Source: Streptacidiphilus carbonis (GTDB taxonomy: Bacteria; Actinomycetota; Actinomycetes; Streptomycetales; Streptomycetaceae). From it: a DNA stretch of 64,000 nt. Below are positions 1 through 64,000 of the stretch, piece by piece. Numbering within the stretch: the first letter of the stretch is position 1; each line of letters begins with the position of its first letter. The notes beneath the pieces are model-generated. The model saw only the letters and a program-made list of their open reading frames with translations. It searched no databases and had not been told where the DNA came from. The position numbers were made by a program, and so were the translations under genes. The stretch is from assembly GCF_000787775.1 (NCBI RefSeq), contig NZ_BBPM01000042.1, forward strand, positions 1 through 64,000, written 5' to 3'.

Positions 1-129
1 GGCTGAACGGCCGAGCATCGATGGAAAAAGTGTGCGCGAAACCAGCACGCCTGTTCTTGTTATCCTCGCCAGCCACAACCCATCTGCTCCTACCGGGGGC
101 CGACGGGTGGCGAGAGGATACCAACGGCA

Positions 130-1902
130 GTGCAGCACACACCGGACACCGGGCTCGTGGCCGCCGCGTCCGCCGGGGACCAGCGGGCCCTGGACGACCT
201 GGTCGCGGAGTGCCTGCCGCTGGTCTACAACGTCGTCGGACGGGCGCTCAGCGGCCATGCCGACGTGGACGACGTGGTGCAGGACACCATGCTGAGCGTG
301 GTCGACAACCTGGACGGGCTGCGCGACGCGGAGCGCTTCCGGTCCTGGCTCGTCTCGATCGCCATGCAGAAGATCCGCGAACGGTGGCGCCGGCAGCAGA
401 CCCGGCCCGCTCCCGGCTTCCTCGACGAAGTGCTGGGCGTACCCGATCCGGAAGCGGACTTCGTCGACCTCACCATCGTCCGGCTGGAGCTGTCGGACCA
501 GCGACTGGAGATCGCGGAGGCCACCCGCTGGATCGAGCCGGCCGAACGTGACGTGCTGTCACTGTGGTGGCTGGAGGCCGCCGGCGAGCTCAGCCGGGCC
601 GAGCTCGCCGAGGCGCTCCGGCTCACCCCGCAGCACACGGCGGTACGGGTGCAGCGGGTCAAGGAGCGGCTGGAGGCGGCCCGGGTCGTGGTCCGGGCGC
701 TGCGCTCCACCCCGCCCTGCCCGGAGCTGGCCGCGCTGACCGGGGCCTGGGACGGGATCCCGGCAGCGCTGTGGCGCAAGCGGCTGGTACGGCACACGGC
801 CGACTGCCAGGTCTGCTCCCGGCACCGGCAGAACCTGCTGCCCCCGGAGGGGCTGCTGGCCGGCCTCGCCCTGGTGCCGCTACCGCCGGCCTTCTCGCTG
901 AGCCCGGCCGTCCACGGAACCCTCGGCCATGCCGTCACCTCGCACGGGGTCACCGCCCACGCCGCCGCCCACGCCGCCGCGGGCCTGGGCGGAAAGGCCG
1001 CGCATCTGGCGCGGTACCTCATGGCGAAGCCCGTCGCCGCCGCGACGGCGGGCGCCGTGGCGCTGGGCGGCGGTGCCGCGGCCGGGTACGCCGTCCTCGA
1101 CCGGCCCCCGCACCGGGCGCCGCACCAGGTCACCGCCGCCCGACTGCCCAGCGCTGTCCCGGCGCCCAGCGCCGCGGCCACGTCCGTTGCGTCACCCAGC
1201 GCGTCCCCCACCGCCGCACCCGCTCCCGCCGCCCCGGTCTACGGCCGGACCGTGGACCGCCCGGACAGCGCCCCCGCCACCACCGCCAGGCCCGGACCGC
1301 TCCCGGTACGCCCGCAGACCGCGCCGCTCTCCCTCTCGGGGACATTCGGCGCCGCGCACCCCGGCCCGACCGGCGAGATGTACGTACTGGACCACCGGGG
1401 CGACAACCTCACCGTCACCGGTCGCGGCTACCTCCTGGTGCGCTGGCAGCTGCCCACCCTCGGTCAGATCCTCCCGCCCACCTGGACCGGTCTCACCGGC
1501 AAGCTCTTCCATGTCGCCTCCGGCGGCGGTCGGCGGATGGACGACCGCGAACAGGGAACGACCGTCGCCGGCACCTGGATGGGCGACCGCGACCACGGCT
1601 ACGACACCCTCGTCGCGGGGGGCCAGCAGATGTGGCAGAACGAGTACTACTACCTGGACGGCACCGTCACCCTGCACCTCGACCAGGCAGGCCTCCGCTA
1701 CTCCCTGATCGTCGCCCCCAGCACCTGGCAGGCCGTCAACGACGACATCGACCACGCCCCCGACCCCGCGGCCGGCCTGGTCCGCTACGGCCTGGTCCGG
1801 GACACCGGCGACGACGCCGCGCCGGTGCCGCAGTACCTGACCAGGTCGAGCCCCGCCGACCCCTTCTCGGTTCCCCAGCTGCCCCATCTGTCACAGAATT
1901 AA
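130..1902 (+). CDS. ECF-type sigma factor fused to a zinc-binding anti-sigma-like motif, a membrane helix and an exported C-terminal domain
   Basis: 590 aa, GTG start with GAGAGGA about 10 nt upstream. Residues about 10-80 look like sigma region 2 and 120-175 like region 4, so it should bind RNA polymerase and recognise promoters. After them comes H222-x3-C226-x2-C229, the HxxxCxxC signature of zinc-binding anti-sigma factors, with another Cys at 197. An Ala/Gly-rich helix at about 302-323 is a probable membrane span, followed by a Pro/Ala/Ser linker and a C-terminal domain of about 190 residues that would lie outside the membrane. Ordinary ECF sigma factors are about 180-200 aa. The layout suggests a membrane-tethered sigma factor that carries its own inhibitor and sensor; this is inference. 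The next gene encodes a sortase-anchored surface protein, a plausible target. Confidence 0.85.
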   Translation: MQHTPDTGLVAAASAGDQRALDDLVAECLPLVYNVVGRALSGHADVDDVVQDTMLSVVDNLDGLRDAERFRSWLVSIAMQKIRERWRRQQTRPAPGFLDEVLGVPDPEADFVDLTIVRLELSDQRLEIAEATRWIEPAERDVLSLWWLEAAGELSRAELAEALRLTPQHTAVRVQRVKERLEAARVVVRALRSTPPCPELAALTGAWDGIPAALWRKRLVRHTADCQVCSRHRQNLLPPEGLLAGLALVPLPPAFSLSPAVHGTLGHAVTSHGVTAHAAAHAAAGLGGKAAHLARYLMAKPVAAATAGAVALGGGAAAGYAVLDRPPHRAPHQVTAARLPSAVPAPSAAATSVASPSASPTAAPAPAAPVYGRTVDRPDSAPATTARPGPLPVRPQTAPLSLSGTFGAAHPGPTGEMYVLDHRGDNLTVTGRGYLLVRWQLPTLGQILPPTWTGLTGKLFHVASGGGRRMDDREQGTTVAGTWMGDRDHGYDTLVAGGQQMWQNEYYYLDGTVTLHLDQAGLRYSLIVAPSTWQAVNDDIDHAPDPAAGLVRYGLVRDTGDDAAPVPQYLTRSSPADPFSVPQLPHLSQN

Positions 1903-1906
1903 CAAA

Positions 1907-1936
1907 GGCCCGCAGAAACCTGTTATCCCGCGGGCC
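1907..1936 (+). terminator. GC-rich hairpin after the sigma factor gene
   Basis: A perfect 7-bp inverted repeat, GGCCCGC with GCGGGCC, around a 16-nt loop, starting 5 nt after the sigma stop codon. There is no U-run. It could be a weak terminator or attenuator before the surface-protein gene. Confidence 0.45.
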
Positions 1937-1995
1937 CCGGCCCCATCTCCCATGGTGAGCGTGGATTCGCGCCGACCGCCGGGAGAAGGAACCGC

Positions 1996-4029
1996 ATGAG
2001 CAAGCAGACCGGGACGCACCGGATTCGCCGCGGACGGGTGGTGGTCGCGGGATCGGTGGCACTGGCCGCCGTGGGTGCGCCGCTTCTCGCCTCGCAGCTG
2101 CAGGCGTCCGCGGCCACCACCGACATCACGGCCGCGATCAGGGCCGGGCGGAACGTCACCCTCACCGGTGACGCGGTGGTGAACCTACCGACCGGGACGA
2201 CCACCTACGGCGGCGTGATCAGCGGCACCGGCACCCTCACGGTCAACGCCCCCGGCGGCTCCGGAACCCTGGTACTCACCAAGGACAGCGACTTCACTCT
2301 GCCGCCGTCACGCCGGCACCAGACGGTGACCACCGCGGGGGCCCACCCGATGACCACGGTCGCCGACCCCGACGATCCCGCGGTGACCGTCAGCCGCGGC
2401 GCCACCCTGCAGTACGGCAGTACCGGCTCCACCGGCATCATCGGCCACTACCCCTACGGCACCCCCGGATACGCGCTCAACGAGGACAACATCCGGGTCG
2501 ACGGCACGCTGGTGCTGAAGACGGTGAACCGCAACTACAACCTCGGCACCATCAGCGGCTCCGGACTGGTCGTCCAACCGCGGTTCACCTGGGGCACGCT
2601 GGACCTGGCCGGCACCCACCCCTTCAGCGGCGTCCTCTACAACGGCACCGGAACGGCCTTCGCCAAACCGTGGTACCCGCTGTCCCTGCCGAACGCCAAG
2701 GCCATCGTGAACGAGGGCTCGGCCATCGTCGGCACCCCGTACGACTACACCCTGAGGCTCCGTCAGAACTTCTACGAGGACCAGTACGGCAACGACATCA
2801 ACTTCCACACCGCCGCCGGCGGATCCGTCGTCGTCAGCGGGGTGTACAGCTACGCCGACCAGGGAGTGCCGGGCAACCCCTCGTTGAGCGACCCCGCACT
2901 CAACCTCAGTACGTCCGTGGCCAACCGCAACACCCGCGGCGTCAACATCGAGGGCGCGCACGTCCAGTGGGGCGACGGCAGCACCAGCCGGTTCTTCCTC
3001 CCGGCCACGCCCGCCAACTCGTACATCAACATCCACGACAACGGCACGCTGGACTTCGACTACAACGGGCCGGTCACCCTGGACACCCCGATATCCGGCG
3101 GCATCTACCACAATTCGCTCAGCACCCCGGCATACGGCGACATCGGCCTGGTGGCCCACCCGGGCAACGCGGTGACCTTCGCGACACCGATGAACTACCA
3201 CGGCACCACCACCATCGGCACCGGAGCCACCCTGACCCTCGGCACCGGAGCCGCCGGCGGAGACTCCGCCCTGCTCACCGGGACGGCCGCGGACACCGTC
3301 GACGACCGGGGCACCCTTGTGGTCCGCAACACCGCCGAGGCCGTGTCGCTGTCCCGGATCAGCGGCCCCGGCTCCCTGGTCCAGGCCGGCTCCGCCGCCA
3401 CCGCCCTGACCGGGCACACCTCCTATACGGGCGCCACCGTCGTCTCCGCCGGGACCCTGAAGGTCACCGGCGGCAGCCTCGCCACCAGCAGCGGCATCGA
3501 CCTCACCCGGCCGGGAGCCGTGCTGGACCTGCGGAATGCCGGCGACCAGACCATCCGCAGCCTGTCCGGCGTCCAGGGCAGCACCGTCCTGCTCGGCGCC
3601 AACACCCTGACCGTGGACACGACGTCGTCCACGGTCTTCAGCGGCCGCATCGTCGGCGGGACCCTCGACAAGACCGGCAGCGGCTCACTGACCCTCACCG
3701 ACAAGGCCGTCCCGGCCGGTCACGGCTGGACGACCGGCCCGGCCACCCGGGCCACCGCCGCCGCGCACCCGGCCGCAGGCACAAGCAAGCCCGGCGGCCC
3801 GGCCACGGCAGCCGGGGGCGCGGCAGCGACCAACCCGTCCGCTGCTCCCACCACCGCAGCGGCGTCCGGGGATCTGGCACAGACCGGAAGCTCCCTGCCC
3901 GCCCTCGGTACGGCCGGTGCGACCGCCGCCCTCCTCGCGACCGGTGCCGCCCTGCTCCTCCGCAACCGGCGCAGGTCGGCGGCCAGGGCCGGCGGCGGCC
4001 ACCGTCGGGTGACGGGCCGTCAGCGATAG
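1996..4029 (+). CDS. Sortase-anchored surface protein with repetitive beta-strand-rich body
   Basis: 677 aa, ATG with GGGAGAAGGA upstream. An Arg-rich signal peptide (about 1-40) ends at an Ala-rich cleavage region. The body is rich in Gly/Thr/Ser with repeated short strands such as SGTGTLTV and GATVVSAGTLKVTGG, typical of right-handed beta-helix, autotransporter-like passenger repeats. A Pro/Ala/Thr linker leads to LAQTG at 627-631, then a hydrophobic segment and an Arg-rich tail. This is the LAxTG signal used by streptomycete class E sortases, so the protein should be covalently attached to the wall. No catalytic motif is visible; adhesion or a structural role is a guess. Its end overlaps the end of the convergent GH16 gene by 10 bp. 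Confidence 0.8.
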   Translation: MSKQTGTHRIRRGRVVVAGSVALAAVGAPLLASQLQASAATTDITAAIRAGRNVTLTGDAVVNLPTGTTTYGGVISGTGTLTVNAPGGSGTLVLTKDSDFTLPPSRRHQTVTTAGAHPMTTVADPDDPAVTVSRGATLQYGSTGSTGIIGHYPYGTPGYALNEDNIRVDGTLVLKTVNRNYNLGTISGSGLVVQPRFTWGTLDLAGTHPFSGVLYNGTGTAFAKPWYPLSLPNAKAIVNEGSAIVGTPYDYTLRLRQNFYEDQYGNDINFHTAAGGSVVVSGVYSYADQGVPGNPSLSDPALNLSTSVANRNTRGVNIEGAHVQWGDGSTSRFFLPATPANSYINIHDNGTLDFDYNGPVTLDTPISGGIYHNSLSTPAYGDIGLVAHPGNAVTFATPMNYHGTTTIGTGATLTLGTGAAGGDSALLTGTAADTVDDRGTLVVRNTAEAVSLSRISGPGSLVQAGSAATALTGHTSYTGATVVSAGTLKVTGGSLATSSGIDLTRPGAVLDLRNAGDQTIRSLSGVQGSTVLLGANTLTVDTTSSTVFSGRIVGGTLDKTGSGSLTLTDKAVPAGHGWTTGPATRATAAAHPAAGTSKPGGPATAAGGAAATNPSAAPTTAAASGDLAQTGSSLPALGTAGATAALLATGAALLLRNRRRSAARAGGGHRRVTGRQR

Positions 4030-5228
4030 ACTCGGACATAGTCGGCCGAGAAGCTGATCGGGCTGGTGGAGGTCGGTGCCGAGTGGTACTCGCCGGCGCT
4101 GATCGACAGGTTGAGGATCAGGTAGGCGGACCAGTTGGCGCCGACCCCGGAGCCGTCCGAGTAGACCTTGGCGCCGTTGACGTACCAGTCCACCGAGTTG
4201 GCGCCGTAGTAGGTGCCGATGGTGACCCAGCTGCCGGGGGCCACCGAGGAGGCGTTGGTGTAGTAGTCCTGGCCCGACTTGACGTGGTTGGTCAGCTCCA
4301 GCAGGTTGGCGTTGTCGGGGTGGTACTCGAAGGAGTCGATCTCCCCATTGCCGTCCTTCCAGGTCCACAGGGCCGGCCAGGCGCCGGTGCCGGTCGGCAG
4401 CTTGACCCGGGCCTCGACGTAGTCGCCGGTCTTCACCTGGAAGCCCTCGCTGGACCCCTCGGTGGTGAGCATGCCGGTGGTCCAGGCCTGCCTGCCGTTC
4501 TCCAGGGTGTGCGAGGACGGCTGGGCGGTGAACGTGGCCACGCCGCCGGCGACGCTCACATCGTTCTGGTCCAGCCAGTCGAGCTTGTTGTCGTTCGGGT
4601 TGTGGGTGCCGTAGGCGTAGGAGCTGCTGGTGCCGCCGACCCAGCGGGAGCCCCAGGAGATCGGGCTGTTGAACTCGTCCGACCAGGTCAGGGACTTCCC
4701 GGCGGCCGCTGCGGCGGTGCTCGTCGCGCCGGTCGTCGTCCCGGTCGTCGTGGTCGAGCCGCTGCCGGACGTGCCGGTCGGGGTGCTGGTGGCCGTGGAG
4801 CCGGATCCCGCCGCGGCGCCGACCTTCAGCGCCTTGGAGGCCAGGTTGTGCCAGGCTCCGGCGGTGTCCCGCCAGAAGCCGAACTCGGTGTAGGTCCCGG
4901 CGGGCAGCTTACGGCTGCCGGTGGTGATCGAGACCCCGCCCGGGCAGATCCGGACATGGGACGCCGAGCCGGGGAAGTCCAGGTTGTCGCCGGCCGAGTC
5001 GCGGACGCCGACACCGAGCGTCGCGGCGGTGAAGCAGCGGCTGGAGTGGACGGTGAGTCCGGCCCTCGCGGCGGTGCCCGCGGTCATCGAGGTCGGGGTG
5101 AGCCGGTCCTGGGTGACCCTGGTCGCGGCCTGGGCGGGGGTGGCGAGCGAGACGGCGGCCAGCGCGGCGGCGCCGGCCATCCCGACCGCCGCACCGAGGC
5201 GTGCGGAGGCTGTGGCAGGTATACGCAT
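4020..5228 (-). CDS. Secreted GH16 family glycoside hydrolase
   Basis: 402 aa. A signal peptide (residues 1-34, ending APAQA) is followed by a domain of about 100 residues with two cysteines, a Gly/Ser/Thr linker (about 140-175) and a C-terminal GH16 domain (about 178-402). The catalytic signature ExDxxE is present as E296-I-D298-S-F-E301: E296 nucleophile and E301 acid/base by family analogy. GH16 enzymes cleave beta-1,3 or beta-1,4 glucans and galactans by a retaining mechanism; I cannot fix the substrate. The start is preceded by AGAGGA. It is divergent from the OYE gene across a 418-nt gap and ends tail-to-tail with the surface protein. Confidence 0.88.
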   Translation of the reverse strand: MRIPATASARLGAAVGMAGAAALAAVSLATPAQAATRVTQDRLTPTSMTAGTAARAGLTVHSSRCFTAATLGVGVRDSAGDNLDFPGSASHVRICPGGVSITTGSRKLPAGTYTEFGFWRDTAGAWHNLASKALKVGAAAGSGSTATSTPTGTSGSGSTTTTGTTTGATSTAAAAAGKSLTWSDEFNSPISWGSRWVGGTSSSYAYGTHNPNDNKLDWLDQNDVSVAGGVATFTAQPSSHTLENGRQAWTTGMLTTEGSSEGFQVKTGDYVEARVKLPTGTGAWPALWTWKDGNGEIDSFEYHPDNANLLELTNHVKSGQDYYTNASSVAPGSWVTIGTYYGANSVDWYVNGAKVYSDGSGVGANWSAYLILNLSISAGEYHSAPTSTSPISFSADYVRVYR

Positions 5229-5646
5229 GAAAGTGTTCCTCTGCGACGCCTGCGAGGTGAGCTGTCGGGTTCGGGCACGAGGATGCCCGGTCGCGGTCGT
5301 GAGTGGAGCGACTTCACCCCTAGCCGGACGGCACCTGATGACGGCGCGTGCACCGGCGACTACCTGGGTCCCCCGCTCCTGCCCGTGGACTGTTTCGAGG
5401 TCCTGCCACCGGGTGGACAGGATTCGGCGTCCCGGCGGAGAGGTCCGCGTGCTGCGGAGCCTGCAGGCTAAGCAGGCCTTTCGCCCGGAGGCAATGGAAT
5501 GTGCCCGGGTTCACATAGGCCTTATACCGGACATCCCCTACCCAGCCGCTTCCCGGTGCGCGGAATGCCGGCGGCCACAGCCCGGTTGTCGTCCCTGCCC
5601 CTGCAGTTTTTCGTACGACCGCTTTGACCGATCCAGGAGTCCGCAC
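5229..5646. other. Divergent intergenic region between GH16 and OYE genes
   Basis: 418 nt that should hold the promoters of both flanking genes. AGGAG at 5635-5639 is the OYE ribosome binding site. I see no convincing -35/-10 pair or long palindrome and no additional gene. Confidence 0.5.
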
Positions 5647-6771
5647 GTGACCAGCAGTTCCTCCGCCGCCCGGGCGGCCAAGATCCTCTCGCGACCCGCC
5701 GTCCTGGGCGGGCTCACCGTCCCGAACCGGATCGTGATGGCCCCGATGACCCGGATGTTCTCCCCCGGGGGCGTCCCCGGTGCGGACGTGGCCGCCTACT
5801 ACGCCCGCCGCGCCGCCGCCGGTGTAGGGCTGATCGTGACCGAGGGCACATACGTGGACCACGAGTCCGCCGGGCAGAGCGACAGCGTCCCGCGCTTCCA
5901 CGGCGAGGAGCAGCTGGCCGGCTGGGCGAAGGTCGCCGAGGCCGTGCACGCGGTCGGCGGCAGGATCGTCCCGCAGCTCTGGCACATCGGCATGGTCCGC
6001 AGCGCGGGCCAGCCCCCGTTCGCGGACGCTCCCGCGGTCGGCCCCTCCGGCATCCGGCTGGACGGCACCGAGGGCGTTGGCAGGGCGATGACCCAGCAGG
6101 ACCTGGACGACGTCATCGCCGCGTTCGCCCGGGGCGCCGCCGACGCCGAGCGGATCGGCTTCGACGGCGTCGAGCTGCACGGCGCCCACGGATACCTGAT
6201 CGACCAGTTCCTCTGGTCCGGCACCAACCGCCGCGCCGACGGCTACGGCGGCGACCCGGCGGCACGTACCCGCTTCGGGGCCGAGATCGTGGCCGCGGTG
6301 CGCGCCGCGGTCTCGCCGGACTTCCCGGTGATCTTCCGCTTCTCGCAGTGGAAGTCCGACAACTACGACGCCCGGCTCGCCCACACCCCGGCCGAGCTGG
6401 ACGCACTGCTCGCCCCGCTGGCCGAGGCCGGCGTGGACGCGTTCCACGCCTCCACCCGGCGCTACTGGCTGCCCGAGTTCGACGGCTCGGAGCTGAACCT
6501 GGCCGGCTGGACCAGGAAGCTCACTGGCAAGCCGGTGATCACGGTCGGTTCGATCGGCCTGGACGGCGACTTCATCCGCGGCTTCCAGGGCGAGGGCGCC
6601 CCGGTCCGCGGCATCGACGACCTGCTGGACCGGCTGGAGCGGGACGAGTTCGACCTGGTCGCGGTCGGCCGCGCGCTGCTGCAGGACCCGGAGTGGGCCG
6701 CCAAGGTCCTGGCGGGCCGTTTCGACGAGCTGGCCCCTTACCACCCGGCGGCCATGCGCAGCCTGGTCTGA
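5647..6771 (+). CDS. Old Yellow Enzyme family NADH:flavin oxidoreductase
   Basis: 374 aa. GTG at 5647 is chosen because AGGAG lies 7 nt upstream and homology begins at once; the open frame extends further 5' without family-like sequence. Family motifs along the TIM barrel are PNRIVMAPMTR near the N terminus, the FMN/substrate segment QLWHIGM, and FDGVELHGAHGYLIDQFLW with NRRADGYGG, which is typical of OYE proteins. It should be a cytoplasmic FMN protein that reduces activated alkenes with NAD(P)H. The natural substrate is unknown. It is probably monocistronic, since a strong hairpin follows its stop codon. Confidence 0.9.
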   Translation: MTSSSSAARAAKILSRPAVLGGLTVPNRIVMAPMTRMFSPGGVPGADVAAYYARRAAAGVGLIVTEGTYVDHESAGQSDSVPRFHGEEQLAGWAKVAEAVHAVGGRIVPQLWHIGMVRSAGQPPFADAPAVGPSGIRLDGTEGVGRAMTQQDLDDVIAAFARGAADAERIGFDGVELHGAHGYLIDQFLWSGTNRRADGYGGDPAARTRFGAEIVAAVRAAVSPDFPVIFRFSQWKSDNYDARLAHTPAELDALLAPLAEAGVDAFHASTRRYWLPEFDGSELNLAGWTRKLTGKPVITVGSIGLDGDFIRGFQGEGAPVRGIDDLLDRLERDEFDLVAVGRALLQDPEWAAKVLAGRFDELAPYHPAAMRSLV

Positions 6772-6783
6772 GCCGACAGCCAC

Positions 6784-6842
6784 CGAGGCCCTGCCGTCCA
6801 CCCCCGCCGTTCCGAGCGGACGGGGTGGACGGCAGGGCCTCG
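6784..6842. terminator. Long perfect hairpin after the OYE gene
   Basis: The arms 6784-6804 and 6822-6842 are exact reverse complements over 21 bp, with a 17-nt loop, 12 nt after the OYE stop codon. No U-run follows. It is one of the most stable inverted repeats in the window and most likely an intrinsic, U-less terminator. Confidence 0.75.
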
Positions 6843-6929
6843 TCATGGCCAACCCTCCGACGTGGAAAGGGTTCTACCGGCGGACGACCGGCTCCGGCGG
6901 CATCCGTCCGACCCCTTGACTGCGGCCAT

Positions 6930-6941
6930 TGGTCTGGACCA
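6930..6941. promoter_or_regulatory. dre-like DasR operator in the chitinase promoter
   Basis: TGGTCTGGACCA differs by one base from TGGTCTAGACCA, the core of the DasR responsive element. DasR is the GntR-family N-acetylglucosamine regulator of streptomycetes. A TTGACT hexamer at 6916-6921 could be the -35 box, which would put the operator over the core promoter of the GH18 gene starting at 7026. Confidence 0.8.
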
Positions 6942-7025
6942 TCGTGTGGGAGCCGCGGCTGAACACCCCCACACACCTCAGCAGCACGTGCTCGGTGCTG
7001 CCCCCACGCTGAGGAGTCCACGCCG

Positions 7026-8639
7026 ATGAGGCGTTCCCTGCTGTCCTTCACCGCGGCCGCCGCCCTGGCCGCCGCACCCCTGCTGGTCCCCACCAGCGCC
7101 CAGGCCGCCTCCGGACTCACCGGGCTGATCGCGAACTTCGCGGTCACCCAGAGCTGGCAGGGCGGCTTCGAGGGCGCCTACACCATCACCAACGACACCA
7201 ACGCGACGATCAACACCTGGTCCCTCGTCTTCGACCTTCCCGCCGGCGAGGCCGTCACCAGCGCGTGGAACGGCACCCTCACCCGCTCCGGCTCCACCTA
7301 CACCGTGGCTTCGCCCAGTTGGGCCTCACCACTGGCCCCCGGCGCGACCGCCGACGTGGTCGGCATGGACTTCTCCACCGGCGCCACCCAGACCCCGCCC
7401 GCCGACTGCACCATCAACAACCAGCCCTGCCAAGGCGTCCCGGCCGACACGGTCGCGCCGTCAACACCGACCGGACTGACCGTCAGCGGAACCGGCCCGG
7501 GCTCCGTCGCGCTGTCCTGGAAGGCCTCCACCGACAATGTCGCGGTGGCCGGCTACCACGTGTACGAGGGCACCGCGCTGGACGCCACGGTCACCGGCAC
7601 CACCGCGGACCTCACCGGGCTGCTGGCCGGCAGCAGCCACACCGTCAGCGTCGCGGCTTTCGACGCGGCGGGCAACGAGTCGGCCCACTCGGCCGCGGTG
7701 ACCGGGGTGGCCGGCACCGGATCCGCCCCCGGCGCCTCCGCGCCCTACGTCGACCTCGGCGCGTGGCCCACACCCAGCCTGCCGCAGATCACGGCGGCGA
7801 CCGGGCTCAAGCAGCTGTCGCTGGGCTTCATCATCAACGGCGGTACCGCCTGCACCGCCAGCTGGTTCGGCGCCTACGACCCGGCCTCCGGCTGGGACAA
7901 GGCCGACTTCGACGCGGTCCGGGCGGCCGGCGGCGACATCCGGCCCTCCTTCGGCGGCGAGAACGGCACCGAACTCGCCCAGTCCTGCACCACCGTCGCC
8001 GCCTTGGCCGCGCAGTACCAGAAGGTCGTCGACGCCTACGCGCTGGACCGGATCGACTTCGACATCGAGGGCAGCGCGGTCGCCGACCACGCCTCGATCG
8101 ACCGCAGATCCGCCGCGATCGCCCAGGTGCAGGCGGCCCAGCGGGCCAAGGGCCGGGACCTGAAGGTGACCCTGACGTTGCCGGTGCTGCCCAGCGGGCT
8201 GACAGCGGACGGCCTCTACGTGCTGCAGTCCGCCAAGAACGCCGGCGTGGTGGTGAACGCCGTCAATGTCATGGCGATGGACTTCGGCGACTCCACCGCA
8301 CCCGCCCCCGCAGGCAGGATGGGCGCCTACGCGATCCAGTCCGCGCAGTCCACCCAGGCGCAGATCAAGCAGGTCTGGACCGGACTGACCGACGCCCAGG
8401 CCTGGGCGATGGTCGGGGTCACCCCGATGCTGGGCCAGAACGACGCCTCCGACGAGGTGTTCGGCCTGGCCGACGCCCAGCAGCTGATCACCTTCGCCCA
8501 GCAGAACCACCTGGGCGAGCTGGCCTTCTGGGAGGTCACCAGGGACGCCAACGCCTGCACCGGCGGGCTCTCCCAGTGCACCGACATCGTCCAGACGCCC
8601 TATCAGTTCTCCAAGATGTTCGCCGGCTTCACCGGCTGA
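7026..8639 (+). CDS. Secreted GH18 chitinase with CBM2-like and fibronectin III domains
   Basis: 537 aa, ATG with GAGGAG about 10 nt upstream. Domains in order: signal peptide (1-28), a beta-sandwich carbohydrate-binding module of CBM2 type (about 30-125), a fibronectin type III domain (about 143-232), then a GH18 barrel (about 240-537). The catalytic DxxDxDxE motif is at D341-R-I-D344-F-D346-I-E348, with E348 the proton donor. GH18 chitinases cleave beta-1,4-GlcNAc chains with substrate assistance. The upstream dre-like site predicts induction by GlcNAc or chito-oligosaccharides through DasR. The gene stands alone and a perfect 10-bp hairpin follows. Confidence 0.93.
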   Translation: MRRSLLSFTAAAALAAAPLLVPTSAQAASGLTGLIANFAVTQSWQGGFEGAYTITNDTNATINTWSLVFDLPAGEAVTSAWNGTLTRSGSTYTVASPSWASPLAPGATADVVGMDFSTGATQTPPADCTINNQPCQGVPADTVAPSTPTGLTVSGTGPGSVALSWKASTDNVAVAGYHVYEGTALDATVTGTTADLTGLLAGSSHTVSVAAFDAAGNESAHSAAVTGVAGTGSAPGASAPYVDLGAWPTPSLPQITAATGLKQLSLGFIINGGTACTASWFGAYDPASGWDKADFDAVRAAGGDIRPSFGGENGTELAQSCTTVAALAAQYQKVVDAYALDRIDFDIEGSAVADHASIDRRSAAIAQVQAAQRAKGRDLKVTLTLPVLPSGLTADGLYVLQSAKNAGVVVNAVNVMAMDFGDSTAPAPAGRMGAYAIQSAQSTQAQIKQVWTGLTDAQAWAMVGVTPMLGQNDASDEVFGLADAQQLITFAQQNHLGELAFWEVTRDANACTGGLSQCTDIVQTPYQFSKMFAGFTG

Positions 8640-8652
8640 CGCAGCGCCAGGT

Positions 8653-8690
8653 GAGCAGGGACTGCGGGCGGCTTCCCCCGGTCCCTGCTC
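8653..8690 (+). terminator. Hairpin after the chitinase gene
   Basis: GAGCAGGGAC (8653-8662) pairs perfectly with GTCCCTGCTC (8681-8690) around an 18-nt loop, 13 nt after the stop codon. Probable U-less terminator. Confidence 0.7.
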
Positions 8691-8700
8691 CGAAGGGGTC

Positions 8701-8767
8701 CGGCCGGACGAGTGCGGTCGGACGAGTGCGGCCGGATGGGTGCGGCCGGATGGGTGCGGCCGGATGG
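8701..8767. repeat. 14-bp tandem repeat, about five copies
   Basis: Units run 8701-8711 (partial), 8712-8725, 8726-8739, 8740-8753 and 8754-8767. The last three are identical, GTGCGGCCGGATGG; the first two carry TCGGACGA or CCGGACGA variants. The array lies between the chitinase terminator and the next promoter. The length is not a multiple of 3 and no gene reads through it. Confidence 0.9.
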
Positions 8768-8821
8768 GGTGCAACCACACGGAACCGGCGCGGCACTGGT
8801 CCTGGCGCCGCCACCGCTGAC

Positions 8822-8827
8822 TAGCGT
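8822..8827 (+). promoter_or_regulatory. -10 element TAGCGT, leaderless start of the surface protein gene
   Basis: TAGCGT ends 7 nt before the GTG start at 8835, the spacing of a leaderless transcript, and no Shine-Dalgarno is present. The wider string CTAGCGTCCAT recurs at 10335-10345 before the next gene. Confidence 0.5.
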
Positions 8828-8834
8828 CCATCGG

Positions 8835-10244
8835 GTGATCATCTCCCTCCGCTTCCCCGTGAGCCTGTGCGTGACCGCTCTCGCCGGCGGCCTGCTCCTC
8901 GGCCCGTCCGCCGCTGCTCTGACGCCCCCTCAGTTCACCGCCGCCGTGACCACGCGTGCCACCGGCTACAGCGGGAATCCGGTCGCAGGCAGCAAGGGCT
9001 TCGGAGTGGTGGTCCAGAAGAACGCGGTGCTGGGCAGCACCGAGTCCGAGGGCCCGATCGCGATCGGCGGCAGTCTGCGCTTCGGCCCCGGCTACAACGT
9101 CGCCGTCCACGACGCCGGGAGCTACACCGCCCCGGGCGACAGCAGGCCGACCGCGCTCCTGGTCGACGGCTCGGTCGACTTCGCGGGCAGTTCCCCGAGC
9201 GGCGTCCTCAAAGTGCTCTCCGGCGGTTACCTCAAGCTGGGTTCCCTGGCCGGGACCGACGTCCTGAACACCGACAGCAACGGGGCCTCGGTCAACACCC
9301 AGGCGGTGGTCTCCGGCGCCGCGTACAACAGCGTGCCGCGCATCGAGCTCAACAGCCAGCAGCCCCTCGCGTCGGTCGGCCCGCACCCCGGCCTGATCGA
9401 CTTCGACTCGCTGTTCGCCGCCTACCGTGAGCGCTCCACCGCGATGGCCGGCTGCGAAACCAACGTCACCCTGCTGGACGGCAACGAAGTGCCGCTGCCG
9501 GACCAGAAGGTGATCCCGGCCGGCTCCAACATCAAGATCCATCTCTCCCGCGCGCACACCAACGTCCTGCACCTGACCGGGGCGATGCTCAACCACATCT
9601 CCGAGTTCAACTTCCTGGACCAGCCCAGCAGCAGCGGACCGCTGCTGATCGTGGTGGACACCACCGGCACCGGCGGCACCTTCACCTGGCACACGCCCAA
9701 TATGGCCGGCCTGCAGAAGAGCGCGATCGGCTCCCTGCTGTGGGACTTCCCCGACGCCACCGACATCACCGTGGCCTCCGGCGACAGCGTCGAGGGGACG
9801 ATCTATGCGCCACGGGCCAAGCTGACCGACCTCGCCCCCTCCAACATCGAGGGCGACATCATCGTCCGGGAGCTGCTGCACGGACCGCTGGAGGCCTCCG
9901 GATCCGCCGTCAACGCGGGCGAACTGCACTACTTCCCCTTCACCGCCACGATCGACTGCGCCGGCAACGACACCGACGGCTCCACCACACCGGGCCCGGT
10001 CCCCTCGCGCACCCCCGTCTCCCCCACCAGCGGCCAGAGCACCCCGGGCGTCCCCGACAACGACCAGGACGACCACGGCGACCAGGACCTCACCGGCGGC
10101 ACCGGTCAGCACCGCCCTGACCTGGCCGCGACCGGCACCGGCAGCACCCAGCTGACCACTGCCCTCGCGGCCGTCGCCCTGTCCGGCCTCGGCGCCACCG
10201 CCCTGGTCCTGGTCCGCCGCAGCCGCAGGGGTCGGCACGAGTGA
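8835..10244 (+). CDS. Sortase-anchored choice-of-anchor A family surface protein
   Basis: 469 aa from the GTG at 8835; the open frame continues upstream only through the tandem repeat, so that extension is rejected. A signal peptide (about 1-27) is followed by a body of about 380 residues matching the choice-of-anchor A type of secreted beta-rich protein: GSTESEGPIAIGGSL near the start and VEGTIYAPRAKLTDL further on. An Asp/Gly-rich linker precedes LAATG at 430-434, a hydrophobic helix and an Arg-rich tail, the LAxTG sortase signal. It is predicted to be cell-wall bound. The molecular role is unknown; members are often adhesin-like or matrix-like. No sortase gene lies in the window. Confidence 0.82.
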   Translation: MIISLRFPVSLCVTALAGGLLLGPSAAALTPPQFTAAVTTRATGYSGNPVAGSKGFGVVVQKNAVLGSTESEGPIAIGGSLRFGPGYNVAVHDAGSYTAPGDSRPTALLVDGSVDFAGSSPSGVLKVLSGGYLKLGSLAGTDVLNTDSNGASVNTQAVVSGAAYNSVPRIELNSQQPLASVGPHPGLIDFDSLFAAYRERSTAMAGCETNVTLLDGNEVPLPDQKVIPAGSNIKIHLSRAHTNVLHLTGAMLNHISEFNFLDQPSSSGPLLIVVDTTGTGGTFTWHTPNMAGLQKSAIGSLLWDFPDATDITVASGDSVEGTIYAPRAKLTDLAPSNIEGDIIVRELLHGPLEASGSAVNAGELHYFPFTATIDCAGNDTDGSTTPGPVPSRTPVSPTSGQSTPGVPDNDQDDHGDQDLTGGTGQHRPDLAATGTGSTQLTTALAAVALSGLGATALVLVRRSRRGRHE

Positions 10245-10335
10245 CCGCCGGCCGTTCATCCGGGTGAACCAGAACGCTCATTGAGTGTGCATCAAGTGGT
10301 TACTGACGGGTATTCCCTTTCGATCCACGAGGCTC

Positions 10336-10341
10336 TAGCGT
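10336..10341 (+). promoter_or_regulatory. -10 element TAGCGT upstream of the phosphodiesterase gene
   Basis: Within CTAGCGTCCAT, identical over 11 bp to the element before the choice-of-anchor A gene. Transcription would start near 10348 and give a leader of about 47 nt that contains GGAG at 10386-10389. Confidence 0.45.
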
Positions 10342-10394
10342 CCATGTCGTCCTGAACTTGTCCAGACAAGATGACGATGACGTTTGGAGTCCCG

Positions 10395-11438
10395 ATGATG
10401 TCCAGCATCTCCGCGCGCAGGCTCGGCCACGCCCTGACCGCCACCCTCACCGTGGCCGGCCTGGCCGCCGCGCCCGCGCACGCGGCCACCACGGCGACCG
10501 CTCCGGCCTCGCTGTCGGTGTTCGCCTGGAACGTGGACCTGGGCACCGCCGTGGTCGACACGGTCGAGAAGGAGAACGCCGCCGGACGCACCCCCACCGT
10601 CGAAGCGGTGATCCGCAAGCACTCCGCCGACGTGGTCATCCTCGACGAGGCCTTCAACAACACCTCCGACGGCCAGATCCCGGCCGCCCTCGCCGACCTC
10701 TACCCGTACGCGACGCCGGTGGTCGGCAAGACCTGCTCGGGCGGCGGCTGGACCGGCATCAGCGGCGACTGCTCCAACTCGCCGTTCGTCATCAACGGCG
10801 GAACGCTGATCCTGTCCAAGTACCCGATCCTGGCCCAGTACGCGCACATCTTCTCCAACTCGACCTCCGGCACCTGGGACTACAACGCCGACAAGGGCGC
10901 GGACCTGGTCGAGCTCAATGTGAACGGCGCCCACACCTGGGTGGTCGGCACCCACCTGCAGGCCGACCAGTCGGGCACCTCGACCGCCACCACCCAGCAG
11001 ACCCGACTGGCCCAGCTCGGCGAGATCCGGACCTGGACCGACCAGATCGCCGGCACCTCCGCACCCGTGCTGATCGGCGGCGACCTTAACGTCGAGTACT
11101 ACGGCGGCGCCTCCCGCGGCGACTACGCCAACGCCCAGACCGCCGTCGGCGGCGTCCTCGGCTCCCCGGCGCTGGACCCCTCCCAGAGCCTGCGCACCAT
11201 GGACTGCCCGGTCTCCTCCTGGTGCCAGTACATGTCCGGCGTCGAGTCCTTCTCCAGCACCTACCAGGACGACCTGGACTACCTCGGCTACCTCCAGGAC
11301 GGCGCCCGCCCGGTCCCGACCGCACTGCCCACCGTCCAGGTCGACTTCGACCCGCAGTCCGGCTGGACCACCGGCCAGCTGGACACCAACGCCCCCAGCG
11401 ACCACTACCCCGTCCAGGCCACCTACCAGCTCCCCTGA
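10395..11438 (+). CDS. Secreted sphingomyelinase-like endonuclease/exonuclease/phosphatase-fold phosphodiesterase
   Basis: 347 aa. ATG at 10395 (or 10398) is preferred because GGAG lies just upstream at 10386-10389; an in-frame ATG at 10371 would place this site inside the gene. A signal peptide (about 1-31) precedes an EEP fold. Visible motifs are FAWNVD at the start, DVVILDEAFNN with the metal-binding acidic residue, GGTLILSKYPI, VVGTHLQAD, GGDLNVEYY, and SDHYPV with the catalytic His near the C terminus. This set is characteristic of bacterial neutral sphingomyelinases (phospholipase C type), which cut sphingomyelin to ceramide and phosphocholine. The substrate here is inferred; another phosphodiester is possible. 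Confidence 0.83.
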   Translation: MMSSISARRLGHALTATLTVAGLAAAPAHAATTATAPASLSVFAWNVDLGTAVVDTVEKENAAGRTPTVEAVIRKHSADVVILDEAFNNTSDGQIPAALADLYPYATPVVGKTCSGGGWTGISGDCSNSPFVINGGTLILSKYPILAQYAHIFSNSTSGTWDYNADKGADLVELNVNGAHTWVVGTHLQADQSGTSTATTQQTRLAQLGEIRTWTDQIAGTSAPVLIGGDLNVEYYGGASRGDYANAQTAVGGVLGSPALDPSQSLRTMDCPVSSWCQYMSGVESFSSTYQDDLDYLGYLQDGARPVPTALPTVQVDFDPQSGWTTGQLDTNAPSDHYPVQATYQLP

Positions 11439-11526
11439 GCCGACCGGCGGTGGGAGCGAGCAGCGCCGAGAGCTCCCCGCACCCACCGCCGCCCAGGCCC
11501 GCAACGAACCGCCCCGGTCACCGCAC

Positions 11527-11532
11527 TACCGT
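11527..11532 (+). promoter_or_regulatory. -10 element TACCGT, leaderless start of the methyltransferase gene
   Basis: TACCGT followed by 8 nt and the ATG at 11541. No Shine-Dalgarno sequence is visible, so a leaderless mRNA is likely. Confidence 0.5.
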
Positions 11533-11540
11533 GTCCGACC

Positions 11541-12191
11541 ATGAACCCCGAAGCCTGGCTCGCCGAGACCCGCGCCTCCTACGACACCGTCGCCACCAGC
11601 TACGCGGACCAGGTGCGCCACCTCCTCGACCAGACACCCTACGAACGCGCGGTCCTGGCAGTCTTCGCCGAACTGGCCCGGACGACGGGCACGGGACCGG
11701 TCGCGGACGTGGGCTGCGGACCCGGGAGGATCACGGCGCACCTGAGCGGACTGGGCCTGGACGCCTTCGGCATCGACCTCTCACCCGCGATGGTGGAGGT
11801 CGCCCGGCGTGAACACCCCGGCCTGCGATTCGAGGTCGGCTCCATGACGGAGCTCGACCTCCCCGACGCCTCGCTGGCCGGCCTGGCCGCCTGGTACTCG
11901 CTGATCCATGTCCCCGACGCCGGGATCACCCCGGTCCTCGCCCACTTCCGACGCGTCCTTCGCCCCGGCGGCCCCCTCCTGATCAGCTTCCACGTCGGCG
12001 ACGAGTCGCAGCTGAAGACCCAGGGCTACGGCGGCCACCCGATGCACGTCCACGTCCACCGCCGCCGACCCGACCAACTCGCCACCTGGCTCAAGGAGGC
12101 CGGTTTCACCGTCGAGGCCCAGCTGACGCTCACCTCGGCCGAGAGCAGGCGCGGAGGAATCCTCTTCGCACGCCGCCGGCCCGACGCCTAG
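11541..12191 (+). CDS. Class I SAM-dependent methyltransferase
   Basis: 216 aa, normal for a single-domain enzyme. The AdoMet-binding motif VADVGCGPGRI is at about residues 54-64, followed by the acidic ribose-binding loop FGIDLSPAMVEVAR and the post-II segment GPLLISFHVGDE. The fold and AdoMet use are secure; the methyl acceptor is not, since such UbiE/Tam-like proteins act on many small molecules. It is monocistronic and ends in a 4-bp overlap with the end of the convergent gene 12188-12802. Confidence 0.85.
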   Translation: MNPEAWLAETRASYDTVATSYADQVRHLLDQTPYERAVLAVFAELARTTGTGPVADVGCGPGRITAHLSGLGLDAFGIDLSPAMVEVARREHPGLRFEVGSMTELDLPDASLAGLAAWYSLIHVPDAGITPVLAHFRRVLRPGGPLLISFHVGDESQLKTQGYGGHPMHVHVHRRRPDQLATWLKEAGFTVEAQLTLTSAESRRGGILFARRRPDA

Positions 12192-12802
12192 CGAGGTCCA
12201 GCACCGCTGGACAGTGCAGGCCGCAGCTCCGCGCGGAGCCTGTTCGTCGTCTCGACGGGCAGGCCAAGGTTCGCATGGCGGAGCTCTGCCGAGTAGGTCG
12301 CGATGAGGGCGAGGTCCCGCAGCTGGCGGCGAAGCTCCGCGACGAGCGCCTCGTCGAGGTCGGGAACGTCTCCCCCCTCTTCGGCGAGTCGCTGCAAGGC
12401 CTGGTCCACGGCGTCGACCGCTCGGCTGCTCACCACGCCGGCAAGGTCCCGGCAGCCGAACAGGTACGCCATCGCGGCATACAGGGTCGCCGCCGCGGCG
12501 TCCTCGTCCGCGTCGTTGGGCCCGTTCTGGCCGTCGTTGTGGCAGTACTCGCTCAGCAGGTATTCGCCAATACCGCGCTTCACCTCGTCGAATGCGGTCG
12601 AGTCACCGAGGACGCCCTCCCATACGGCATTCAGCAAGGGACGCAGACCGAGCGTGAACGGCGCCCGCTCGTCCTCGGGCAAGGCCTCGTGCCCGCTCAT
12701 CAGCCGCTCCGCGACACAGGCGGCGAAAACACAGCGTTCGTCCCACGAAGCGACTTCCAGGCGCTCCGCCACCGTCGTCGCCAGGTCCTGCCAGCTGCCC
12801 AC
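12188..12802 (-). CDS. Helical cytoplasmic protein, possibly DUF416-like
   Basis: 204 aa from the GTG at 12802. The frame stays open further upstream but that part is Arg/Gly/Pro-rich and unlike the rest. The protein is nearly all helix, with segments WDERCVFAACVAERL, LRPLLNAVWEGVLG and AATLYAAMAYLFGC that resemble the YjaG/DUF416 arrangement, followed by an acidic C-terminal half. No signal peptide, membrane span or catalytic motif is visible. The start is uncertain because the upstream purine run is poor. Function unknown. The convergent methyltransferase shares 4 bp at the stop codons. Confidence 0.6.
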   Translation of the reverse strand: MGSWQDLATTVAERLEVASWDERCVFAACVAERLMSGHEALPEDERAPFTLGLRPLLNAVWEGVLGDSTAFDEVKRGIGEYLLSEYCHNDGQNGPNDADEDAAAATLYAAMAYLFGCRDLAGVVSSRAVDAVDQALQRLAEEGGDVPDLDEALVAELRRQLRDLALIATYSAELRHANLGLPVETTNRLRAELRPALSSGAGPR

Positions 12803-12901
12803 CGAAGCCCACCCCAGGGTCGCGAGACCGACGCGCTCGCGCCGGTGACGGCGATCATCGCACCCACCGCCGCAAGGCCGCCCCCGTCGGGGACCGCCGG
12901 C

Positions 12902-12929
12902 CTGCGGCCCCCCGGGTGGGGGGCCGCAG
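12902..12929 (-). terminator. Perfect 12-bp hairpin after the cupredoxin-like gene
   Basis: CTGCGGCCCCCC (12902-12913) and GGGGGGCCGCAG (12918-12929) pair perfectly around a 4-nt loop. It lies 20 bp beyond the stop of the minus-strand gene 12949-13902. No U-run. Confidence 0.7.
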
Positions 12930-12948
12930 TACGCCGGGCCGCTGGGTG

Positions 12949-13902
12949 TCAGCTGAGCCGGATCACCTTGTGCATGCCGAGGAAGGCGTGCGGGATGCCC
13001 GACTTGTCGTCCGGGATGAAGCACAGCAGGGCGTAGTGACCGCCCCGCGGGTCGAAGTGCAGCAGTTCGATGCGGCCCGGCGACATGGCGGCGGCGCCGC
13101 GCTGGGCATTCTCGGCGAAGGGGTTGGGCGCGGTCTTGCCCTGAGCGGTGAGGTCGAAGTACTTCTGCAGGGTGGCGTCGGTGACACCGTTGTTCACTCG
13201 CGAGAACAGTGCCTCGTGGATCTCGTCCGCCCGGTTGCGGATCAGGATGGTGGAGTCGGTGTCGATGTGCCGGGGCGCGATGAAACGCGGGCCGTTCTTG
13301 GTCTCCACCTGGGTGATCGTCGCGCCGAAGGCGGGGGTGTCGGTGTCGAAGGTGCCGTGGACCAGCAGCTTGTGGGCCGTCACCTTGCCACCGGGCACGA
13401 AGAGCTGGTTGAAGTCGAAGAAGTAGTACGTGCCGGCCGTCAGCGGAATGCTCACCGACACGAAGGTGGACGGCTCCACCGCCGCACCGCCGACGACCGT
13501 GGCGTCCCGGGCGGCAGCACGGATCCCGGCCGCGGAGGTCGACGGAGTCTGGCTCGTCGCCTGGCGGAGATCGGCGAGCAGGCGGCTGAAGCTGACGCCC
13601 TTGTGCAGTTGCACGCCCTGCAGCGTGTGTCCCTGCGCGTCATTGGTGGTGGTCCGGAAATCGATGAACCCGGCATGGACCCGCGAGGGCAGCGAGAAGC
13701 CGCTGCTGCTCATGTGCACCTTCACCAGCCGCGGGCCCAGGTCCGCCGTCCACCCCGCAGGCGGCCCGTCGGCGAAGGCGGCAGAAGCCGGCCCGGCGGC
13801 GAGCGCGCCCGCGGCGAGCCCGACGGCGAGAGCCCGGGGCAGGCGACGCCCGTTACGGAGAGCGCGCAGACGTCTGCCTCTGAGCAGGGTGGAGAGTGGC
13901 AT
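12949..13902 (-). CDS. Secreted cupredoxin-like protein of unknown function
   Basis: 317 aa. The ATG at 13902 has AAAGGAA 8 nt upstream; a longer frame to 14106 lacks a site. An Arg-rich n-region and hydrophobic core (about 15-45) form a signal peptide. The mature protein reads as two beta-sandwich-like halves. The last 30 residues, with Cys, His and Met in the order C-x10-H-x4-M (LLCFIPD...IPHAFLGMHKV), resemble the ligand loop of cupredoxins, though the Cys-His spacing is longer than in classical blue copper proteins. Copper binding is therefore only suggested. Confidence 0.6.
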   Translation of the reverse strand: MPLSTLLRGRRLRALRNGRRLPRALAVGLAAGALAAGPASAAFADGPPAGWTADLGPRLVKVHMSSSGFSLPSRVHAGFIDFRTTTNDAQGHTLQGVQLHKGVSFSRLLADLRQATSQTPSTSAAGIRAAARDATVVGGAAVEPSTFVSVSIPLTAGTYYFFDFNQLFVPGGKVTAHKLLVHGTFDTDTPAFGATITQVETKNGPRFIAPRHIDTDSTILIRNRADEIHEALFSRVNNGVTDATLQKYFDLTAQGKTAPNPFAENAQRGAAAMSPGRIELLHFDPRGGHYALLCFIPDDKSGIPHAFLGMHKVIRLS

Positions 13903-14169
13903 GAAGGGTGTTCCTTTCGAGTAGCTGACCTGACGAGACGTCATCTGCCTTGCATGACGCCTGCGGAGGCGTACCACCGGAGCTACCCTCGCAAATCCTC
14001 CGAGCGGGTGAATCAACCCCACGAGCAGTGAACTGATATGACTAATCCCACCTTCCCGATCGGCCTCGGCAGTCCCGGTGGCTCCGGCCGCGCGGGCCAG
14101 GCGCATCCCGTGCCGCGGCGGGGGAAGTCGGCAGGTCAGCGCGGGGGCAGGTCTCGCGCACGCCGTTGG

Positions 14170-14943
14170 TCAAGCTTCCGGCGGCCGACGGTTGTACTTC
14201 TCGATGGTGGCCTTCGAGGTGGAGGAGTCCTGGAACACCAGGGACCAGGGGCCCGTGTTGACGTCGAACTCCTTCCCGAAGCCGATCCACTTACCTGTCA
14301 TGCGTCGGCCGGTCGGTTCAGCCAGGAGCTGAAGGGCACCGTGGTAGCGCGCCCCGGCGTAGTACCCGTCCGTTGCCGTCTGCTCGACCCAGGTGCCGGT
14401 CACCACGTTGCGGTCGATCGTGAGGTCCAGTGACAGGGGTGAATCCGGGTTCAGTGACGCGTCCGGAAGCGAGCGGCCGGTGAGGTGGTTGCCGTGCTGC
14501 ACCAGGACCACATAGTGGCTGCCGCGGAAGGTGTCCCCGCGCCCCGAAGAGAAGTACTCGTACGTGCTCAACCACACCCCGGAGTAGGTGAGTGCACCGG
14601 CCGGCACGGAGTGTGCCACCGGCGCGCCAGTGTCACCGCCGCCCTCCAGGTCGTGCCCACCGTGGCCGTCCTCGCGGACCCGGGCCATCACCAGAGGCAT
14701 CCGGAATCCCAGCGCTTCCACGGACAACCCGGTGAGCGCCATCAGGGCACGGGCGTAGACGGGACGCGGGTAGGCGACCACGCCGGCTTCCCAGCGCTGG
14801 ACGAGGCGCTTGCTGGCGTCATTCGGCTCCCCCGACTCCCTGCCCACGCGCCGCAGTTCGCGGGCCAGGTCGTCCTGACTCAGTCGTAGTCCTACGCGGA
14901 CTGCCCGGAGGGTGTCGTTGGGTGTTGCCGTGACAGTTGCCAT
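14170..14943 (-). CDS. XRE-type DNA-binding protein with a beta-rich C-terminal domain
   Basis: 257 aa from the ATG at 14943. Residues about 8-75 form an Xre/Cro helix-turn-helix (LRLSQDDLARELRR and KRLVQRWEAG). Residues about 115-257 form a beta-rich domain with GVWLSTYEYFSSGR, VVTGTWVEQTATDGYYAGARYHGALQL and MTGKWIGFGKEF, which I take to be a ligand-sensing or lipocalin-like domain; that is inference. It resembles regulators that are common beside small hypothetical genes in streptomycetes. TACCGT 6 nt before the start indicates a leaderless mRNA. It is divergent from the gene at 15101. Confidence 0.72.
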   Translation of the reverse strand: MATVTATPNDTLRAVRVGLRLSQDDLARELRRVGRESGEPNDASKRLVQRWEAGVVAYPRPVYARALMALTGLSVEALGFRMPLVMARVREDGHGGHDLEGGGDTGAPVAHSVPAGALTYSGVWLSTYEYFSSGRGDTFRGSHYVVLVQHGNHLTGRSLPDASLNPDSPLSLDLTIDRNVVTGTWVEQTATDGYYAGARYHGALQLLAEPTGRRMTGKWIGFGKEFDVNTGPWSLVFQDSSTSKATIEKYNRRPPEA

Positions 14944-14949
14944 GCGATC

Positions 14950-14955
14950 ACGGTA
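14950..14955 (-). promoter_or_regulatory. -10 element TACCGT of the Xre gene
   Basis: Read on the minus strand, TACCGT stands 6 nt before the ATG at 14943, fitting a leaderless transcript. A GAGGAG further upstream is too far (about 14 nt) to act as a Shine-Dalgarno. Confidence 0.45.
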
Positions 14956-15100
14956 GCTCCTCGCACCTGCCCAATGACACCGGTTTGACGCCCCGTCCGA
15001 CGCCTCACCGACACCAGCACGGACGTCGCGGTTCGACGCCATGGCGCAAGACGCTTGGACCATGGCCGGAAGGCGCCGCATGGCTTGAGGGAGTGTGGAG

Positions 15101-15553
15101 ATGAACGGGTGGACAGGGACGGCGGTGCCGCAGGAGCACGCGGAGAGGGACATGGCCGTCCACCCCACGGGGATACCACATGCGATGTTCGAGCGGAGCC
15201 TGGGAGTATGGCGGGCGCTGGCCGACGACGGCACGCTCATCACGGGCACGAACGGCACCCCGCTGGGTTTCCGATGCCTCGACGCGGCCCAGGCCGCTGC
15301 CCGTGACCACAACCGAGTACGCACATCTGCGACCCCCGAACTTCCCTCTGTCGGCTCCTACGTCGTAGATATCCGATCCGGCCGCATCGCCGTCCTCCGC
15401 GACCTGATCGAGGGCACGCTGTACCTCCGCCCCGGTAACGGCGGCCGCGAATGGGAGGCCATGCCCTCGCACGTTCGGCTGGCAACGCCCCGTGAGTCAC
15501 TGATGCACAAGGTTCAGGACCTCAACGCGGAGAGCCGCCGTCGGACGGACTGA
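15101..15553 (+). CDS. Small conserved-type protein of unknown function
   Basis: 150 aa. ATG at 15101 is preferred over the GTG at 15095 because TTGAGGGA ends about 8 nt before it. The N-terminal half is soluble and unremarkable. The C-terminal half begins GSYVVDIRSGRIAVLRD and ends LRPGNGGREWEA with a charged tail, a pattern I recognise from small streptomycete proteins that accompany Xre-type regulators. No signal peptide, membrane span or catalytic motif. It is divergent from the Xre gene, so the two may form a regulator-partner pair like the BldB/AbaA-type sets; that comparison is speculative. Confidence 0.6.
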   Translation: MNGWTGTAVPQEHAERDMAVHPTGIPHAMFERSLGVWRALADDGTLITGTNGTPLGFRCLDAAQAAARDHNRVRTSATPELPSVGSYVVDIRSGRIAVLRDLIEGTLYLRPGNGGREWEAMPSHVRLATPRESLMHKVQDLNAESRRRTD

Positions 15554-15619
15554 AGCTTCCTTCCTGGCCTCGTCAGTGGATCGGAGTCGGAACATCGGGT
15601 GGCGTCATCAGAGCCAGGA

Positions 15620-16168
15620 TCAGCCGAGGCAGATCGTGTTCAGAAAGTCCTCGAAGGCCTGGTTCGTGCGGTCGGCGTCGCCGGTTGCGTCGAGGTCCAT
15701 GAGCAGGCCCCGGATTACGGCGAGTACGACAGTGGCCAGCTCGGGACGGCCGAGGGTGCGCATACCCTCCTCCAGCGGGGCGAGCCAGTCGGTGGTCGCG
15801 ATGCGTCGGAAGCCTGGCCACAGCGGTTCGCCGGCGGTGTCGTGCAGTCGGCCGAACATGCGCAGGTAGGGCTGTCCGTGCGGGCCGGTCATGGTGGACC
15901 AGGCGTGACTCAGGGTTGCCGGATAGGGCTCTTCGGGCCGGACTCGCAGGAGGTCGGTGAAGCCCTCGACCTGGCGTTGTCGGGCTCGTTCGAGCACGTC
16001 GCGGAGGAGGCCGTCGCGGGTGCCGAAGTGGTAGATCAGCATGCGTTTGGAAGCACCCGTGGCGGTGGCGAGCGGGCCGAGCCGGTCGGGGAGCCCGTGC
16101 TCAAGAGCGTAGTCGGTGCACACGTCGAGAAGCCGCTGCCTGATCTGTGGCTCCGGCCGCCTACCCAT
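15620..16168 (-). CDS. TetR family transcriptional regulator
   Basis: 182 aa from the ATG at 16168. The N-terminal helix-turn-helix covers about residues 5-50 (RQRLLDVCTDYAL, then TGASKRMLIYHFGTRDGLL), with the YHF signature of TetR proteins. The remaining helices would form the ligand-binding and dimer domain. It is divergent from an alpha/beta hydrolase gene at 16246, with a short palindrome between them, so it probably represses that gene and itself. The ligand is unknown. Confidence 0.85.
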   Translation of the reverse strand: MGRRPEPQIRQRLLDVCTDYALEHGLPDRLGPLATATGASKRMLIYHFGTRDGLLRDVLERARQRQVEGFTDLLRVRPEEPYPATLSHAWSTMTGPHGQPYLRMFGRLHDTAGEPLWPGFRRIATTDWLAPLEEGMRTLGRPELATVVLAVIRGLLMDLDATGDADRTNQAFEDFLNTICLG

Positions 16169-16201
16169 GCTCGCCACCGTTTCACGTAACAACCGGTACG
16201 T

Positions 16202-16217
16202 CTACCGTTCTCGGTAG
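16202..16217. promoter_or_regulatory. Candidate TetR operator
   Basis: CTACCG-TTCT-CGGTAG, a perfect 6-bp inverted repeat with 4-bp centre, in the 77-bp gap between the divergent tetR and hydrolase genes. Confidence 0.5.
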
Positions 16218-16245
16218 CCGACCGGAACAAGACCAGGAGCTCGCG

Positions 16246-16953
16246 ATGAGGGTCGTTTTCGTGCATGGAGCATGCGTCAAGGACGGATCGTGGTGGTGGC
16301 ACCGCACCGCCGGACTGCTGGCCGAGCGGGGCGTCGCCAGCGAGGCTCCCGCCCTGCCGAGTTGCGGCGAGACGGGTGGGCCGACGGGCGCGCACGGCCC
16401 GGGATTGACAGAGGACGTGGCCGCTGTCCGTGAGGTACTGATGGCGAGCGACGAGCCGACCGTCGTGGTCGCCCACAGCTATGGCGGTATCGTCACCGCG
16501 GAGGCGGTAGCCGGCGTCGCGGCGGTCCGCCATCTGCTGCTCGTGTCCAGCTACCTGCCCGAGGTCGGCCAGAGCCTCTCCTCGTTCGGAGCCCCTGAGC
16601 CCGCCCCCTTCCTCCATCTCGATCCCGAAGGCGGCACGTTCACCGTCCGGCCGGACGCCCTGGCCGGTACGTTCCTCCAGGACTGCGGTCCCGAGATCCA
16701 GCGGCAGGCCATGGACAGGACGGCCTGGCAGAGCCTGGCGGTCCTCCAGCAGCCGGTGAAGTCCGCGGCCTGGCAGCACCTCCCCACGACGTACCTCGTC
16801 TGCGCACAGGACCGGGGCACGCCCGCCGCGCTGCAACGCGAGTTCGCCGACCGGGCGGACCGCGTTGTGGAACTGGACGCCGGCCACCATCCGTTCCTGT
16901 CCCGACCGGCCGCCGTCAGCGACCTGGTAATGAGGGGGCTTGGTACTGCGTAG
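16246..16953 (+). CDS. Alpha/beta hydrolase (esterase-like)
   Basis: 235 aa. ATG at 16246 with AGGAG about 6 nt upstream; the open frame upstream overlaps the promoter and is rejected. The N-terminal strand and oxyanion loop VVFVHGACVKDGSWWWH, the nucleophile elbow AHSYGG with Ser78, and the C-terminal GHHPFLSRP with the catalytic His are those of the EstC/salicylate-esterase-like alpha/beta hydrolases of about 230-240 aa. It is probably a cytoplasmic carboxylesterase; the substrate is unknown. Its stop codon overlaps the 3' end of the first tRNA of the opposite-strand array by 3 nt. Confidence 0.85.
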   Translation: MRVVFVHGACVKDGSWWWHRTAGLLAERGVASEAPALPSCGETGGPTGAHGPGLTEDVAAVREVLMASDEPTVVVAHSYGGIVTAEAVAGVAAVRHLLLVSSYLPEVGQSLSSFGAPEPAPFLHLDPEGGTFTVRPDALAGTFLQDCGPEIQRQAMDRTAWQSLAVLQQPVKSAAWQHLPTTYLVCAQDRGTPAALQREFADRADRVVELDAGHHPFLSRPAAVSDLVMRGLGTA

Positions 16954-17023
16954 CGTCGGTGCGATTCGAACGCACACTGGACCGGTCCTGAACCGGCTCC
17001 CTCTGCCGTTGGGGTACGACGCC
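16951..17023 (-). tRNA. tRNA-like gene, anticodon CAG (Leu), but with a short class I variable loop
   Basis: Acceptor stem GGCGTCG/CGACGCT pairs at all seven positions (one G-U). The anticodon stem GCCGG/CCGGT encloses TTCAGGA, anticodon CAG. The T arm GTGCG-TTCGAAT-CGCAC is perfect. The D stem has only three pairs. The discriminator is A, as LeuRS needs, but the variable loop is 5 nt, whereas bacterial tRNA-Leu has a long variable arm. CCA is not encoded. The 3' end overlaps the hydrolase stop codon. Confidence 0.6.
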
Positions 17024-17025
17024 GG

Positions 17026-17096
17026 GGTGATCGACGGGAATCGAACCCGTGCAACCGCGACCACAGCGCGGTGCTCTACCATTGAGCTACGACCAC
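17026..17096 (-). tRNA. tRNA-His (GTG)
   Basis: The cloverleaf is complete: acceptor GTGGTCG/CGATCAC, D stem GCTC/GAGC, anticodon arm CCGCG-CTGTGGT-CGCGG with anticodon GTG, and T arm ACGGG-TTCGATT-CCCGT. Discriminator C73 is the histidine identity base. The base at -1 is T, so the usual G-1 is not encoded, and CCA is not encoded. It lies 2 nt from each neighbour in the array. Confidence 0.8.
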
Positions 17097-17098
17097 AG

Positions 17099-17176
17099 TG
17101 CGCCGCCAGGGAATCGAACCCCGCTAGCCCGAAGGCGCAGGCTTTACAGGCCCGCATGTGTCCCAGCACTCAACGC
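17099..17176 (-). tRNA. tRNA-Tyr (GTA) with an irregular 5' half
   Basis: Anticodon arm CGGGC-CTGTAAA-GCCTG gives anticodon GTA. A long variable arm (GCC-TTCG-GGC stem) fits tyrosine. The T arm is CGGGG-TTCGATT-CCCTG and the discriminator is A. The acceptor GCGTTGA/GCGGCGC has two G-U pairs and one mismatch. The D region is shortened, with only GTG/CAC able to pair, and U8 is not clear. It may be decayed or of phage type. Confidence 0.55.
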
Positions 17177-17177
17177 T

Positions 17178-17255
17178 TGGTGGCACCGGTGGGATTCGAA
17201 CCCACGACATCCAGGTTATGAGCCTGGCGAGCTGACCGACCTGCTCTACGGTGCT
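17178..17255 (-). tRNA. tRNA-Met (CAT) with encoded CCA and an A1-C72 mismatch
   Basis: D stem GAGC/GCTC, anticodon arm CCAGG-CTCATAA-CCTGG, T arm GTGGG-TTCGAAT-CCCAC, acceptor AGCACCG/CGGTGCC, then A73 and an encoded CCA. Positions 2-7 of the acceptor pair perfectly, but 1-72 is A-C. An unpaired 1-72 is a formylation determinant of initiators, yet the anticodon stem lacks the three consecutive G-C pairs of an initiator. It is the first gene of the array on its strand. Confidence 0.8.
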
Positions 17256-17453
17256 GATGAAAAGCCTACGGACCAGCGCCGTTGCGGGCCACGGATTTTC
17301 TGCCGATCCACCCTGACCGGCTGCAGCACCATTGCCGCCGATCGGATGAACTGCTCCCGCACGCCTGAGGCCTAGGGACTCTGCCCCCCGTGCGCGGGGT
17401 GATAGTGGTTGCTGGCCGGCGTGGAAAACGCCATGCCGCGCGAACGGCGAGGC
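17256..17453. other. Intergenic stretch upstream of the tRNA array
   Basis: 198 nt with no gene that I can support. It should contain the promoter of the minus-strand tRNA array. A small GC hairpin (CCCC-GTGCGC-GGGG) lies near 17386-17400. No integrase remnant or tRNA fragment was seen. Confidence 0.4.
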
Positions 17454-18257
17454 TCAGCAGGCCCAGGGCAGTCGCACTGCTTCGAGTTCACCGTCGGCCA
17501 GAAGGGCCTCGATCAGGAAGCCGGGCCCGGCGACCTTGGTGGCCCACAGGTCGTAATCGGTGCACACGACCCAGGAACGGTCCTCGGCCCACAGGTTGGA
17601 CGGGCTGAAGTCGATCTCCGGATGGTCGTACAACTCCTCGGCGTCGCCGAGGACTCCTGCTTGTACGTGCAGGTTGTCGAAGTCGTGTGCTCCGAGCATC
17701 AGCGGACTGTAGTAGGCCAGGCAGCGGGTGTCCGCTCCCGCAGGGCTGTGCGCACACAGCAGCCGTACCAGCCGGTTCCAGGACTCGCGGTCCAGACTGC
17801 CCTCGGTCGGCGGAGCGATCGAGACGGGCCAGCTGCCGTTGATCCGGACGGAGGGGAAGGAACGAAAGCAGGGCAGGCGGCCCTCAGGGGCCACCGGATC
17901 GCCGCTGCGCTCCACCAGCTCGGCCCAGCGCAGCCGCCGCCACCCCTGGCCGGGGTGATCCGCGCGACCCAGTCTGCCCCCGGTGACCGTCGTCTCGGCA
18001 GTCAGATCGATGTCACCGACGATCTCCATGGCCGCGGTCCCGTCCGCGACCATGGCTCGATGAACGTCGTCGTACGAGAGGCCGGCAGGGGCGCGGTCGT
18101 GTTCGTACATGGCGTTCAGCACCCAGGCCGCATCCGGCAGCGGGGGCGGCATGAAGCCTGTGAGGCCGTCATCCTCGGCGATTTCCCGCAGCCAGTCGGT
18201 GGCACTGGACGGCGCGAGCGACCACCTGTCCGAGAACGACATCGACGGCTGATGCAT
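17454..18257 (-). CDS. Uncharacterised cytoplasmic protein
   Basis: 267 aa from the ATG at 18257; an ATG at 18242 is also possible. The N-terminal part is Pro/Ala-rich. The C-terminal 100 residues contain the clear pattern SPLMLGAHDFDNLHVQAGVLGDAEELYDHPEIDFSPSNL, split here by my reading into a helix and an acidic loop, then WVVCTDYDLWATKV and a final ELEAVRLPW. It is rich in Trp and acidic residues, without signal peptide or membrane span. No family is recognised. It is transcribed toward the tRNA array. Confidence 0.6.
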   Translation of the reverse strand: MHQPSMSFSDRWSLAPSSATDWLREIAEDDGLTGFMPPPLPDAAWVLNAMYEHDRAPAGLSYDDVHRAMVADGTAAMEIVGDIDLTAETTVTGGRLGRADHPGQGWRRLRWAELVERSGDPVAPEGRLPCFRSFPSVRINGSWPVSIAPPTEGSLDRESWNRLVRLLCAHSPAGADTRCLAYYSPLMLGAHDFDNLHVQAGVLGDAEELYDHPEIDFSPSNLWAEDRSWVVCTDYDLWATKVAGPGFLIEALLADGELEAVRLPWAC

Positions 18258-18633
18258 CCCGCCAGGATCGCAGGCTCGGGCGCACAACTCACGCAGCGCA
18301 GGCGAGATCGAACATGACAGGGCCACACGATCGAGTGGCTCGCAGGGTCAGAGACCAGGGGCCCTACGCACAGAAGGTGATCACTGAGTCGTCAGGGAAC
18401 AATTTCAACGGCGTCTCCGAGGCCGGCTATGCCCCCGACGAGGAGCGGAACGCGAACCAGCCGGTCGAGGCCGGCCCGGCCCCGGCCGCGGCCCCGCCCC
18501 CGGCCCCGGCCCCGGCCCCCCCGGGCGACCGAGTTGCGGCAGCCCGGTGCGCTGTGATGCTGAGGGGAGCAGGCGGAGCAGGGCGACGCGGTGCCGGTAC
18601 AGCCGGCAGTTCGGAGACGGAAGGGTGGCCGAG
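18258..18633. other. Divergent gap with an extreme GC simple-sequence tract
   Basis: 376 nt between divergent genes. 18471-18528 is a run of GGCCCC/CCGGCC-type hexamers with almost no A or T. No gene is supported here. The promoter of the SpoIIE-type phosphatase should lie between the tract and 18634. Confidence 0.6.
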
Positions 18634-20793
18634 ATGTCCGGGAGACCGCCGGCGCCGACCGACACGGCGCTGCTGGACGCCCTTTTCCACGAAGCCCTGT
18701 CGGGACTGTTCGTCCTGGACGACGAGCTGCGCGTGGTCCACTTCAACCACTCCGCCCGCGGCATCCGGGGCCTGCCCGACGACGACGTCCGCGGCCACCT
18801 GATCGCCGAGGTCGCCCCGGAGCTGATCACCGATGAGGTGACGGATCTCGCCCGTGCGGTGCTCGCCTCCGGCACGGCCGTCCGCGGTCGGCTGGTGCGC
18901 GGCTTCCCGCCGACCGACCCGACCCGCGAGATGGTCGCCTCGGTGTCGTTGTTCCGCCTGAGCGACACCGAGGGACAGGTGCTGGGACTGGCAGCCGTGG
19001 TCGAGGACGTCACCGAGCGCGAGCAGGCGCTGGAGCGGCTGGCCACGCTGCACGAGGGCCACCGTGCCATCGGCTCCACCCTGGACCCCGCCGCCACCGC
19101 GGACGAGCTGGCCGTCGTCGCCGTGCCGAGGTTCGCCGACACCGCGGTGGTGGACCTGCGCGACGACGCGCTCCGCGGCGAGGAGCTGCGGCCGGGACCG
19201 GTGGACGCCGCCCTGCCGTTGCGCCGGGTGGCGTACCGGTCCGTCGACGCGGCGCGGGCCGGCAGCGTCGAGCTCGGGGACCTGACCACGGTTCCGTTCC
19301 CGACGCCGTTCACCCAGAGCCTGGAGGACCTGCGCCCCCGGCTGCTCACCGGGCTGGACGGCCGGGCCGGTGCCGATCAGTGGCCCTACCTCCGCTCCCC
19401 CGGCGCCGGCCAGGTCGACGACGCGACGGTGGACTCGCTGATCGTGGCTCCGCTGGCCGCGCACGGCGTCCTGCTCGGGCTGGTCGGCTTCTACCGCGGC
19501 CCGCACCGGGAGCCGTTCACCGGCCTGGACCTGGAGCTGGCCGGGGAGCTGGCGGTCCGGGCGGCGATGAGCGTCGAGCGGGCCCACAGCTTCATCCGGC
19601 AGGCCTCCATCGCGACCGCGCTCCAGCGCCACCTGCTGCCCTCCCCGCCACCGCCGCTCGCCGCACTCAGCACCGCCCACCTCTACCTGCCCGCCGGCAC
19701 CGGCGGCGCCTGGTACGACCTGGTCCCGCTGTCGGGGGCGCGGGTGGCGCTGGTGGTGGGCGAGGTCGGCGGCCACGGCATCGGCACCGCCGCGGCGATG
19801 GGGCAGCTGCGCACGGCCGTGCAGACCCTGGCCGCCCAGGACCTGGCTCCGGACGAGCTGCTGGGCCGACTCGACGAGACCATGCAGCGCTTGGCCCGGG
19901 ACAGCGGCGGCGAGCCGGACACGGCGTCCTGCCTCTACCTGGTCTACGACCCGGTCACCGGCAGCTGCGACGGTGCCAGCGCCGGACACCGCACCCCGCT
20001 GGCACTGGGCCCGGACGGCGCCGAGCTCCCGCTCGACGTCCCGATCGGCGCGAGGCTGGGGTCCGGGGAGGCAGGCTACCCCTCGGCCCGTCTGCAACTG
20101 CCCCCCGGCACCCTCCTCGCCCTGGCCACGGACGGCCTGCGCACGGACGGCCTGCGCGCCGGCGCCGACAGAGGTGCGGGCGGAGACGGCCAGAACGGAA
20201 ACGGGCGGAACGGAGAGGGGCAGAACGGAGAGGGGCAGAACGGAGACGGGCGGAACGGAAACAGTCACCGCCTCGCCCAGGTGCTGGCCCAGCCCGAGCA
20301 CGACCTGCAGGCCCTGTGCGACGCCGCCGCCTACGCCCTGGCCACCGACCGCCCCGAGCAGGACGCCATCCTGCTGCTGGCCCGCACCAGCGTGCTGGAC
20401 GCCGACCAGGTCGCCCACTGGACCCTCCCGGAGGACAAGTCCATCGTCTCCACCGCAAGGGATCTGACCCGTCATCAACTCACCGCCTGGGGCCTGCACG
20501 ATCTCGTCGACACGACCGAACTGATCGTCAGCGAGCTGGTCACCAACGCCATCCGCTACGGACAGGGGGCGGTGACCCTGCGCCTGATCCGGGCCGGGAC
20601 CCTCTCCTGCGAGGTCTCCGACGCCAGCAGCACCGCCCCGCACATGCGGCTGGCGGCCGACGGGGACGAGGGCGGCCGCGGCCTCTTCCTGGTCATGCAC
20701 TGCAGCAGCCGCTGGGGCACCCGGTACAACCCCCGCGGCAAGACCATCTGGTCCGAGCAGCCCCTGCCCCCGGGCGACCCCGAACCAGCCTGA
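18634..20793 (+). CDS. PAS-GAF-SpoIIE phosphatase-HATPase signalling protein
   Basis: 719 aa. ATG at 18634, with GAAGGG about 9 nt upstream. A PAS domain (about 10-125) and a GAF domain (about 145-310) precede a PP2C/SpoIIE-type domain (about 330-570) and an RsbW-like ATPase (about 590-710) with N box ELVTNAIRYG and G box GGRGLFLV. Such proteins act in partner-switching control of alternative sigma factors: the ATPase phosphorylates or binds anti-anti-sigma proteins and the phosphatase reverses this. Two metal-site positions are altered: the usual GGDWYD reads GGAWYD (Ala359) and the usual GDVxGHG reads GEVGGHG (Glu377), so phosphatase activity may be weak. Residues 517-541 are five copies of a 5-residue Gly/Asn-rich repeat. 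Confidence 0.88.
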   Translation: MSGRPPAPTDTALLDALFHEALSGLFVLDDELRVVHFNHSARGIRGLPDDDVRGHLIAEVAPELITDEVTDLARAVLASGTAVRGRLVRGFPPTDPTREMVASVSLFRLSDTEGQVLGLAAVVEDVTEREQALERLATLHEGHRAIGSTLDPAATADELAVVAVPRFADTAVVDLRDDALRGEELRPGPVDAALPLRRVAYRSVDAARAGSVELGDLTTVPFPTPFTQSLEDLRPRLLTGLDGRAGADQWPYLRSPGAGQVDDATVDSLIVAPLAAHGVLLGLVGFYRGPHREPFTGLDLELAGELAVRAAMSVERAHSFIRQASIATALQRHLLPSPPPPLAALSTAHLYLPAGTGGAWYDLVPLSGARVALVVGEVGGHGIGTAAAMGQLRTAVQTLAAQDLAPDELLGRLDETMQRLARDSGGEPDTASCLYLVYDPVTGSCDGASAGHRTPLALGPDGAELPLDVPIGARLGSGEAGYPSARLQLPPGTLLALATDGLRTDGLRAGADRGAGGDGQNGNGRNGEGQNGEGQNGDGRNGNSHRLAQVLAQPEHDLQALCDAAAYALATDRPEQDAILLLARTSVLDADQVAHWTLPEDKSIVSTARDLTRHQLTAWGLHDLVDTTELIVSELVTNAIRYGQGAVTLRLIRAGTLSCEVSDASSTAPHMRLAADGDEGGRGLFLVMHCSSRWGTRYNPRGKTIWSEQPLPPGDPEPA
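20182..20256 (+). repeat. 15-bp in-frame tandem repeat in the SpoIIE-type gene, five copies
   Basis: Five consecutive 15-bp units encode G-(D/N/E)-G-(Q/R)-N. Units 3 and 4 are identical. They insert in a loop of the phosphatase domain just after the TDGL segment. Copy number could vary between strains. Confidence 0.9.
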
Positions 20794-20855
20794 GGGCGGC
20801 CGCCGGACCCCGGAAGCACCAGATCCCGGAGCCGACAGAACCGGAGCCGACGGAC

Positions 20856-20871
20856 GGCCCCCCCAGGGGCC
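20856..20871. terminator. Short GC hairpin between convergent genes
   Basis: GGCCCC/GGGGCC with a 4-nt loop, between the stop of the SpoIIE-type gene (20793) and the stop of the convergent winged-helix gene (20893). Weak but well placed. Confidence 0.4.
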
Positions 20872-20892
20872 GACGACCCTCGGCCCCCGGAG

Positions 20893-21441
20893 CTACGGCT
20901 CCTCCTCCGCCGCCGGGCCCTCCAGGGGGAACTGGACCGGGCTCAGCAGGTACTGCGACCGCCCCGGGCCGGGTCGGTTGCCCATCCTGGGCACGATGGC
21001 CGCGCGCAGCTCGCCGATCAGCTCGTCCAGTTCTGCCGGGCTGAGCCAGAGCGCATGCTGCCGGTACCCGACCTGGTCGGCCACCGGATCGGCCTGCCCC
21101 CGGTCCAGGTAGGCGTTGAACTCGGCGATCAGGGCGGTCATCGCGGTGGCGAAGGCCTGCCGGTGGTCCTCCGGGGTGAGCGAGCGGACCGCGTCGGCGC
21201 CGATCACGGCCCGGTCCTGCCGCAGCCGGTAGTGGCGCTCCAGTGCGCCGCGCACCTTCCGCTCCTCGGCCACTTCCAGGATCCCGCCTGCCACCAGCAG
21301 GTCGATATGCCGGTAGACGGTGGCCTTGGAGGCCTCGGGGATCCGGGCCCGGAGCTGAGTGGTGGTCAGCAGCCGTCCACCCCCCATCGCATGAACGATC
21401 CGCAGCCGGATGGGGTGGGCCAGAAGTTCCAGGGAATCCAT
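20893..21441 (-). CDS. ArsR-like winged-helix regulator
   Basis: 182 aa. The N-terminal winged helix (about 3-75) has AHPIRLRIVHAMGG, then LRARIPEASKATVYRHIDLLVAGGILEV, as in ArsR/HTH_20 regulators that lack the metal-binding Cys. The C-terminal helices (about 85-150) probably mediate dimerisation or ligand binding. The start at 21441 lies only 36 bp from the start of the divergent hydrolase gene, and an 18-bp inverted repeat fills that gap, so it almost certainly controls both genes. Signal unknown. Confidence 0.85.
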   Translation of the reverse strand: MDSLELLAHPIRLRIVHAMGGGRLLTTTQLRARIPEASKATVYRHIDLLVAGGILEVAEERKVRGALERHYRLRQDRAVIGADAVRSLTPEDHRQAFATAMTALIAEFNAYLDRGQADPVADQVGYRQHALWLSPAELDELIGELRAAIVPRMGNRPGPGRSQYLLSPVQFPLEGPAAEEEP

Positions 21442-21444
21442 CCA

Positions 21445-21462
21445 CAGATGGTCTCACATCTG
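21445..21462. promoter_or_regulatory. Operator in the 36-bp divergent gap
   Basis: CAGATG-GTCTCA-CATCTG, a perfect 6-bp inverted repeat with 6-bp spacer, between the starts of the winged-helix gene and the hydrolase gene and just upstream of a TACCGT -10 element (21464-21469). Binding there would block both promoters. Confidence 0.65.
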
Positions 21463-21463
21463 A

Positions 21464-21469
21464 TACCGT
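21464..21469 (+). promoter_or_regulatory. -10 element TACCGT of the hydrolase gene
   Basis: TACCGT lies 8 nt before the ATG at 21478; no Shine-Dalgarno is present. Probably a leaderless transcript, adjoining the operator at 21445-21462. Confidence 0.5.
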
Positions 21470-21477
21470 TCTCATTC

Positions 21478-22785
21478 ATGAGACAGGATGATGCGAGCCC
21501 AGCACGGACACGGAATGTGGCGCGGGACTTCGCCGCACTGCTGCGGACGGAGCGTTTCGCCGACACCGTGAGACTCTTCGCGCCACCGCTGCGAGCCGCG
21601 GTCTCCGCGGAAGCGCTGCGGCTGGCCTGGGTCACCCAGACGGCCGCGCAGGGCCCGGTGTGCGCGATCGGCGAGCCGACGGTCCTTCCCGACAGGTCCG
21701 CCGGAGCAGACGGAGCGGACGCAGCCGACGGCTCCCCGGTCCGCTTCCGCATCCCGGTGACCTGCGCGGACGGCGGCTTCACCGTCGTGACCTCGGTCGG
21801 CGGCGACGACCTGCTGCACGGCCTGCGGTTCGCCCCGCACGGCGACGCCGAGTGGCAGCCGCCGCACTACGCGGACCCGTCCCGCTTCACCGAGCGGGAC
21901 GTCCAGCTCGGCACCGGCCCGCTCGCCGTGCCCGGCACGCTCAGCCTCCCCGCCGGTCCCGGGCCGTGGCCCGCCGTGGTGCTGCTCAGCGGCGGCGGCG
22001 CCTTCGACCGGGACGGGACCAGCGGTGCGAACAAGCCGCTCAAGGACCTCGCCTGGGGTCTCGCCTCACGGCAGGTGGCCGTCCTCCGCTTCGACAAGGC
22101 CTCCTTCGCTTACCCGGACCAGATTCCGTCGGACCCCACGATGTCCGGCGAGTACCTTCCGCCGGCCCTCGCCGCCGTCCGGCTGCTCCGGCAGCAGTCC
22201 GAGGTGGACCCGCAGCGGATCCACCTGCTCGGCCACAGCATGGGCGGCCGGGTGGCACCCCGGATCGCCGCCGCCGACCCGTCGATCGCCGGCCTGGTCC
22301 TGCTCGCCGCGGATGCCCAGCCGATGCACGAAGCAGCCGTCCGGGTGGCCCGCTACCTCGCGACCCTCGACCCCGGCCCGAACGCGGACAACGCGGTCGC
22401 GGCCCTGGTCGGGCAGGCCGCACTGGCGGCGAGCCCCGACCTCGCCCTCGACACCCCGTCGGAGCTGCTCCCCTTCGGCTTCCCCGCGGCCTTCTGGCTG
22501 GACGGACGCGACTACGACCCGGTGGCTGCGGCGGTCGGGCTCACCGACCTCCCCATGCTGATCCTGCAGGGCGGCCGGGACTACCAGGTCACCGAGGCCG
22601 ACGACCTGACCCGCTGGCGGCATGCGCTGGCGGACCGACCCGAGGTGACCATCCGGCTGCACCAGGACGCCAACCACTTCTTCTTCGCAGGCAGCGGCCC
22701 CGCCACCCCCGCCGAGTACGCCCGGCCCGGGCACGTCGAAGCGGCGGTGGTGGAGGACATCGCCACCTGGCTCACCCGGCGGTAG
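21478..22785 (+). CDS. Alpha/beta hydrolase with N-terminal DUF3887-like domain
   Basis: 435 aa. The start is fixed by the 36-bp gap and the -10 element; the frame runs open upstream through the regulator and is ignored there. Residues about 10-100 resemble the DUF3887 domain often fused to such enzymes. The hydrolase domain (about 125-435) has the oxyanion region LLSGGGAFDRDG, nucleophile elbow GHSMGG with Ser254, the acid near LILQGGRDYQV and the His in QDANHFFF. It is probably a cytoplasmic esterase or peptidase-like serine hydrolase, repressed by the neighbouring winged-helix protein. Substrate unknown. Confidence 0.85.
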   Translation: MRQDDASPARTRNVARDFAALLRTERFADTVRLFAPPLRAAVSAEALRLAWVTQTAAQGPVCAIGEPTVLPDRSAGADGADAADGSPVRFRIPVTCADGGFTVVTSVGGDDLLHGLRFAPHGDAEWQPPHYADPSRFTERDVQLGTGPLAVPGTLSLPAGPGPWPAVVLLSGGGAFDRDGTSGANKPLKDLAWGLASRQVAVLRFDKASFAYPDQIPSDPTMSGEYLPPALAAVRLLRQQSEVDPQRIHLLGHSMGGRVAPRIAAADPSIAGLVLLAADAQPMHEAAVRVARYLATLDPGPNADNAVAALVGQAALAASPDLALDTPSELLPFGFPAAFWLDGRDYDPVAAAVGLTDLPMLILQGGRDYQVTEADDLTRWRHALADRPEVTIRLHQDANHFFFAGSGPATPAEYARPGHVEAAVVEDIATWLTRR

Positions 22786-22799
22786 GAACGGACCGGGCG

Positions 22800-22818
22800 G
22801 ACCGACGGGCCGTCGGTC
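22800..22818. terminator. Hairpin between convergent hydrolase and kinase genes
   Basis: GACCGAC (22800-22806) and GTCGGTC (22812-22818) pair perfectly with a 5-nt loop. It can serve both the hydrolase gene (ends 22785) and the kinase gene (ends 22840). Confidence 0.6.
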
Positions 22819-22839
22819 GGCGGCCCGGCCGGCGGGCCG

Positions 22840-24168
22840 TCAGGGCTTGACCGCGGCCAGGCGCACGGTGATGCGCGTCCCGTGGGCGGCGGTGCTGCCC
22901 GGCGCGGGTGACTGGGCGCAGACATGCGCGGGCGCGAATCCACTAACCGGACAGCCGCCGTGCACCACCGCTCCGACCTGGAGTCCGGCCAGTCGGGCAC
23001 TGGTCCGGGCCTCCAGCAGGGACTTCCCGGACAGGTTCGGGGTGACGCCGTTCGGCTTGGCCCCACCCGCCGCCGCCCCGAGCGCGAGCGCCGCCGCGAC
23101 GGCGACGGCGAGCACAGCGCCGGACACGGCCACCGCTCGGCGGCGCGATGTCGGTACCGGGCGCCGGGGCGCCTGCTGAACCGTCGACGAGAACGGCTCG
23201 CGGACCGTGGGCGGCAGCGGCTCCCGGACCGTCGCTTCATCACGCGGGGTGCGCGCACCGAGCGCCGAGGTCCCGGGCACAGCCGCGGCAGCGGCACCGG
23301 AGCCCAGTGCCGCCTCCACGGCCGCGCGCATCTCCGCGGCCGTCCGGAAGCGGTTCTCCCTGTCGCGCGCCAGCGCTCTCAGTACCAGCCGCTCGCAGTC
23401 CCCGCTCAGCGCGGAAGCGTGCGACGACGGGGGCGGCGGGTCCTCCCCGAGCCGCCGCCAGGCCACCTCCAGCGGGGTGCCGCCGGCGAACGGAGTACGG
23501 CCGGTGAGCAGCTCGTAGAGCAGGCAGCCGGTGGAGTAGAGGTCCGAGCGGGCGTCCACCGGCAGGCCCTCGGCCTGTTCCGGCGAGAGGTAGTCCGCGG
23601 TGCCGATGATCATCGAGGCCTGGGTCAGGGCGGTGGCGTCGCCGTTCATCGGCCTGGCGATGCCGAAGTCCATCACCTTGGTCCGGCCGTCGCCGGTGAG
23701 CATCACATTCGCCGGTTTGATGTCCCGGTGCACGATCCCGCGGGCATGCGCGTAGTCGAGGGCGTCCAGGATGCCCGCGGCCAGCTCCAGCGCCTCCCGT
23801 TCGGGCAGCGGGGCGCTCTCCCTGAGGAGTTCGGCCAGGGTGGAGCCGTGGACGTGCTCCATCACCAGGTACGGGAGCAGCATCCCGTCGACGGTGTCCT
23901 CGCCGCAGTCGTACACCGCGACCACGCCGGGGTGGTTCAGCGATGCTGCCGAGAGCGCCTCGCGCCGGAACCTGGCCAGGTACGTGGGGTCGACGGCGAT
24001 GTCCGGCCGCAGCAGTTTCACCGCGACCGGCCGGTCCAGGCGCAGGTCACGGGCCAGATGCACTTCCGCCATACCACCGCGTCCGAGCAGCCCGGAGACC
24101 AGGTAGCGCCCGCCCAGCACATGCTCACCCACCGGATCCGCACCCCTCTGCGCTCGCTCCGCCGACAC
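22840..24168 (-). CDS. PknB-type serine/threonine kinase with one PASTA domain
   Basis: 442 aa. The N-terminal kinase domain (about 20-290) has the Gly loop LGRGGMAEV, the VAVKLL lysine (K51), the catalytic loop [14 protein letters not shown] and the activation-segment SPEQAEG. A linker with basic and Pro-rich sequence leads to a membrane helix (about 345-370) and a single extracellular PASTA-like domain (about 375-440) with two Cys. PASTA domains bind muropeptides or lipid II, so this is a sensor kinase of cell-wall state. Classical PknB has three or four PASTA units; one is short. GTG at 24168 is the longest start; GTG codons a little downstream are possible. Confidence 0.9.
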
Positions 24169-24215
24169 CGGTGCGGACCGTAGCCGGGGATCTTGTGAAA
24201 ACCCGGTGGAACGCA

Positions 24216-24249
24216 GCGGCCCCGCGCAGCGGTTGCTGCGCGGGGCCGC
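24216..24249 (-). terminator. Perfect 15-bp hairpin after the ricin-domain glycosidase gene
   Basis: Arms 24216-24230 and 24235-24249 are exact reverse complements around GGTT. It lies about 30 bp beyond the stop of the minus-strand gene 24281-26032 and before the kinase start. Strong U-less terminator. Confidence 0.8.
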
Positions 24250-24280
24250 CCGGCTGACGGACCGGCGGGCTGACGGCAGG

Positions 24281-26032
24281 TCAGCGTGCCGTCAGGGTCC
24301 AGAGGTGGTCGGCGGTGCCGTTGTCGTCCCACTGCAGGACCTGGGCGCCGGAGGAGGTGCTCATGTTGCTGACTCCGAGGAGCAGCCCGCTGTTGTAGTT
24401 GGCGATCTTGTACTGGCCGCTGCCGGCCGGGATCAGCTGCCACAGGTGGTCGGCGGTCCCGTTGTCACCCCAGATCAGCGCGGTGCCGCCGTCGGAGGTG
24501 CCGGCGTTGGTGATGCCGAGCAGCAGCCCGCTCGCCTTGTTGACGATCTTGTAGAGGCCCGATCCGGCGGCGGTCAGGGTCCAGGACTGGTCGGTGCCGG
24601 TGCTGGAGGTGGCCTGGTCGACCAGGGTGCCCTGGGCGGTGCCGGCGTTGGTGGTGTCCAGGGCCAGACCGCTGTTGACGTTCTTGATCTGGTAGGTCCC
24701 GGCCAGCGAGGTGTCGGTGCCGCTGGGCGTGATCACCAGGTGGTAGCCGTCGGAGGCGTTGGTCGCGACCGGCACGGTGATGGAGCCGCCGCTGACGGTG
24801 TAGTCGGCGTCGGAGATGGTGATCGGAGCGGAGACCGCGGTGGTGCGGCCCTTGGACGGGGTGTACTCCAGCTTGGCGTGCACGGTGCCGCCGAACGCGC
24901 TGAGCGAGCTCAGACCGTTGACGGTCACCGCGCTGGAACCCGCACCGCCGCCGAAGACCACGCTGACCTGGTTGCCGGCGCTGTTGACCGAGGCCATGCC
25001 GTCGATGCCGGTCTGTGCGGGCGGCGTGGTCGTCACCATGTTCCCGCTCATGTCGCCGTACCACTGGTACAGCCAGTAGGCGCCGTTCGGGGAGCCCCCG
25101 GTGTCGGTCAGGGTGTCACCGAGGGTGCCGTAGTGGTTCCAGAAGGCCATCTCGGCGTTGTTCACGCCGGCCCGCTCGAACTTGGCGGCGTAGCCGACCA
25201 GCGCGCCGGGCACGCCGACCTCGCTGGTGGTCCCGTACTCCTCGATGGCGATCGGCCGCGGGCTGAGGCCGAGGCTGGTCTCCAGGTTGCGGTAGGCGGC
25301 GACGTGCGCGGCTATGTTGGCGTCGCCCTGGAGCTCGTGCCAGCTGATGATGTCCGGGACGGTTCCGCTGGCCTTGGCGTCGGTGAGGAAGGTGGTCATC
25401 CAGCTGAGGTTCCAGGCCGAGTAGCTCGGGCCCTGGATGGGGGTGCTGGAGTCCTTGGACCTGACCTCCTTGTAGGTGGTGGCCCAACCGGCGTCGAAGC
25501 TGCCGGCGTTGGTGGTGTCCCAGGTCCAGTCCGGCTCGTTCCACAGTTCGTAGGCGCTGATGTTGCCGGCGCCGGACGCCTTCACGGAGGCGACCTGGGT
25601 GTCGACGGCGGACAGCCAGTTGCTCCAACTCACCCACTTGTAAGGGAAGTTCGGGTACCAGTCCGGCATCCGGACGACCACCTTGGCGCCGGCGCCGGCG
25701 GCCTCGGACGCCACCTTCAGCGCGTCGCCCGCCGGGGCGGGCTCGCCGTTGGGCAGCTGGGAGCCGCCCGGAGCCATCTGCACAAAGGTGTTGGGGTGCA
25801 GCGGGGCGACCACGCTCGCGGCCGGGGTCCCCGAGTTGGCCAGGCCGTAGAGGCTGCCGGTGGCGACGTGGGTGACGGTGCGGAACGGCTGGTTGGCGTT
25901 GACCACCAGGGTGGTGGCGCTGCTGGGGGCCGCGTGCGCCGAGGTGGCGCCGAGGGCGGTGGCCGAGACGGCCATGGCGAGGGTGCCGAGTAGGGCTGTC
26001 GCCCTGACTGCGGGGGTACCTGCGGTGGTCAC
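24281..26032 (-). CDS. Secreted clan GH-A glycosidase with C-terminal ricin-type (CBM13-like) domain
   Basis: 583 aa. GTG at 26032 with AGGAG 8 nt upstream, then a signal peptide (about 1-34). The catalytic barrel (about 40-330) has LWNEPDW with the acid/base Glu at 166 and IAIEEYG with the nucleophile among E264/E265, the layout of clan GH-A families such as GH39. A beta-sandwich (about 335-435) follows, then a ricin-type trefoil (about 440-583) with repeated KIxNxxSGLxL and DHLWxL segments, likely binding galactose or xylose polymers. It lies downstream of the arabinoside ABC operon and may supply its oligosaccharides. The exact family and substrate need a search. Confidence 0.8.
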   Translation of the reverse strand: MTTAGTPAVRATALLGTLAMAVSATALGATSAHAAPSSATTLVVNANQPFRTVTHVATGSLYGLANSGTPAASVVAPLHPNTFVQMAPGGSQLPNGEPAPAGDALKVASEAAGAGAKVVVRMPDWYPNFPYKWVSWSNWLSAVDTQVASVKASGAGNISAYELWNEPDWTWDTTNAGSFDAGWATTYKEVRSKDSSTPIQGPSYSAWNLSWMTTFLTDAKASGTVPDIISWHELQGDANIAAHVAAYRNLETSLGLSPRPIAIEEYGTTSEVGVPGALVGYAAKFERAGVNNAEMAFWNHYGTLGDTLTDTGGSPNGAYWLYQWYGDMSGNMVTTTPPAQTGIDGMASVNSAGNQVSVVFGGGAGSSAVTVNGLSSLSAFGGTVHAKLEYTPSKGRTTAVSAPITISDADYTVSGGSITVPVATNASDGYHLVITPSGTDTSLAGTYQIKNVNSGLALDTTNAGTAQGTLVDQATSSTGTDQSWTLTAAGSGLYKIVNKASGLLLGITNAGTSDGGTALIWGDNGTADHLWQLIPAGSGQYKIANYNSGLLLGVSNMSTSSGAQVLQWDDNGTADHLWTLTAR

Positions 26033-26227
26033 GTGGTGCTCTCCTGACTGGTGCCGGGTGGGGTGGGGGTGGTGCCAATTGCGGAGGAGCGGTACGGGGG
26101 GTGCGGCGGCCCGGGACGGGGGGTGCGGGACGGCTGTTTGGCGCGGGTTGTGCATGGTCGGTCGCGCAGTTCCCCGCGCCCCTACGTGGGTGCGACTTTT
26201 TCTCAGCGGTTCAGTTGCAGCCCCTCG
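26033..26227. other. Gap between ABC operon end and glycosidase start
   Basis: About 195 nt. It should contain the glycosidase promoter. The strand read by the gene is C-rich; the AGGAG ribosome binding site is at 26041-26045 on the minus strand. No gene or clear operator was found. Confidence 0.4.
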
Positions 26228-26247
26228 GGGGCGCGCGGGTGCGCCCC
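26228..26247 (-). terminator. Hairpin after the arabinoside ABC operon
   Basis: GGGGCGC (26228-26234) pairs with GCGCCCC (26241-26247), 6-nt loop, 5 nt past the stop of the MalG-like permease gene. Confidence 0.55.
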
Positions 26248-26251
26248 GCGG

Positions 26252-27133
26252 TCAGTCCTTGACCGCGCCTGCCGTCACGCCCGCGGCGACATAGCGCTGG
26301 GCCAGGACGAGCAGCAGGGCCGCCGGGATGGAGGCCACCACGGCGGTGGCCATGATGGCGTTCCACTCCTGGTTGTTGTTGCCGATGTAGCGGTAGATGC
26401 CGAGGGTGATCGGCTGCATGGAGCCGCCGCTGTCGAGGGTGTTCGCGAAGACGAAGTCGGACCACGCCCACAGGAAGCTGAACAGCGAGACGGTCACCAG
26501 CGCGTTGCGGCTGACCGGCAGGACCACCGACCAGAAGGTGCGGATGCTGCCCGCGCCGTCGATCAGCGCGGCCGCGGTCAGCTCGTCCGGGATGCCCGAC
26601 ATGAACGCGGTGAAGATCATCACGCCGAACGGGACGGCGATGGTGGAGTCGGCGATGATCAGGCCCCACCAGGAGTTCATCAGACCGAAGTTGAGGAAGA
26701 TCCCGTAGAAGCCCATGGCCATCACGATGCCGGGGATCATCTGCGCGATCAGCAGCACCATCCCCAGTACGCCGCCGCCGCGCGGGCGGAGCTTGGCCAG
26801 CGCGTACGCCGCCGGGGCGGAGACCGCGAGGGTCAGCGCGACGGTGCCCAGGCCGATCAGCAGGCTGGTCAGCAGGTACGGCAACTGGTCGTTGAGAACG
26901 GCCTGGTAGCCCTGGAAGGTGGGGTGCAGCGGGAACAGGTCCGGCGGGTCCTTGCGCATGTCCTGCTGCGGGGTCAGCGAGACATTGATCATCCAGTAGA
27001 CCGGGAACAGCATCAGCGCGGTCAGCACGACACCGACTGCGGTCCGGACGCGTGAACGCCGGCGCGGGGCGGACGCGGGAGCGGGTGCGGGGGCCGGGAC
27101 GGAAGCCGGGGCGGGCACGGTGGCGGCGGTCAT
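26252..27133 (-). CDS. Sugar ABC transporter permease, MalG type
   Basis: 293 aa. An Ala/Pro-rich N-terminal tail of about 28 residues is followed by six membrane helices. The cytoplasmic EAA loop, here ELTAAALIDGAGSIRTFWSVVLPVSRNAL (shown in part), contacts the ATPase. The C-terminal VAAGVTAGAVKD is characteristic of the CUT1 MalG branch. Its ATG overlaps the stop of the upstream permease gene (4-bp ATGA), so translation is coupled. It would import an oligosaccharide delivered by the lipoprotein at 28233-29486. No ATPase gene is nearby; streptomycetes use a shared MsiK. Confidence 0.92.
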   Translation of the reverse strand: MTAATVPAPASVPAPAPAPASAPRRRSRVRTAVGVVLTALMLFPVYWMINVSLTPQQDMRKDPPDLFPLHPTFQGYQAVLNDQLPYLLTSLLIGLGTVALTLAVSAPAAYALAKLRPRGGGVLGMVLLIAQMIPGIVMAMGFYGIFLNFGLMNSWWGLIIADSTIAVPFGVMIFTAFMSGIPDELTAAALIDGAGSIRTFWSVVLPVSRNALVTVSLFSFLWAWSDFVFANTLDSGGSMQPITLGIYRYIGNNNQEWNAIMATAVVASIPAALLLVLAQRYVAAGVTAGAVKD

Positions 27134-28149
27134 GCGGCCTGCCTCCTCTGGACGCGGATGTAGAACAGGCCGAAGACCAGGGCGATCAGGATGAGGATGT
27201 TGCCCACCGCCGCCCCGGGGCCGAACTGCGGGAGCAGGGAACCGAATCCGAACCGGTAGGACCAGGTGGCGAGGGTGGAGGAGGCGTTCCCCGGACCGCC
27301 CTTGGTCATGATCCAGATCAGGTCGAAGACCTTCAGCGTGTAGACCAGGCCCAGCAGCAGGGTGATCGCCGAGACCGGCCGCAGCAGCGGGAAGGTGATC
27401 CGGCGGAACTGCTGCCAGCTCCCCGCGCCGTCCAGCGAGGCCGCCTCGTACAGCTCGCCGGGGATGTTCTGCAGCCCGCTGTAGAGGATGACCAGGTTGA
27501 AGGGGATGCCGATCCAGATGTTGGCGATGATCACCGAGGTCAGCGCCCAGTTCGGCGAGGTGAGCCAGTCCACCGGCCCCACGCCCACCAGGTGCAGCCC
27601 GTAGTTGACCACGCCGGACTCGCTGTTGAGCATCCAGGCCCAGGTGGACGACGACACGATCAGCGGGAGCAGCCAGGGCACCAGGAACAGTGCCCGCAGC
27701 GTTCCGGAGAGCCGGAAGCCCCGGTTGAAGAAGACCGCGAGGGCCAGTCCGGCCGTGTACTGCAGCAGGATCGAGACCAGCGTGAACACCATGGTGTTGC
27801 GCATCGCGGGCCAGAAGGTGGGGTCGTGCAGCACCTGAGAGTAGTTGGCCCAGCCCGAGAACGGGGCGTCGTTGTCGACGAAGGAGCGGACCGTGTAGTG
27901 GTGCAGACTCAGGTCGAGGTTGCGGTAGAGCGGGTAGACGTAGAAGGCGGCCAGGTAGGCGACCAGGGGCGCGACGAACCCCCAGGCGATGAGCTGGCTG
28001 CGGCGGCGCTGTCGGCGCCCACGGGCGCGCGCGCCGGGGTCCGCGGGCTGTGCGGGCCCCGCGGACTCTGCGGGACCGTCGGTCCCTGCGGGGGTCGCCC
28101 TGGACGTGGCTGGTGACCGCTGGAGGCGATCGGCTCGTGCGGTGGTCAT
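27130..28149 (-). CDS. Sugar ABC transporter permease, MalF type
   Basis: 339 aa from the ATG at 28149, with GAGGAG about 10 nt upstream. The frame is open further upstream but overlaps an intercistronic hairpin. A long Arg/Pro/Ala cytoplasmic tail (about 50 residues) precedes six membrane helices, and the EAA loop reads ELYEAASLDGAGSWQQFRRITFP (part). It pairs with the MalG-type protein through a 4-bp gene overlap. Role: half of the membrane channel of a CUT1 importer, predicted from context to carry beta-L-arabinosides. Confidence 0.92.
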   Translation of the reverse strand: MTTARADRLQRSPATSRATPAGTDGPAESAGPAQPADPGARARGRRQRRRSQLIAWGFVAPLVAYLAAFYVYPLYRNLDLSLHHYTVRSFVDNDAPFSGWANYSQVLHDPTFWPAMRNTMVFTLVSILLQYTAGLALAVFFNRGFRLSGTLRALFLVPWLLPLIVSSSTWAWMLNSESGVVNYGLHLVGVGPVDWLTSPNWALTSVIIANIWIGIPFNLVILYSGLQNIPGELYEAASLDGAGSWQQFRRITFPLLRPVSAITLLLGLVYTLKVFDLIWIMTKGGPGNASSTLATWSYRFGFGSLLPQFGPGAAVGNILILIALVFGLFYIRVQRRQAA

Positions 28150-28190
28150 GCGGATGGCGCTCCTCGATGCGGTGGCGACGTCCAGGGACA

Positions 28191-28222
28191 GGCCCTCGGG
28201 CTGCGGGGCAGGCCCGAGGGCC
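28191..28222 (-). terminator. Intercistronic hairpin between binding-protein and permease genes
   Basis: GGCCCTCGGG (28191-28200) and CCCGAGGGCC (28213-28222) are a perfect 10-bp stem with 12-nt loop. In this position such stems usually attenuate transcription or protect the upstream message, giving more binding protein than permease. Confidence 0.6.
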
Positions 28223-28232
28223 GGACCTGCTG

Positions 28233-29486
28233 CTAGCCCTGGTGGTTGGCGACTGCGGTCTGGGCCGCGTCCAGGGCGGCCTGGGGGCTCTTGCCGCCGG
28301 AGAGCGCGGACTGCACCGCGGTCCACAGCTGCTCCGAGATCACCGGGTACTTGGTGCCCAGCCCGCCGCTGGTGCGGCCCTTGGCGGCGGCGACCGCGGT
28401 CACCCACGGCTTCAGCTCGGCGTTCTTGGCCACCTGCTGGGCCTGCACGGCGCTGGTGGGCGCGATGTAGGACAGCGTGGTGTCGGTGGAGAGCAGGTTG
28501 GTGGAGCTGGTCAGGCAGGAGACGATCTTCTTGGTGACGTCGTAGCGGGAGGTGTCCTTCTGCACCGGCACGGTGACGAACTCGCCGCCGGTCGGCGCCG
28601 GGGCCGCTCCCCCGTCCTTGGCCGGGATGCTGATGACCCCGTACGGGAAGCCGGCCTTGTCGGCGTTGGCCAGCTGCCAGGTGCCGTTCTCGCCGAAGGC
28701 GTACTGGCCGGTGGCGAACTCCTGCCAGCTGGTGGTCTGGGTGTTGCTGAGCACGTCGTTGGGGGCCAGCCCGTCGGAGACCCAGCCCTTCCACAGCGAC
28801 AGGGCGGCCGTGCCGTTGGCGTTGTTCAGCTTGGTCAGGTCGCCGCCGGCGCCCCAGAACCAGGGCTCGAACTGGAAGCTGCCCTCCTCGGTGCCGATCG
28901 CGGAGAAGGTGATGCCCTTCTTCCCGGCCGCCTTGACCTTGTTCAGGGCCGCTGTGAGGGTGGCCCAGTTGGTGATGCCTGCGGCGTCGACCCCGGCGGC
29001 CTTGAGGACGTTCTTGTTGTAGTACAGGGCGAGGGTGTTGGCGCCGATCGGGATGCCGTAGGAGGCGCCGTCGACCGTGCCCGCGCCGATGATGTTCGAC
29101 TGGATCGCGGAGGTGTCCAGTCCCAGGTCGCTTGTCTTGTTCAGGATCCCGGCCTGCACCAGCGTGGACACCACCGGGTTGTCCACCAGCATCACGTCCG
29201 GGGCGTTGCCCTGCTGGGCGGCGAGCAGCGCCTTGTTGCCCAGGTCGGTGGTGTCCATCCCGGTGCGCTTGACGGTCACGCCCGCCTGGGTGCCGCAGGA
29301 GGCGACCAGCTTGGCCCAGTCCGAGGTGGCGTCGAACTGCGGGTACGGGTCCCAGAAGGTGTAGCCGGCAGCCTTGGCGGTGCCCGATCCGGCCGTGGTG
29401 GAACCGCTGGAGGAACAGGCGGCGGCGGAGGCGAGGGTGCCGGTGGCCAGCACGGTGGCCAGCAGGGCGCGGCGCAGGTGTCTCAT
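28233..29486 (-). CDS. Lipoprotein sugar-binding protein of a CUT1 ABC importer
   Basis: 417 aa. The signal peptide ends with a lipobox, LASAAAC, so it should be lipid-anchored outside the membrane. The rest matches SBP family 1 (MalE-like): WDPYPQF near the start, APDVMLVDNP, the hinge segment GIPIGANTLALYYNKNVLKAAG, and GQYAFGENGTWQL. It binds an oligosaccharide and delivers it to the permeases encoded 3'. The gene follows GH127 by 80 nt on the same strand, which points to L-arabinofuranosides as ligand; this is inference. Confidence 0.9.
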   Translation of the reverse strand: MRHLRRALLATVLATGTLASAAACSSSGSTTAGSGTAKAAGYTFWDPYPQFDATSDWAKLVASCGTQAGVTVKRTGMDTTDLGNKALLAAQQGNAPDVMLVDNPVVSTLVQAGILNKTSDLGLDTSAIQSNIIGAGTVDGASYGIPIGANTLALYYNKNVLKAAGVDAAGITNWATLTAALNKVKAAGKKGITFSAIGTEEGSFQFEPWFWGAGGDLTKLNNANGTAALSLWKGWVSDGLAPNDVLSNTQTTSWQEFATGQYAFGENGTWQLANADKAGFPYGVISIPAKDGGAAPAPTGGEFVTVPVQKDTSRYDVTKKIVSCLTSSTNLLSTDTTLSYIAPTSAVQAQQVAKNAELKPWVTAVAAAKGRTSGGLGTKYPVISEQLWTAVQSALSGGKSPQAALDAAQTAVANHQG

Positions 29487-29566
29487 GGTGGGCCTCGTTG
29501 TCTGTGCGGAATGGTCTGTGCGGAGGGTGGTGGTGCGAGGGACGGGCGATTCGGCGCGCTGGGCGG

Positions 29567-31549
29567 TCAGTCCGTCGGGAGCCAGACGCGCATGGCGCCG
29601 CTGCTCCGGTTGGCCCAGGCGTAGTAGGGGATGGCGGTCAGCTCGATGGCCGTGCCGCCGTCAGGGGTGTGCTCGGACGTGTGGTCCGACGTGCTCGTGG
29701 CCGACGCCTCCGGGCGGGCCCGGTAGGGCCACCAGCCGGACGCGGTCGGGGCCGGGGTGCGGCGGTGGCCGCCGGCGAGAACGGTGACGACGCCGCCGAG
29801 CAGGTCGGGGCGGTCCTTGAGGGTGAGCGGGACGGCGGGATCGATCGACACGTCGTCAAGTCCGCCACCGGGGTGGTCGACCTGCTCCAGGCAGTACACC
29901 AGCGGGCCGCGCTCGATCGCCGCGCAGCCGCGCACCGCGTCGACCCGCGGGTCGGCGACCACCAGGCGCGGGGCCAGGTCCAGCTCCAGCACCAGCTCGT
30001 CGCCGGCCGCCCAGGTCCGTTCGACCCGCAGCCAGCCCTCCCCCGCAGCGGCCCCGGCCACCGGCGCGCCGGTGTCGGCGTGCCGCAGCGTCCAGCTGTC
30101 GCACCACTCCGGGATGCGCAGCGACAGCGTCCACGGCTGCTCCGGGCTCTCCTCGACGGTCAGTCGGATCAGGCCGTCCCGGGGGTATTCGGTGTTAACG
30201 CTCACAACTGCTGACGCACCGTCGGCATCGCCGGTGAAGCGGCCCGAGGCGTACTGGTGCAGCTGCAGGCCGTGCCCGTCGGTGGAGCTGAGGTAGTGCT
30301 CCAGGCTGGCCAGCAGCCGCATCACGTTCGGCGGGCAGCAGGCGCAGCGGAACCAGCGGGTGCGGCGCGAGGACTGGTCGCCGCCGTCGTCGACATAGCC
30401 GTCGCGGACCTGGAGCGGGTTGACGTACAGCCAGGTCTCGCCGTCCAGCGACACCCCGGCCAGGAAGCCGTTGAACAGGGTGCGCTCGATCAGGTCGCTG
30501 TACCGGGCGCGGCCGGTGAGCAGCGCCAGCCGCCAGCTGAACTGGATCGAGGCGATGGCGGCGCAGGTCTCGCAGTAGGCGCGCTCGTTGGGGAGCTCGT
30601 AGGGGTCGCCGAAGTCCTCCTTGTCGTGGTGCGCGCCGACGCCGCCGGTCAGGTGGGTCTTGGTGGTGGCCATCGCGTGCCAGAGCCGCTCCGACGCCGT
30701 GGCCAGGGCCTCCTCGCCGGTCTCCGTCGCCAGGTCGGCGGCGGCGGCCAGCAGGTAGAGCTGCCGTACCGCGTGGCCCTCGACGGTGTCCGCCTCGCGC
30801 AGCGGGACCCGGTCCTGGCAGTAGGGCTCGCCGCCCTGCAGGCCGTGGCCGTGCCGGTCGACGAAGTAGCCGGCCAGGTCCAGGTAGCGCTGCTCGCCGG
30901 TCTCCCGGTACAGCTCGACCAGGGCGGTCTCCACCTCGGGGTGGGCGTCGAAGCTGTCGATCGGCCGTCCGCTGCCCTCGGGGCCGAAGACGGTGTCGAT
31001 GTGGTCCGCGAAGCGGCGGGCGACGGTGAGCAGCTGCTCGCCGCCGGTGGCCCGGTGGTGCGCGACAGCCGCCTGGATGAGGTGGCCCGCGCAGTAGAGC
31101 TCATGGCCCCAGCGCAGGTCGGAGTAGCGGCCCTCGCCCTTGCCGGCCTGGAACCAGGTGTTGAGGTAGCCGTCCTCCTCCTGCGCGTCGGCGACCAGGC
31201 CGATGATCCGCTCGACCTCGGCGGCCAGCTCGCCGGAGCCCGCCCCGCCCTGGGCCAGCTGCCAGGAGGCGGCCTCCAGCCACTTGTAGACGTCGGAGTC
31301 GACGAAGGGGTAGTGCCCCTCGAAGGCCCCGTCCTCCTTGCCCGCGACCAGGCGCAGGTTGTGCAGGTTGCCCGCGGATTCGAGCAGTTCGGGGCCCTGC
31401 GGGATGCTCACTCCGGCGTTGGTCGACCGCCGGTCGGTCCAGAATCCCGCGGTCACCGTCGGCGCGGCCGTCGGCCGCAGTGCGGCCCGTGCCTGGGGGC
31501 CGAGCCGGACCGGGCCGGTCGCAGTGGAGGCGGAGAGGGTGCGGGACAT
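29567..31549 (-). CDS. GH127 beta-L-arabinofuranosidase
   Basis: 660 aa, the family's usual length. ATG at 31549 has GGGAG 5 nt upstream; the longer frame is rejected. No signal peptide, so cytoplasmic. The residues defined in Bifidobacterium HypBA1 align by spacing: acid/base E311 (KEDFGDP), zinc ligands E327 and C329 (CETC), and C404/C405 in CACCPPN, with C404 the nucleophile. The enzyme removes beta-L-arabinofuranose from short glycans by a cysteine-based retaining mechanism. It is first gene of an operon with the binding protein and permeases, under a divergent LacI regulator. Confidence 0.93.
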   Translation of the reverse strand: MSRTLSASTATGPVRLGPQARAALRPTAAPTVTAGFWTDRRSTNAGVSIPQGPELLESAGNLHNLRLVAGKEDGAFEGHYPFVDSDVYKWLEAASWQLAQGGAGSGELAAEVERIIGLVADAQEEDGYLNTWFQAGKGEGRYSDLRWGHELYCAGHLIQAAVAHHRATGGEQLLTVARRFADHIDTVFGPEGSGRPIDSFDAHPEVETALVELYRETGEQRYLDLAGYFVDRHGHGLQGGEPYCQDRVPLREADTVEGHAVRQLYLLAAAADLATETGEEALATASERLWHAMATTKTHLTGGVGAHHDKEDFGDPYELPNERAYCETCAAIASIQFSWRLALLTGRARYSDLIERTLFNGFLAGVSLDGETWLYVNPLQVRDGYVDDGGDQSSRRTRWFRCACCPPNVMRLLASLEHYLSSTDGHGLQLHQYASGRFTGDADGASAVVSVNTEYPRDGLIRLTVEESPEQPWTLSLRIPEWCDSWTLRHADTGAPVAGAAAGEGWLRVERTWAAGDELVLELDLAPRLVVADPRVDAVRGCAAIERGPLVYCLEQVDHPGGGLDDVSIDPAVPLTLKDRPDLLGGVVTVLAGGHRRTPAPTASGWWPYRARPEASATSTSDHTSEHTPDGGTAIELTAIPYYAWANRSSGAMRVWLPTD

Positions 31550-31601
31550 GGAACTCCCAAGATCGTTTTCGGAGCGGTGTCGCAAGCCGGGTCCTAGAAA
31601 A

Positions 31602-31609
31602 TTGCGCAA
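31602..31609. promoter_or_regulatory. Palindromic operator candidate TTGCGCAA
   Basis: A perfect 8-bp palindrome within GAAAATTGCGCAAACC, 53 bp upstream of the GH127 start. A second half-match, GGTGCGCAAG, is at 31659-31668. Both lie in the 207-bp divergent gap with lacI and are the best sites for the LacI protein encoded at 31757. Confidence 0.55.
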
Positions 31610-31756
31610 ACCTTTTTCAAGCCGGAAACGTAAGGTCAACCCAGCGGGGCGTCAAGGGGGTGCGCAAGATAAGTTTTCGTTGGACTACGACTGGTCAGTG
31701 CCGGTCTTCGCTGGCACTATGAGGTTTCCCAGCCCATCTGAGCAAAGGATTGCCCC

Positions 31757-32779
31757 GTGTCTGACCCGGTTCGCTCTCCCACCAGGACGAGGGCCACCAC
31801 CCTCACGGACGTGGCGGCGCTCGCCGGCGTGAGCGTCGGGACCGCGTCCAAGGCGTTGAGCGGCAACGGGAGGATGCGCCCCGAGACCCGTCAGCGGGTG
31901 CTCGACGCGGCCCAGTCGCTGGACTTCCGTCCCAACCCGCAGGCGCAGAGCCTGCACACCGGCCGCAGCTGGACCGTCGGGCTGATGACCACCGACGGGA
32001 TCGGCCGGTTCAGCACCCCGGTGCTGCTGGGCGCGGAGGACGCGCTGGGCGCCGGGAAGATCTCGGTGCTGCTCTGCGACACCAGGGGCGACCAGATCCG
32101 CGAGCAGCACCACCTCAGCAATCTGATGGACCGTCGGGTGGACGGCATCATCGTCACCGGCCGCCGCACCGATCCGCGACCGCCGCTCTCCGGGGTCAGG
32201 GAGATCCCGGTGGTCTACGCACTGTCGCCGTCGACCGATCCGGCCGACACCTCCGTGGTTTCGGACGAGAGGCACGGCTGCCAGCTGGCCGTCGACTACC
32301 TGCTCGGCTCCGGCCGCACCCGGATCGCGCATGTCACCGGCCCCGCCCACCACGCCGCCGCCAGCGACCGGGCCCGCTTCACGACGGAGCTGCTGGACCA
32401 GGCGTCGCTCCCGCTGGCCACCGGGCGGGTGCACTACGGCGACTGGAGCGAGGCCTGGGGTCGCCGCGCCGCGGACGCGGTGCTGCGCTCGGCACCCGAC
32501 ACCGACGCATTCTTCTGCGGCAACGACCAGATCGCCCGGGGGGTCACCGACACCCTCCGCGAGCGCGGCGTGCCGGTGCCGGAGCAGATCGCGGTGGTGG
32601 GCTACGACAACTGGGAGACCATGACGCTGGCCGCCCGCCCGCCGCTGACCACCATCGATGTGGACCTGGCCGAGATCGGACGGATCGCGGCGCTGCGCCT
32701 GCTGGAGGCGATGGACACCAATCCGAGCCCGGGGCTGCACCAGGTCCCGTGCCGGCTGGTGGTGCGGGAGTCGGCCTGA
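31757..32779 (+). CDS. LacI family regulator of the GH127-ABC operon
   Basis: 340 aa. GTG with AAAGGA 7 nt upstream. The helix-turn-helix and hinge are at residues about 14-65 (TLTDVAALAGVSVGTASKALSG, in part, then RVLDAAQSLDFRPN). The rest is the periplasmic-binding-protein-like effector domain with FFCGNDQIARG and VVGYDNWE, the standard effector and dimer motifs. It is divergent from GH127 with a palindrome between them, so it should repress that operon until an arabinoside binds. The recognition helix differs from that of the second LacI protein in this window. Confidence 0.9.
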   Translation: MSDPVRSPTRTRATTLTDVAALAGVSVGTASKALSGNGRMRPETRQRVLDAAQSLDFRPNPQAQSLHTGRSWTVGLMTTDGIGRFSTPVLLGAEDALGAGKISVLLCDTRGDQIREQHHLSNLMDRRVDGIIVTGRRTDPRPPLSGVREIPVVYALSPSTDPADTSVVSDERHGCQLAVDYLLGSGRTRIAHVTGPAHHAAASDRARFTTELLDQASLPLATGRVHYGDWSEAWGRRAADAVLRSAPDTDAFFCGNDQIARGVTDTLRERGVPVPEQIAVVGYDNWETMTLAARPPLTTIDVDLAEIGRIAALRLLEAMDTNPSPGLHQVPCRLVVRESA

Positions 32780-32790
32780 ATGCCGCCGAT

Positions 32791-32800
32791 AGTTTCGAAA
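32791..32800. promoter_or_regulatory. Operator-like TTTCGAAA element upstream of GH67
   Basis: AGTTTCGAAA contains the 8-bp palindrome TTTCGAAA, 67 bp before the GH67 start, in the same sequence family as the palindromes at 32900, 43010 and 43170. ATCCGAAAT nearby is a further half-site. Confidence 0.5.
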
Positions 32801-32853
32801 AAATATCCGAAATAGTGTCCGCGCAGGCCTGCCGAAAGGCGGGTCCAAGCCGT

Positions 32854-32859
32854 TAATAT
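32854..32859 (+). promoter_or_regulatory. -10 element TAATAT of the GH67 gene
   Basis: TAATAT ends 7 nt before the GTG at 32867, with no Shine-Dalgarno between, suggesting a leaderless mRNA. Confidence 0.55.
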
Positions 32860-32866
32860 TCCTGCC

Positions 32867-34969
32867 GTGATCCGCTCTGACATACCCAGTTCGCTGGAAT
32901 CGAAAGTTTCGAACGTCCACCCGGCGTGGCTACCCGCAGAGGCGTTCCGGGCGATCGGCTCACGCCCGTCCCTGGTGCACGGCGCCGGGATGCTGATCGA
33001 CACGGTGCGCACGGAGGTCGGGCAGGCTGCGGCCCGCTACGGCGGAAGCACCGCGGCGGGGGGTGAGGACGCGGGCGCCGGGCCGGTCGATCTGGTGCTC
33101 GCGCTCACCGGTGCCCCGGAGCGCCCGAACGCCGAGGCCGCGGCCGTTCTGGCGCAGTTCCATGACGACGCGCCCGGGGCCGCCATCGGCGACGAGGGCT
33201 TCCTGCTCGGCCGCCGCAACGGTGTCACCGTGGTCCTCGCCGACCACCCCGCCGGACTGCTGTACGGACTGTTCCAGCTGGTCCGCCTCGGCGAGGCCGC
33301 CTTCGGCCCGGAACCCGAGCGCGCGGTGGAGCACCACCGCCCCGCCGTGGCCCGACGGATGGTGGACCACTGGGACAACGTCGACGTCCATCCGGTGATG
33401 GGCCAGGTCGAGCGCGGGTACTCCGGCGGCTCGATCTTCTGGCGGGACGGCGGTCCGCTCGGCGACCTGGCCCGGGTCCGGGCCTACGCCCGGCTGCTGG
33501 CCGCCTGCGGGGTGAACGCGGTCTCGGTCAACAACGTCAATGTGCACGGCACCGCGGTCCGGCTGCTCACCGACCGGCTCGGCGATGTCGCCGCCATCGC
33601 CGACGAGCTGCGCCGCTACGGGATCCGGGTGCACCTCTCGGTCAACTTCGCCTCGCCGGTGGTGCTCGGCGCACTGCCCACCGCCGACCCGTTGGACCCG
33701 GAGGTCCGTGCCTGGTGGTCCGATGCCGCCGCCCGGGTGTACCGGGCGATCCCGGACTTCGGCGGCTTCGTGGTGAAGGCCGACTCGGAGGGGCAGCCCG
33801 GCCCGTTCAGCTACGGCCGCACCCACGCCGACGGAGCCGACATGCTGGGCGAGGCGCTGCTGCCGTTCGGCGGTACGGTCCACTGGCGCGCCTTCGTCTA
33901 CAACCACCAGCAGGACTGGCGGGACCGCTCCACCGACCGGGCCCGCGCCGCCTTCGACCACTTCGCCCCGCTGGACGGCGAGTTCGGCGCCAATGTGGTG
34001 CTGCAGGTCAAGCACGGCCCGATGGACTTCCAGCCGCGCGAACCGCTGTCGCCGGTGATCGCGGGACTGCCGCGGACCCGCCTGGCCGTGGAGTTCCAGG
34101 CCACCCAGGAGTACACCGGCCAGCAGCGGCACGTGTGCTACCTGGGACCGATGTGGAGCGAGGTCCTCGGCTTCCGCCCCTGGGGAGCCGACGGCGCGAC
34201 CGTCGCCGACCGTGCGGCCGGCGGCGACCTGGTCGCCGTCTCCAACGTCGGCGACGACCCCTACTGGACCGGCCACCCGCTCGCCCAGGCCAACCTCTAC
34301 GCCTTCGGCCGGCTCGCCTGGGACCCGCGGGCGGACCCGATCCGCCTCCTCGACGAGTGGATCGACCTCACCTTCGCCCGCACCGCGACCGCGGACCCGG
34401 GACCGCTGCGGGACACCCTGCACGCCCTGATGGACGGCTCCTGGCGCAGCTACGAGCGCTGCACGGCCCCCCTGGGCGTCGGCTTCATGGTCCGCCCCGG
34501 CCACCACTACGGCCCGGACGTCGACGGCTACGAGTACACCCCCTGGGGCACCTACCACTTCGCCGACCACGACGGCATCGGCGTCGACCGGACCCGCGCC
34601 ACCGGCACCGGCTTCACCGGCCAGTACCCGGCCCCCTGGTCCGACGTCTACGAGTCACTCGCGGACTGCCCGGACGAACTCCTGCTCTTCTTCCACCACG
34701 TCCCCTACAGTCATGCGCTGAAGTCCGGACGCTCCGTCATCCAGCACATCTACGACACCCACTTCACCGGCGCCGCGGAAGCCGCCGAAGCACGCTCGCG
34801 CTGGGAGCGGCTGCCCGCCGAGGGCGTGGTCGACCCGGCACTGCACGCCCGTGTCCTGGAGCGGCTGACCGAGCAGGTCCGCTCCGCCGAGGAGTGGCGC
34901 GACCAGGTCAACACCTACTTCTTCCGCAAGTCCGGAGTCCCCGACGCCCGGGGCCGGACCATCTTCTGA
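32867..34969 (+). CDS. aguA: GH67 alpha-glucuronidase
   Basis: 700 aa, matching the family length. No signal peptide, so intracellular. GH67 removes 4-O-methyl-glucuronic acid from the non-reducing end of aldouronic acids. Family motifs are KADSEGQPG (304-312, with the proposed acid E308), MDFQPREP with D387, and EFQATQEY with E415; D387 and E415 have the same spacing (28) as the two catalytic carboxylates known in the family. HHVPY near 618 is also typical. The operator TCGAAAGTTTCGA sits inside codons 12-16, so a repressor could act as a roadblock just after the start. It ends before a bidirectional hairpin. Confidence 0.93.
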   Translation: MIRSDIPSSLESKVSNVHPAWLPAEAFRAIGSRPSLVHGAGMLIDTVRTEVGQAAARYGGSTAAGGEDAGAGPVDLVLALTGAPERPNAEAAAVLAQFHDDAPGAAIGDEGFLLGRRNGVTVVLADHPAGLLYGLFQLVRLGEAAFGPEPERAVEHHRPAVARRMVDHWDNVDVHPVMGQVERGYSGGSIFWRDGGPLGDLARVRAYARLLAACGVNAVSVNNVNVHGTAVRLLTDRLGDVAAIADELRRYGIRVHLSVNFASPVVLGALPTADPLDPEVRAWWSDAAARVYRAIPDFGGFVVKADSEGQPGPFSYGRTHADGADMLGEALLPFGGTVHWRAFVYNHQQDWRDRSTDRARAAFDHFAPLDGEFGANVVLQVKHGPMDFQPREPLSPVIAGLPRTRLAVEFQATQEYTGQQRHVCYLGPMWSEVLGFRPWGADGATVADRAAGGDLVAVSNVGDDPYWTGHPLAQANLYAFGRLAWDPRADPIRLLDEWIDLTFARTATADPGPLRDTLHALMDGSWRSYERCTAPLGVGFMVRPGHHYGPDVDGYEYTPWGTYHFADHDGIGVDRTRATGTGFTGQYPAPWSDVYESLADCPDELLLFFHHVPYSHALKSGRSVIQHIYDTHFTGAAEAAEARSRWERLPAEGVVDPALHARVLERLTEQVRSAEEWRDQVNTYFFRKSGVPDARGRTIF
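32900..32912. promoter_or_regulatory. LacI-type operator TCGAAAGTTTCGA within the start of GH67
   Basis: A perfect 13-bp palindrome about a central base, identical to 43010-43022 upstream of the xylan ABC operon. CGAAA-N-TTTCG elements are known from streptomycete xylanase promoters. Here it is downstream of the predicted transcription start, inside the coding region. Confidence 0.75.
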
Positions 34970-35004
34970 GTCCACGGGTCGGCAGGTTCACGGGACGGCA
35001 CGAC

Positions 35005-35037
35005 AGGGCGCCGACTGCACGGTGCAACCGGCGCCCT
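35005..35037. terminator. Bidirectional hairpin between GH67 and GH42
   Basis: AGGGCGCCG (35005-35013) and CGGCGCCCT (35029-35037) pair perfectly, and the loop holds a second small palindrome TGCAC-G-GTGCA. It lies between convergent genes ending at 34969 and 35047. Confidence 0.75.
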
Positions 35038-35046
35038 GATCGATCG

Positions 35047-37089
35047 TCAGCCGTCCTCGCGCAGCACCCGCACTCCGCAGGGGGCCAGCGTGATCGGCCG
35101 GCCCGGTTCGAAGCGGTCGGCGGTGAGCAGGTCCACGCCCGCGGTGGTCGCGGGGACCTCGATCGGGTCGTCGCCGTGGTTCAGGAGGAAGAGGAGACGG
35201 GTGCCGTCCGGAGCGACCCGCAGGGTGGTCTCCAGGGCCGGGAGGTCCGGGTGGCGGGAGGCGATGTCATGGGCCGCCAGCACCTGGCGGACCACCCAGT
35301 CGACGCCGGCTTGGTCCAGGCCGGCGGCCACGTACCAACCGTGGCCGGCGCCGAAGGCGTTGCGGGTGACGGCCGGGGTGTCGGCGTAGAAGTCGTCCTG
35401 ATAGACACCGACCGTCTCCGCGCCCTGGGGGATGACGAGTTCGAAGAGCAGCCGCGACTCGACCGTCAGCGGGTTCGCGTCATCGGCTCCCGCCCGCAGC
35501 CGCACCCGGTTGACGAACTCCGGGCCGCGCGCGTCCCACTCGTCGATCCGTACCCCCATCAGCGGTCCGAGCGGGCCGGGCACGTCCATCAGGAACGCGT
35601 TGTCGTTCTCGTCCACCCGGCCCGACAGGTAGGTCGCGAGCACCGACCCGCCGCGTCGGGCCACTGCCTCCAGCCGCTGGGCCAGGTCATCCTTCAGCAT
35701 GTGCAGCGCCGGGGCCACGACGACCTGATAGCCGGTCAGGTCCGCGGTGACCGGGACCACGTCCACGTCGACCCCGGCCTCCCAGAGAGCGCGGTAGTAG
35801 CCGAGCACCACCTGCTGGTAGCGCACCAGGCGTGACGGTCCGTCGGAGATCTCCAGCGCCCACCAGCTGTCCCAGTCGAACAGCAGCGCCACCCGGGCGG
35901 GGGTACGGGCACCCAGTGCGGCACTGCCCAACTGCTCCAGCTCCGCGCCCAGCCGCGCCACTTCCTGGAACACCCGGGTGTCGTCCCGGCCCGAGTGGCC
36001 GATGACCGCGCCGTGGTACTTCTCGCAGGCGCCCCGGGAGGCGCGCATCTGGAAGAAGAGCGCGGCGTCCGCGCCGTGGGCTATCGCCTGCCAGCTCCAC
36101 AGGCCCATCACCCCGGGCCGCTTCAGCGGGTTGAAGTCCCGGCAGGCGGTGGTGCTGGGGGTCTGCTCCATCAGCCAGAACGGCTCTCCGCCCTTCAGCC
36201 CTCGCATCAGGTCGTGGGCCAGCGCCGACCAGGCCGGATGGGCGCCCTCGGGCGGGTAGTTGTCCCAGGAGGCGAAGTCCAGGTGCGGGGCCCAGCGGTG
36301 GTAGTCGATCGGGCGGTACATGCCCATGAAGTTGGTGGTGACCGGAGTGTCCGGGCTGTGCCTGCGGATCGCCGCCTTCTCGTCCAGGAAGTCGGCCAGC
36401 ATCGCGTCGGACATGAAGCGCAGGTAGTCCAGAGTGATGCCCTGGAACGCGGTGTGGTCGGGGCCGCGCCAGTGCTCGGTGAGCGCGGACGGCGGCTCGA
36501 TCTCGTCCCAGTCGTGGAAGGTGTGCGACCAGAAGGTGGTGTACCAGGCCGAGTTGAGCGCGTCCAGAGTGACGTACCTGGCCCGCAGCCAGTCGCGGAA
36601 TCCGGCCGCGCACAGCTCGCAGTAGCAGGCGCCGCCGTACTCGTTGCCGATGTGCCAGGCGATGACCGCCGGGTTGTCGGCGTAGCGCTCGGCGATCCGG
36701 CCCGCCATCTCGGCGGAGAACCTGCGGAAGACCGGCGAACTCGGGCAGGAGTTGTGCCGCTGCCCGTAGCGGTGCCGACGGCCCTCGAAGTCGGTACGGG
36801 TCACCTCCGGGAAGCGGCGGGCCAGCCAGGGCGGCTGGGCGCCGGTGCCGGTGGCCAGGCAGATGCTGCGGCCCTGGGCGGTGGCCTGCTCGACGATCCG
36901 GTCCAGCACGGAGAAGTCGAGGACGTCGGGGGCCGGCTGGGTCTGCGCCCAGGCGAAGACGCCGAGGGTGACGGTGTCGATGCGGGCCGCGTCGAACAGC
37001 TTGTAATCCTGGGCCCGCACCTCCTCCGGCCACTGCTCGGGGTTGTAGTCCCCGCCGAAGAGGGTCTTTCGAGTGGAGGGGAGGCTCAT
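35047..37089 (-). CDS. GH42 beta-galactosidase / alpha-L-arabinopyranosidase family enzyme
   Basis: 680 aa from the ATG at 37089, which overlaps the stop of the DUF624 gene by 4 bp. No signal peptide. The N-terminal motif FGGDYNPEQWPEE is diagnostic of GH42. The acid/base is E150 in WHIGNEYGG and the nucleophile E308 in WLMEQTPS. The zinc-cluster cysteines CYCELC follow the acid/base as in thermophilic GH42 enzymes. It ends with trimerisation and C-terminal beta domains. GH42 members cleave beta-galactosides or arabinopyranosides; in this operon it probably trims side chains of xylan or galactosyl-xylo-oligosaccharides. Substrate is inferred. Confidence 0.92.
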   Translation of the reverse strand: MSLPSTRKTLFGGDYNPEQWPEEVRAQDYKLFDAARIDTVTLGVFAWAQTQPAPDVLDFSVLDRIVEQATAQGRSICLATGTGAQPPWLARRFPEVTRTDFEGRRHRYGQRHNSCPSSPVFRRFSAEMAGRIAERYADNPAVIAWHIGNEYGGACYCELCAAGFRDWLRARYVTLDALNSAWYTTFWSHTFHDWDEIEPPSALTEHWRGPDHTAFQGITLDYLRFMSDAMLADFLDEKAAIRRHSPDTPVTTNFMGMYRPIDYHRWAPHLDFASWDNYPPEGAHPAWSALAHDLMRGLKGGEPFWLMEQTPSTTACRDFNPLKRPGVMGLWSWQAIAHGADAALFFQMRASRGACEKYHGAVIGHSGRDDTRVFQEVARLGAELEQLGSAALGARTPARVALLFDWDSWWALEISDGPSRLVRYQQVVLGYYRALWEAGVDVDVVPVTADLTGYQVVVAPALHMLKDDLAQRLEAVARRGGSVLATYLSGRVDENDNAFLMDVPGPLGPLMGVRIDEWDARGPEFVNRVRLRAGADDANPLTVESRLLFELVIPQGAETVGVYQDDFYADTPAVTRNAFGAGHGWYVAAGLDQAGVDWVVRQVLAAHDIASRHPDLPALETTLRVAPDGTRLLFLLNHGDDPIEVPATTAGVDLLTADRFEPGRPITLAPCGVRVLREDG

Positions 37090-37823
37090 GCCGTGAATCG
37101 CTCTCGGATGTCGGTGGTCATCGGACGGCTGTTCAGCAGGACGCCGGCGGCGAGCACCGACGCCAGCAGTGCCGGGACCGCTTCGGACCAGACCGCCGTC
37201 ACCGCGGCGGTAGCGGCCAGGACGGCGAGGTTGCCCAGCGTGGTCCGGCCGCAACGGAACAGGTAGTAGACGGCCAGGCGGGCCGTGTCGACCGCACGGA
37301 AGCTGAACAGCGAGGCGATGACCAGCGCATTGGCCACCCACAGCGCCGATGCCACGGTGATCACCGCCAGCAGCACCGCCCACCAGGTGGGGACGCCGGC
37401 CGCACCGAGGTGGGTGAGGACGGTCCCGGCAGCGGTCATCCAGACCAGCCAGGGCACCCAGATCCGCAGCGCGTCACGGACATTGGCCCGGTAGCCGCGC
37501 CAGAACGCCCTGGCCGGCCACAGGTCGGTGAGGTCCCGGTGGCGGTGCTGCCAGACGTACAGCGCCGCGGACCAGGCCGGGCCGAGCGGCAGCAGACAGG
37601 CCGCCGCCAGCGGGACGTTGCTCGCGTCGTGGTCGAGCATCGCCTGCAGCAGCAGACAGGGCGCGACCGTGATCAGCAGCAGCAGCTCGATCGACAGCAG
37701 GTTGTAGATCAGGGCCGCGGCACGCGCGAGCGGCGTCCGGCCGAACGAGGACTGGCCGACCGAGGACTGGCCGACCGAGGAGTGGCCGAGCGCCGCGTGC
37801 CCTGGTGCGGTACCGCTGCTCAT
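37086..37823 (-). CDS. DUF624 (YesL-like) membrane protein
   Basis: 245 aa. The ATG at 37823 has GGAGG 6 nt upstream and overlaps the stop of GH39 by 4 bp; its own stop overlaps the GH42 start by 4 bp. An N-terminal tail carries a 5-residue repeat (VGQSS/VGQSS/FGRTP), then about six hydrophobic helices, beginning ALIYNLLSIELLLLITVAPC and including LGPAWSAALY, a DUF624 hallmark. DUF624 genes are common in polysaccharide-uptake operons of Gram-positives but their role is undefined. Placement between two hydrolases, with coupled translation, implies a stoichiometric link to this sugar pathway. Confidence 0.82.
   Translation of the reverse strand: MSSGTAPGHAALGHSSVGQSSVGQSSFGRTPLARAAALIYNLLSIELLLLITVAPCLLLQAMLDHDASNVPLAAACLLPLGPAWSAALYVWQHRHRDLTDLWPARAFWRGYRANVRDALRIWVPWLVWMTAAGTVLTHLGAAGVPTWWAVLLAVITVASALWVANALVIASLFSFRAVDTARLAVYYLFRCGRTTLGNLAVLAATAAVTAVWSEAVPALLASVLAAGVLLNSRPMTTDIRERFTA
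37741..37785 (-). repeat. 15-bp in-frame repeat in the DUF624 gene
   Basis: Three consecutive 15-bp units (37741-37755, 37756-37770, 37771-37785), nearly identical, encode Gln-Ser-Ser-Val/Phe-Gly in the N-terminal cytoplasmic tail. Confidence 0.85.
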
Positions 37824-39346
37824 GCGTTGCCTCCGTACAGTCGGGCCTCGTCCCACCACGGGGGTGTCTCGTCGCGGACCGGCGTGATCTCCAGCAGGGT
37901 CACTTCGTGCAGGCCCAGCGTGATGTCGCAGTCGACCCGACCGCCGTGGACCGGCAGGCTCCGGTGGCTGCGAGCAGGTTCCGCCGCCTCGCGCAGGGCG
38001 TCCAACTGCCGGGCGCGCGGCGAGGCGGGCCGTCCCATCTCGTTCCAGGCGGCCCAGGCATTCCCGGCCTCCTCGCTGACGGACGAACGCTGCACATAGA
38101 CCGCGGCGCAGTCGTCGCCGGACGCTTCCGCCACCGGGAGCGACAACTGCACGGTGTGCGACAGGACCGGCTCCCGGCCGGTGGGGTCCACGGGTGCCCA
38201 GGCCAGTACGGTGGTCCGGCCGTCATGATGACGGGTCACCAGATGGTCGGCGCCACTGGCCAGTACCTGGTCGCCCATCCGGGCCATGAAGGCGTACAGG
38301 TGGTACGTCGGCTTCTTGATCTGGCGGTGCGTCAGCAGACCGAAGCCCCCGTGGAAGAGCGAGGTCGGGACGCCGACCTCCTCGAACATGTCGCTGAACG
38401 TCCAGTACGAGAAGGAGTCGACCAGCTCCCCACCCGCAGCCAGCACCGGTGCCAGATAGGCCGCGTGGAACGCGGTGTCGTGGATCGGGTTGTCGGGCCG
38501 GTAGGAGGAGTTGAACTCGGTGATGTGCACCGGCAGGTCCGCGAGCGCTGTCCCCTTCAACTCCTCCCGAGGGGCTGCGAACTGCTCCAGCAGCCGGCTC
38601 GCCGGGGCCAGCGTCTGGTGCACCCCGAACGGGACGTGCTGGGCCGGACCGGTGGTGTACGCGTGCCGGCTGACGAAGTCGACGGGCGCCGAGCGGGCGG
38701 CGGCGAAGTCGGCGAAGCGGACCAGCCACTCGGGGTCGGCCCCCGGTGCCAGGGCTGGTCCGCCGACCTGGAGCGACGCGTCCACCTCCTTGACGGTGTT
38801 CGCGGTGACCTCGTACAGCCGGTGGTAGGCGTCCTGGTCCGCGTCGGCCCAGAACTCCTTGAGGTTGGGCTCGTTCCACACCTCGATCGGCCACTGCCGG
38901 ACCTGTTCCAGGCCGTAGCGGTCGATGAGGTGCGCGACCAGGGCTCGGACCAGCGCCGCCCACTCGTTCCAGTCCTTCGGCGGGGTGATGTTGCCCAGCC
39001 ACCAGAATACCGTCCGGTCGCCGGAGGCCAGCCCGGAAGGCATGAACCCCAGCTCCAGGAAGGGCTGGACGCCGAGCCGCAGATAGGCGTCGATCACCTG
39101 GTCCACATAGGTGAAGGAGTGCCGGACCCGGCGCTCCCCCTGGTACTCGTAGGGCCGGTGGACGCCCATCCCGTCACTGAGCAGGCCGTGGCCCCGGATG
39201 TACCGGAAGCCGATCTCCCGCTGGATCAGCTCCAGCGAGTCCTGGTAGTCGCGCCGCAGCGCGAGTTCGAGCCGGCCCGTGCCGACGCAGAGGCGCCAGG
39301 CGTCGGACAGCTGTCCTGTGGGTCGGTCGGGAACGGTGGTCCGCAT
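37820..39346 (-). CDS. GH39 beta-xylosidase
   Basis: 508 aa, the usual GH39 length. ATG at 39346 with AGAGGAAG upstream. No signal peptide. The TIM barrel has the acid/base E159 in EVWNEPNL and the nucleophile E277 in ITEFNSSY. GYRYIRGHGLL-type N-terminal sequence (here FRYIRGHGLLSD) is a strong GH39 xylosidase marker. A C-terminal beta domain follows. The enzyme releases xylose from the non-reducing end of imported xylo-oligosaccharides. It is the middle gene of the operon LplB-like, LplC-like, binding protein, GH39, DUF624, GH42. Confidence 0.92.
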   Translation of the reverse strand: MRTTVPDRPTGQLSDAWRLCVGTGRLELALRRDYQDSLELIQREIGFRYIRGHGLLSDGMGVHRPYEYQGERRVRHSFTYVDQVIDAYLRLGVQPFLELGFMPSGLASGDRTVFWWLGNITPPKDWNEWAALVRALVAHLIDRYGLEQVRQWPIEVWNEPNLKEFWADADQDAYHRLYEVTANTVKEVDASLQVGGPALAPGADPEWLVRFADFAAARSAPVDFVSRHAYTTGPAQHVPFGVHQTLAPASRLLEQFAAPREELKGTALADLPVHITEFNSSYRPDNPIHDTAFHAAYLAPVLAAGGELVDSFSYWTFSDMFEEVGVPTSLFHGGFGLLTHRQIKKPTYHLYAFMARMGDQVLASGADHLVTRHHDGRTTVLAWAPVDPTGREPVLSHTVQLSLPVAEASGDDCAAVYVQRSSVSEEAGNAWAAWNEMGRPASPRARQLDALREAAEPARSHRSLPVHGGRVDCDITLGLHEVTLLEITPVRDETPPWWDEARLYGGNA

Positions 39347-39410
39347 GGTCTTCCTCTGTTCGGTGCGGGCGGTGCGGCGCGCTACGACTCGTTCCGGGGC
39401 GGCGGTCCGG

Positions 39411-41048
39411 TCAGCCCTTCTTGCCCTTGTAGCGCTGGTAGGCCTTGTTGACGAGGTTGAGGTAGGAGGTCCCGCCCTTGCTCTTGACCTCGCCCACGAA
39501 GGCGTCCCACTGGCTCAGCGGGCGGTCCCCGAGCACGAACTTCAGCGTCTGCTGGGTCACGTAGTCCTTCAACGGCGTGTCCCACAACGTCGACTGCTGG
39601 CGCTCGTCCTCGGTGAGCGGGTACGGCGGCGGCACCGCGAGCGTCTTCCGGGCCCCCATCGCCTTCTGGAACACCAGCTCCTCGGCGGAGAACATCGAGT
39701 CCAGCAGCTTGGTGGCGCCGCCGTAGGCGAAGTTGCCGTTCATGAAGCCGAAGTCCTTCTGCAGGTTCTTCGTCCCCTTCGGGTTCAGCCCGACGTAGTT
39801 GACGTCGGGCGTGAACCGGTAGTCACCCGCCGGGTCGACGGTGTAGGTGACGCCCTCGACGCCCCACTTGGCGAGCACCTCGCCCTCGTCCGAGTACCAC
39901 AGCCAGTCGATGAACTGCATCATCGCGACGAAGTCCGGGCTGTTCCTGGCATTCTTGGTGATCATCAGCCCGTTCTCGAGCCGGCTGCCCATCTTCGTCG
40001 CCCCGGCCGGACCCATCGGCACCGGGATCTTGACGACGGTCGCACCGGGAATCGTGGTCGCCAGGGCCGGACGGTAGGTGTTGACCAGTTCCTGCGCATT
40101 GGTGCTGATCACGAAGGACTTGCCGGAGGTGAACTTGGCCTTGGCCTGGTCGTCGGTCTGGGTGAAGCTCTCCGGGTCCAGCAGCTTCTCCTGGACCAGC
40201 GTGTTGACGTACTGCAGCATCTGCTTGTACTGGTCCATCCCGGCGGTGAGCACGAACTGACCGGCGTTCGGGTCCCAGGTGGCGTTGTTGTAGCCCCAGC
40301 CGCCCGCGGTCCCGTAGGACTGGCCCAGGAGGTTCAGCAGGTTGCCGCCCGGGGTGGGGATGCTCCATCGGTCGGACATCGGGTAGGAGTCCGGGTGAGC
40401 GGCCTTCATCGCCTTGAGCACGGTGTGCAGCTCGTCCCAGGTGGTCGGCGTCTGCAGGCCCAGCTTCTGCAGGACGTCGGTGCGCACCGCGAGGGAGTAG
40501 TCCGGCCAGACGTCCTGGTGCAGACCGGGCAGCACGTAGTACTTCCCGTCGTCCTGCCGCAGCGCGTCCAGGTCGCCCTCAAGATTCCACTTGGCGACCT
40601 TGTCCTTGAAGTTGGGCATCAGGTCGGTGTAGTCGCTGACCGGGAGGATCGCCCCGGAAGCGATGAAGGGGACCTCCTGGCCGGGGTAGGTCTTGGGGAT
40701 GATGGAGGGCGCGGAGCCGGCCCCGATGATCACGCTGCGCTTGGTCTCGTAGTCGCTGTACGGGACGATGGTCGGATTGAGCGTCACGCCGGTCCGCTTG
40801 CTGACCTCGGACCAGAACAGCCAGTCCTTGTTGTAGGGGTAGTTGGTGTTGTCGTCGTACAGGGTGGTGAAGGTGAGCGGCTTGCCCGCCTTGAACCGGT
40901 CGCCGACGGCGTACGCGGTCATCGAGTCGGCGCTGTTGCCGGACAGGTCCGAGGCCTTCTTGGTACCGCCGCCGGTGCTGCACCCGGCCAGGCCGAGGGC
41001 GACGGCGCCGACACCGAAGAGCATGGATCGCCGGGAGAGTTCGGACAT
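39411..41048 (-). CDS. Tat-exported lipoprotein sugar-binding protein (LplA-like)
   Basis: 545 aa. The ATG at 41048 has AAGGGAG 7 nt upstream. The N terminus combines a twin-arginine motif, SRRSMLFG, with a lipobox, LAGC, so it is exported folded and lipid-anchored. The length and motifs (YDDNTNYPYNKDWLFW, PTTWDELHTVLKAMKAA, RQQSTLWDTPLKDY in part) are those of the larger LplA-type CUT1 binding proteins. It pairs with the LplB/LplC-like permeases upstream. Ligand predicted to be decorated xylo-oligosaccharides from the enzyme set. Confidence 0.9.
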   Translation of the reverse strand: MSELSRRSMLFGVGAVALGLAGCSTGGGTKKASDLSGNSADSMTAYAVGDRFKAGKPLTFTTLYDDNTNYPYNKDWLFWSEVSKRTGVTLNPTIVPYSDYETKRSVIIGAGSAPSIIPKTYPGQEVPFIASGAILPVSDYTDLMPNFKDKVAKWNLEGDLDALRQDDGKYYVLPGLHQDVWPDYSLAVRTDVLQKLGLQTPTTWDELHTVLKAMKAAHPDSYPMSDRWSIPTPGGNLLNLLGQSYGTAGGWGYNNATWDPNAGQFVLTAGMDQYKQMLQYVNTLVQEKLLDPESFTQTDDQAKAKFTSGKSFVISTNAQELVNTYRPALATTIPGATVVKIPVPMGPAGATKMGSRLENGLMITKNARNSPDFVAMMQFIDWLWYSDEGEVLAKWGVEGVTYTVDPAGDYRFTPDVNYVGLNPKGTKNLQKDFGFMNGNFAYGGATKLLDSMFSAEELVFQKAMGARKTLAVPPPYPLTEDERQQSTLWDTPLKDYVTQQTLKFVLGDRPLSQWDAFVGEVKSKGGTSYLNLVNKAYQRYKGKKG

Positions 41049-41117
41049 GGGGGACTCCCTTCCCGCTGACACGGGGAGTGGTTGAAGGGTGGGGGGTGTG
41101 GTCGTGCGGGGAGGACG

Positions 41118-41993
41118 TCAGCCCTTGACGGCGCCGATCATGACCCCGGAGACGAAGTACCGCTGCACGAACGGGTAGACGGCCAGGATCGGGATCGTGG
41201 TGAGCACGATGGTCACCGACTGGATGTTGGCCGCGGCCTGCGCCGCGTCGCTGCCGGTGAAGCCGACCGATCCGGTGCCGCTGGCGCCGGCGATCAGGTT
41301 CCGAAGGTAGAGCGTGACCGGGAACAGATTCGGGCGGTCCAGGTAGAGGAACGCGCCGAACCAGGAGTTCCAGAAGGAGACGGCGTAGAAGAGCGTCATC
41401 GTGGCGATGACGGCCTTCGACAGCGGCAGCACGATCCGCAGCAGGGTGCCGTACGTGCTCAGGCCGTCGATGGCGGCGGCCTCTTCCAACTCGGTCGGCA
41501 TGCCCTCGAAGAAGGACTTCATCACCAGCAGGTTGAACACGCTGATGGCGTTGGGCAGCACCAGCGACCAGATGGTGTTGCGCATCCCCAGGCCGCTGAT
41601 CAGCAGGTAGTTGGGGATCAGGCCACCCGAGAAGAACATGGTGAACACCGCCACGCCGACCAGGAAGGTGCGGCCGCGGAGATTCCTCTTGGACAGCACG
41701 TAGGCGTAACAGGTGGTCAGCACCAGCGAGATGGCCGTCCCGACCACCGTGTAGAGCACGGTGTTGCCGTAGTCGGTCCAGAACGTCGAGTCGTGCAGCA
41801 CCGCCTTGTAGGTCTTGATGTTGAACCCCCTGGGGATGAGGTTCACCTGGCCGGCGTTGATGTAGCCCTCGCCGCTGAACGACCGGGCCACGATGTTGAC
41901 CAGCGGATAGAGCGTCGCCACCACGACCAGCGTCAGGATGATCGTGTTGCACACCTGGAAGACCCGGTAGCCACGGGTGGGTCGGCCTACCAC
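41118..41993 (-). CDS. Sugar ABC transporter permease, LplC/YtcP type
   Basis: 291 aa, GTG start at 41993 overlapping the end of the upstream permease by 7 bp. Six helices. The EAA loop reads ELEEAAAIDGLSTYGTLLRIVLP (part) and the C terminus VSGVMIGAVKG is typical of this branch. FSGGLIPNYLLI is a signature of LplC-like permeases. It forms the channel with the protein encoded at 41987-42970. No ATPase gene in the operon. Confidence 0.92.
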   Translation of the reverse strand: MVGRPTRGYRVFQVCNTIILTLVVVATLYPLVNIVARSFSGEGYINAGQVNLIPRGFNIKTYKAVLHDSTFWTDYGNTVLYTVVGTAISLVLTTCYAYVLSKRNLRGRTFLVGVAVFTMFFSGGLIPNYLLISGLGMRNTIWSLVLPNAISVFNLLVMKSFFEGMPTELEEAAAIDGLSTYGTLLRIVLPLSKAVIATMTLFYAVSFWNSWFGAFLYLDRPNLFPVTLYLRNLIAGASGTGSVGFTGSDAAQAAANIQSVTIVLTTIPILAVYPFVQRYFVSGVMIGAVKG

Positions 41994-42970
41994 AGGCTCG
42001 TCCCCAGGGTGCGGCGGGAGATCTTGTTAGCGCTCACAATGAGCACCAGGCCGATCAGCGACTCGAAGAGGCCGATCGCCGCGGCATAGCTGAAGTTGTT
42101 GGACACCACGCCCATCCGGTACAGGTACGTGGAGACCACGTCCGCGGTCGAGTACGTGAGGGGGTTGTAGAGCAGCATGATCTTCTCGAAGCCGATGGAC
42201 ATGAAGGTGCCGATGTTGAGGATCAGCAGCGTGATCATGGTCGGCCGGATGCCGGGCAGCGTCACGTGCCAGGTCTGCTGCCACCGGTTGGCGCCGTCGA
42301 TCCGGGCCGCCTCGTAGAGGTCCTGGTCGATCGAGGTGAGGGCGGCAAGGTAGAGGATCGTGCCCCAACCCACGGTCTGCCACAGCTCGGAGGAGACATA
42401 GACCGAGCGGAACCAGCCGGGCTGCTGCAGGAACAGGATGGGCGCGTGGCCCACCGCGTGCAGCGCCGAGTTCACCGATCCGTCGGCGGCCAGGAACTCC
42501 ATCACGATGCCTGCCACGATCACCACTGACAGGAAGTGCGGCAGGTAGGACACCGACTGCACGATCCGTTTGGCGTAGCGGTTGCGCAGCTCGTTCAGCA
42601 GCAGCGCCAGGATGATCGGCATCGGGAAGCAGACCACCAGGGTCAGCAGTCCCAGCACCAGGGTGTTGGTGAAGACGTCCCAGAACGTCGGGTCGTTGAG
42701 GAACATCCGGATGTACTCGAGGCCGACCCAGTGGTCGCCGAACACACTGCCGCCGGGCTCGAACTGACGGAATGCGATGACATTGCCGATCATCGGCAGA
42801 TAGCGGAAGACCGCGAAGAACACCAGCGGCACGACGGCCAGTGTGTACAACTGCCAGTCGCGGCGCAGCGACTGACGCCAGCTCCGGCGCCGGGCGGGGA
42901 CCGGGGAGGTTCCCCCGCCGCCGGGGCTGCGCGCGTCGGGCAGCAGGTCTGCCGTCTTGGTACTGCTCAT
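41987..42970 (-). CDS. Sugar ABC transporter permease, LplB type
   Basis: 327 aa from the ATG at 42970; AGGAG lies about 9 nt upstream and the longer open frame runs through the operator region. A basic cytoplasmic tail (about 45 residues) precedes six helices. The EAA loop is DLYEAARIDGANRWQQTWHVTLP (part). The segment FRYLPMIGNVIAF is characteristic of LplB-like permeases. It is first gene of the six-gene xylan operon and carries the double palindrome at 43010-43026 about 40 bp upstream. Confidence 0.92.
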   Translation of the reverse strand: MSSTKTADLLPDARSPGGGGTSPVPARRRSWRQSLRRDWQLYTLAVVPLVFFAVFRYLPMIGNVIAFRQFEPGGSVFGDHWVGLEYIRMFLNDPTFWDVFTNTLVLGLLTLVVCFPMPIILALLLNELRNRYAKRIVQSVSYLPHFLSVVIVAGIVMEFLAADGSVNSALHAVGHAPILFLQQPGWFRSVYVSSELWQTVGWGTILYLAALTSIDQDLYEAARIDGANRWQQTWHVTLPGIRPTMITLLILNIGTFMSIGFEKIMLLYNPLTYSTADVVSTYLYRMGVVSNNFSYAAAIGLFESLIGLVLIVSANKISRRTLGTSLW

Positions 42971-43009
42971 CCTCGGCTCTCCTGTGCAGGTGGGGAAGGG
43001 GCAGCGCAA

Positions 43010-43026
43010 TCGAAAGTTTCGAAACT
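43010..43026. promoter_or_regulatory. Double operator upstream of the xylan ABC operon
   Basis: TCGAAAGTTTCGA (43010-43022), identical to the site in GH67, overlaps a second, even-centred palindrome AGTTTCGAAACT (43015-43026). It is 40 bp before the LplB-like start and is the likely binding site for the LacI protein encoded at 43194. Confidence 0.8.
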
Positions 43027-43169
43027 CTCGCTTAATGTGTCGGAAGCGTAGGGAGGCGGTCCGAACCACGTCAAGAGGGTGAACGCAGAGGATTTGAACC
43101 TGGCCTGTCGGAGCCCGGTGGCGTATATTCCTCGCCAACTGGCCTGGAGCGGGCCCGAATCCACAGACA

Positions 43170-43182
43170 AGTTTCCGAAACT
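43170..43182. promoter_or_regulatory. Operator upstream of the second lacI gene
   Basis: AGTTTCCGAAACT, a perfect 13-bp palindrome about a central base, ends 11 bp before the ATG at 43194. Position implies autorepression of lacI and the esterase gene behind it. Confidence 0.7.
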
Positions 43183-43193
43183 TTAGGGCTGCC

Positions 43194-44234
43194 ATGACCA
43201 GTTCCGATCCGCCGGCCGACCCCTCGGCCGAGCCCCGATCGGCCACGATCGCCACCATCGCCCGCGAGGTGGGCGTGTCCGTGGCGACCGTCTCCAAAGT
43301 CCTCAACGGACGCGCCGACGTCGCCCCCGAGACCCGGACCAAGGTCGAGGCCAGCCTGGACCGCCACCACTACCGGCGCCGCAGGCGCCGCCAGCCGACC
43401 GAGGCCGACCGGCTCTACCTGGTCTTCCACGAGTTCGACTCGGCCTGGTCGATGGAGATCATCCGCGGGGTCGAGGCAGCCGCCTCCGCCTCCGGCATCG
43501 AGGTGGTGCTGGCCCAACTCGGCGGACGGCACCGCCCGTCCGACACCTGGCTGGACCGGATGCTTGGCCGCCACCCGCTCGGAGTCCTGTTCGTGGCCTG
43601 TGGACTGACGCAGATTCAGAAGGAGCGGATGCGCCGGCAGAACGTCCCCTTCGTGGCCGTGGACACGGACACCGCGACCGCCGAGTCGGTGCCCACCGTC
43701 GGCTCCAACAACTGGAACGGCGGCCTGGTCGCCACCAGGCACCTGCTGGAGCTGGGGCACCGCCGGATCGCGGTGATCTCCGGCCCGCAGGACCTGCTGT
43801 GCAGCCGGGCCCGCATCGCCGGCTTCCGCTCGGCCCATGACGAGGCCGGGTTGACCGTCGACCCCGAACTGGTGCGCCACGGCGACTTCTACCTCGACGG
43901 CGGCTACGCCGAGGGGAAGGCGCTGCTGCAACTGCCGCAGCCGCCGACCGCAGTGTTCGCCGGCTCCGACATCCAGGCGATGGGCGTACTGCGCGCGGCC
44001 CGCGAACTGGGACTGCGGATCCCCGCCGACCTCTCGGTGGTCGGCTACGACAACCTCCCGGTCGCCGCCTGGATCGAACCCGCACTGACCACGGTCCACC
44101 AGCCGCTGCACGACATGGCCGTCACCGCGACCCGGATGCTGCTCGACCTCTCCGCCGGAACCGACCTGACGACCAGCCGGATCGACCTCGGCACCGAACT
44201 GGTCGTCCGCGACAGTACCGCTCGACCCGCCTGA
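43194..44234 (+). CDS. LacI family regulator of the xylan operon
   Basis: 346 aa. The HTH and hinge occupy residues about 18-70 (TIATIAREVGVSVATVSKVLNG in part, RHHYRRRRR), then the effector domain with VGSNNWNGGLVATRHLLELGHRRI (part), VFAGSDIQAMGVLRAA and VVGYDNLPVA. This sequence type is that of streptomycete BxlR/XlnR-like LacI regulators of xylan genes. The Shine-Dalgarno is weak. It is divergent from the ABC operon, with three related palindromes around it, so it probably represses that operon, the distant GH67 gene and itself, released by a xylo-oligosaccharide. Confidence 0.9.
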   Translation: MTSSDPPADPSAEPRSATIATIAREVGVSVATVSKVLNGRADVAPETRTKVEASLDRHHYRRRRRRQPTEADRLYLVFHEFDSAWSMEIIRGVEAAASASGIEVVLAQLGGRHRPSDTWLDRMLGRHPLGVLFVACGLTQIQKERMRRQNVPFVAVDTDTATAESVPTVGSNNWNGGLVATRHLLELGHRRIAVISGPQDLLCSRARIAGFRSAHDEAGLTVDPELVRHGDFYLDGGYAEGKALLQLPQPPTAVFAGSDIQAMGVLRAARELGLRIPADLSVVGYDNLPVAAWIEPALTTVHQPLHDMAVTATRMLLDLSAGTDLTTSRIDLGTELVVRDSTARPA

Positions 44235-44254
44235 CAAGGATTGGACGAAGGACC

Positions 44255-45274
44255 GTGGCCCTGTTCGACCTCCCCCTGGACCAGCTGGAACGCTACGCCC
44301 CCGAGGTGGCGGAACCCGACGACTTCGACGCCTTCTGGAAATCGACGACCGGTCAGGCCGCGGCTCACCCGGTCCTCGTCGACGTCCGTCCGGCCGACTC
44401 CGGCCTACGACTGGTCGACTGCTGGGACGTCACCTTCTCCGGCTTCGGCGGCGACCCGGTCCGAGCCTGGTACACCCGCCCCGCCGGAACCGACACCGCA
44501 CTCCCCGCTGTCGTCGAGTACCTCGGCTACGGCCGCGGCCGCGGACTCCCCCACGAGCGGCTGACCTGGGCCGCGGCCGGCTATGCGCATCTGCTGATGG
44601 ACAGCAGGGGCCAGGGCGACCAGTACGGCAACGGCGGCGACACCCCCGACCCCGGCAGTGGCGCACTCGGCGGCCCCGGCCCGATGACCCGGGGCATCCG
44701 CTCGCCGGAGGACTACTACTACCGCCGTCTGATCACCGACGCGGCCCGAGCCGTGGACGCGCTCCGCGCACTCCCCGGCGTCGACGCCGACCGGGTCGCC
44801 GCGCTCGGCAACAGCCAGGGCGGCGGCCTGGCCCTGGCGGCAGCCGGTCTGGTCCCCGACCTCGCCGCGGTCATGGTCTCGGCCCCCTTCCTCTGCCACA
44901 TCCAGCGCGCCATAGAGATCACCGACGCGGACCCCTTCGGCGAGGTGGTCCGCTACCTGGCCGTCCACCGCGGCGGCGAGCAGCAGGTACGCCGGACCCT
45001 CTCCTACGTCGACGCCGTCAACTTCGCCCGCCGGGCCACCGCCCCGCTCCACCTCGGCGTCGGCCTGCGCGACACCGTCTGCCCCCCGAGCACGGTCTTC
45101 GCCGCCTACAACCACTACGGCACCGCCGGCGCCACCACCGCCGCGGTGGACCGCACCGTCGAGGTCTACCCCTTCAACCACCACGAAGGCGGCGAAGCCG
45201 TCCACACCCGCACCCAACTCCGCTGGCTGGAGGCCCTGCTGAGCCGCGGCAAGCCCCGCCCGACCGCAGCCTGA
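44255..45274 (+). CDS. Acetylxylan esterase / cephalosporin-C deacetylase family (CE7)
   Basis: 339 aa, near the 320-aa norm of CE7 enzymes. GTG start 20 nt after lacI, so likely co-transcribed. No signal peptide, as in this intracellular family. Motifs: DFDAFWKSTT near the N terminus, MDSRGQGDQYG (the CE7 RGQG motif), the nucleophile elbow GNSQGGG with Ser187, the acid near GLRDTVCPPSTVFAAYNHY (part), and the His in NHHEGG. The enzyme removes acetyl groups from imported xylo-oligosaccharides and would complement GH39, GH67 and GH42. Confidence 0.92.
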   Translation: MALFDLPLDQLERYAPEVAEPDDFDAFWKSTTGQAAAHPVLVDVRPADSGLRLVDCWDVTFSGFGGDPVRAWYTRPAGTDTALPAVVEYLGYGRGRGLPHERLTWAAAGYAHLLMDSRGQGDQYGNGGDTPDPGSGALGGPGPMTRGIRSPEDYYYRRLITDAARAVDALRALPGVDADRVAALGNSQGGGLALAAAGLVPDLAAVMVSAPFLCHIQRAIEITDADPFGEVVRYLAVHRGGEQQVRRTLSYVDAVNFARRATAPLHLGVGLRDTVCPPSTVFAAYNHYGTAGATTAAVDRTVEVYPFNHHEGGEAVHTRTQLRWLEALLSRGKPRPTAA

Positions 45275-45323
45275 ACGCCGCCCGGGCCCGGCGGCCGCCG
45301 CACGTGGCCCAGACGTGTCCGTT

Positions 45324-46493
45324 TCAGGAGCGGAGGCTCCTCAGGCCGGCGCGGATCTCGCCGACCAGGATCCCGGGCTGCTCGAATGCTGCGAAGTGTC
45401 CGCCTTTGCCGGCCTCGCCGTAGTGGATCAGATTGGTGTAGGTGTCCTCGATCCAGCTTCGCGGAAGGCGTGGGATGTCGCGTGGGAACACCGTCACCGC
45501 GACCGGCAGCGTCAGCTCGGGGCCGGCGAAGCTCGCCGACTTGTTCTCCCAGTAGATGCGGCCGGACGACGCCGCACTGTTGGTGAACCAGTGGAGCGAT
45601 ATGACGTCGAGCATGTCGTCGGTGCTGAGAGCGTCCTCGGCGAGGCCGTCGTTGTCCGTCTTGGATTGGAACTTCTCATAGATCCAGGCCGCCTGGCCGG
45701 CCGGAGAGTCCGCCAGTGCGATGCCGACGGTCTCGGGCTTCGTGCCCTGCAGGTGGTTGGATCCGCCGAGATCGCCGGTGTAGCGGGCCAGGGTCTCCAC
45801 CGCGTAGCGCTCTTCGGGCGAGAGCGATTCGGGTATCTGCGCGGGGAATGCGTACTGGGTGTTCAGGTGAATCCCGAGAAGGCCCTCAGGACGCATCGCG
45901 GCGAGCGCGCTTGTGACGACGGCGCCCCAATCACCGCCTTGAGCGGCCCAGTTCTCATAGCCGAGACGCTTCATGAGTTCGGCCCACGCGCCTGCGACAC
46001 GTGACACATTCCACCCGGTACCGGTCGGCTTCTGGCTGAACCCGAATCCGGGAAGCGACGGGACCACCACGTCGAACGAGTCCTCGGCATGTCCTCCGAA
46101 CGCCACGGGGTCGGTCAGCGGGCCGATCAGTTTCAGGAGTTCGACGATCGAACCCGGCCATCCGTGCGTCAGGACGAGGGGCATCGCATTCGGATTCCTG
46201 GACCTGACATGGATGAAGTGGATGTCGAGCCCATCGATCTCGGTCAGGAACTGTGGGAACCGATTGAGCTCCGCCTCGAATCGGCGCCAGTCGTATTCCC
46301 GCTCCCAGTAGTCGATCAGCGATTTGGCGCTCTCCAGGCGGACGCCCTGCGACCAGTCCGGAACGGTCTCCGGATCCGGCCACCGAGTCCTGGCCAGTCG
46401 CTGCTTCAAGTCCTCGATCTCGGCGTCGGAGACCGTGACGGTGAACGGGCGGACGACGGGTGGGGACGGGGGCGCGGGCGTCGATTCGGTCAT
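45324..46493 (-). CDS. Epoxide hydrolase (microsomal/JHEH-like)
   Basis: 389 aa. ATG at 46493 with AGGAG about 9 nt upstream. The N-terminal EHN domain (about 15-125; PFTVTVSDAEIEDLKQRLARTRWP in part) precedes an alpha/beta-hydrolase core with the oxyanion motif HGWPGS, the nucleophile D188 in QGGDWGAVV and the C-terminal His in GGHFAAFEQP. Such enzymes open epoxides by an aspartyl-ester intermediate. It is divergent from a tetR gene, and three identical-geometry palindromes lie between them, so expression is probably released by an epoxide or related xenobiotic. Confidence 0.9.
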   Translation of the reverse strand: MTESTPAPPSPPVVRPFTVTVSDAEIEDLKQRLARTRWPDPETVPDWSQGVRLESAKSLIDYWEREYDWRRFEAELNRFPQFLTEIDGLDIHFIHVRSRNPNAMPLVLTHGWPGSIVELLKLIGPLTDPVAFGGHAEDSFDVVVPSLPGFGFSQKPTGTGWNVSRVAGAWAELMKRLGYENWAAQGGDWGAVVTSALAAMRPEGLLGIHLNTQYAFPAQIPESLSPEERYAVETLARYTGDLGGSNHLQGTKPETVGIALADSPAGQAAWIYEKFQSKTDNDGLAEDALSTDDMLDVISLHWFTNSAASSGRIYWENKSASFAGPELTLPVAVTVFPRDIPRLPRSWIEDTYTNLIHYGEAGKGGHFAAFEQPGILVGEIRAGLRSLRS

Positions 46494-46537
46494 TGCCTCG
46501 TTCTCCTCGGTACTCGCCTCGCGGTGCGGCAACCTGT

Positions 46538-46597
46538 TGCACGCAGGTGTGCAATGCACACTGCTGTGCAATCTACTCCACTGCACACCGCCGTGCA
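46538..46597. promoter_or_regulatory. Three TGCAC-N6-GTGCA operators between epoxide hydrolase and tetR
   Basis: The same inverted repeat occurs at 46538-46553, 46555-46570 and 46582-46597, each with a 6-nt spacer. The repeat starts are 17 and 27 bp apart. They fill the gap between divergent starts at 46493 and 46609 and are the probable binding sites of the TetR protein. Confidence 0.8.
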
Positions 46598-46608
46598 ATG
46601 ATGGGACG

Positions 46609-47208
46609 ATGCAGACCGAATCCGCCCGGGCGCGCTCCATGAACGAGACCCGGACCCGCATCCTCGACGTCGCACTCGAGGTCCTGGGGCAGAACCCGGA
46701 AGCCGGCATGGGCGACATCGCCTCCGCTGCCGGCGTGGTCCGCCGCACCGTCTACGGCCACTTCCCCACCCGCACCGACCTCGTGCGGACCCTCGCGCAA
46801 CGCGCCGTGGACGAGATCGCAGCCGCGCTCACCGAGGTCGACGCCCCGGAACGGGCCGCCGAAGCGGTGTGGGTCGATTTCATCTCCCACGTATGGCCGT
46901 TGGCGCGCCGTTACCGCGTGCTGTTGGTGCTCCGGCGCGGCGAGTACGGCGAGGAGATCCACGCCCTCCTGGAACCGGTCGACCAGATCCTTGCCGACCT
47001 CGTGCAACGAGGCCAGGACCGCGGGGAGTTCGGACGACACCTGCCTGCCGGGACCCTCAGCCAGGTGGCCTACGCCGCCGTGTTCGCCATCGCGGACAAC
47101 GGCCTTTCGGACGGAGCCCTCGACGCCCGCGCGGCCGCCGTCACCAGCCTGCTCGTCCTCGGCGTTCCCGAGGCGCGGGCCACCGCCCTCGTGGACGGAC
47201 AACCGTGA
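46609..47208 (+). CDS. TetR family regulator of the epoxide hydrolase
   Basis: 199 aa. The helix-turn-helix (about 13-58) has TRILDVALEVLGQNP and AGVVRRTVYGHFPTRTDLV (part), with the VYGHF signature. The helical ligand domain follows. The ATG at 46609 is only weakly served by GGGA; an ATG at 46639 is possible but would cut the first helix. It is divergent from the epoxide hydrolase and followed after 165 nt by an MMPL exporter gene, which may also be under its control. Confidence 0.87.
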   Translation: MQTESARARSMNETRTRILDVALEVLGQNPEAGMGDIASAAGVVRRTVYGHFPTRTDLVRTLAQRAVDEIAAALTEVDAPERAAEAVWVDFISHVWPLARRYRVLLVLRRGEYGEEIHALLEPVDQILADLVQRGQDRGEFGRHLPAGTLSQVAYAAVFAIADNGLSDGALDARAAAVTSLLVLGVPEARATALVDGQP

Positions 47209-47373
47209 CGCGCGAGGGCCGACCCACCGGGGCCGGGCGACAACGACGACGCCGCGCATGTGGGGGCCGGTCGCACCCCCCGGTCCCCCCAATGACCGCT
47301 CCGACGTGCTCACAGGATCCGCACTCCCGATGATGGCCCTACCGACCCTAGGGCCACCCCCGGAGGATCCCCG

Positions 47374-49584
47374 ATGTCGACGTACCTGTTCAGGCTGTCG
47401 CGCTTCGCGTTCCGGCGCCGCCGCCTGGTGCTGGCACTGTGGCTGCTGGCCGCCGTCGGGGCGATCCTGCTGGGGCAGCTCAGCGGGGGCAAGACCAACG
47501 ACAACTTCACCATCCCCGGCACCGAGTCCCAGCATGTCGCGGACCTGCTGAAGCAGAAGGTCCCGGCGCTGAGCGGTGGTCAGACCCAGGTCGTCTTCGC
47601 GGCGCCGGCCGGTGCGAAGATCACCGCCGCGCCCTACCAGGCCGGTGTCATGGCGGCTCTCGCGAACCTGAAGACCGTCCCCCAGGTGGTCTCCGTCTCC
47701 GACCCCTACACCGCGCACGCGGTCTCCCCGGACGGACGGGTGGCGCTGGGCCAGGTGCAGTACTCGGTCGCCCCGGCGCAGGTGAAGGACGCCAGCCTGG
47801 ACGCGGTCAAGGCCGCGGTGAAGCCCGCCCAGCAGGCCGGCGTCCAGGTGGAGTACTCCGGCAGCGTCTATCCGGGCTGGCGGCTGGTCCCCTCCGAGGC
47901 GCCCGAACTGATCGGCCTGGTCATCGCCTTCTGCATCCTGTCGATCACCTTCGGCGCGCTGATCACCGCCGGGCTGCCGATCCTCACGGCCATCATCGGC
48001 GTGGTGATCACCCTGATGGGCGTCACCGCCGTCGCCGCCGTGGTCGACATCGCCTCGGCCTCGACGACCGTCGCCATCATGCTCGGCCTGTCCTGCGGTA
48101 TCGACTACGGCCTGTTCATCCTCTCCAGGCACCGGAACAACCTGCTCAACGGGCTGAGTGTGGAGGACTCGGCGGCGCTCGCCGCCGGCACCGCCGGCAG
48201 CTCGGTGGTCTTCGCCGCCCTCACCGTGATCATCGCCCTGTGCGGACTGTCCGTCGTCGGCATCCCGTTCCTGACGGTCATGGGCCTGAGCGCGGCCGTC
48301 GCGGTGCTCATGGCGATGCTGATCGCGCTCACCCTGCTGCCCGCCATGCTCGGCTTCGCCGGGCACAAGGTCACGAAGTTCATCAGCACCCCGCTGCGCC
48401 GCGGCCACCACGAGTCCGTCGCCGCCATCGGCGCCACCCAGCCGCACCGCACCTTCGGCGCCCGCTGGGCCCGCTTCGTGGTCCGCTTCCGGATCCCGAT
48501 GCTGGTCGCCGGGGTGGCCGTCCTGGTGGTGCTGGCGGTGCCGTACTTCAGCATGCAGCTGGGACTGCCCAGCGGCTCGTCCAAGCCGACCTCGGACACC
48601 TCGCGCAAGGCCTACGACCTGACCACCGCGAGCTTCGGAGCCGGCTTCAACGGCCCACTGCTGGTCGTCGCGGACGGCAGCAGCGACAGCGCCTCCACCC
48701 AGCAGATCGTCGACAACCTGGCCAAGGTCTCCGACGTGGCCACCAGCAGCGTGGCGGTGCAGACTCCGACCACCGCCGTGATCCGGCTGATCCCCAAGAC
48801 CGGCCCCAACGACCAGGCCACCGCCGACCTGGTGCACGGCATCCGCGACAACCGCGCCGCCGTCGAGGGGACCACCGGCGCCACCGTCCTGGTCGGCGGC
48901 ACCACCGCCTCCAACATCGACGTGTCCAGCAAGCTCTCCAGCGCGCTGCCGGTCTTCCTGGTCGTGGTGGTCGGGCTCGCCTTCATCCTGCTGACCTTCG
49001 CCTTCCGCACCATCCTGGTGCCGATCAAGTCCATCATCGGCTTCCTGCTGTCGGTGCTGGCGGCGCTCGGCGCACAGGTGGCGATCTTTCAGTGGGGATG
49101 GGGCCGGCACGTCTTCGGGATCACCCCGAGCGAGACCATCAGCTTCCTGCCGATCCTGATGCTCGCCATCATCTTCGGGCTCTCCAGCGACTACGAGGTC
49201 TTCGTGGTCTCCCGGATCAAGGAGGAGTACTCCAGGAGCGGCGACGCCCGCGGCGCCGTCGAGAGCGGCACCGGCCTGGCGGCGCGGGTGGTCACCGCCG
49301 CCGCGCTGATCATGTTCGCCATCTTCGTGGCCTTCATGTTCACCAACGACCCCACCATCAAGGCCATCGGCTTCAGCTTCGCCACCGGAGTGCTGCTGGA
49401 CGCCTTCGTGGTCCGGCTCACCCTGGTGCCGGCGGTGATGGCCGTCATCCGCTCCAAGCTCTGGTACCACCCGCAGTGGTTCGCCAAGTACGTCCCCGAC
49501 CCGGACATCGAAGGCGAAAGGCTCCAGGAGACCTTCCACCCGACCCCGGAAGCGGCCCCCGTGTCAGCCCCGCCCACTTCCTGA
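47374..49584 (+). CDS. MMPL/RND family membrane transporter
   Basis: 736 aa, the usual length for streptomycete MMPL proteins. ATG with GGAGGA 6 nt upstream. Helix 1 (about 18-37) is followed by a soluble domain, five or six helices (about 180-345), a second soluble domain (about 380-540) and a last helix bundle (about 550-690). GLSCGIDYGLFILSR and IFGLSSDYEVFVVSR are the paired proton-relay helices with conserved Asp-Tyr. The family exports lipids, siderophores or antibiotics with proton motive force. The substrate is unknown. The preceding tetR is a possible regulator. Confidence 0.9.
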   Translation: MSTYLFRLSRFAFRRRRLVLALWLLAAVGAILLGQLSGGKTNDNFTIPGTESQHVADLLKQKVPALSGGQTQVVFAAPAGAKITAAPYQAGVMAALANLKTVPQVVSVSDPYTAHAVSPDGRVALGQVQYSVAPAQVKDASLDAVKAAVKPAQQAGVQVEYSGSVYPGWRLVPSEAPELIGLVIAFCILSITFGALITAGLPILTAIIGVVITLMGVTAVAAVVDIASASTTVAIMLGLSCGIDYGLFILSRHRNNLLNGLSVEDSAALAAGTAGSSVVFAALTVIIALCGLSVVGIPFLTVMGLSAAVAVLMAMLIALTLLPAMLGFAGHKVTKFISTPLRRGHHESVAAIGATQPHRTFGARWARFVVRFRIPMLVAGVAVLVVLAVPYFSMQLGLPSGSSKPTSDTSRKAYDLTTASFGAGFNGPLLVVADGSSDSASTQQIVDNLAKVSDVATSSVAVQTPTTAVIRLIPKTGPNDQATADLVHGIRDNRAAVEGTTGATVLVGGTTASNIDVSSKLSSALPVFLVVVVGLAFILLTFAFRTILVPIKSIIGFLLSVLAALGAQVAIFQWGWGRHVFGITPSETISFLPILMLAIIFGLSSDYEVFVVSRIKEEYSRSGDARGAVESGTGLAARVVTAAALIMFAIFVAFMFTNDPTIKAIGFSFATGVLLDAFVVRLTLVPAVMAVIRSKLWYHPQWFAKYVPDPDIEGERLQETFHPTPEAAPVSAPPTS

Positions 49585-49601
49585 CCGTCAGTCAGCCGAG
49601 G

Positions 49602-49808
49602 GTGTCGCAGAGATCCTCGGTGGACCCCCGCGTGCACCAGCACCTGACCGCCGTCGCCCGGGACCTCGGCATCAGCGCCGCCTCCGCCTCCGTCCACGCC
49701 CGCACCCTGCGCGCAGCGGGCCTGATCACCACCCGGCGCGACGGCAAGCAGGTCCGCCACCTGTGCACCCCCCTGGGCGCCCGCCTCCTCTCGGAGCGGG
49801 CGCCCTGA
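49602..49808 (+). pseudogene. Remnant of an ArsR-type winged-helix regulator (C-terminal end only)
   Basis: A 68-residue frame beginning GTG at 49602 and ending TGA at 49808. Its sequence (DLGISAASASVHARTLRAAG in part, then LITTRRDGKQVRHLCTPLGARLL) is the C-terminal winged helix found at the end of about 330-aa streptomycete ArsR-like proteins. The N-terminal 250 or more residues are missing, no ribosome binding site is visible, and the frame starts 18 nt after the MMPL stop. Decay product most likely; a free-standing small DNA-binding protein is the alternative. Confidence 0.55.
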
Positions 49809-49825
49809 CGGGGCAACGCGTCAGC

Positions 49826-50209
49826 TCACACCGTGCCCAGCGGATTGAGGACCGTGAAACGCCAGCTGCCGTCGGCAGACCGGCGGGCGACATTCGCCGT
49901 CGTTCCGGCGGGGGCGATCCGGGTACCGTCCGGCATGGTCGCTTCGAGGTTCCAGTCGACGACGACCAGCGCCGTGTCGTCCCCCATCAGGCAGAACCTG
50001 GCCTTGTTGGTCAGTCGCGCCCCGGCCGCGACCGTACGGAGGGCCTCCCCGCGCAGTTCGTCCGGGCCGGTCAGCACCTCGCCGGTGAGGGTGCGCATGG
50101 TGGCCTCCGGGGTGAACAGCGCAAGGAAGGCGTCTACGTCCCCGGCGTTGACCGCGTCCTCGAACGCGAAGGGAAGACGGGCAGGGTCGAGCACCGGCAC
50201 TGCGTTCAT
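49826..50209 (-). CDS. SnoaL/NTF2-like fold protein (SgcJ/EcaC type)
   Basis: 127 aa, the usual size. Sequence AFEDAVNAGDVDAFLALFTPEATM (part) near the N terminus, LRGEALRTVAA in the middle and SWRFTVLNPLG at the end are typical of the DUF4440/SgcJ cone-shaped alpha+beta fold. Such proteins are small ligand-binding proteins or isomerase/cyclase-like enzymes; no catalytic residue can be assigned with confidence. ATG at 50209 with AGGAG about 10 nt upstream. It is divergent from the AraC gene, so may be its target. Confidence 0.8.
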   Translation of the reverse strand: MNAVPVLDPARLPFAFEDAVNAGDVDAFLALFTPEATMRTLTGEVLTGPDELRGEALRTVAAGARLTNKARFCLMGDDTALVVVDWNLEATMPDGTRIAPAGTTANVARRSADGSWRFTVLNPLGTV

Positions 50210-50319
50210 GACTCACTCACTCCTTGATGTGGTTTCCGTTTCCGGGAGACGGCCCTGATGGTCGATCAGCGCCGCCACAACCAGCATCAGTCGGCGACCC
50301 CCTCCCGGAGGAGGTGCGC

Positions 50320-50325
50320 TATGGT
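50320..50325 (+). promoter_or_regulatory. -10 element TATGGT of the AraC gene
   Basis: TATGGT lies 6 nt before the ATG at 50332. A GGAGGAGG run slightly upstream fits better with an ATG at 50321, but that codon is out of frame, so a leaderless start at 50332 or the GTG at 50314 is likelier. Confidence 0.4.
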
Positions 50326-50331
50326 CCCGCT

Positions 50332-51213
50332 ATGGTCGATTCCGGACACGATGAGATCGTCGGCCTCGGGTACGACAACCCGGACCGCCCCCGCGTGGGA
50401 CTCGAGGCGATGACCTTCGCGCAGCTCCGCGCCCGGACGAAGCCCCACGTCGCCGCATCGCCCATCCGTGCCGACTTCCACCAGCTCACCGTGGTCCGCT
50501 CCGGTCACGGCGTCGCCATGGTCGATTTCGTCGCCCACGGGTGCGGCCCCGGGACGGTCCTGCACGTACGCCCCGGCCAGGTGCAGCGCCTCCCCGCCCG
50601 CCCGGACGGACGCCTCGCCGACCTGGACGCCGTCGTCCTGCTGTTCACCGCGGACTTCCCGTCCTCACGCCTCGACCTCGTCTTCGGCCCGGCCGTACTG
50701 TCGGCGCCGCCCGCCGAACACGAGGGCCTCCAGCAGACCGCGGCACAACTCGAGACCGAATACCGCCTCCTGGACACCCGCGACGAGACCGCCGCTCGCC
50801 TCACGGTCGAGCTGCTCCGCCAGCTGTTGGCCGTCGCGCTCCTGCGCATCGCAAGGCTCCCGAGCCCACCCGGATCCACTCCGACTGAAGCCACCGACGT
50901 CTTCCGCGCCTTCCGACGCGAGGTCGAACGCTCCTTCACCGCCACCCGGGACGTCCAGGACTACGCCGCCCGACTCGGCTACGCCCCCAGAACCCTCACC
51001 CGCGCCTGCCTGGCCGCGACCGGCACAACCGCCAAGCAGTTCCTCGACACCCGGGTCACCCTGGAGGCCAAACGCCTACTCGTCCACACCGACCTGCCGG
51101 TCACCACCATCGCCCGCGCTGTCGGCTTCAGCGAACCCACCAACTTCGGCAAGTTCTTCGCCCGCGAGACGGGAACGACGCCCGGCGCCTTCCGCTCGCG
51201 CGAGCGGACATAG
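50332..51213 (+). CDS. AraC family regulator
   Basis: 293 aa from the ATG at 50332; GTG at 50314 is in frame and possible. The N-terminal cupin-like sensor (about 15-140) begins DRPRVGLEAMTFAQLRAR (part), as in the AraC-ligand 2 group. The C-terminal pair of helix-turn-helix motifs (about 195-290) includes DVQDYAARLGYAPRTLTRAC and TTIARAVGFSEPTNFGKFFARETG (both in part). It is divergent from the SnoaL-like gene, which suggests a regulator-target pair. Effector unknown. Confidence 0.87.
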   Translation: MVDSGHDEIVGLGYDNPDRPRVGLEAMTFAQLRARTKPHVAASPIRADFHQLTVVRSGHGVAMVDFVAHGCGPGTVLHVRPGQVQRLPARPDGRLADLDAVVLLFTADFPSSRLDLVFGPAVLSAPPAEHEGLQQTAAQLETEYRLLDTRDETAARLTVELLRQLLAVALLRIARLPSPPGSTPTEATDVFRAFRREVERSFTATRDVQDYAARLGYAPRTLTRACLAATGTTAKQFLDTRVTLEAKRLLVHTDLPVTTIARAVGFSEPTNFGKFFARETGTTPGAFRSRERT

Positions 51214-51313
51214 CCCCTGACCCCCGACGGACGGTCGCGCCCCGCAGGTCACGGGGATGTTCGGGCGTGCGAGAGTGTGGGCACCATCGCACCACCGTCA
51301 GGCTGGAGACCCC

Positions 51314-52261
51314 GTGCCAGAGGCCGTCATCATCGGAAGCGAACGCAGCGAGGTCGGGCTGCCGACCGGGCGGGAGGTGCTGGCCCGGGGCGGGTCGGCG
51401 CTGGACGCCGTCGAGGCGGCCATGCGCTGCTGCGAGGACAACCCCGCCGACCACTACGTGGGGACCGGCGGGCTGCCGAACGCCCGGGGCGAGGTGGAGC
51501 TCGACGCGTCGGTGATGCTGGGTTCCAGCCGCCGGTTCGGGTCCGTGGGGGCGCTGCGCGGGTACCCCAACCCGATCTCGGTGGCCCGGGCGGTGCTGGA
51601 GCGGCTGCCGCAGCACTGCATGCTGGTCGGCGAGGGTGCGGCGCTGTTCGCCGAGGAGAACGGGTTCGACACCGCGGAACTGCTCACCGAGGAGTCCCTG
51701 GCGCTCTGGCGCGAGCAACTGCAGGCCTCCGGCGAGTCCGTCGAGGGCGAGAACACCGCCGCGCTGGACGGCGACCAGCGCTACCGGCGTGCGGCGCTGG
51801 ACCTGGTCCGTCGGTTCGCACCGCACGACGGCCCCTGGGGCACCATCAACATCATCGCCCTGGACGCGTCCGGCGAGATGTGCGTGGGGGTCTCCACCTC
51901 CGGCTATCCGTTCAAGTACCCCGGCCGGGTGGGCGACACCGCCGTGCCCGGCGCGGGCAACTGGTGCGACCTGCGCGCAGGCGGAGCGGCCTGCACCGGG
52001 CGCGGCGAGCTGAGCATGCGCGGCGGCACCGCGCGCAGCATCGTCGACCTGCTCGCCGCCGGCAGCGACCCCGCCGAGGCCTGCCGGACGGCGCTGGCCG
52101 ACGCCGCGACGCTCCCCGACGACTTCCGCGCCGAGCTGCGCGCCCTGGCGCTCACCCCGGACGGCCGGCACGGCGGCGCGGCGGGCCAGCAGGGCAGCGT
52201 CTACGCCGTGATGACGGCGGACTCCCCCGAGCTGCAGACCCACCCCAGGATCGTGCTGTGA
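51314..52261 (+). CDS. Ntn-hydrolase asparaginase (glycosylasparaginase type)
   Basis: 315 aa. GTG with GGAG 6 nt upstream. The N-terminal strand and ALDAVEAAMRCCEDNPADHYVGTGGLPN (part) are family hallmarks. Autocleavage and nucleophile Thr is T177 in PWGTINIIALD, which would split the protein into alpha and beta chains. SGYPFKYPGRVGDTAVPGAG (part) is the substrate-binding loop. Members hydrolyse glycosylated or isoaspartyl asparagine derivatives. Its stop overlaps the start of the M55 peptidase gene by 4 bp, so the two act together, probably in turnover of modified or D-amino-acid peptides. Confidence 0.9.
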   Translation: MPEAVIIGSERSEVGLPTGREVLARGGSALDAVEAAMRCCEDNPADHYVGTGGLPNARGEVELDASVMLGSSRRFGSVGALRGYPNPISVARAVLERLPQHCMLVGEGAALFAEENGFDTAELLTEESLALWREQLQASGESVEGENTAALDGDQRYRRAALDLVRRFAPHDGPWGTINIIALDASGEMCVGVSTSGYPFKYPGRVGDTAVPGAGNWCDLRAGGAACTGRGELSMRGGTARSIVDLLAAGSDPAEACRTALADAATLPDDFRAELRALALTPDGRHGGAAGQQGSVYAVMTADSPELQTHPRIVL

Positions 52262-53097
52262 AGATCTTCATCTCGACGGACATGGAGGGCACTGCGGGGG
52301 TCGTCGACTGGGAGCAGTGCCGTCCCACCGGCGCGGACTACCCCTACTACCGCGACCTGCTCCAGGCCGAGACCAATGCCGCCATCGAGGGGGCGATCGA
52401 GGGCGCGGGACAGGACGACGAGATCACCTTCCTGGTCAACGACTCGCACGGGCGGATGGCCAACTTCCGCCCCGACGCCCTGTCCGGCCGGGCCCGCTAC
52501 CTCTCCGGCCGGCACAAGCCGCTCTACATGATGCAGGGGCTGGACGACTCCTTCGACGCCGTCTTCTTCGTCTCCTACCACGGGTCGATGTCCGCCTCCT
52601 CGACCCTCTCGCACACCTACAACCCGCTGGCCGTCAGCGAGGTACGGCTGAACGGCACGGTGGTCGGCGAGAGCGCCGTCAACGCGCTGGTGGCGCTCGG
52701 GCACGGGGTCCCGGTGGTGCTGATCACCGGCGACGACACCACCGCGGCCGAGATCGAGCCCTTCTGCCCCGGCATCCGGCCGGCCGTGGTGAAGACCTCG
52801 GTCTCCCGCTTCGCCGCGGACAGCCTGCACCCGCAGGACGCCCGCGAGGTGATCCGGGAAGCGGCCCGCCGGGCCGTGGCGGAGGTCGCCACGGCCGCCC
52901 CGCCGCGGATCGGGCTGCCCGCCACCCTCTCCGTGCGCTTCCGCAATGCAGACCTCGCCGAGATGGCGACCTGGATCACCGGCGTCGTCGCCGACAAGGA
53001 CGATCCGACGGTGGCCCATCTCACGGACGACGACCCGATCCGGCTCTACCGCACCTTTGTGACGGTCGTTCTGCTGACCCGGGGCATCGCCGAGTGA
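52258..53097 (+). CDS. dppA: M55 family zinc aminopeptidase (DppA type)
   Basis: 279 aa, the family length. The GTG start overlaps the preceding stop (GTGA). Metal-binding motifs are VKIFISTDMEGTAGV at the N terminus (Asp and Glu ligands), NDSHG and SYHGSM further on. DppA from Bacillus is a self-compartmentalising D-aminopeptidase that releases D-Ala from peptides. Coupled with the asparaginase, it suggests salvage of D-amino acids or isoaspartyl peptides, perhaps from peptidoglycan. No transporter gene is adjacent. Confidence 0.9.
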   Translation: MKIFISTDMEGTAGVVDWEQCRPTGADYPYYRDLLQAETNAAIEGAIEGAGQDDEITFLVNDSHGRMANFRPDALSGRARYLSGRHKPLYMMQGLDDSFDAVFFVSYHGSMSASSTLSHTYNPLAVSEVRLNGTVVGESAVNALVALGHGVPVVLITGDDTTAAEIEPFCPGIRPAVVKTSVSRFAADSLHPQDAREVIREAARRAVAEVATAAPPRIGLPATLSVRFRNADLAEMATWITGVVADKDDPTVAHLTDDDPIRLYRTFVTVVLLTRGIAE

Positions 53098-53136
53098 GGA
53101 GCCCCCGTCGCCCCGGCAGCCGTTGGAGCCGTCAGG

Positions 53137-54357
53137 TCACTCCGGCAGCGGGATGATCGCTGCCGGGGGCAGCACGGTGTGCCGCAGCGACGGGTCGACC
53201 GGGCTGTTGTAGGGCGGGTACTTGGGGCCGCCGGCCTCGCGGCGGTAGACCTCGGTGGAGATCTCCGGGGAGCTGTCGAAGTTGGGGATGACCTGGTCGC
53301 CGAAGAGCTCCAGCATCTCCAGGCCCTCCTCGTGCGAGAGGCCGCCGGTGACGCCGAACACCAGTTGGTCGCAGCCCACTTGCTGGTAGGCGGCCACCTG
53401 CTCGCAGACCTCGTCCGGGGTCCCGCAGAGCAGGTAGCCGCCGGCGATGAGCTCGTCCAGCAGGTCCTCCCCGCCCAGCGCGCCGAGGTGGATCGGCGGA
53501 TCCGGCCAGGTGATCTCGTCCAGCGACTTGGGCATGGTGTCGTGGTAGAGGTTGACCAGCGTCACCAGGTAGCCGAGCCCCGCGGACATGGCGATCTCCC
53601 GGGCCCGCCGGCGGTCGCTCAGGCAGATCACACCGTTGGTCATCATGACGTTGTTGTTCTGGTAGTCGCCGAGGACCTCGTTGGGGCTCTCCGCAGCCTC
53701 CTTGTAGGCCTCGATCCGACCCTTGAGGTTGTAGATGGGCTCGAAGTTGAAGGCGATGGCGCCGATGCCCAGGGATCCGGCCTTCCCGAAGGAACCCGGG
53801 TTGCCGCAGGCCATCCAGATCGGCGGGTGCGAGTGGCCGTAGGGCTTGGGCAGGATGTTGTGCGGGGTGGGCACGGTGAAGTGCTCACCGTGGAAGGAGT
53901 AGTCGTACTGCTCCCACATCCGGACCACCTCGCGGGAGACCTCGTCCCACTCGGCCCGGGTCGAGTCGGTGTCCATGATGCCGAAGGTGGCCAGCTCGTG
54001 GCTGCCCGCGCCGCGACCCGTACCCCACTCGAAGCGGCCCTCGGTGATGTGGTCCAGCATCGCCGCGCGCTCGGCGTAGCGGGCCGGGTGCTCCTTGCGC
54101 GGCGAGAGGCTGTTGATGCCCGTGCCCAGGTGGACGCGCTCGGTCCTGGCGGCGACGTAGCCCATCGCCACCTCGGGGGCCGACATGTGGCTGTACTCGG
54201 TGAGGGTGTGGTGCTCGCCGAACCACACGTACTTCCAGTTGTGCTTGTCCGCCTTGACGGCCAGGTCCAACTCCCGCTTGAGGGCGAGGTGCTCGGACGC
54301 ACGGTCGTGCGCGGCCGGGCCGGGCACGAATCCATTCAGGAAGATGCCGAACTCCAT
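53137..54357 (-). CDS. Luciferase-like (LLM class) flavin monooxygenase
   Basis: 406 aa. ATG with AGGAGG 6 nt upstream. The N-terminal strand EFGIFLNGFVPG, the FMN phosphate-binding region RFEWGTGRGAGSHEL and PPIWMACGNPGSFGKAG (part) are typical of the bacterial luciferase fold. It uses FMNH2 and oxygen to oxidise a small molecule, with an F420-dependent relative as the alternative cofactor choice. It follows the ATP-grasp gene on the same strand (113-nt gap) and may belong to the same small pathway. Substrate unknown. Confidence 0.87.
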   Translation of the reverse strand: MEFGIFLNGFVPGPAAHDRASEHLALKRELDLAVKADKHNWKYVWFGEHHTLTEYSHMSAPEVAMGYVAARTERVHLGTGINSLSPRKEHPARYAERAAMLDHITEGRFEWGTGRGAGSHELATFGIMDTDSTRAEWDEVSREVVRMWEQYDYSFHGEHFTVPTPHNILPKPYGHSHPPIWMACGNPGSFGKAGSLGIGAIAFNFEPIYNLKGRIEAYKEAAESPNEVLGDYQNNNVMMTNGVICLSDRRRAREIAMSAGLGYLVTLVNLYHDTMPKSLDEITWPDPPIHLGALGGEDLLDELIAGGYLLCGTPDEVCEQVAAYQQVGCDQLVFGVTGGLSHEEGLEMLELFGDQVIPNFDSSPEISTEVYRREAGGPKYPPYNSPVDPSLRHTVLPPAAIIPLPE

Positions 54358-54470
54358 CAGGGGCCTCCTGTGCGGTCAGGTCCTGCGGCGGGGCGGCGGA
54401 GCCCGCGATCTGACGCTCCGTCAGTTCTCTCCCGGCATAGCTATCACACCCCACCAGCTGCCACAAGGCA

Positions 54471-55364
54471 TCAGGCGGAGATCGGTCCGGCCGGCGGGGC
54501 GGCCAGGAAGCGGTGCAGCGACTCCGTCAGGGCGGTGACGAAGGCGTCGGCGGTCGTGGCGTCGACCCGGTCCAGGGAGAGGTACGGGTTGAGGTCCTCC
54601 AGTTCGACCAGCAGGAGTTCGCCCTGCCGGGTGCGGCAGGCGTCCACCCGCTGGATCCCGTGGTCCAGGGTGTTCCAGGAGATGAAGCGACGGGCGAAGG
54701 CCAGGTCGGCGGCGCTGGGCCGGTAGGGCTCCAGGAGCCAGCGGCGGTCGGGGTCGGGGGCGTTGAGGGCGTATTGGAAGGCGTCGTCGATGAAGTAGAA
54801 CGACACTTCGTAGGCGAAGTCGATCCACGGCTGGACCAGGAGGCCGCCGTACGGTGACTCGTCCATGCCCTCCATGCCCTCCATGCCCTCCATACCGCCC
54901 AGTTCGGCCAGTTCGGCCCGTGGGACGAAGCGCAGGCCGACGGAGTCCGCGCCGGCCTTCGGCTTGACGGCGTACTGCTCGGCCTCGGGCAGTCGCGCCA
55001 GGTGCTCCCGCCGGTCCACGGTGGGGATGACCGGGTATCCGGCCGCCGTCAGGTCGAGCAGGTACTGCTTGCCCGCCATGTCCCCGCGTCCGGTCAGCGG
55101 GTTGTAGACCCGGGTGCCCCGCAGCCGCACCTGGCGGCGGAAGGCCTGGTAGGCCTCGTGGTAGTGCAGCACCGGGCCGCTGTTGCGGACCACCACCGCG
55201 TCGAAGCCGTCCATCAGCGCGGTGGCGTCCAGGGGGTGGCACAGGGCCGTGTCGAAATCGCCCCTGAGCCGCGACGAGAGGGCTATGTCCTCGTCGGAGT
55301 AGCGACGTCCCCGGGCCTGGTAGCCGAGGTCGGTGACGAGCAGAACGCTGGGGCGGGCGGACAC
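54471..55364 (-). CDS. ATP-grasp family ligase of unknown substrate
   Basis: 297 aa. GTG at 55364 with AGGGAG 7 nt upstream; the longer frame reads through a neighbouring small gene. The N-terminal Rossmann-like region (SVLLVTDLGYQARGRRY) is followed by the ATP-grasp core: GDMAGKQYLLDL, QYAVKPKAGADSVGLRFV (a P-loop-like lysine segment), GGLLVQPWIDFAYEVSFYFID and the metal-binding LLLVELEDLNPYLSLD (parts). ATP-grasp ligases join a carboxylate to an amine or thiol. A 9-bp repeat adds the segment GMEGMEGMEGM in a surface loop. It sits directly downstream of a small acidic gene. Confidence 0.78.
   Translation of the reverse strand: MSARPSVLLVTDLGYQARGRRYSDEDIALSSRLRGDFDTALCHPLDATALMDGFDAVVVRNSGPVLHYHEAYQAFRRQVRLRGTRVYNPLTGRGDMAGKQYLLDLTAAGYPVIPTVDRREHLARLPEAEQYAVKPKAGADSVGLRFVPRAELAELGGMEGMEGMEGMDESPYGGLLVQPWIDFAYEVSFYFIDDAFQYALNAPDPDRRWLLEPYRPSAADLAFARRFISWNTLDHGIQRVDACRTRQGELLLVELEDLNPYLSLDRVDATTADAFVTALTESLHRFLAAPPAGPISA
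54862..54897 (-). repeat. 9-bp in-frame repeat in the ATP-grasp gene
   Basis: Three exact 9-bp units and one variant (54862-54870, 54871-54879, 54880-54888, 54889-54897) encode Glu-Gly-Met repeats in a loop between ATP-grasp subdomains. Confidence 0.85.
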
Positions 55365-55395
55365 ATGCGGCTCCCTGGGTCGGTGGCGCCCCAAC

Positions 55396-55644
55396 CTACT
55401 GGGGCGGCCGGAGCCCCCTGCCCGGGGAGCGGCCCTGCGGCGGGATCTCAGGGCTGTCGAGGTCCGGAAAGCGCAGCTTGCCCCACCAGCGCAGCAGCGT
55501 CTCCAGCGGGTGCTCGTCCGCCAGGGGCGAGTCGTCCTCATACCCGTCCTCCGACCCGTCCTCCGCCCTGGGGTTCGACCAGGCGTCGGCCTGCGCGATG
55601 AGGCGGTGCAGCGCCAGGTCGTCTTCTTGGTCACTGAATGTCAT
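55396..55644 (-). CDS. Small acidic protein upstream of the ATP-grasp gene
   Basis: 82 aa, start ATG at 55644, stop 31 nt before the ATP-grasp start. The N-terminal helix LALHRLIAQADAW is followed by a very acidic middle (EDGSEDGYEDDSP), then LETLLRWWGKLRFPDLD and a Pro/Arg/Gly tail. No signal peptide. It matches no family I recognise. Position before an ATP-grasp ligase and richness in Asp/Glu make a ligase substrate or RiPP-like precursor conceivable, but the tail is unlike known graspetide cores; a small partner protein is equally possible. Confidence 0.6.
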   Translation of the reverse strand: MTFSDQEDDLALHRLIAQADAWSNPRAEDGSEDGYEDDSPLADEHPLETLLRWWGKLRFPDLDSPEIPPQGRSPGRGLRPPQ

Positions 55645-56160
55645 GGCACCCTGTTTCCCTCACCTCCCTGAATCAACGTCATCAAACGGTCACAAATCCG
55701 GGCACCTCGTCACCCCTGGCGAAAACATCCGCGACACGCCCAGCGGCCCGTGCTCTTTCGGGCCAACGCCGCGCCGCCCGCGCACGGCAGGATCCGGCGG
55801 TGGCTCCGGGGCGTACGACCGGCGGCCCCGAGCAGCCGGTTCCACTCGAACAGACCTGGGCGGCAGGTCCGGCAAACGAGTGGAGCAGGTGTCGGGACGT
55901 GGATGTACTTGCTGCTCAGCGGCTGATACCAAAAACGGGCAAAGAATCTTTTCCGCCGCGGAGGCATAACACCGCCATGACGGCCGCCACCGTCACCCAC
56001 TGTGACCGCCGACCCGTCCGCACCGGGCCCCGGCACCCGCCGTGGCGCTCGACAACCCTGAAGAGCCCACCCCGTCGTGGCAATACTGGCGGCGATCGAC
56101 AAGCCCCCGTCATCCAGGCGGGGCGGTCCGCCGGACGCTCAGTCTCGCCGCCGGTCGGAC
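55645..56160. other. Long leader/intergenic region upstream of the riboswitch
   Basis: About 515 nt between the small acidic gene and the riboswitch. A relatively A/T-richer patch at 55927-55960 (including ACCAAAAACGGGCAAAG) may hold promoter elements. The open frames through this stretch have no codon bias I trust and I do not call a gene. Confidence 0.4.
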
Positions 56161-56164
56161 GTCA

Positions 56165-56312
56165 GCTGCTCACCCACCCACCGGCGAGAGCGGGAGACCC
56201 GAGCACGGCGGGACGGCCCGGACAGACCAGGACCGTTCCTTGGGGTGAAGCCACCGCGGTGGCCGGGCAGCCTTTGGAGCCCGAACCCGACAGGACACCT
56301 TCCGCAGGCGGT
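56165..56312 (+). ncRNA. c-di-AMP (ydaO/yuaA type) riboswitch
   Basis: Conserved blocks occur in order: GAGAGCGGGAGACCCGAG (56185-56202), TGGGGTGAAGCC (56241-56252), GGGCAGCC (56265-56272), CCGAACCCGACAGG (56281-56294) and ACACCTTCCGCAGGCG (56295-56310). This is the ydaO-yuaA class, which in actinobacteria controls cell-wall hydrolases such as Rpf and NlpC/P60 proteins. Its 3' end is 4-5 nt before the GGAGG ribosome binding site of the NlpC/P60 gene, so ligand could act on translation as well as transcription. The outer limits are approximate. Confidence 0.85.
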
Positions 56313-56327
56313 TCCGGAGGAACCCGC

Positions 56328-56801
56328 GTGACCGAGTCCGCCAGTACCAACGCGCGCCCGCACCAGTGGCGCATCCGAGTCGGCGTCGTCACCGTCGCAA
56401 CCCTGACCGTCCTCACCGGCGCCGGCCTGGCGCCGCCCGACGCCCAGGCCACGACCCTGCAGGCCAGGGCCCTGAGTGTGGCCGCGTCCAAGCAGGGCGA
56501 CCCCTACCGCTACGGAGCGTCCGGCCCGGACAGCTTCGACTGCTCAGGCCTGACCTTCTTCGCCTACCGCCAGGCCGGCGCCCGTCTCCCGCGCACCGCC
56601 CAGGCCCAGTACGACAGCGCCCACCACCTCTCCAGCGGCGAGCGTCGACCCGGTGACCTGGTCTTCTTCCACTCCGGCGGAAACGTCTACCACGTCGCGA
56701 TCTACGCCGGCAGCGACATGGTGTGGCATGCCCCGCACCCGGGCGCCAGGGTGCGCAAGGAGCACATCTGGACCAGCGACGTCTGGTACGGCCGCCCCTG
56801 A
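56328..56801 (+). CDS. Secreted NlpC/P60 cell-wall peptidase
   Basis: 157 aa. GTG at 56328 with GGAGG about 8 nt upstream. A signal peptide (about 1-39) is followed directly by the NlpC/P60 domain: nucleophile C72 in DSFDCSGLTFFAYRQAG, RRPGDLVFFHS, H122 in VYHVAIYAG, and a third polar residue in VWHAPHPGA. Such enzymes cut the D-Glu to diaminopimelate bond in peptide stems of peptidoglycan. It lacks the coiled-coil region of RipA-type proteins. The upstream c-di-AMP riboswitch links it to osmotic and cell-wall control. Confidence 0.92.
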   Translation: MTESASTNARPHQWRIRVGVVTVATLTVLTGAGLAPPDAQATTLQARALSVAASKQGDPYRYGASGPDSFDCSGLTFFAYRQAGARLPRTAQAQYDSAHHLSSGERRPGDLVFFHSGGNVYHVAIYAGSDMVWHAPHPGARVRKEHIWTSDVWYGRP

Positions 56802-56980
56802 GTCGCGCACTCAGCGCCCTCAGCACCGCGTCGGCCGGGAGCAGCGCCCCGAACCCGGCCCGTCCCGTCGGGGGTGGGCCTGCACGGTGCGGAACGGCGA
56901 CCGCGGCCATGGTCGCGGTCGCCATGCCCCGGGATCCAACTGTGGGTTCCGGTCACATGTGCCGCCGGTCGCCGCGTTCC

Positions 56981-56986
56981 TACGGT
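56981..56986 (+). promoter_or_regulatory. -10 element TACGGT of the dehydrogenase gene
   Basis: TACGGT lies 7 nt before the ATG at 56994 with no Shine-Dalgarno, consistent with a leaderless transcript. Confidence 0.5.
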
Positions 56987-56993
56987 GTGCGTC

Positions 56994-57752
56994 ATGGACA
57001 GCATCCAGAACTCCCTGGCCGGGCGCAGGGCCATGGTCACCGGCGCGGCCGGCGGCATCGGGCGGGCCTGCGCGCGGTCACTGGCGGCCGCGGGCGCCGA
57101 GGTCTACGTGGTGGACCGGGCCCCGGAGGCCGCCAAGCGGGTGGCCGAGCAGATCGGCGGCACCGCACTGGTCGTGGACCTGGCCGACGCCGACGCCGTC
57201 GACGGCCTGCCCGACGACGTGGACATCCTGGTCAACAACGCCGGTCTGCAGCACATCGCACCGGTGCACGACTTCCCGCCGGAGCGGTTCGCGCTGATCC
57301 AGCGGGTCATGGTCGAGGCCCCGTTCCGGATCATCCGCCGCGTGCTGCCGCACATGTACGAGCAGGGCTGGGGACGCATCGTCAACATCTCCTCGGTGCA
57401 CGGGTTGCGGGCCAGTCCGTTCAAGGTCGCCTATGTCACCGCGAAGCACGGCCTGGAGGGGCTCAGCAAGGTCGTCGCCCTGGAGGCCGCCCCGTACGGG
57501 GTGACCAGCAACTGCGTGTGCCCCGGCTATGTCCGCACGCCGCTGGTGGAGGAGCAGATCGCCACCCAGGCGCTGGCCCACGGCATCCCGCACGCCGACG
57601 TGGTGGAGCAGGTGCTGCTGGAACGCAGCGCCATCAAGCGCCTGATCGAGCCGTCGGAGGTCGCCGAGGCGGTGCTGTGGCTCTGCTCCCCGCACACCGG
57701 CTACCTCACCGGCGCCTCGCTGCCGCTGGACGGCGGCTGGACCGCGCACTAG
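56994..57752 (+). CDS. Short-chain dehydrogenase, 3-hydroxybutyrate dehydrogenase type
   Basis: 252 aa. The NAD-binding TGAAGGIG motif (about 17-24), the NNAG motif in LVNNAGLQH, the catalytic Ser in NISSVHG, Tyr and Lys in YVTAKHG, and the C-terminal GGWTAH. LQHIAPVHDFPPERF and SSVHGLRASPFK are distinctive of 3-hydroxybutyrate dehydrogenases. It would interconvert 3-hydroxybutyrate and acetoacetate with NAD. The next gene, 49 nt away, encodes an MHS-type transporter, so the two may form an uptake and oxidation unit. Confidence 0.85.
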   Translation: MDSIQNSLAGRRAMVTGAAGGIGRACARSLAAAGAEVYVVDRAPEAAKRVAEQIGGTALVVDLADADAVDGLPDDVDILVNNAGLQHIAPVHDFPPERFALIQRVMVEAPFRIIRRVLPHMYEQGWGRIVNISSVHGLRASPFKVAYVTAKHGLEGLSKVVALEAAPYGVTSNCVCPGYVRTPLVEEQIATQALAHGIPHADVVEQVLLERSAIKRLIEPSEVAEAVLWLCSPHTGYLTGASLPLDGGWTAH

Positions 57753-57801
57753 CCCGTTCCCGCCGCTCCCTGACTCATCCTCAACTCAGAAGCAGGTTCC
57801 C

Positions 57802-59205
57802 ATGGTTGGCGCTCCCACCGACGTGAACGCTCCCTCCTCCCCCGGCCCGGGCAGTCCGCCCGGAGGCCTGACCAAGGTCGTCGCCGCCAGCCTGGTGGGG
57901 ACCACCATCGAGTGGTACGACTACTTCCTCTACGGTTCGGCGGCCGCGCTGGTCTTCGGCAAGGTCTTCTTCCCCTCCTCGGACCCGTTGACCGGCACCC
58001 TGCTCTCGTTCCTCACCTACGCCATCGGCTTCGCCGCCCGCCCGATCGGCGCGCTGGTGTTCGGCCACTTCGGCGACCGCATCGGCCGTAAGCGCCTGCT
58101 GATCGTCAGCCTGGTGATGATGGGCGTCTCCAGTGCCCTGATCGGCTGCGTCCCCGGCTACGCCGCGATCGGCATATCGGCGCCGATCCTGCTCACCACA
58201 CTGCGGGTGGTCCAGGGCTTCGCGCTGGGCGGCGAGTGGGGCGGGGCCGTTCTGCTGGTGTCCGAGCACGGCGACGCCCGGCGGCGCGGCTTCTGGGCGT
58301 CGTGGCCGCAGGGCGGCGCACCGGCCGGCAACCTGATCGCGGTGGGTGTGCTGTCGCTGATGACCAGCGTGCAGTCGGACGCCGCCTTCCAGGCCTGGGG
58401 CTGGCGGATCCCGTTCCTGTTCTCCGCCGTACTGGTCGGCGTCGGGCTGTGGGTGCGGCTGAGCGTGGACGAGTCGCCGCTGTTCAAGGCGGCCCAGGCG
58501 AAGGCCCAGGCCCGAAAGGCCGCCGAGGCCGAGCCCTCCCCGCTGCTGTCGGTGCTGCGGCACCACTGGCGCGACATCCTGGTGGCGATGGGGGCCCGGA
58601 TCGCCGAGAACATCTCCTACTACGTGATCACCGCGTTCGTGCTGACCTACTGCGTGGACCACCTCAAGCTGCACAAGCAGACCGCGCTCAACGCGGTACT
58701 GATCGGCTCCGCCGTGCAGTTCTGCCTGATCCCGCTGTTCGGCGCGCTCTCCGACCGGGTCGGACGCAAGCCGGTCTACCTGGTCGGAGCCGTCGGCGTG
58801 GGCGCCTGGGCCTGGGCGTTCTTCGCACTGCTGGACACGAAGTCCTTCCCGATGCTGGTGCTGGCGGTCACCGTCGGCCTGGTCTTCCACAGCGCCATGT
58901 ACGCACCGCAGGCCGCGTTCTTCTCGGAGCTGTTCGCGACCCGGATGCGCTTCTCCGGTGCTTCCATCGGCGCCCAGTTCGCCTCGGTCGCGGCCGGCGC
59001 GCCCGCGCCGCTGATCGCGGTGGCGCTGCTGTCCGGCTATGGCGACTCCACGCCCATCTCGCTCTACATCTCGCTGGCCGCGGTGGTCACCGTGATCGCG
59101 CTGCTCTTCGCCCGGGAGACCCGCGGCCGCGACCTGGCGGAGGTCGGGCCCCGGTCCGACGACACCGGCGCCGAGCTCGCCGCCGATCGGCAGGCCGTCG
59201 TCTGA
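57802..59205 (+). CDS. MFS transporter, metabolite:H+ symporter (MHS) family
   Basis: 467 aa with 12 predicted helices. The N-terminal TTIEWYDYFLYG motif is the MHS hallmark, followed by GHFGDRIGRKRLL (the MFS A motif), RVVQGFALGGEWGGAVLL and the second-half DRVGRKPVYL. The family takes up shikimate, citrate, proline-betaine or similar carboxylates with protons. Placement after a 3-hydroxybutyrate dehydrogenase gene suggests a hydroxy-acid substrate; that is inference. The PucR-type regulator 31 nt downstream is a likely controller. Confidence 0.88.
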   Translation: MVGAPTDVNAPSSPGPGSPPGGLTKVVAASLVGTTIEWYDYFLYGSAAALVFGKVFFPSSDPLTGTLLSFLTYAIGFAARPIGALVFGHFGDRIGRKRLLIVSLVMMGVSSALIGCVPGYAAIGISAPILLTTLRVVQGFALGGEWGGAVLLVSEHGDARRRGFWASWPQGGAPAGNLIAVGVLSLMTSVQSDAAFQAWGWRIPFLFSAVLVGVGLWVRLSVDESPLFKAAQAKAQARKAAEAEPSPLLSVLRHHWRDILVAMGARIAENISYYVITAFVLTYCVDHLKLHKQTALNAVLIGSAVQFCLIPLFGALSDRVGRKPVYLVGAVGVGAWAWAFFALLDTKSFPMLVLAVTVGLVFHSAMYAPQAAFFSELFATRMRFSGASIGAQFASVAAGAPAPLIAVALLSGYGDSTPISLYISLAAVVTVIALLFARETRGRDLAEVGPRSDDTGAELAADRQAVV

Positions 59206-59236
59206 TGGGGTGACATCAGCCGTCTGACCTGGGACG

Positions 59237-61141
59237 ATGACGCGCATCATGGCAGAGAGCAAGGCTACCCAGGCCAACGACACCGGTGCCGCCGCCGACC
59301 TGCTGCGGCTGCTCGCCGAGGGCGCCCCGGCGGAGGAGCTCAGTGCCCTCTCCGCCGCGGACCCCGAGGCGGCGCAGCTGGCACTCCGGGTTCACCGCAC
59401 CCTGGGCCAGCACCGGCGCCGGGAGAACCGGCTCAGCGCGCTCTTCGAGACGGCGGGCGACCTGGCCGCCTCGCGCGACCTGGACGCGGTGCTGCAGGCG
59501 ATCGTGCGCCGGGCCCGGATGCTGCTGGGCACCGACACCGCGTACCTCACCCTGCCGGACGAGGAGGCCGGGGACACCTATATGCGGGTCACCGACGGCT
59601 CGGTGTCCGCGCTGTTCCAGCAGTTGCGGCTGGAGCTGGGCGAGGGCCTGGGCGGTCTGGTCGCGCAGACCGCCCGTCCATACGCCACCCCGGACTACCG
59701 CACCGACGCCCGGTTCCGCCACACCCGCAGCATCGACGCCGGGGTGGTGGACGAGGGCCTGGTCGGCATCCTCGGGGTGCCGCTGCTGCTGGGATCCTCG
59801 GGCAGCGAGGGCACCAAGGTGATCGGGGTGCTGTTCGCCGCCGACCGCTCCCCGCGCCCGTTCGCACCGGACGAGGTCGCGCTGCTGTGCTCGCTGGCGG
59901 CCCATGCCGCCATCGCCATCGACACCGCCCGTGCCATGGAGGACACCCGCGCCGCGCTGGCCGAGCTGGCCGGCGCCAATGAGGTGATCCGCGAGCACGC
60001 GGCCGCCATGCAGCGGGCCGAGCAGGCCCACGACCGGCTCACCGACCTGGTGCTGCGCGGCGGCGAGGTCCCCGCCGTGACCCGGGCGGTGGCCGGACTG
60101 CTGGGCGGCGCGGTCACCCTCCACGATCCCGAGGGCCGGCCGCTCAGCTCGTCCGACGGCGGACCCGCCGCGGACGAGGCGCTGCGGGCGGCCGTGGTGC
60201 AGTCGCGTACGGCGGGCCGGGCCGTGCCGCACGACGGCGGCTGGGTCTGCGCCGTGCTGGCCGGACCCGAGCTGCTGGGCAGCCTGGTGCTGCACGACCG
60301 CGAGCACCTGGACGACCCGGACCGGCGGCTGTTCGAGCGGGCGGGAGTGGTCACCGCGCTGCTGCTCCTGCTGCGGCGCTCGGTGGCCGAGGCCGAGAAC
60401 CGGGTCCGCGGCGAGCTGGTCGCGGACCTGCTGTCCGCGCCGCACCGCGATCCGGCGCACCTGGTCGAGCGCGGCCGCCGGCTGGGGGTGGACCTGGACC
60501 GCCCGCATCTGGTGCTGGTCGCCGAGACCGGTCCCGACTCCCGGCACAAACTCGCCGGTGCGGCCGGACGCTATCCCTTCGGCAGCCCCGGCGTCAGCGC
60601 CGAGCACGCGGGCGCCGTGGTGCTGCTGCTCCCCGAGGGCGACAGCGCCGCCGGCGAGGTGGCCCGCGCCGCGGCCCACCGCCTCGGCCGGCTGGCCGGC
60701 GCCCCGGTCACGGTCGCCGCCGCGGGCCCGGCCGAGGGACCGCAGGCGCTGGTCGCCGCACACGCCGAGGCGCAGCGCTGCCTGCGTGCGCTGAAGGTGG
60801 TGGGCCGGCTCGGCGACGGCGCCTGCGCCGCCGAACTGGGCTTCCTGGGCGTGCTGTTGGGCGACGGGCACGATGTGGACGGCTTCGTCGGGGAGACCCT
60901 GGGCCCGCTGCTGGAGTACGACGCCCGGCGGGGCACCGGACTGGTGCACACCCTGGACGCCTACTTCCGCAACGGCGGCAGCCTGACCCGCGCCAAGGAC
61001 GATCTGCACGTCCACATCAACACCGTGGTGCAGCGCCTGGACCGGGTGCAGGCGCTGCTCGGCCCGGACTGGAACAGCCCCGGCCGCGCGCTGGAGCTGC
61101 ACCTGGCGCTGCGGCTGCACCGGCTCACCGGCCCCGGCTGA
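59237..61141 (+). CDS. GAF-domain PucR/CdaR family regulator
   Basis: 634 aa. An N-terminal helical segment, then a GAF domain (about 70-215) with LLGTDTAYLTLPDEEAGDTYMRV (part), a coiled region, a middle domain (about 260-380), and the C-terminal PucR helix-turn-helix (about 560-630) with DAYFRNGGSLTRAKDDLHVHINTVVQRLDRV (in part), diagnostic of the family. Such proteins activate catabolic operons for purines, acids or diols. It lies 31 nt after the MHS gene on the same strand and is probably its regulator. The start (59237 or 59249) is uncertain because no Shine-Dalgarno is evident. Confidence 0.87.
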   Translation: MTRIMAESKATQANDTGAAADLLRLLAEGAPAEELSALSAADPEAAQLALRVHRTLGQHRRRENRLSALFETAGDLAASRDLDAVLQAIVRRARMLLGTDTAYLTLPDEEAGDTYMRVTDGSVSALFQQLRLELGEGLGGLVAQTARPYATPDYRTDARFRHTRSIDAGVVDEGLVGILGVPLLLGSSGSEGTKVIGVLFAADRSPRPFAPDEVALLCSLAAHAAIAIDTARAMEDTRAALAELAGANEVIREHAAAMQRAEQAHDRLTDLVLRGGEVPAVTRAVAGLLGGAVTLHDPEGRPLSSSDGGPAADEALRAAVVQSRTAGRAVPHDGGWVCAVLAGPELLGSLVLHDREHLDDPDRRLFERAGVVTALLLLLRRSVAEAENRVRGELVADLLSAPHRDPAHLVERGRRLGVDLDRPHLVLVAETGPDSRHKLAGAAGRYPFGSPGVSAEHAGAVVLLLPEGDSAAGEVARAAAHRLGRLAGAPVTVAAAGPAEGPQALVAAHAEAQRCLRALKVVGRLGDGACAAELGFLGVLLGDGHDVDGFVGETLGPLLEYDARRGTGLVHTLDAYFRNGGSLTRAKDDLHVHINTVVQRLDRVQALLGPDWNSPGRALELHLALRLHRLTGPG

Positions 61142-61153
61142 GGCGGAAGCCTC

Positions 61154-61197
61154 TTCAGCCTGGACTGAACAGATGGGACTGGACAGTTCAGACTGAA
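61154..61197. promoter_or_regulatory. MarR operator candidates
   Basis: TTCAG-N6-CTGAA at 61154-61169 and TTCAG-A-CTGAA at 61187-61197; CTGAAC (61165-61170) and GTTCAG (61186-61191) form a third, wider inverted repeat. They lie just upstream of the TACCGT at 61203-61208 before the marR start. Confidence 0.65.
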
Positions 61198-61202
61198 GGA
61201 TT

Positions 61203-61208
61203 TACCGT
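61203..61208 (+). promoter_or_regulatory. -10 element TACCGT of the marR operon
   Basis: TACCGT 6 nt before the ATG at 61215. GGAGG follows at 61209-61213 but is too close to the start to serve as a normal Shine-Dalgarno. Confidence 0.5.
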
Positions 61209-61214
61209 GGAGGC

Positions 61215-61664
61215 ATGGACGAGAACGCTCAAGGGATCTCCGAGTCGGCCGTCCGCGCGGCCAGCGAGGTGCGGGTGGTCTTCAGCCGGTTGCGCCGCCG
61301 GATGAGGGAGAGCTACGACACCGAGGGGCTCACCCCCTCGCAGACCTCCGCGCTCAGCAGGCTGAGCAAGGAGGGGCCCAAATCGGCCAGCGACCTGGCG
61401 GCGGACGAGCGGGTCCGCCCGCAGTCGATGGCGGCCACCCTCGCCGTCCTCGACCAGCGCGGGCTGATCCTGCGCCGTCCCGACCCGGACGACGGCCGCC
61501 GCCAACTGCTCTCACTCAGCGAGGACGGACAGGCGTTCCTCGCCGACAAGCGCAGGGCCGGCGAGGAGTGGCTGAGCCGCTCCCTGGAGGACCGCTGCAC
61601 CGAGGCCGAGCGGCAGACCGTCATCGAGGCGATGGCGCTGCTCGACAGGCTGAGCCGGCCGTGA
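61215..61664 (+). CDS. MarR family regulator
   Basis: 149 aa. The winged helix (about 35-105) has LTPSQTSALSRLSKEGPKSASDLA (part), VRPQSMAATLAVLDQRGLI and the wing RRPDPDDGRRQLLSLSEDG (parts), the classic MarR DPxDGRR wing. The C-terminal helix serves dimerisation. The stop overlaps the start of the MFS gene (GTGA), so it is co-translated with its probable target. Palindromes upstream imply autorepression, released by the exporter's substrate. Confidence 0.92.
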   Translation: MDENAQGISESAVRAASEVRVVFSRLRRRMRESYDTEGLTPSQTSALSRLSKEGPKSASDLAADERVRPQSMAATLAVLDQRGLILRRPDPDDGRRQLLSLSEDGQAFLADKRRAGEEWLSRSLEDRCTEAERQTVIEAMALLDRLSRP

Positions 61665-63115
61665 CCGCCCACTCCACCCGTTCGATACGCCCGGGCGCCG
61701 GAGCCGCGCCCGCGGACGGTTTCGACCGCAGGCTGCTCGCGCCGATGATCCTGGGGTCGATCCTCAACCCGGTCAACTCCTCGATCATCGCGGTCTCGCT
61801 GGTCCCCATCGGCGCCGCCTTCGGCGCCCCGCCCTCGCAGACCGCCTGGCTGGTCTCCGCGCTCTACCTGGCCACCGCCATCGGCCAACCGGTGGTCGGA
61901 CGGCTGATCGACATCTTCGGACCGCGCCGGCTCTTCCTGGCCGGCACCGCGCTGGCCGGGATCGCCGGCGTGGTCGGCACCCTGGCCCCGAACCTGGGCA
62001 TGCTGATCGCCGCCCGGGTGATCCTCGGCTTCGGCACCTGCGCCGGCTACCCGGCGGCGATGTACCTGATCCGCAGCGAGGCCAAACGCACCGGCCACGA
62101 CAGCCCGGCCGGGGTGCTGACCGTGCTCGCCATCTCCAACCAGACCATCGCCGTGATCGGCCCCACCCTGGGCGGACTGCTGATCGGACTGGGCGGGTGG
62201 CGGACCACCCTGGCCGTCAACATCCCGCTGGCCGTGGTCGGCCTGCTGCTGGGCCTGCTGCGGCTGCCGCCGACCCCGGCGGCGCAGCGCTCCGGTCCCG
62301 ATGCGGCAGTTCGACTGACCACCCGTCTGGACGCTGCCGGAATGGGCCTGTTCGCGGCGATGCTGGTCGCACTGCTGCTGTTCCTGATGAACCCTCAGGC
62401 CTCGCACTGGTACCTGCTGCTGCTGGCCCTCACCGCCGCGACCGGCTTCGCGGTGCGCGAACGGCGGGCCGCCGAGCCCTTCATCGACCTGCGGGTGCTG
62501 GCCGGCAACGGGCCGCTGCTCGCCACCTACGGCCGCGCGCTGCTGTCCTACGTCGTCTCCTACGCCTTCCTCTACGGCTACACCCAGTGGCTGGAGCAGG
62601 GCCGCGGACTGTCCGCCACCCAGGCCGGACTGGCCCAACTGCCCTTGTTCGGAACGGCGATCGCAGTGTCGGCGCTCACCGGACGGCGCCAGGAGATCCG
62701 CGGCAAGCTGCTGATCGGCGCCGGGGCCCAACTGCTGGCCTGCCTGCTGCTCCTGCTGCTCGGGGCGTCCAGCCCGGTCTGGCTGCTGGTCGCCGTCGCC
62801 CTGGTGGTCGGGGTGCCGCAGGGCCTGAACAGCCTCGCACTGCAGAACTCCGTCTACCACCAGGCCGATCCGGAACGCATGGGCTCCTCCGCCGGACTGC
62901 TGCGCACCTTCGGCTACCTGGGCGCGATAGTCGCCTCCGCCGCCAACGGAATCGTCTTCACCCACCGCGCCGACACCGCCGGCCTGCACCACCTGGCCTG
63001 GTTCCTGACCGCCCTGGCCGCGGTGTTCCTGGTCGGCACGGTGGCGGACCGCTCGCTCGGCCGGGTCGGCCGTGACGAGCCGGCCGACGACGGCACCGCC
63101 GCCCCCGCCGCATAG
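61661..63115 (+). CDS. MFS efflux transporter (DHA2/EmrB-like)
   Basis: 484 aa from the GTG overlapping the marR stop. Fourteen or so hydrophobic segments. The first is ILNPVNSSIIAVSLVPIG, and the A-motif equivalent is GRLIDIFGPRRLFL. RVILGFGTCAGYPAAMYLIR (part) is motif C-like, with the Gly-Pro arrangement of exporters. It should export toxic organic compounds with proton exchange under MarR control. The substrate is unknown. Confidence 0.9.
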   Translation: MTAHSTRSIRPGAGAAPADGFDRRLLAPMILGSILNPVNSSIIAVSLVPIGAAFGAPPSQTAWLVSALYLATAIGQPVVGRLIDIFGPRRLFLAGTALAGIAGVVGTLAPNLGMLIAARVILGFGTCAGYPAAMYLIRSEAKRTGHDSPAGVLTVLAISNQTIAVIGPTLGGLLIGLGGWRTTLAVNIPLAVVGLLLGLLRLPPTPAAQRSGPDAAVRLTTRLDAAGMGLFAAMLVALLLFLMNPQASHWYLLLLALTAATGFAVRERRAAEPFIDLRVLAGNGPLLATYGRALLSYVVSYAFLYGYTQWLEQGRGLSATQAGLAQLPLFGTAIAVSALTGRRQEIRGKLLIGAGAQLLACLLLLLLGASSPVWLLVAVALVVGVPQGLNSLALQNSVYHQADPERMGSSAGLLRTFGYLGAIVASAANGIVFTHRADTAGLHHLAWFLTALAAVFLVGTVADRSLGRVGRDEPADDGTAAPAA

Positions 63116-63151
63116 CCCCGACTCCCCCGTACCGCCAGAAAGGCCGCACCC

Positions 63152-63736
63152 ATGCCCGTCAGCACACTCGACCCCACCACCGCCCTGGTGGTGATCGACC
63201 TGCAGAACGCCCTGGTCCCGATGGACACCGCCCCCTACAGCGTCGCCGAGGTCGTCGCCCGCAACGTCGAGCTGGCCGAGGCCTTCCGCGGCCACCGCCT
63301 GCCGGTCGTGCTGGTCCGGGTCACCTCCGCCGCCGACGGAGCCGACGCCGTCCCCGGCCGCACCGACGCCCCCAGCCGGGGACCCGTCGCCAGGCCCGAG
63401 GGCTGGGACGAGATCATCCCCGAGCTGTCCGGCCACCCCGGCGACATCGTCGTCACCAAGCGCAACCGCGGCGCCTTCCACGGCACCGACCTGGACCTGC
63501 AGTTGCGCCGCCGCGGCGTCACCCAGATCGTGCTGACCGGGATCGCCACCAGCGCCGGGGTGGAGTCCACCGCCCGGGCCGCCCACGACCACGGCTACCA
63601 CGTCACCCTGGCCACCGACGCGATGACCGACACGGACCCGGAGACGCACCGCAACAGCGTCGAGCGGATCTTCCCCCGCCTCGGCGAGACGGGTACCACG
63701 GCCGACGTGCTGAAGACGCTGGCGGCCACCCGATGA
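63152..63736 (+). CDS. Isochorismatase-superfamily protein lacking the catalytic cysteine
   Basis: 194 aa. The fold is clear: VVIDLQNALVP with D16, VVTKRNRGAFHGTDLD with K103, and the strand GIATSAGVESTARAA. In active cysteine hydrolases this last motif has Cys at the position of Gly136 here; D16 and K103 of the triad remain. A subfamily with this change is widespread and its role is unsettled; it may bind a small molecule or catalyse a different reaction. It follows the MFS gene by 36 nt and overlaps the next gene by 4 bp. Confidence 0.85.
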   Translation: MPVSTLDPTTALVVIDLQNALVPMDTAPYSVAEVVARNVELAEAFRGHRLPVVLVRVTSAADGADAVPGRTDAPSRGPVARPEGWDEIIPELSGHPGDIVVTKRNRGAFHGTDLDLQLRRRGVTQIVLTGIATSAGVESTARAAHDHGYHVTLATDAMTDTDPETHRNSVERIFPRLGETGTTADVLKTLAATR

Positions 63737-64000
63737 CGATCCTCGGCACCCTCCTCAGGAACCACAGGGCCGGCGAGACACACCTGGCCTGGAACCAGCC
63801 GCGGCTGCACGGCCCCGAACTGCTCGACCTGACGAGCCGGCAGTTCCAGGACGGCGGCCCGATCCCGCAGGAACACGTGGCCAAGCGGTACGGCGGCAAG
63901 GACCTCTCCCCCGACCTGGCCTGGACCCCGCCGCCGGAGGGCACGGCGCAGCTGCTGCTGGCCGTCGAGGACCTGGACGTCCCCATGGCCAGGCCCGCCG
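63733..64000 (+). CDS. YbhB/YbcL-type PEBP protein, partial (runs off the window)
   Basis: ATG at 63733 overlaps the preceding stop (ATGA). The 89 residues visible include HGPELLDLTSRQFQDGGPIP (part), PQEHVAKRYGGKDLSPDLAW (part) and LLLAVEDLDVPMA, which match bacterial phosphatidylethanolamine-binding (Raf-kinase-inhibitor-like) proteins of the YbhB/YbcL group. These are small cytoplasmic ligand-binding proteins of unclear role. The C-terminal part lies beyond base 64000. Confidence 0.82.
   Translation, partial: MTILGTLLRNHRAGETHLAWNQPRLHGPELLDLTSRQFQDGGPIPQEHVAKRYGGKDLSPDLAWTPPPEGTAQLLLAVEDLDVPMARPA

What the first reader, a model, noticed from the sequence alone, without database searches (positions are those of the whole stretch)
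16951..17255. Compact array of four atypical tRNA genes on one strand
Four cloverleaf-like genes (Met, Tyr, His, Leu anticodons) are packed into 305 bp with 1-2 nt between them, all minus strand. Only the Met gene encodes CCA. The CAG (Leu) gene has a class I variable loop, contrary to bacterial tRNA-Leu. The Met gene has an A1-C72 mismatch without initiator-type anticodon stem. The His gene lacks an encoded G-1. The Tyr gene has a shortened D region. tRNA arrays of this style occur on phages and conjugative elements of actinobacteria; no phage or integrase genes are seen here. They could be a mobile-element relic or supply specialised tRNAs.
Basis: partly seen in the sequence, partly recalled or inferred. 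Interest (0 to 1): 0.65.

Follow-up and report, generated by a model that had tools for sequence, protein, structure and literature searches.

The report
Phage-type tRNA cluster in a bacterium
Four tightly packed spare tRNA genes in this Streptacidiphilus chromosome are real, and all their odd features are shared with tRNAs carried by actinobacterial phages, so the cluster is best read as a tRNA operon that came from a phage; its tyrosine tRNA has an unusual, conserved compact shape.

Summary
In detail: Met, Tyr, His and Leu tRNA genes lie at 16951-17255 (-), 1-2 nt apart. The genome (genus Streptacidiphilus) has its own normal Met, Tyr, His and Leu-CAG genes, so these are spare copies. They belong to a family of arrays with a recurring gene order (Met-Tyr-His-Leu(CAG)-Leu(GAG)-Ser-Ser-Trp-Gln...). 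Relatives occur in 11 of 14 congeners and in Kitasatospora, at unrelated sites; two lie about 1.2 kb from phage terminase and portal genes, and one lies in an IMG/VR viral contig. Class I tRNA-Leu is not foreign to the host: most sampled Actinomycetes match its class I Leu-CAA. The Tyr gene is the most unusual part: 1-nt linker, 3-bp D stem, 6-bp anticodon stem, long variable arm; all 253 pair cells intact and 9 compensated pairs in 11 sequences, with relatives in Streptomyces phages and cluster C mycobacteriophages. Best reading: a (pro)phage-derived tRNA operon, probably once used to keep translation going when host tRNAs are cleaved. The origin is well supported; the function is inferred. 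Present-day expression is untested.

The parts
17287..17292 (-). -35-like hexamer GTGGCC (A-run just upstream)
   Evidence: Custom scan: promoter-like pair scoring >=11 upstream of 18/18 related tRNA genes or arrays versus 2.7% of random windows. The scoring was chosen after seeing the sequences; the stricter E. coli-type scan found none.
17263..17268 (-). -10-like hexamer TAGGCT, 18-nt spacer, 7 nt before the first base of tRNA-Met
   Evidence: In six arrays that begin with Met the gap to the tRNA is 5-7 nt, so transcription may start at or next to the mature 5' end (inference).
17178..17255 (-). tRNA-Met (CAU): A1-C72 mismatch, G2:C71, C3:G70, A73, A11:U24, CCA encoded
   Evidence: ARAGORN, Rfam 62.0 bits; same acceptor end and same anticodon stem in mycobacteriophage Myrna gp146
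17099..17176 (-). compact tRNA-Tyr (GUA): 1-nt linker, 3-bp D stem, 6-bp anticodon stem, long variable arm
   Evidence: Covariation in 11 sequences, model R1
17026..17096 (-). tRNA-His (GUG) with U at -1 and C73, no encoded G-1
   Evidence: ARAGORN, Rfam 67.9 bits; U at -1 also in phages Blueeyedbeauty, Wakanda, Myrna
16951..17023 (-). class I tRNA-Leu (CAG)
   Evidence: ARAGORN, Rfam 46.6 bits; 92-100% identical relatives in 13 other genomes; 6 compensated pairs
11439..18520 (.). species-variable island that contains the array
   Evidence: Flanks 8813-11438 and 18521-20772 are collinear in G004 (82-85% identity) with about 8 kb of unrelated DNA and no tRNA between them; similar in G010; lower third-position GC in five genes at 12949-18326
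16240..16953 (+). alpha/beta hydrolase gene, convergent with the array; its stop codon lies on the last bases of tRNA-Leu
   Evidence: Pfam PF12697, sequence

Best explanation
The four genes are a shortened version of a phage-type accessory tRNA operon that entered Streptacidiphilus chromosomes with (pro)phages or DNA carried by them, and survives here in a species-variable island without the rest of the phage. It probably makes one precursor from a promoter just before tRNA-Met, cut into four tRNAs that duplicate host tRNAs in anticodon but differ in body. In the phage the most likely use is to keep translation going when host tRNAs are cleaved by defence nucleases or toxins. In this chromosome the operon looks structurally intact, so it is either still useful (for example as a buffer against tRNA-cleaving attack) or recently acquired and not yet decayed. 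Shown: the genes, their structure, their relatives and the phage link. Inferred: transcription, charging, the anti-nuclease role and the reason for retention. The confidence given is for the phage-derived origin; for the anti-nuclease role I would put about 0.45.
For: Array relatives with a recurring gene order in 11/14 congeners and in genus g14 (named members: Kitasatospora humi and Streptomyces sp. NRRL S-350), without shared flanking genes in most cases. Two arrays lie about 1.2 kb from terminase and portal genes; one lies in IMG/VR contig L087; three have a phrog_1128 gene nearby, a product name that also occurs within phage Wakanda's tRNA region. Class I Leu in phages Wakanda, CELFI, Vorvolakos, JPandJE, LeBron and in 27/27 Leu genes of viral contigs found by the compact-Tyr motif. 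Compact Tyr in Vorvolakos, JPandJE, HyRo, LinStu. His with U at -1 in three phages. Met of Myrna with the same A1-C72, A11:U24 and anticodon stem. Compensatory changes show that the tRNA folds were kept. The host has its own tRNAs for all four anticodons. Published precedent: phage tRNA-Tyr rescues phage from retron-Eco7 (PMC11555353); phage tRNAs predicted nuclease-insensitive (PMC10264068).
Against: No phage gene is recognisable beside the array in the window, and most chromosomal relatives also lack one. No RNA data. Only two of four anticodon loops (Leu, His) differ from the host's, so an anticodon-loop escape model fits only partly. The His gene may charge poorly without G-1. The three identical Leu-CAG copies at unrelated sites could also mean spread by a vehicle not recognised here.
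Confidence: 0.78

Rival explanations
1. Neutral relic: leftovers of a decayed prophage with no present function, on the way to loss.
For: Related arrays vary in length and include broken members: Leu-CAG in L069 and L070, Leu-GAG remnant in L052. Functions duplicate the host's own. No phage genes remain.
Against: All four window genes keep their stems, with compensatory changes among relatives for Tyr and Leu. A Leu-CAG copy is present in 11/14 congeners at 93-100% identity. A promoter-like pair sits before the arrays.
Confidence: 0.35
2. Codon supply: the array boosts decoding of codons that phage or island genes use heavily.
For: For cluster BF Streptomyces phages, codon usage of the capsid gene is reported to fit the combined phage and host tRNA pool better (PMC9753666).
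Against: The array reads CUG (68% of Leu codons), CAC (91%) and UAC (94%), already the host's commonest codons, with host tRNAs present.
Confidence: 0.12
3. tRNA-dependent lysogeny: the phage carried a tRNA to replace a host tRNA gene broken by its integration.
For: Shown for other actinophages, including one that integrates in tRNA-Leu-CAA (PMC10865867).
Against: The host's own genes for all four anticodons are present. No integrase was recognised among the array-adjacent genes scanned in the window. Array members outnumber the single tRNA this would need.
Confidence: 0.05
4. Non-translational use, such as aminoacyl-tRNA donors for natural-product enzymes.
For: Streptomycetaceae make many natural products; one related array (L073) lies near a polyketide synthase.
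Against: No tRNA-using biosynthetic gene was recognised in the ten window genes scanned around the array or in the flanking genes shared between arrays.
Confidence: 0.03

Closest known systems
tRNA array of cluster BF and related Streptomyces phages (Vorvolakos, JPandJE; Beephvirinae)
   Same: Genes mostly 1-4 nt apart; compact tRNA-Tyr; class I tRNA-Leu; Met, Trp, Gln(CUG), Ser(AGA) and Ser(GCU), which also occur in the longer related arrays.
   Different: 15-20 genes in a phage genome, Leu anticodon UAG, different order; four genes on a chromosome here.
Chromosomal and prophage tRNA array units of Mycobacterium (PMC5966550, PMC12803027)
   Same: Dense, redundant with host tRNAs, linked to phages in part, inserted at unrelated sites, tRNA bodies altered.
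   Different: By definition 20 or more genes; the window has 4 and the longest array seen here in a bacterial genome has 10.
tRNA cluster of large Streptomyces phages Wakanda and Blueeyedbeauty (Stanwilliamsviridae)
   Same: Class I tRNA-Leu 81% identical (Wakanda); His with U at -1; Tyr and His genes 1 nt apart in Blueeyedbeauty.
   Different: Normal-length tRNA-Tyr; genes interspersed with coding genes and a tmRNA.
Chromosomal class I tRNA-Leu(CAA) of Actinomycetes
   Same: No long variable arm; shared D-loop and variable-loop letters; A73.
   Different: Single host gene, CAA anticodon, about 72% identical.

Membership tests
tRNA array unit (Tran 2016 definition as quoted in PMC5966550) | 20 or more tRNA genes | tested here: not met
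   4 genes in the window; the longest related array seen in a bacterial genome has 10
tRNA array unit (Tran 2016 definition as quoted in PMC5966550) | at least 2 tRNA genes per kb | tested here: met
   4 genes in 0.305 kb
Phage-derived tRNA operon | closest relatives carried by phages or prophages | tested here: met
   Terminase and portal beside arrays L044 and L072; viral contig L087; isolated phages with the same tRNA forms
Phage-derived tRNA operon | phage genes next to the window array | tested here: not met
   No PHROG match to a phage structural or integration gene among four neighbouring genes
Functional tRNA-Leu | LeuRS determinants known from E. coli: A73, A14, A15-U48, G18G19, A20a | tested here: met
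   Read from the sequence against PMC9976931; charging itself not testable here
Functional bacterial tRNA-His | encoded G-1 opposite C73 | tested here: not met
   U at -1, C73 present; same in three phages
Initiator tRNA | three G-C pairs at 29-31:39-41 | tested here: not met
   AGG:CCU; the 1-72 mismatch, G2:C71, C3:G70, A73 and A11:U24 are present
Anti-tRNase (counter-defence) tRNA | rescues translation or phage growth when host tRNAs are cleaved | not testable with these tools
   Needs an experiment; published for other phages

The most novel reading that the evidence does not exclude
The compact tRNA-Tyr (one nucleotide between acceptor and D stem, 3-bp D stem with a CUGGGA loop, 6-bp anticodon stem, long variable arm) is a distinct, conserved tRNA architecture shared by actinophages and phage-derived arrays, selected because the altered body escapes host enzymes that recognise or cut normal tRNA-Tyr while it is still charged by host TyrRS. 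I found no description of it in the paper searches I made, which cover only the held open-licence library.
Probability: 0.25. Interest if true: 0.7.

Novelty: new variant of a known kind. Interest (0 to 1): 0.45.

Why it matters
Phage tRNA clusters are well known, but PMC6409571 remarks that Streptomyces hosts were supposed not to carry tRNA arrays. Here their Streptacidiphilus and Kitasatospora relatives carry a recurrent, phage-linked set. If the compact Tyr and class I Leu forms are kept because they resist tRNA-cleaving defences, they give a ready comparison of host and phage isoacceptors for testing why phages carry tRNAs. Many of the listed cluster C phage records show no feature at the compact Tyr gene, so current annotation misses it in part.

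Tried and rejected
Plasmid or conjugative origin: no plasmid record covered most of the array, and Tyr alone gave no plasmid match. Empty site by hydrolase synteny: the G010 homologue is an internally deleted gene elsewhere and shows no junction. E. coli-type promoter and terminator scan: nothing found. A search of the own genome with Pfam PF22589 was a wrong accession and says nothing. Two covariation counts failed on string length and were redone (then 85). Misassignment of the class I Leu to another amino acid was considered and dropped after finding a class I Leu-CAA in the host and its class. The viral contigs motif set is not random: contigs were chosen by the Tyr motif, 14 of 44 have fewer than four tRNAs on the fetched stretch, and some motif hits, in contigs with only a Ser(UGA) gene, may be chance.

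Full report
What is there. ARAGORN finds tRNA-Met(CAU), Tyr(GUA), His(GUG) and Leu(CAG) on the minus strand at 16950-17255; Rfam's tRNA model accepts Met, His and Leu but not Tyr. Taking mature ends from relatives, the genes are Met 17178-17255, Tyr 17099-17176, His 17026-17096 and Leu 16951-17023, 1-2 nt apart.

They are spare. The assembly (8.46 Mb, 139 contigs) gave 71 tRNA matches. ARAGORN on fetched stretches shows a class II Leu-CAG (C79), His (C124), normal Tyr (C121) and several CAU genes elsewhere. Array members share about 76-80% of aligned positions with the like host genes.

Who else has it. In 14 genomes of the genus, the window's included, the Leu-CAG gene is present in 11, at 93-100% identity; of 186 other family members sampled, three (all genus g14) have it. 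The arrays have a recurring order, longest in Streptomyces sp. NRRL S-350: Met-Tyr-His-Leu(CAG)-Leu(GAG)-Ser(GCU)-Ser(CGA)-Trp-Gln(CUG)-Leu(CAA). Other arrays lack members or carry Arg, Asn or Ile genes. Flanking proteins are mostly not shared between arrays.

Phage link. Array L044 (G001) and array L072 (Kitasatospora humi) both lie about 1.2 kb from a terminase and a portal gene that the two loci share. The NRRL S-350 array is inside a 73.6-kb IMG/VR contig. A phrog_1128 gene lies near arrays L048, L071 and L072; phage Wakanda has a gene with the same product name within its tRNA region. In the window no phage gene is recognisable near the array.

Each oddity is shared with phages. Class I Leu: Wakanda 81% identical, and short Leu genes in CELFI, Vorvolakos, JPandJE and LeBron. 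In 44 viral contigs picked by the compact-Tyr motif, 30 hold four or more tRNAs and all 27 Leu genes are short. His without G-1: U at -1 in Blueeyedbeauty, Wakanda and Myrna, as in arrays L043, L044 and L071; host His has G-1. Met: Myrna gp146 has the same A1-C72, G2:C71, C3:G70, A11:U24 and anticodon stem. From general knowledge, a 1-72 mismatch with G2:C71 and C3:G70 is what the Met-tRNA formyltransferase reads, so an initiator-derived tRNA is possible; the stem lacks the initiator's three G-C pairs.

Class I Leu is not foreign to the host. This genome's Leu-CAA (C133:36952) is class I, and 159 of 246 sampled Actinomycetes genomes match it; 15 of 15 loci checked have CAA. In E. coli the long arm is not needed for leucine identity (PMC9976931), and the array gene has A73, A14, A15-U48, G18G19 and A20a. 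Six compensated pairs in eight sequences show the fold is kept.

The compact Tyr. In 11 sequences all 253 pair cells are standard pairs and 9 pairs have changes on both sides. The structure was taken from the fold of the window gene; slid controls reach at most 50% paired. It has six acceptor pairs, one nucleotide, a 3-bp D stem with a 6-nt loop, a 6-bp anticodon stem, a 3-bp variable arm and a 5-bp T stem. Model R1 scores Streptomyces phages JPandJE and Vorvolakos at 73.5 and 69.1 bits and mycobacteriophages HyRo and LinStu at 64.9 and 60.9, while the Tyr genes of Myrna, LeBron, Wakanda and Blueeyedbeauty score 25-35. In the family sample 20 of 200 genomes have it, including 10 of the 14 of this genus.

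Setting. Flanks 8813-11438 and 18521-20772 are collinear in G004 with about 8 kb of unrelated DNA and no tRNA between; G010 is similar with wider limits. Five predicted genes around the array at 12949-18326 have third-position GC of 0.82-0.85, against 0.84-0.97 for the other genes of 200 codons or more. So the array lies in a variable island.

Expression. A promoter-like pair lies 7 nt before tRNA-Met; pairs scoring at least 11 occur before all 18 related genes or arrays tested, against 2.7% of random stretches, but the score was set after looking, and the E. coli-type scan found nothing.

Function. The array reads the commonest Leu, His and Tyr codons, which argues against codon supply. [quoted passage not shown] Here Leu and His differ from the host in the anticodon loop; Tyr and Met do not. 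The anti-nuclease role is therefore an inference, and a neutral relic remains possible.

Verdict. A known kind of thing, a phage-linked accessory tRNA operon, too short to be a 'tRNA array unit' by the published count, with an unusual tRNA-Tyr that deserves study.

Noticed in passing
window 5232-5401 (-): c-di-AMP riboswitch (RF00379, 55.6 bits), just upstream of the 402-aa ORF at 4020-5228 (-).
   Followed up: no
G000 C133:36952-37026; L101: The host's own tRNA-Leu(CAA) is class I, and homologues are common in Actinomycetes.
   Followed up: yes
L069, L070, L052: Degenerate array members: broken Leu-CAG in G004 C58 and G146 C62, and a deleted Leu-GAG in L052.
   Followed up: partly
L173 2371-2459, L180 2384-2471: ARAGORN reports a 'tRNA-???' with four-letter anticodon (agct) about 0.8-0.9 kb downstream of the compact-Tyr match in two congeners.
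   Followed up: no
phage records such as HyRo NC_028869.1 91126-91186: No annotated feature under the compact-Tyr match in many of the listed cluster C mycobacteriophage records.
   Followed up: partly
window 16951-16953: The stop codon of the convergent alpha/beta hydrolase gene lies on the last three bases of tRNA-Leu.
   Followed up: no
window 18547-20793 and 22840-24168: SpoIIE-type phosphatase with PAS/GAF and HATPase domains, and a serine/threonine kinase with a PASTA domain, next to the variable island.
   Followed up: no
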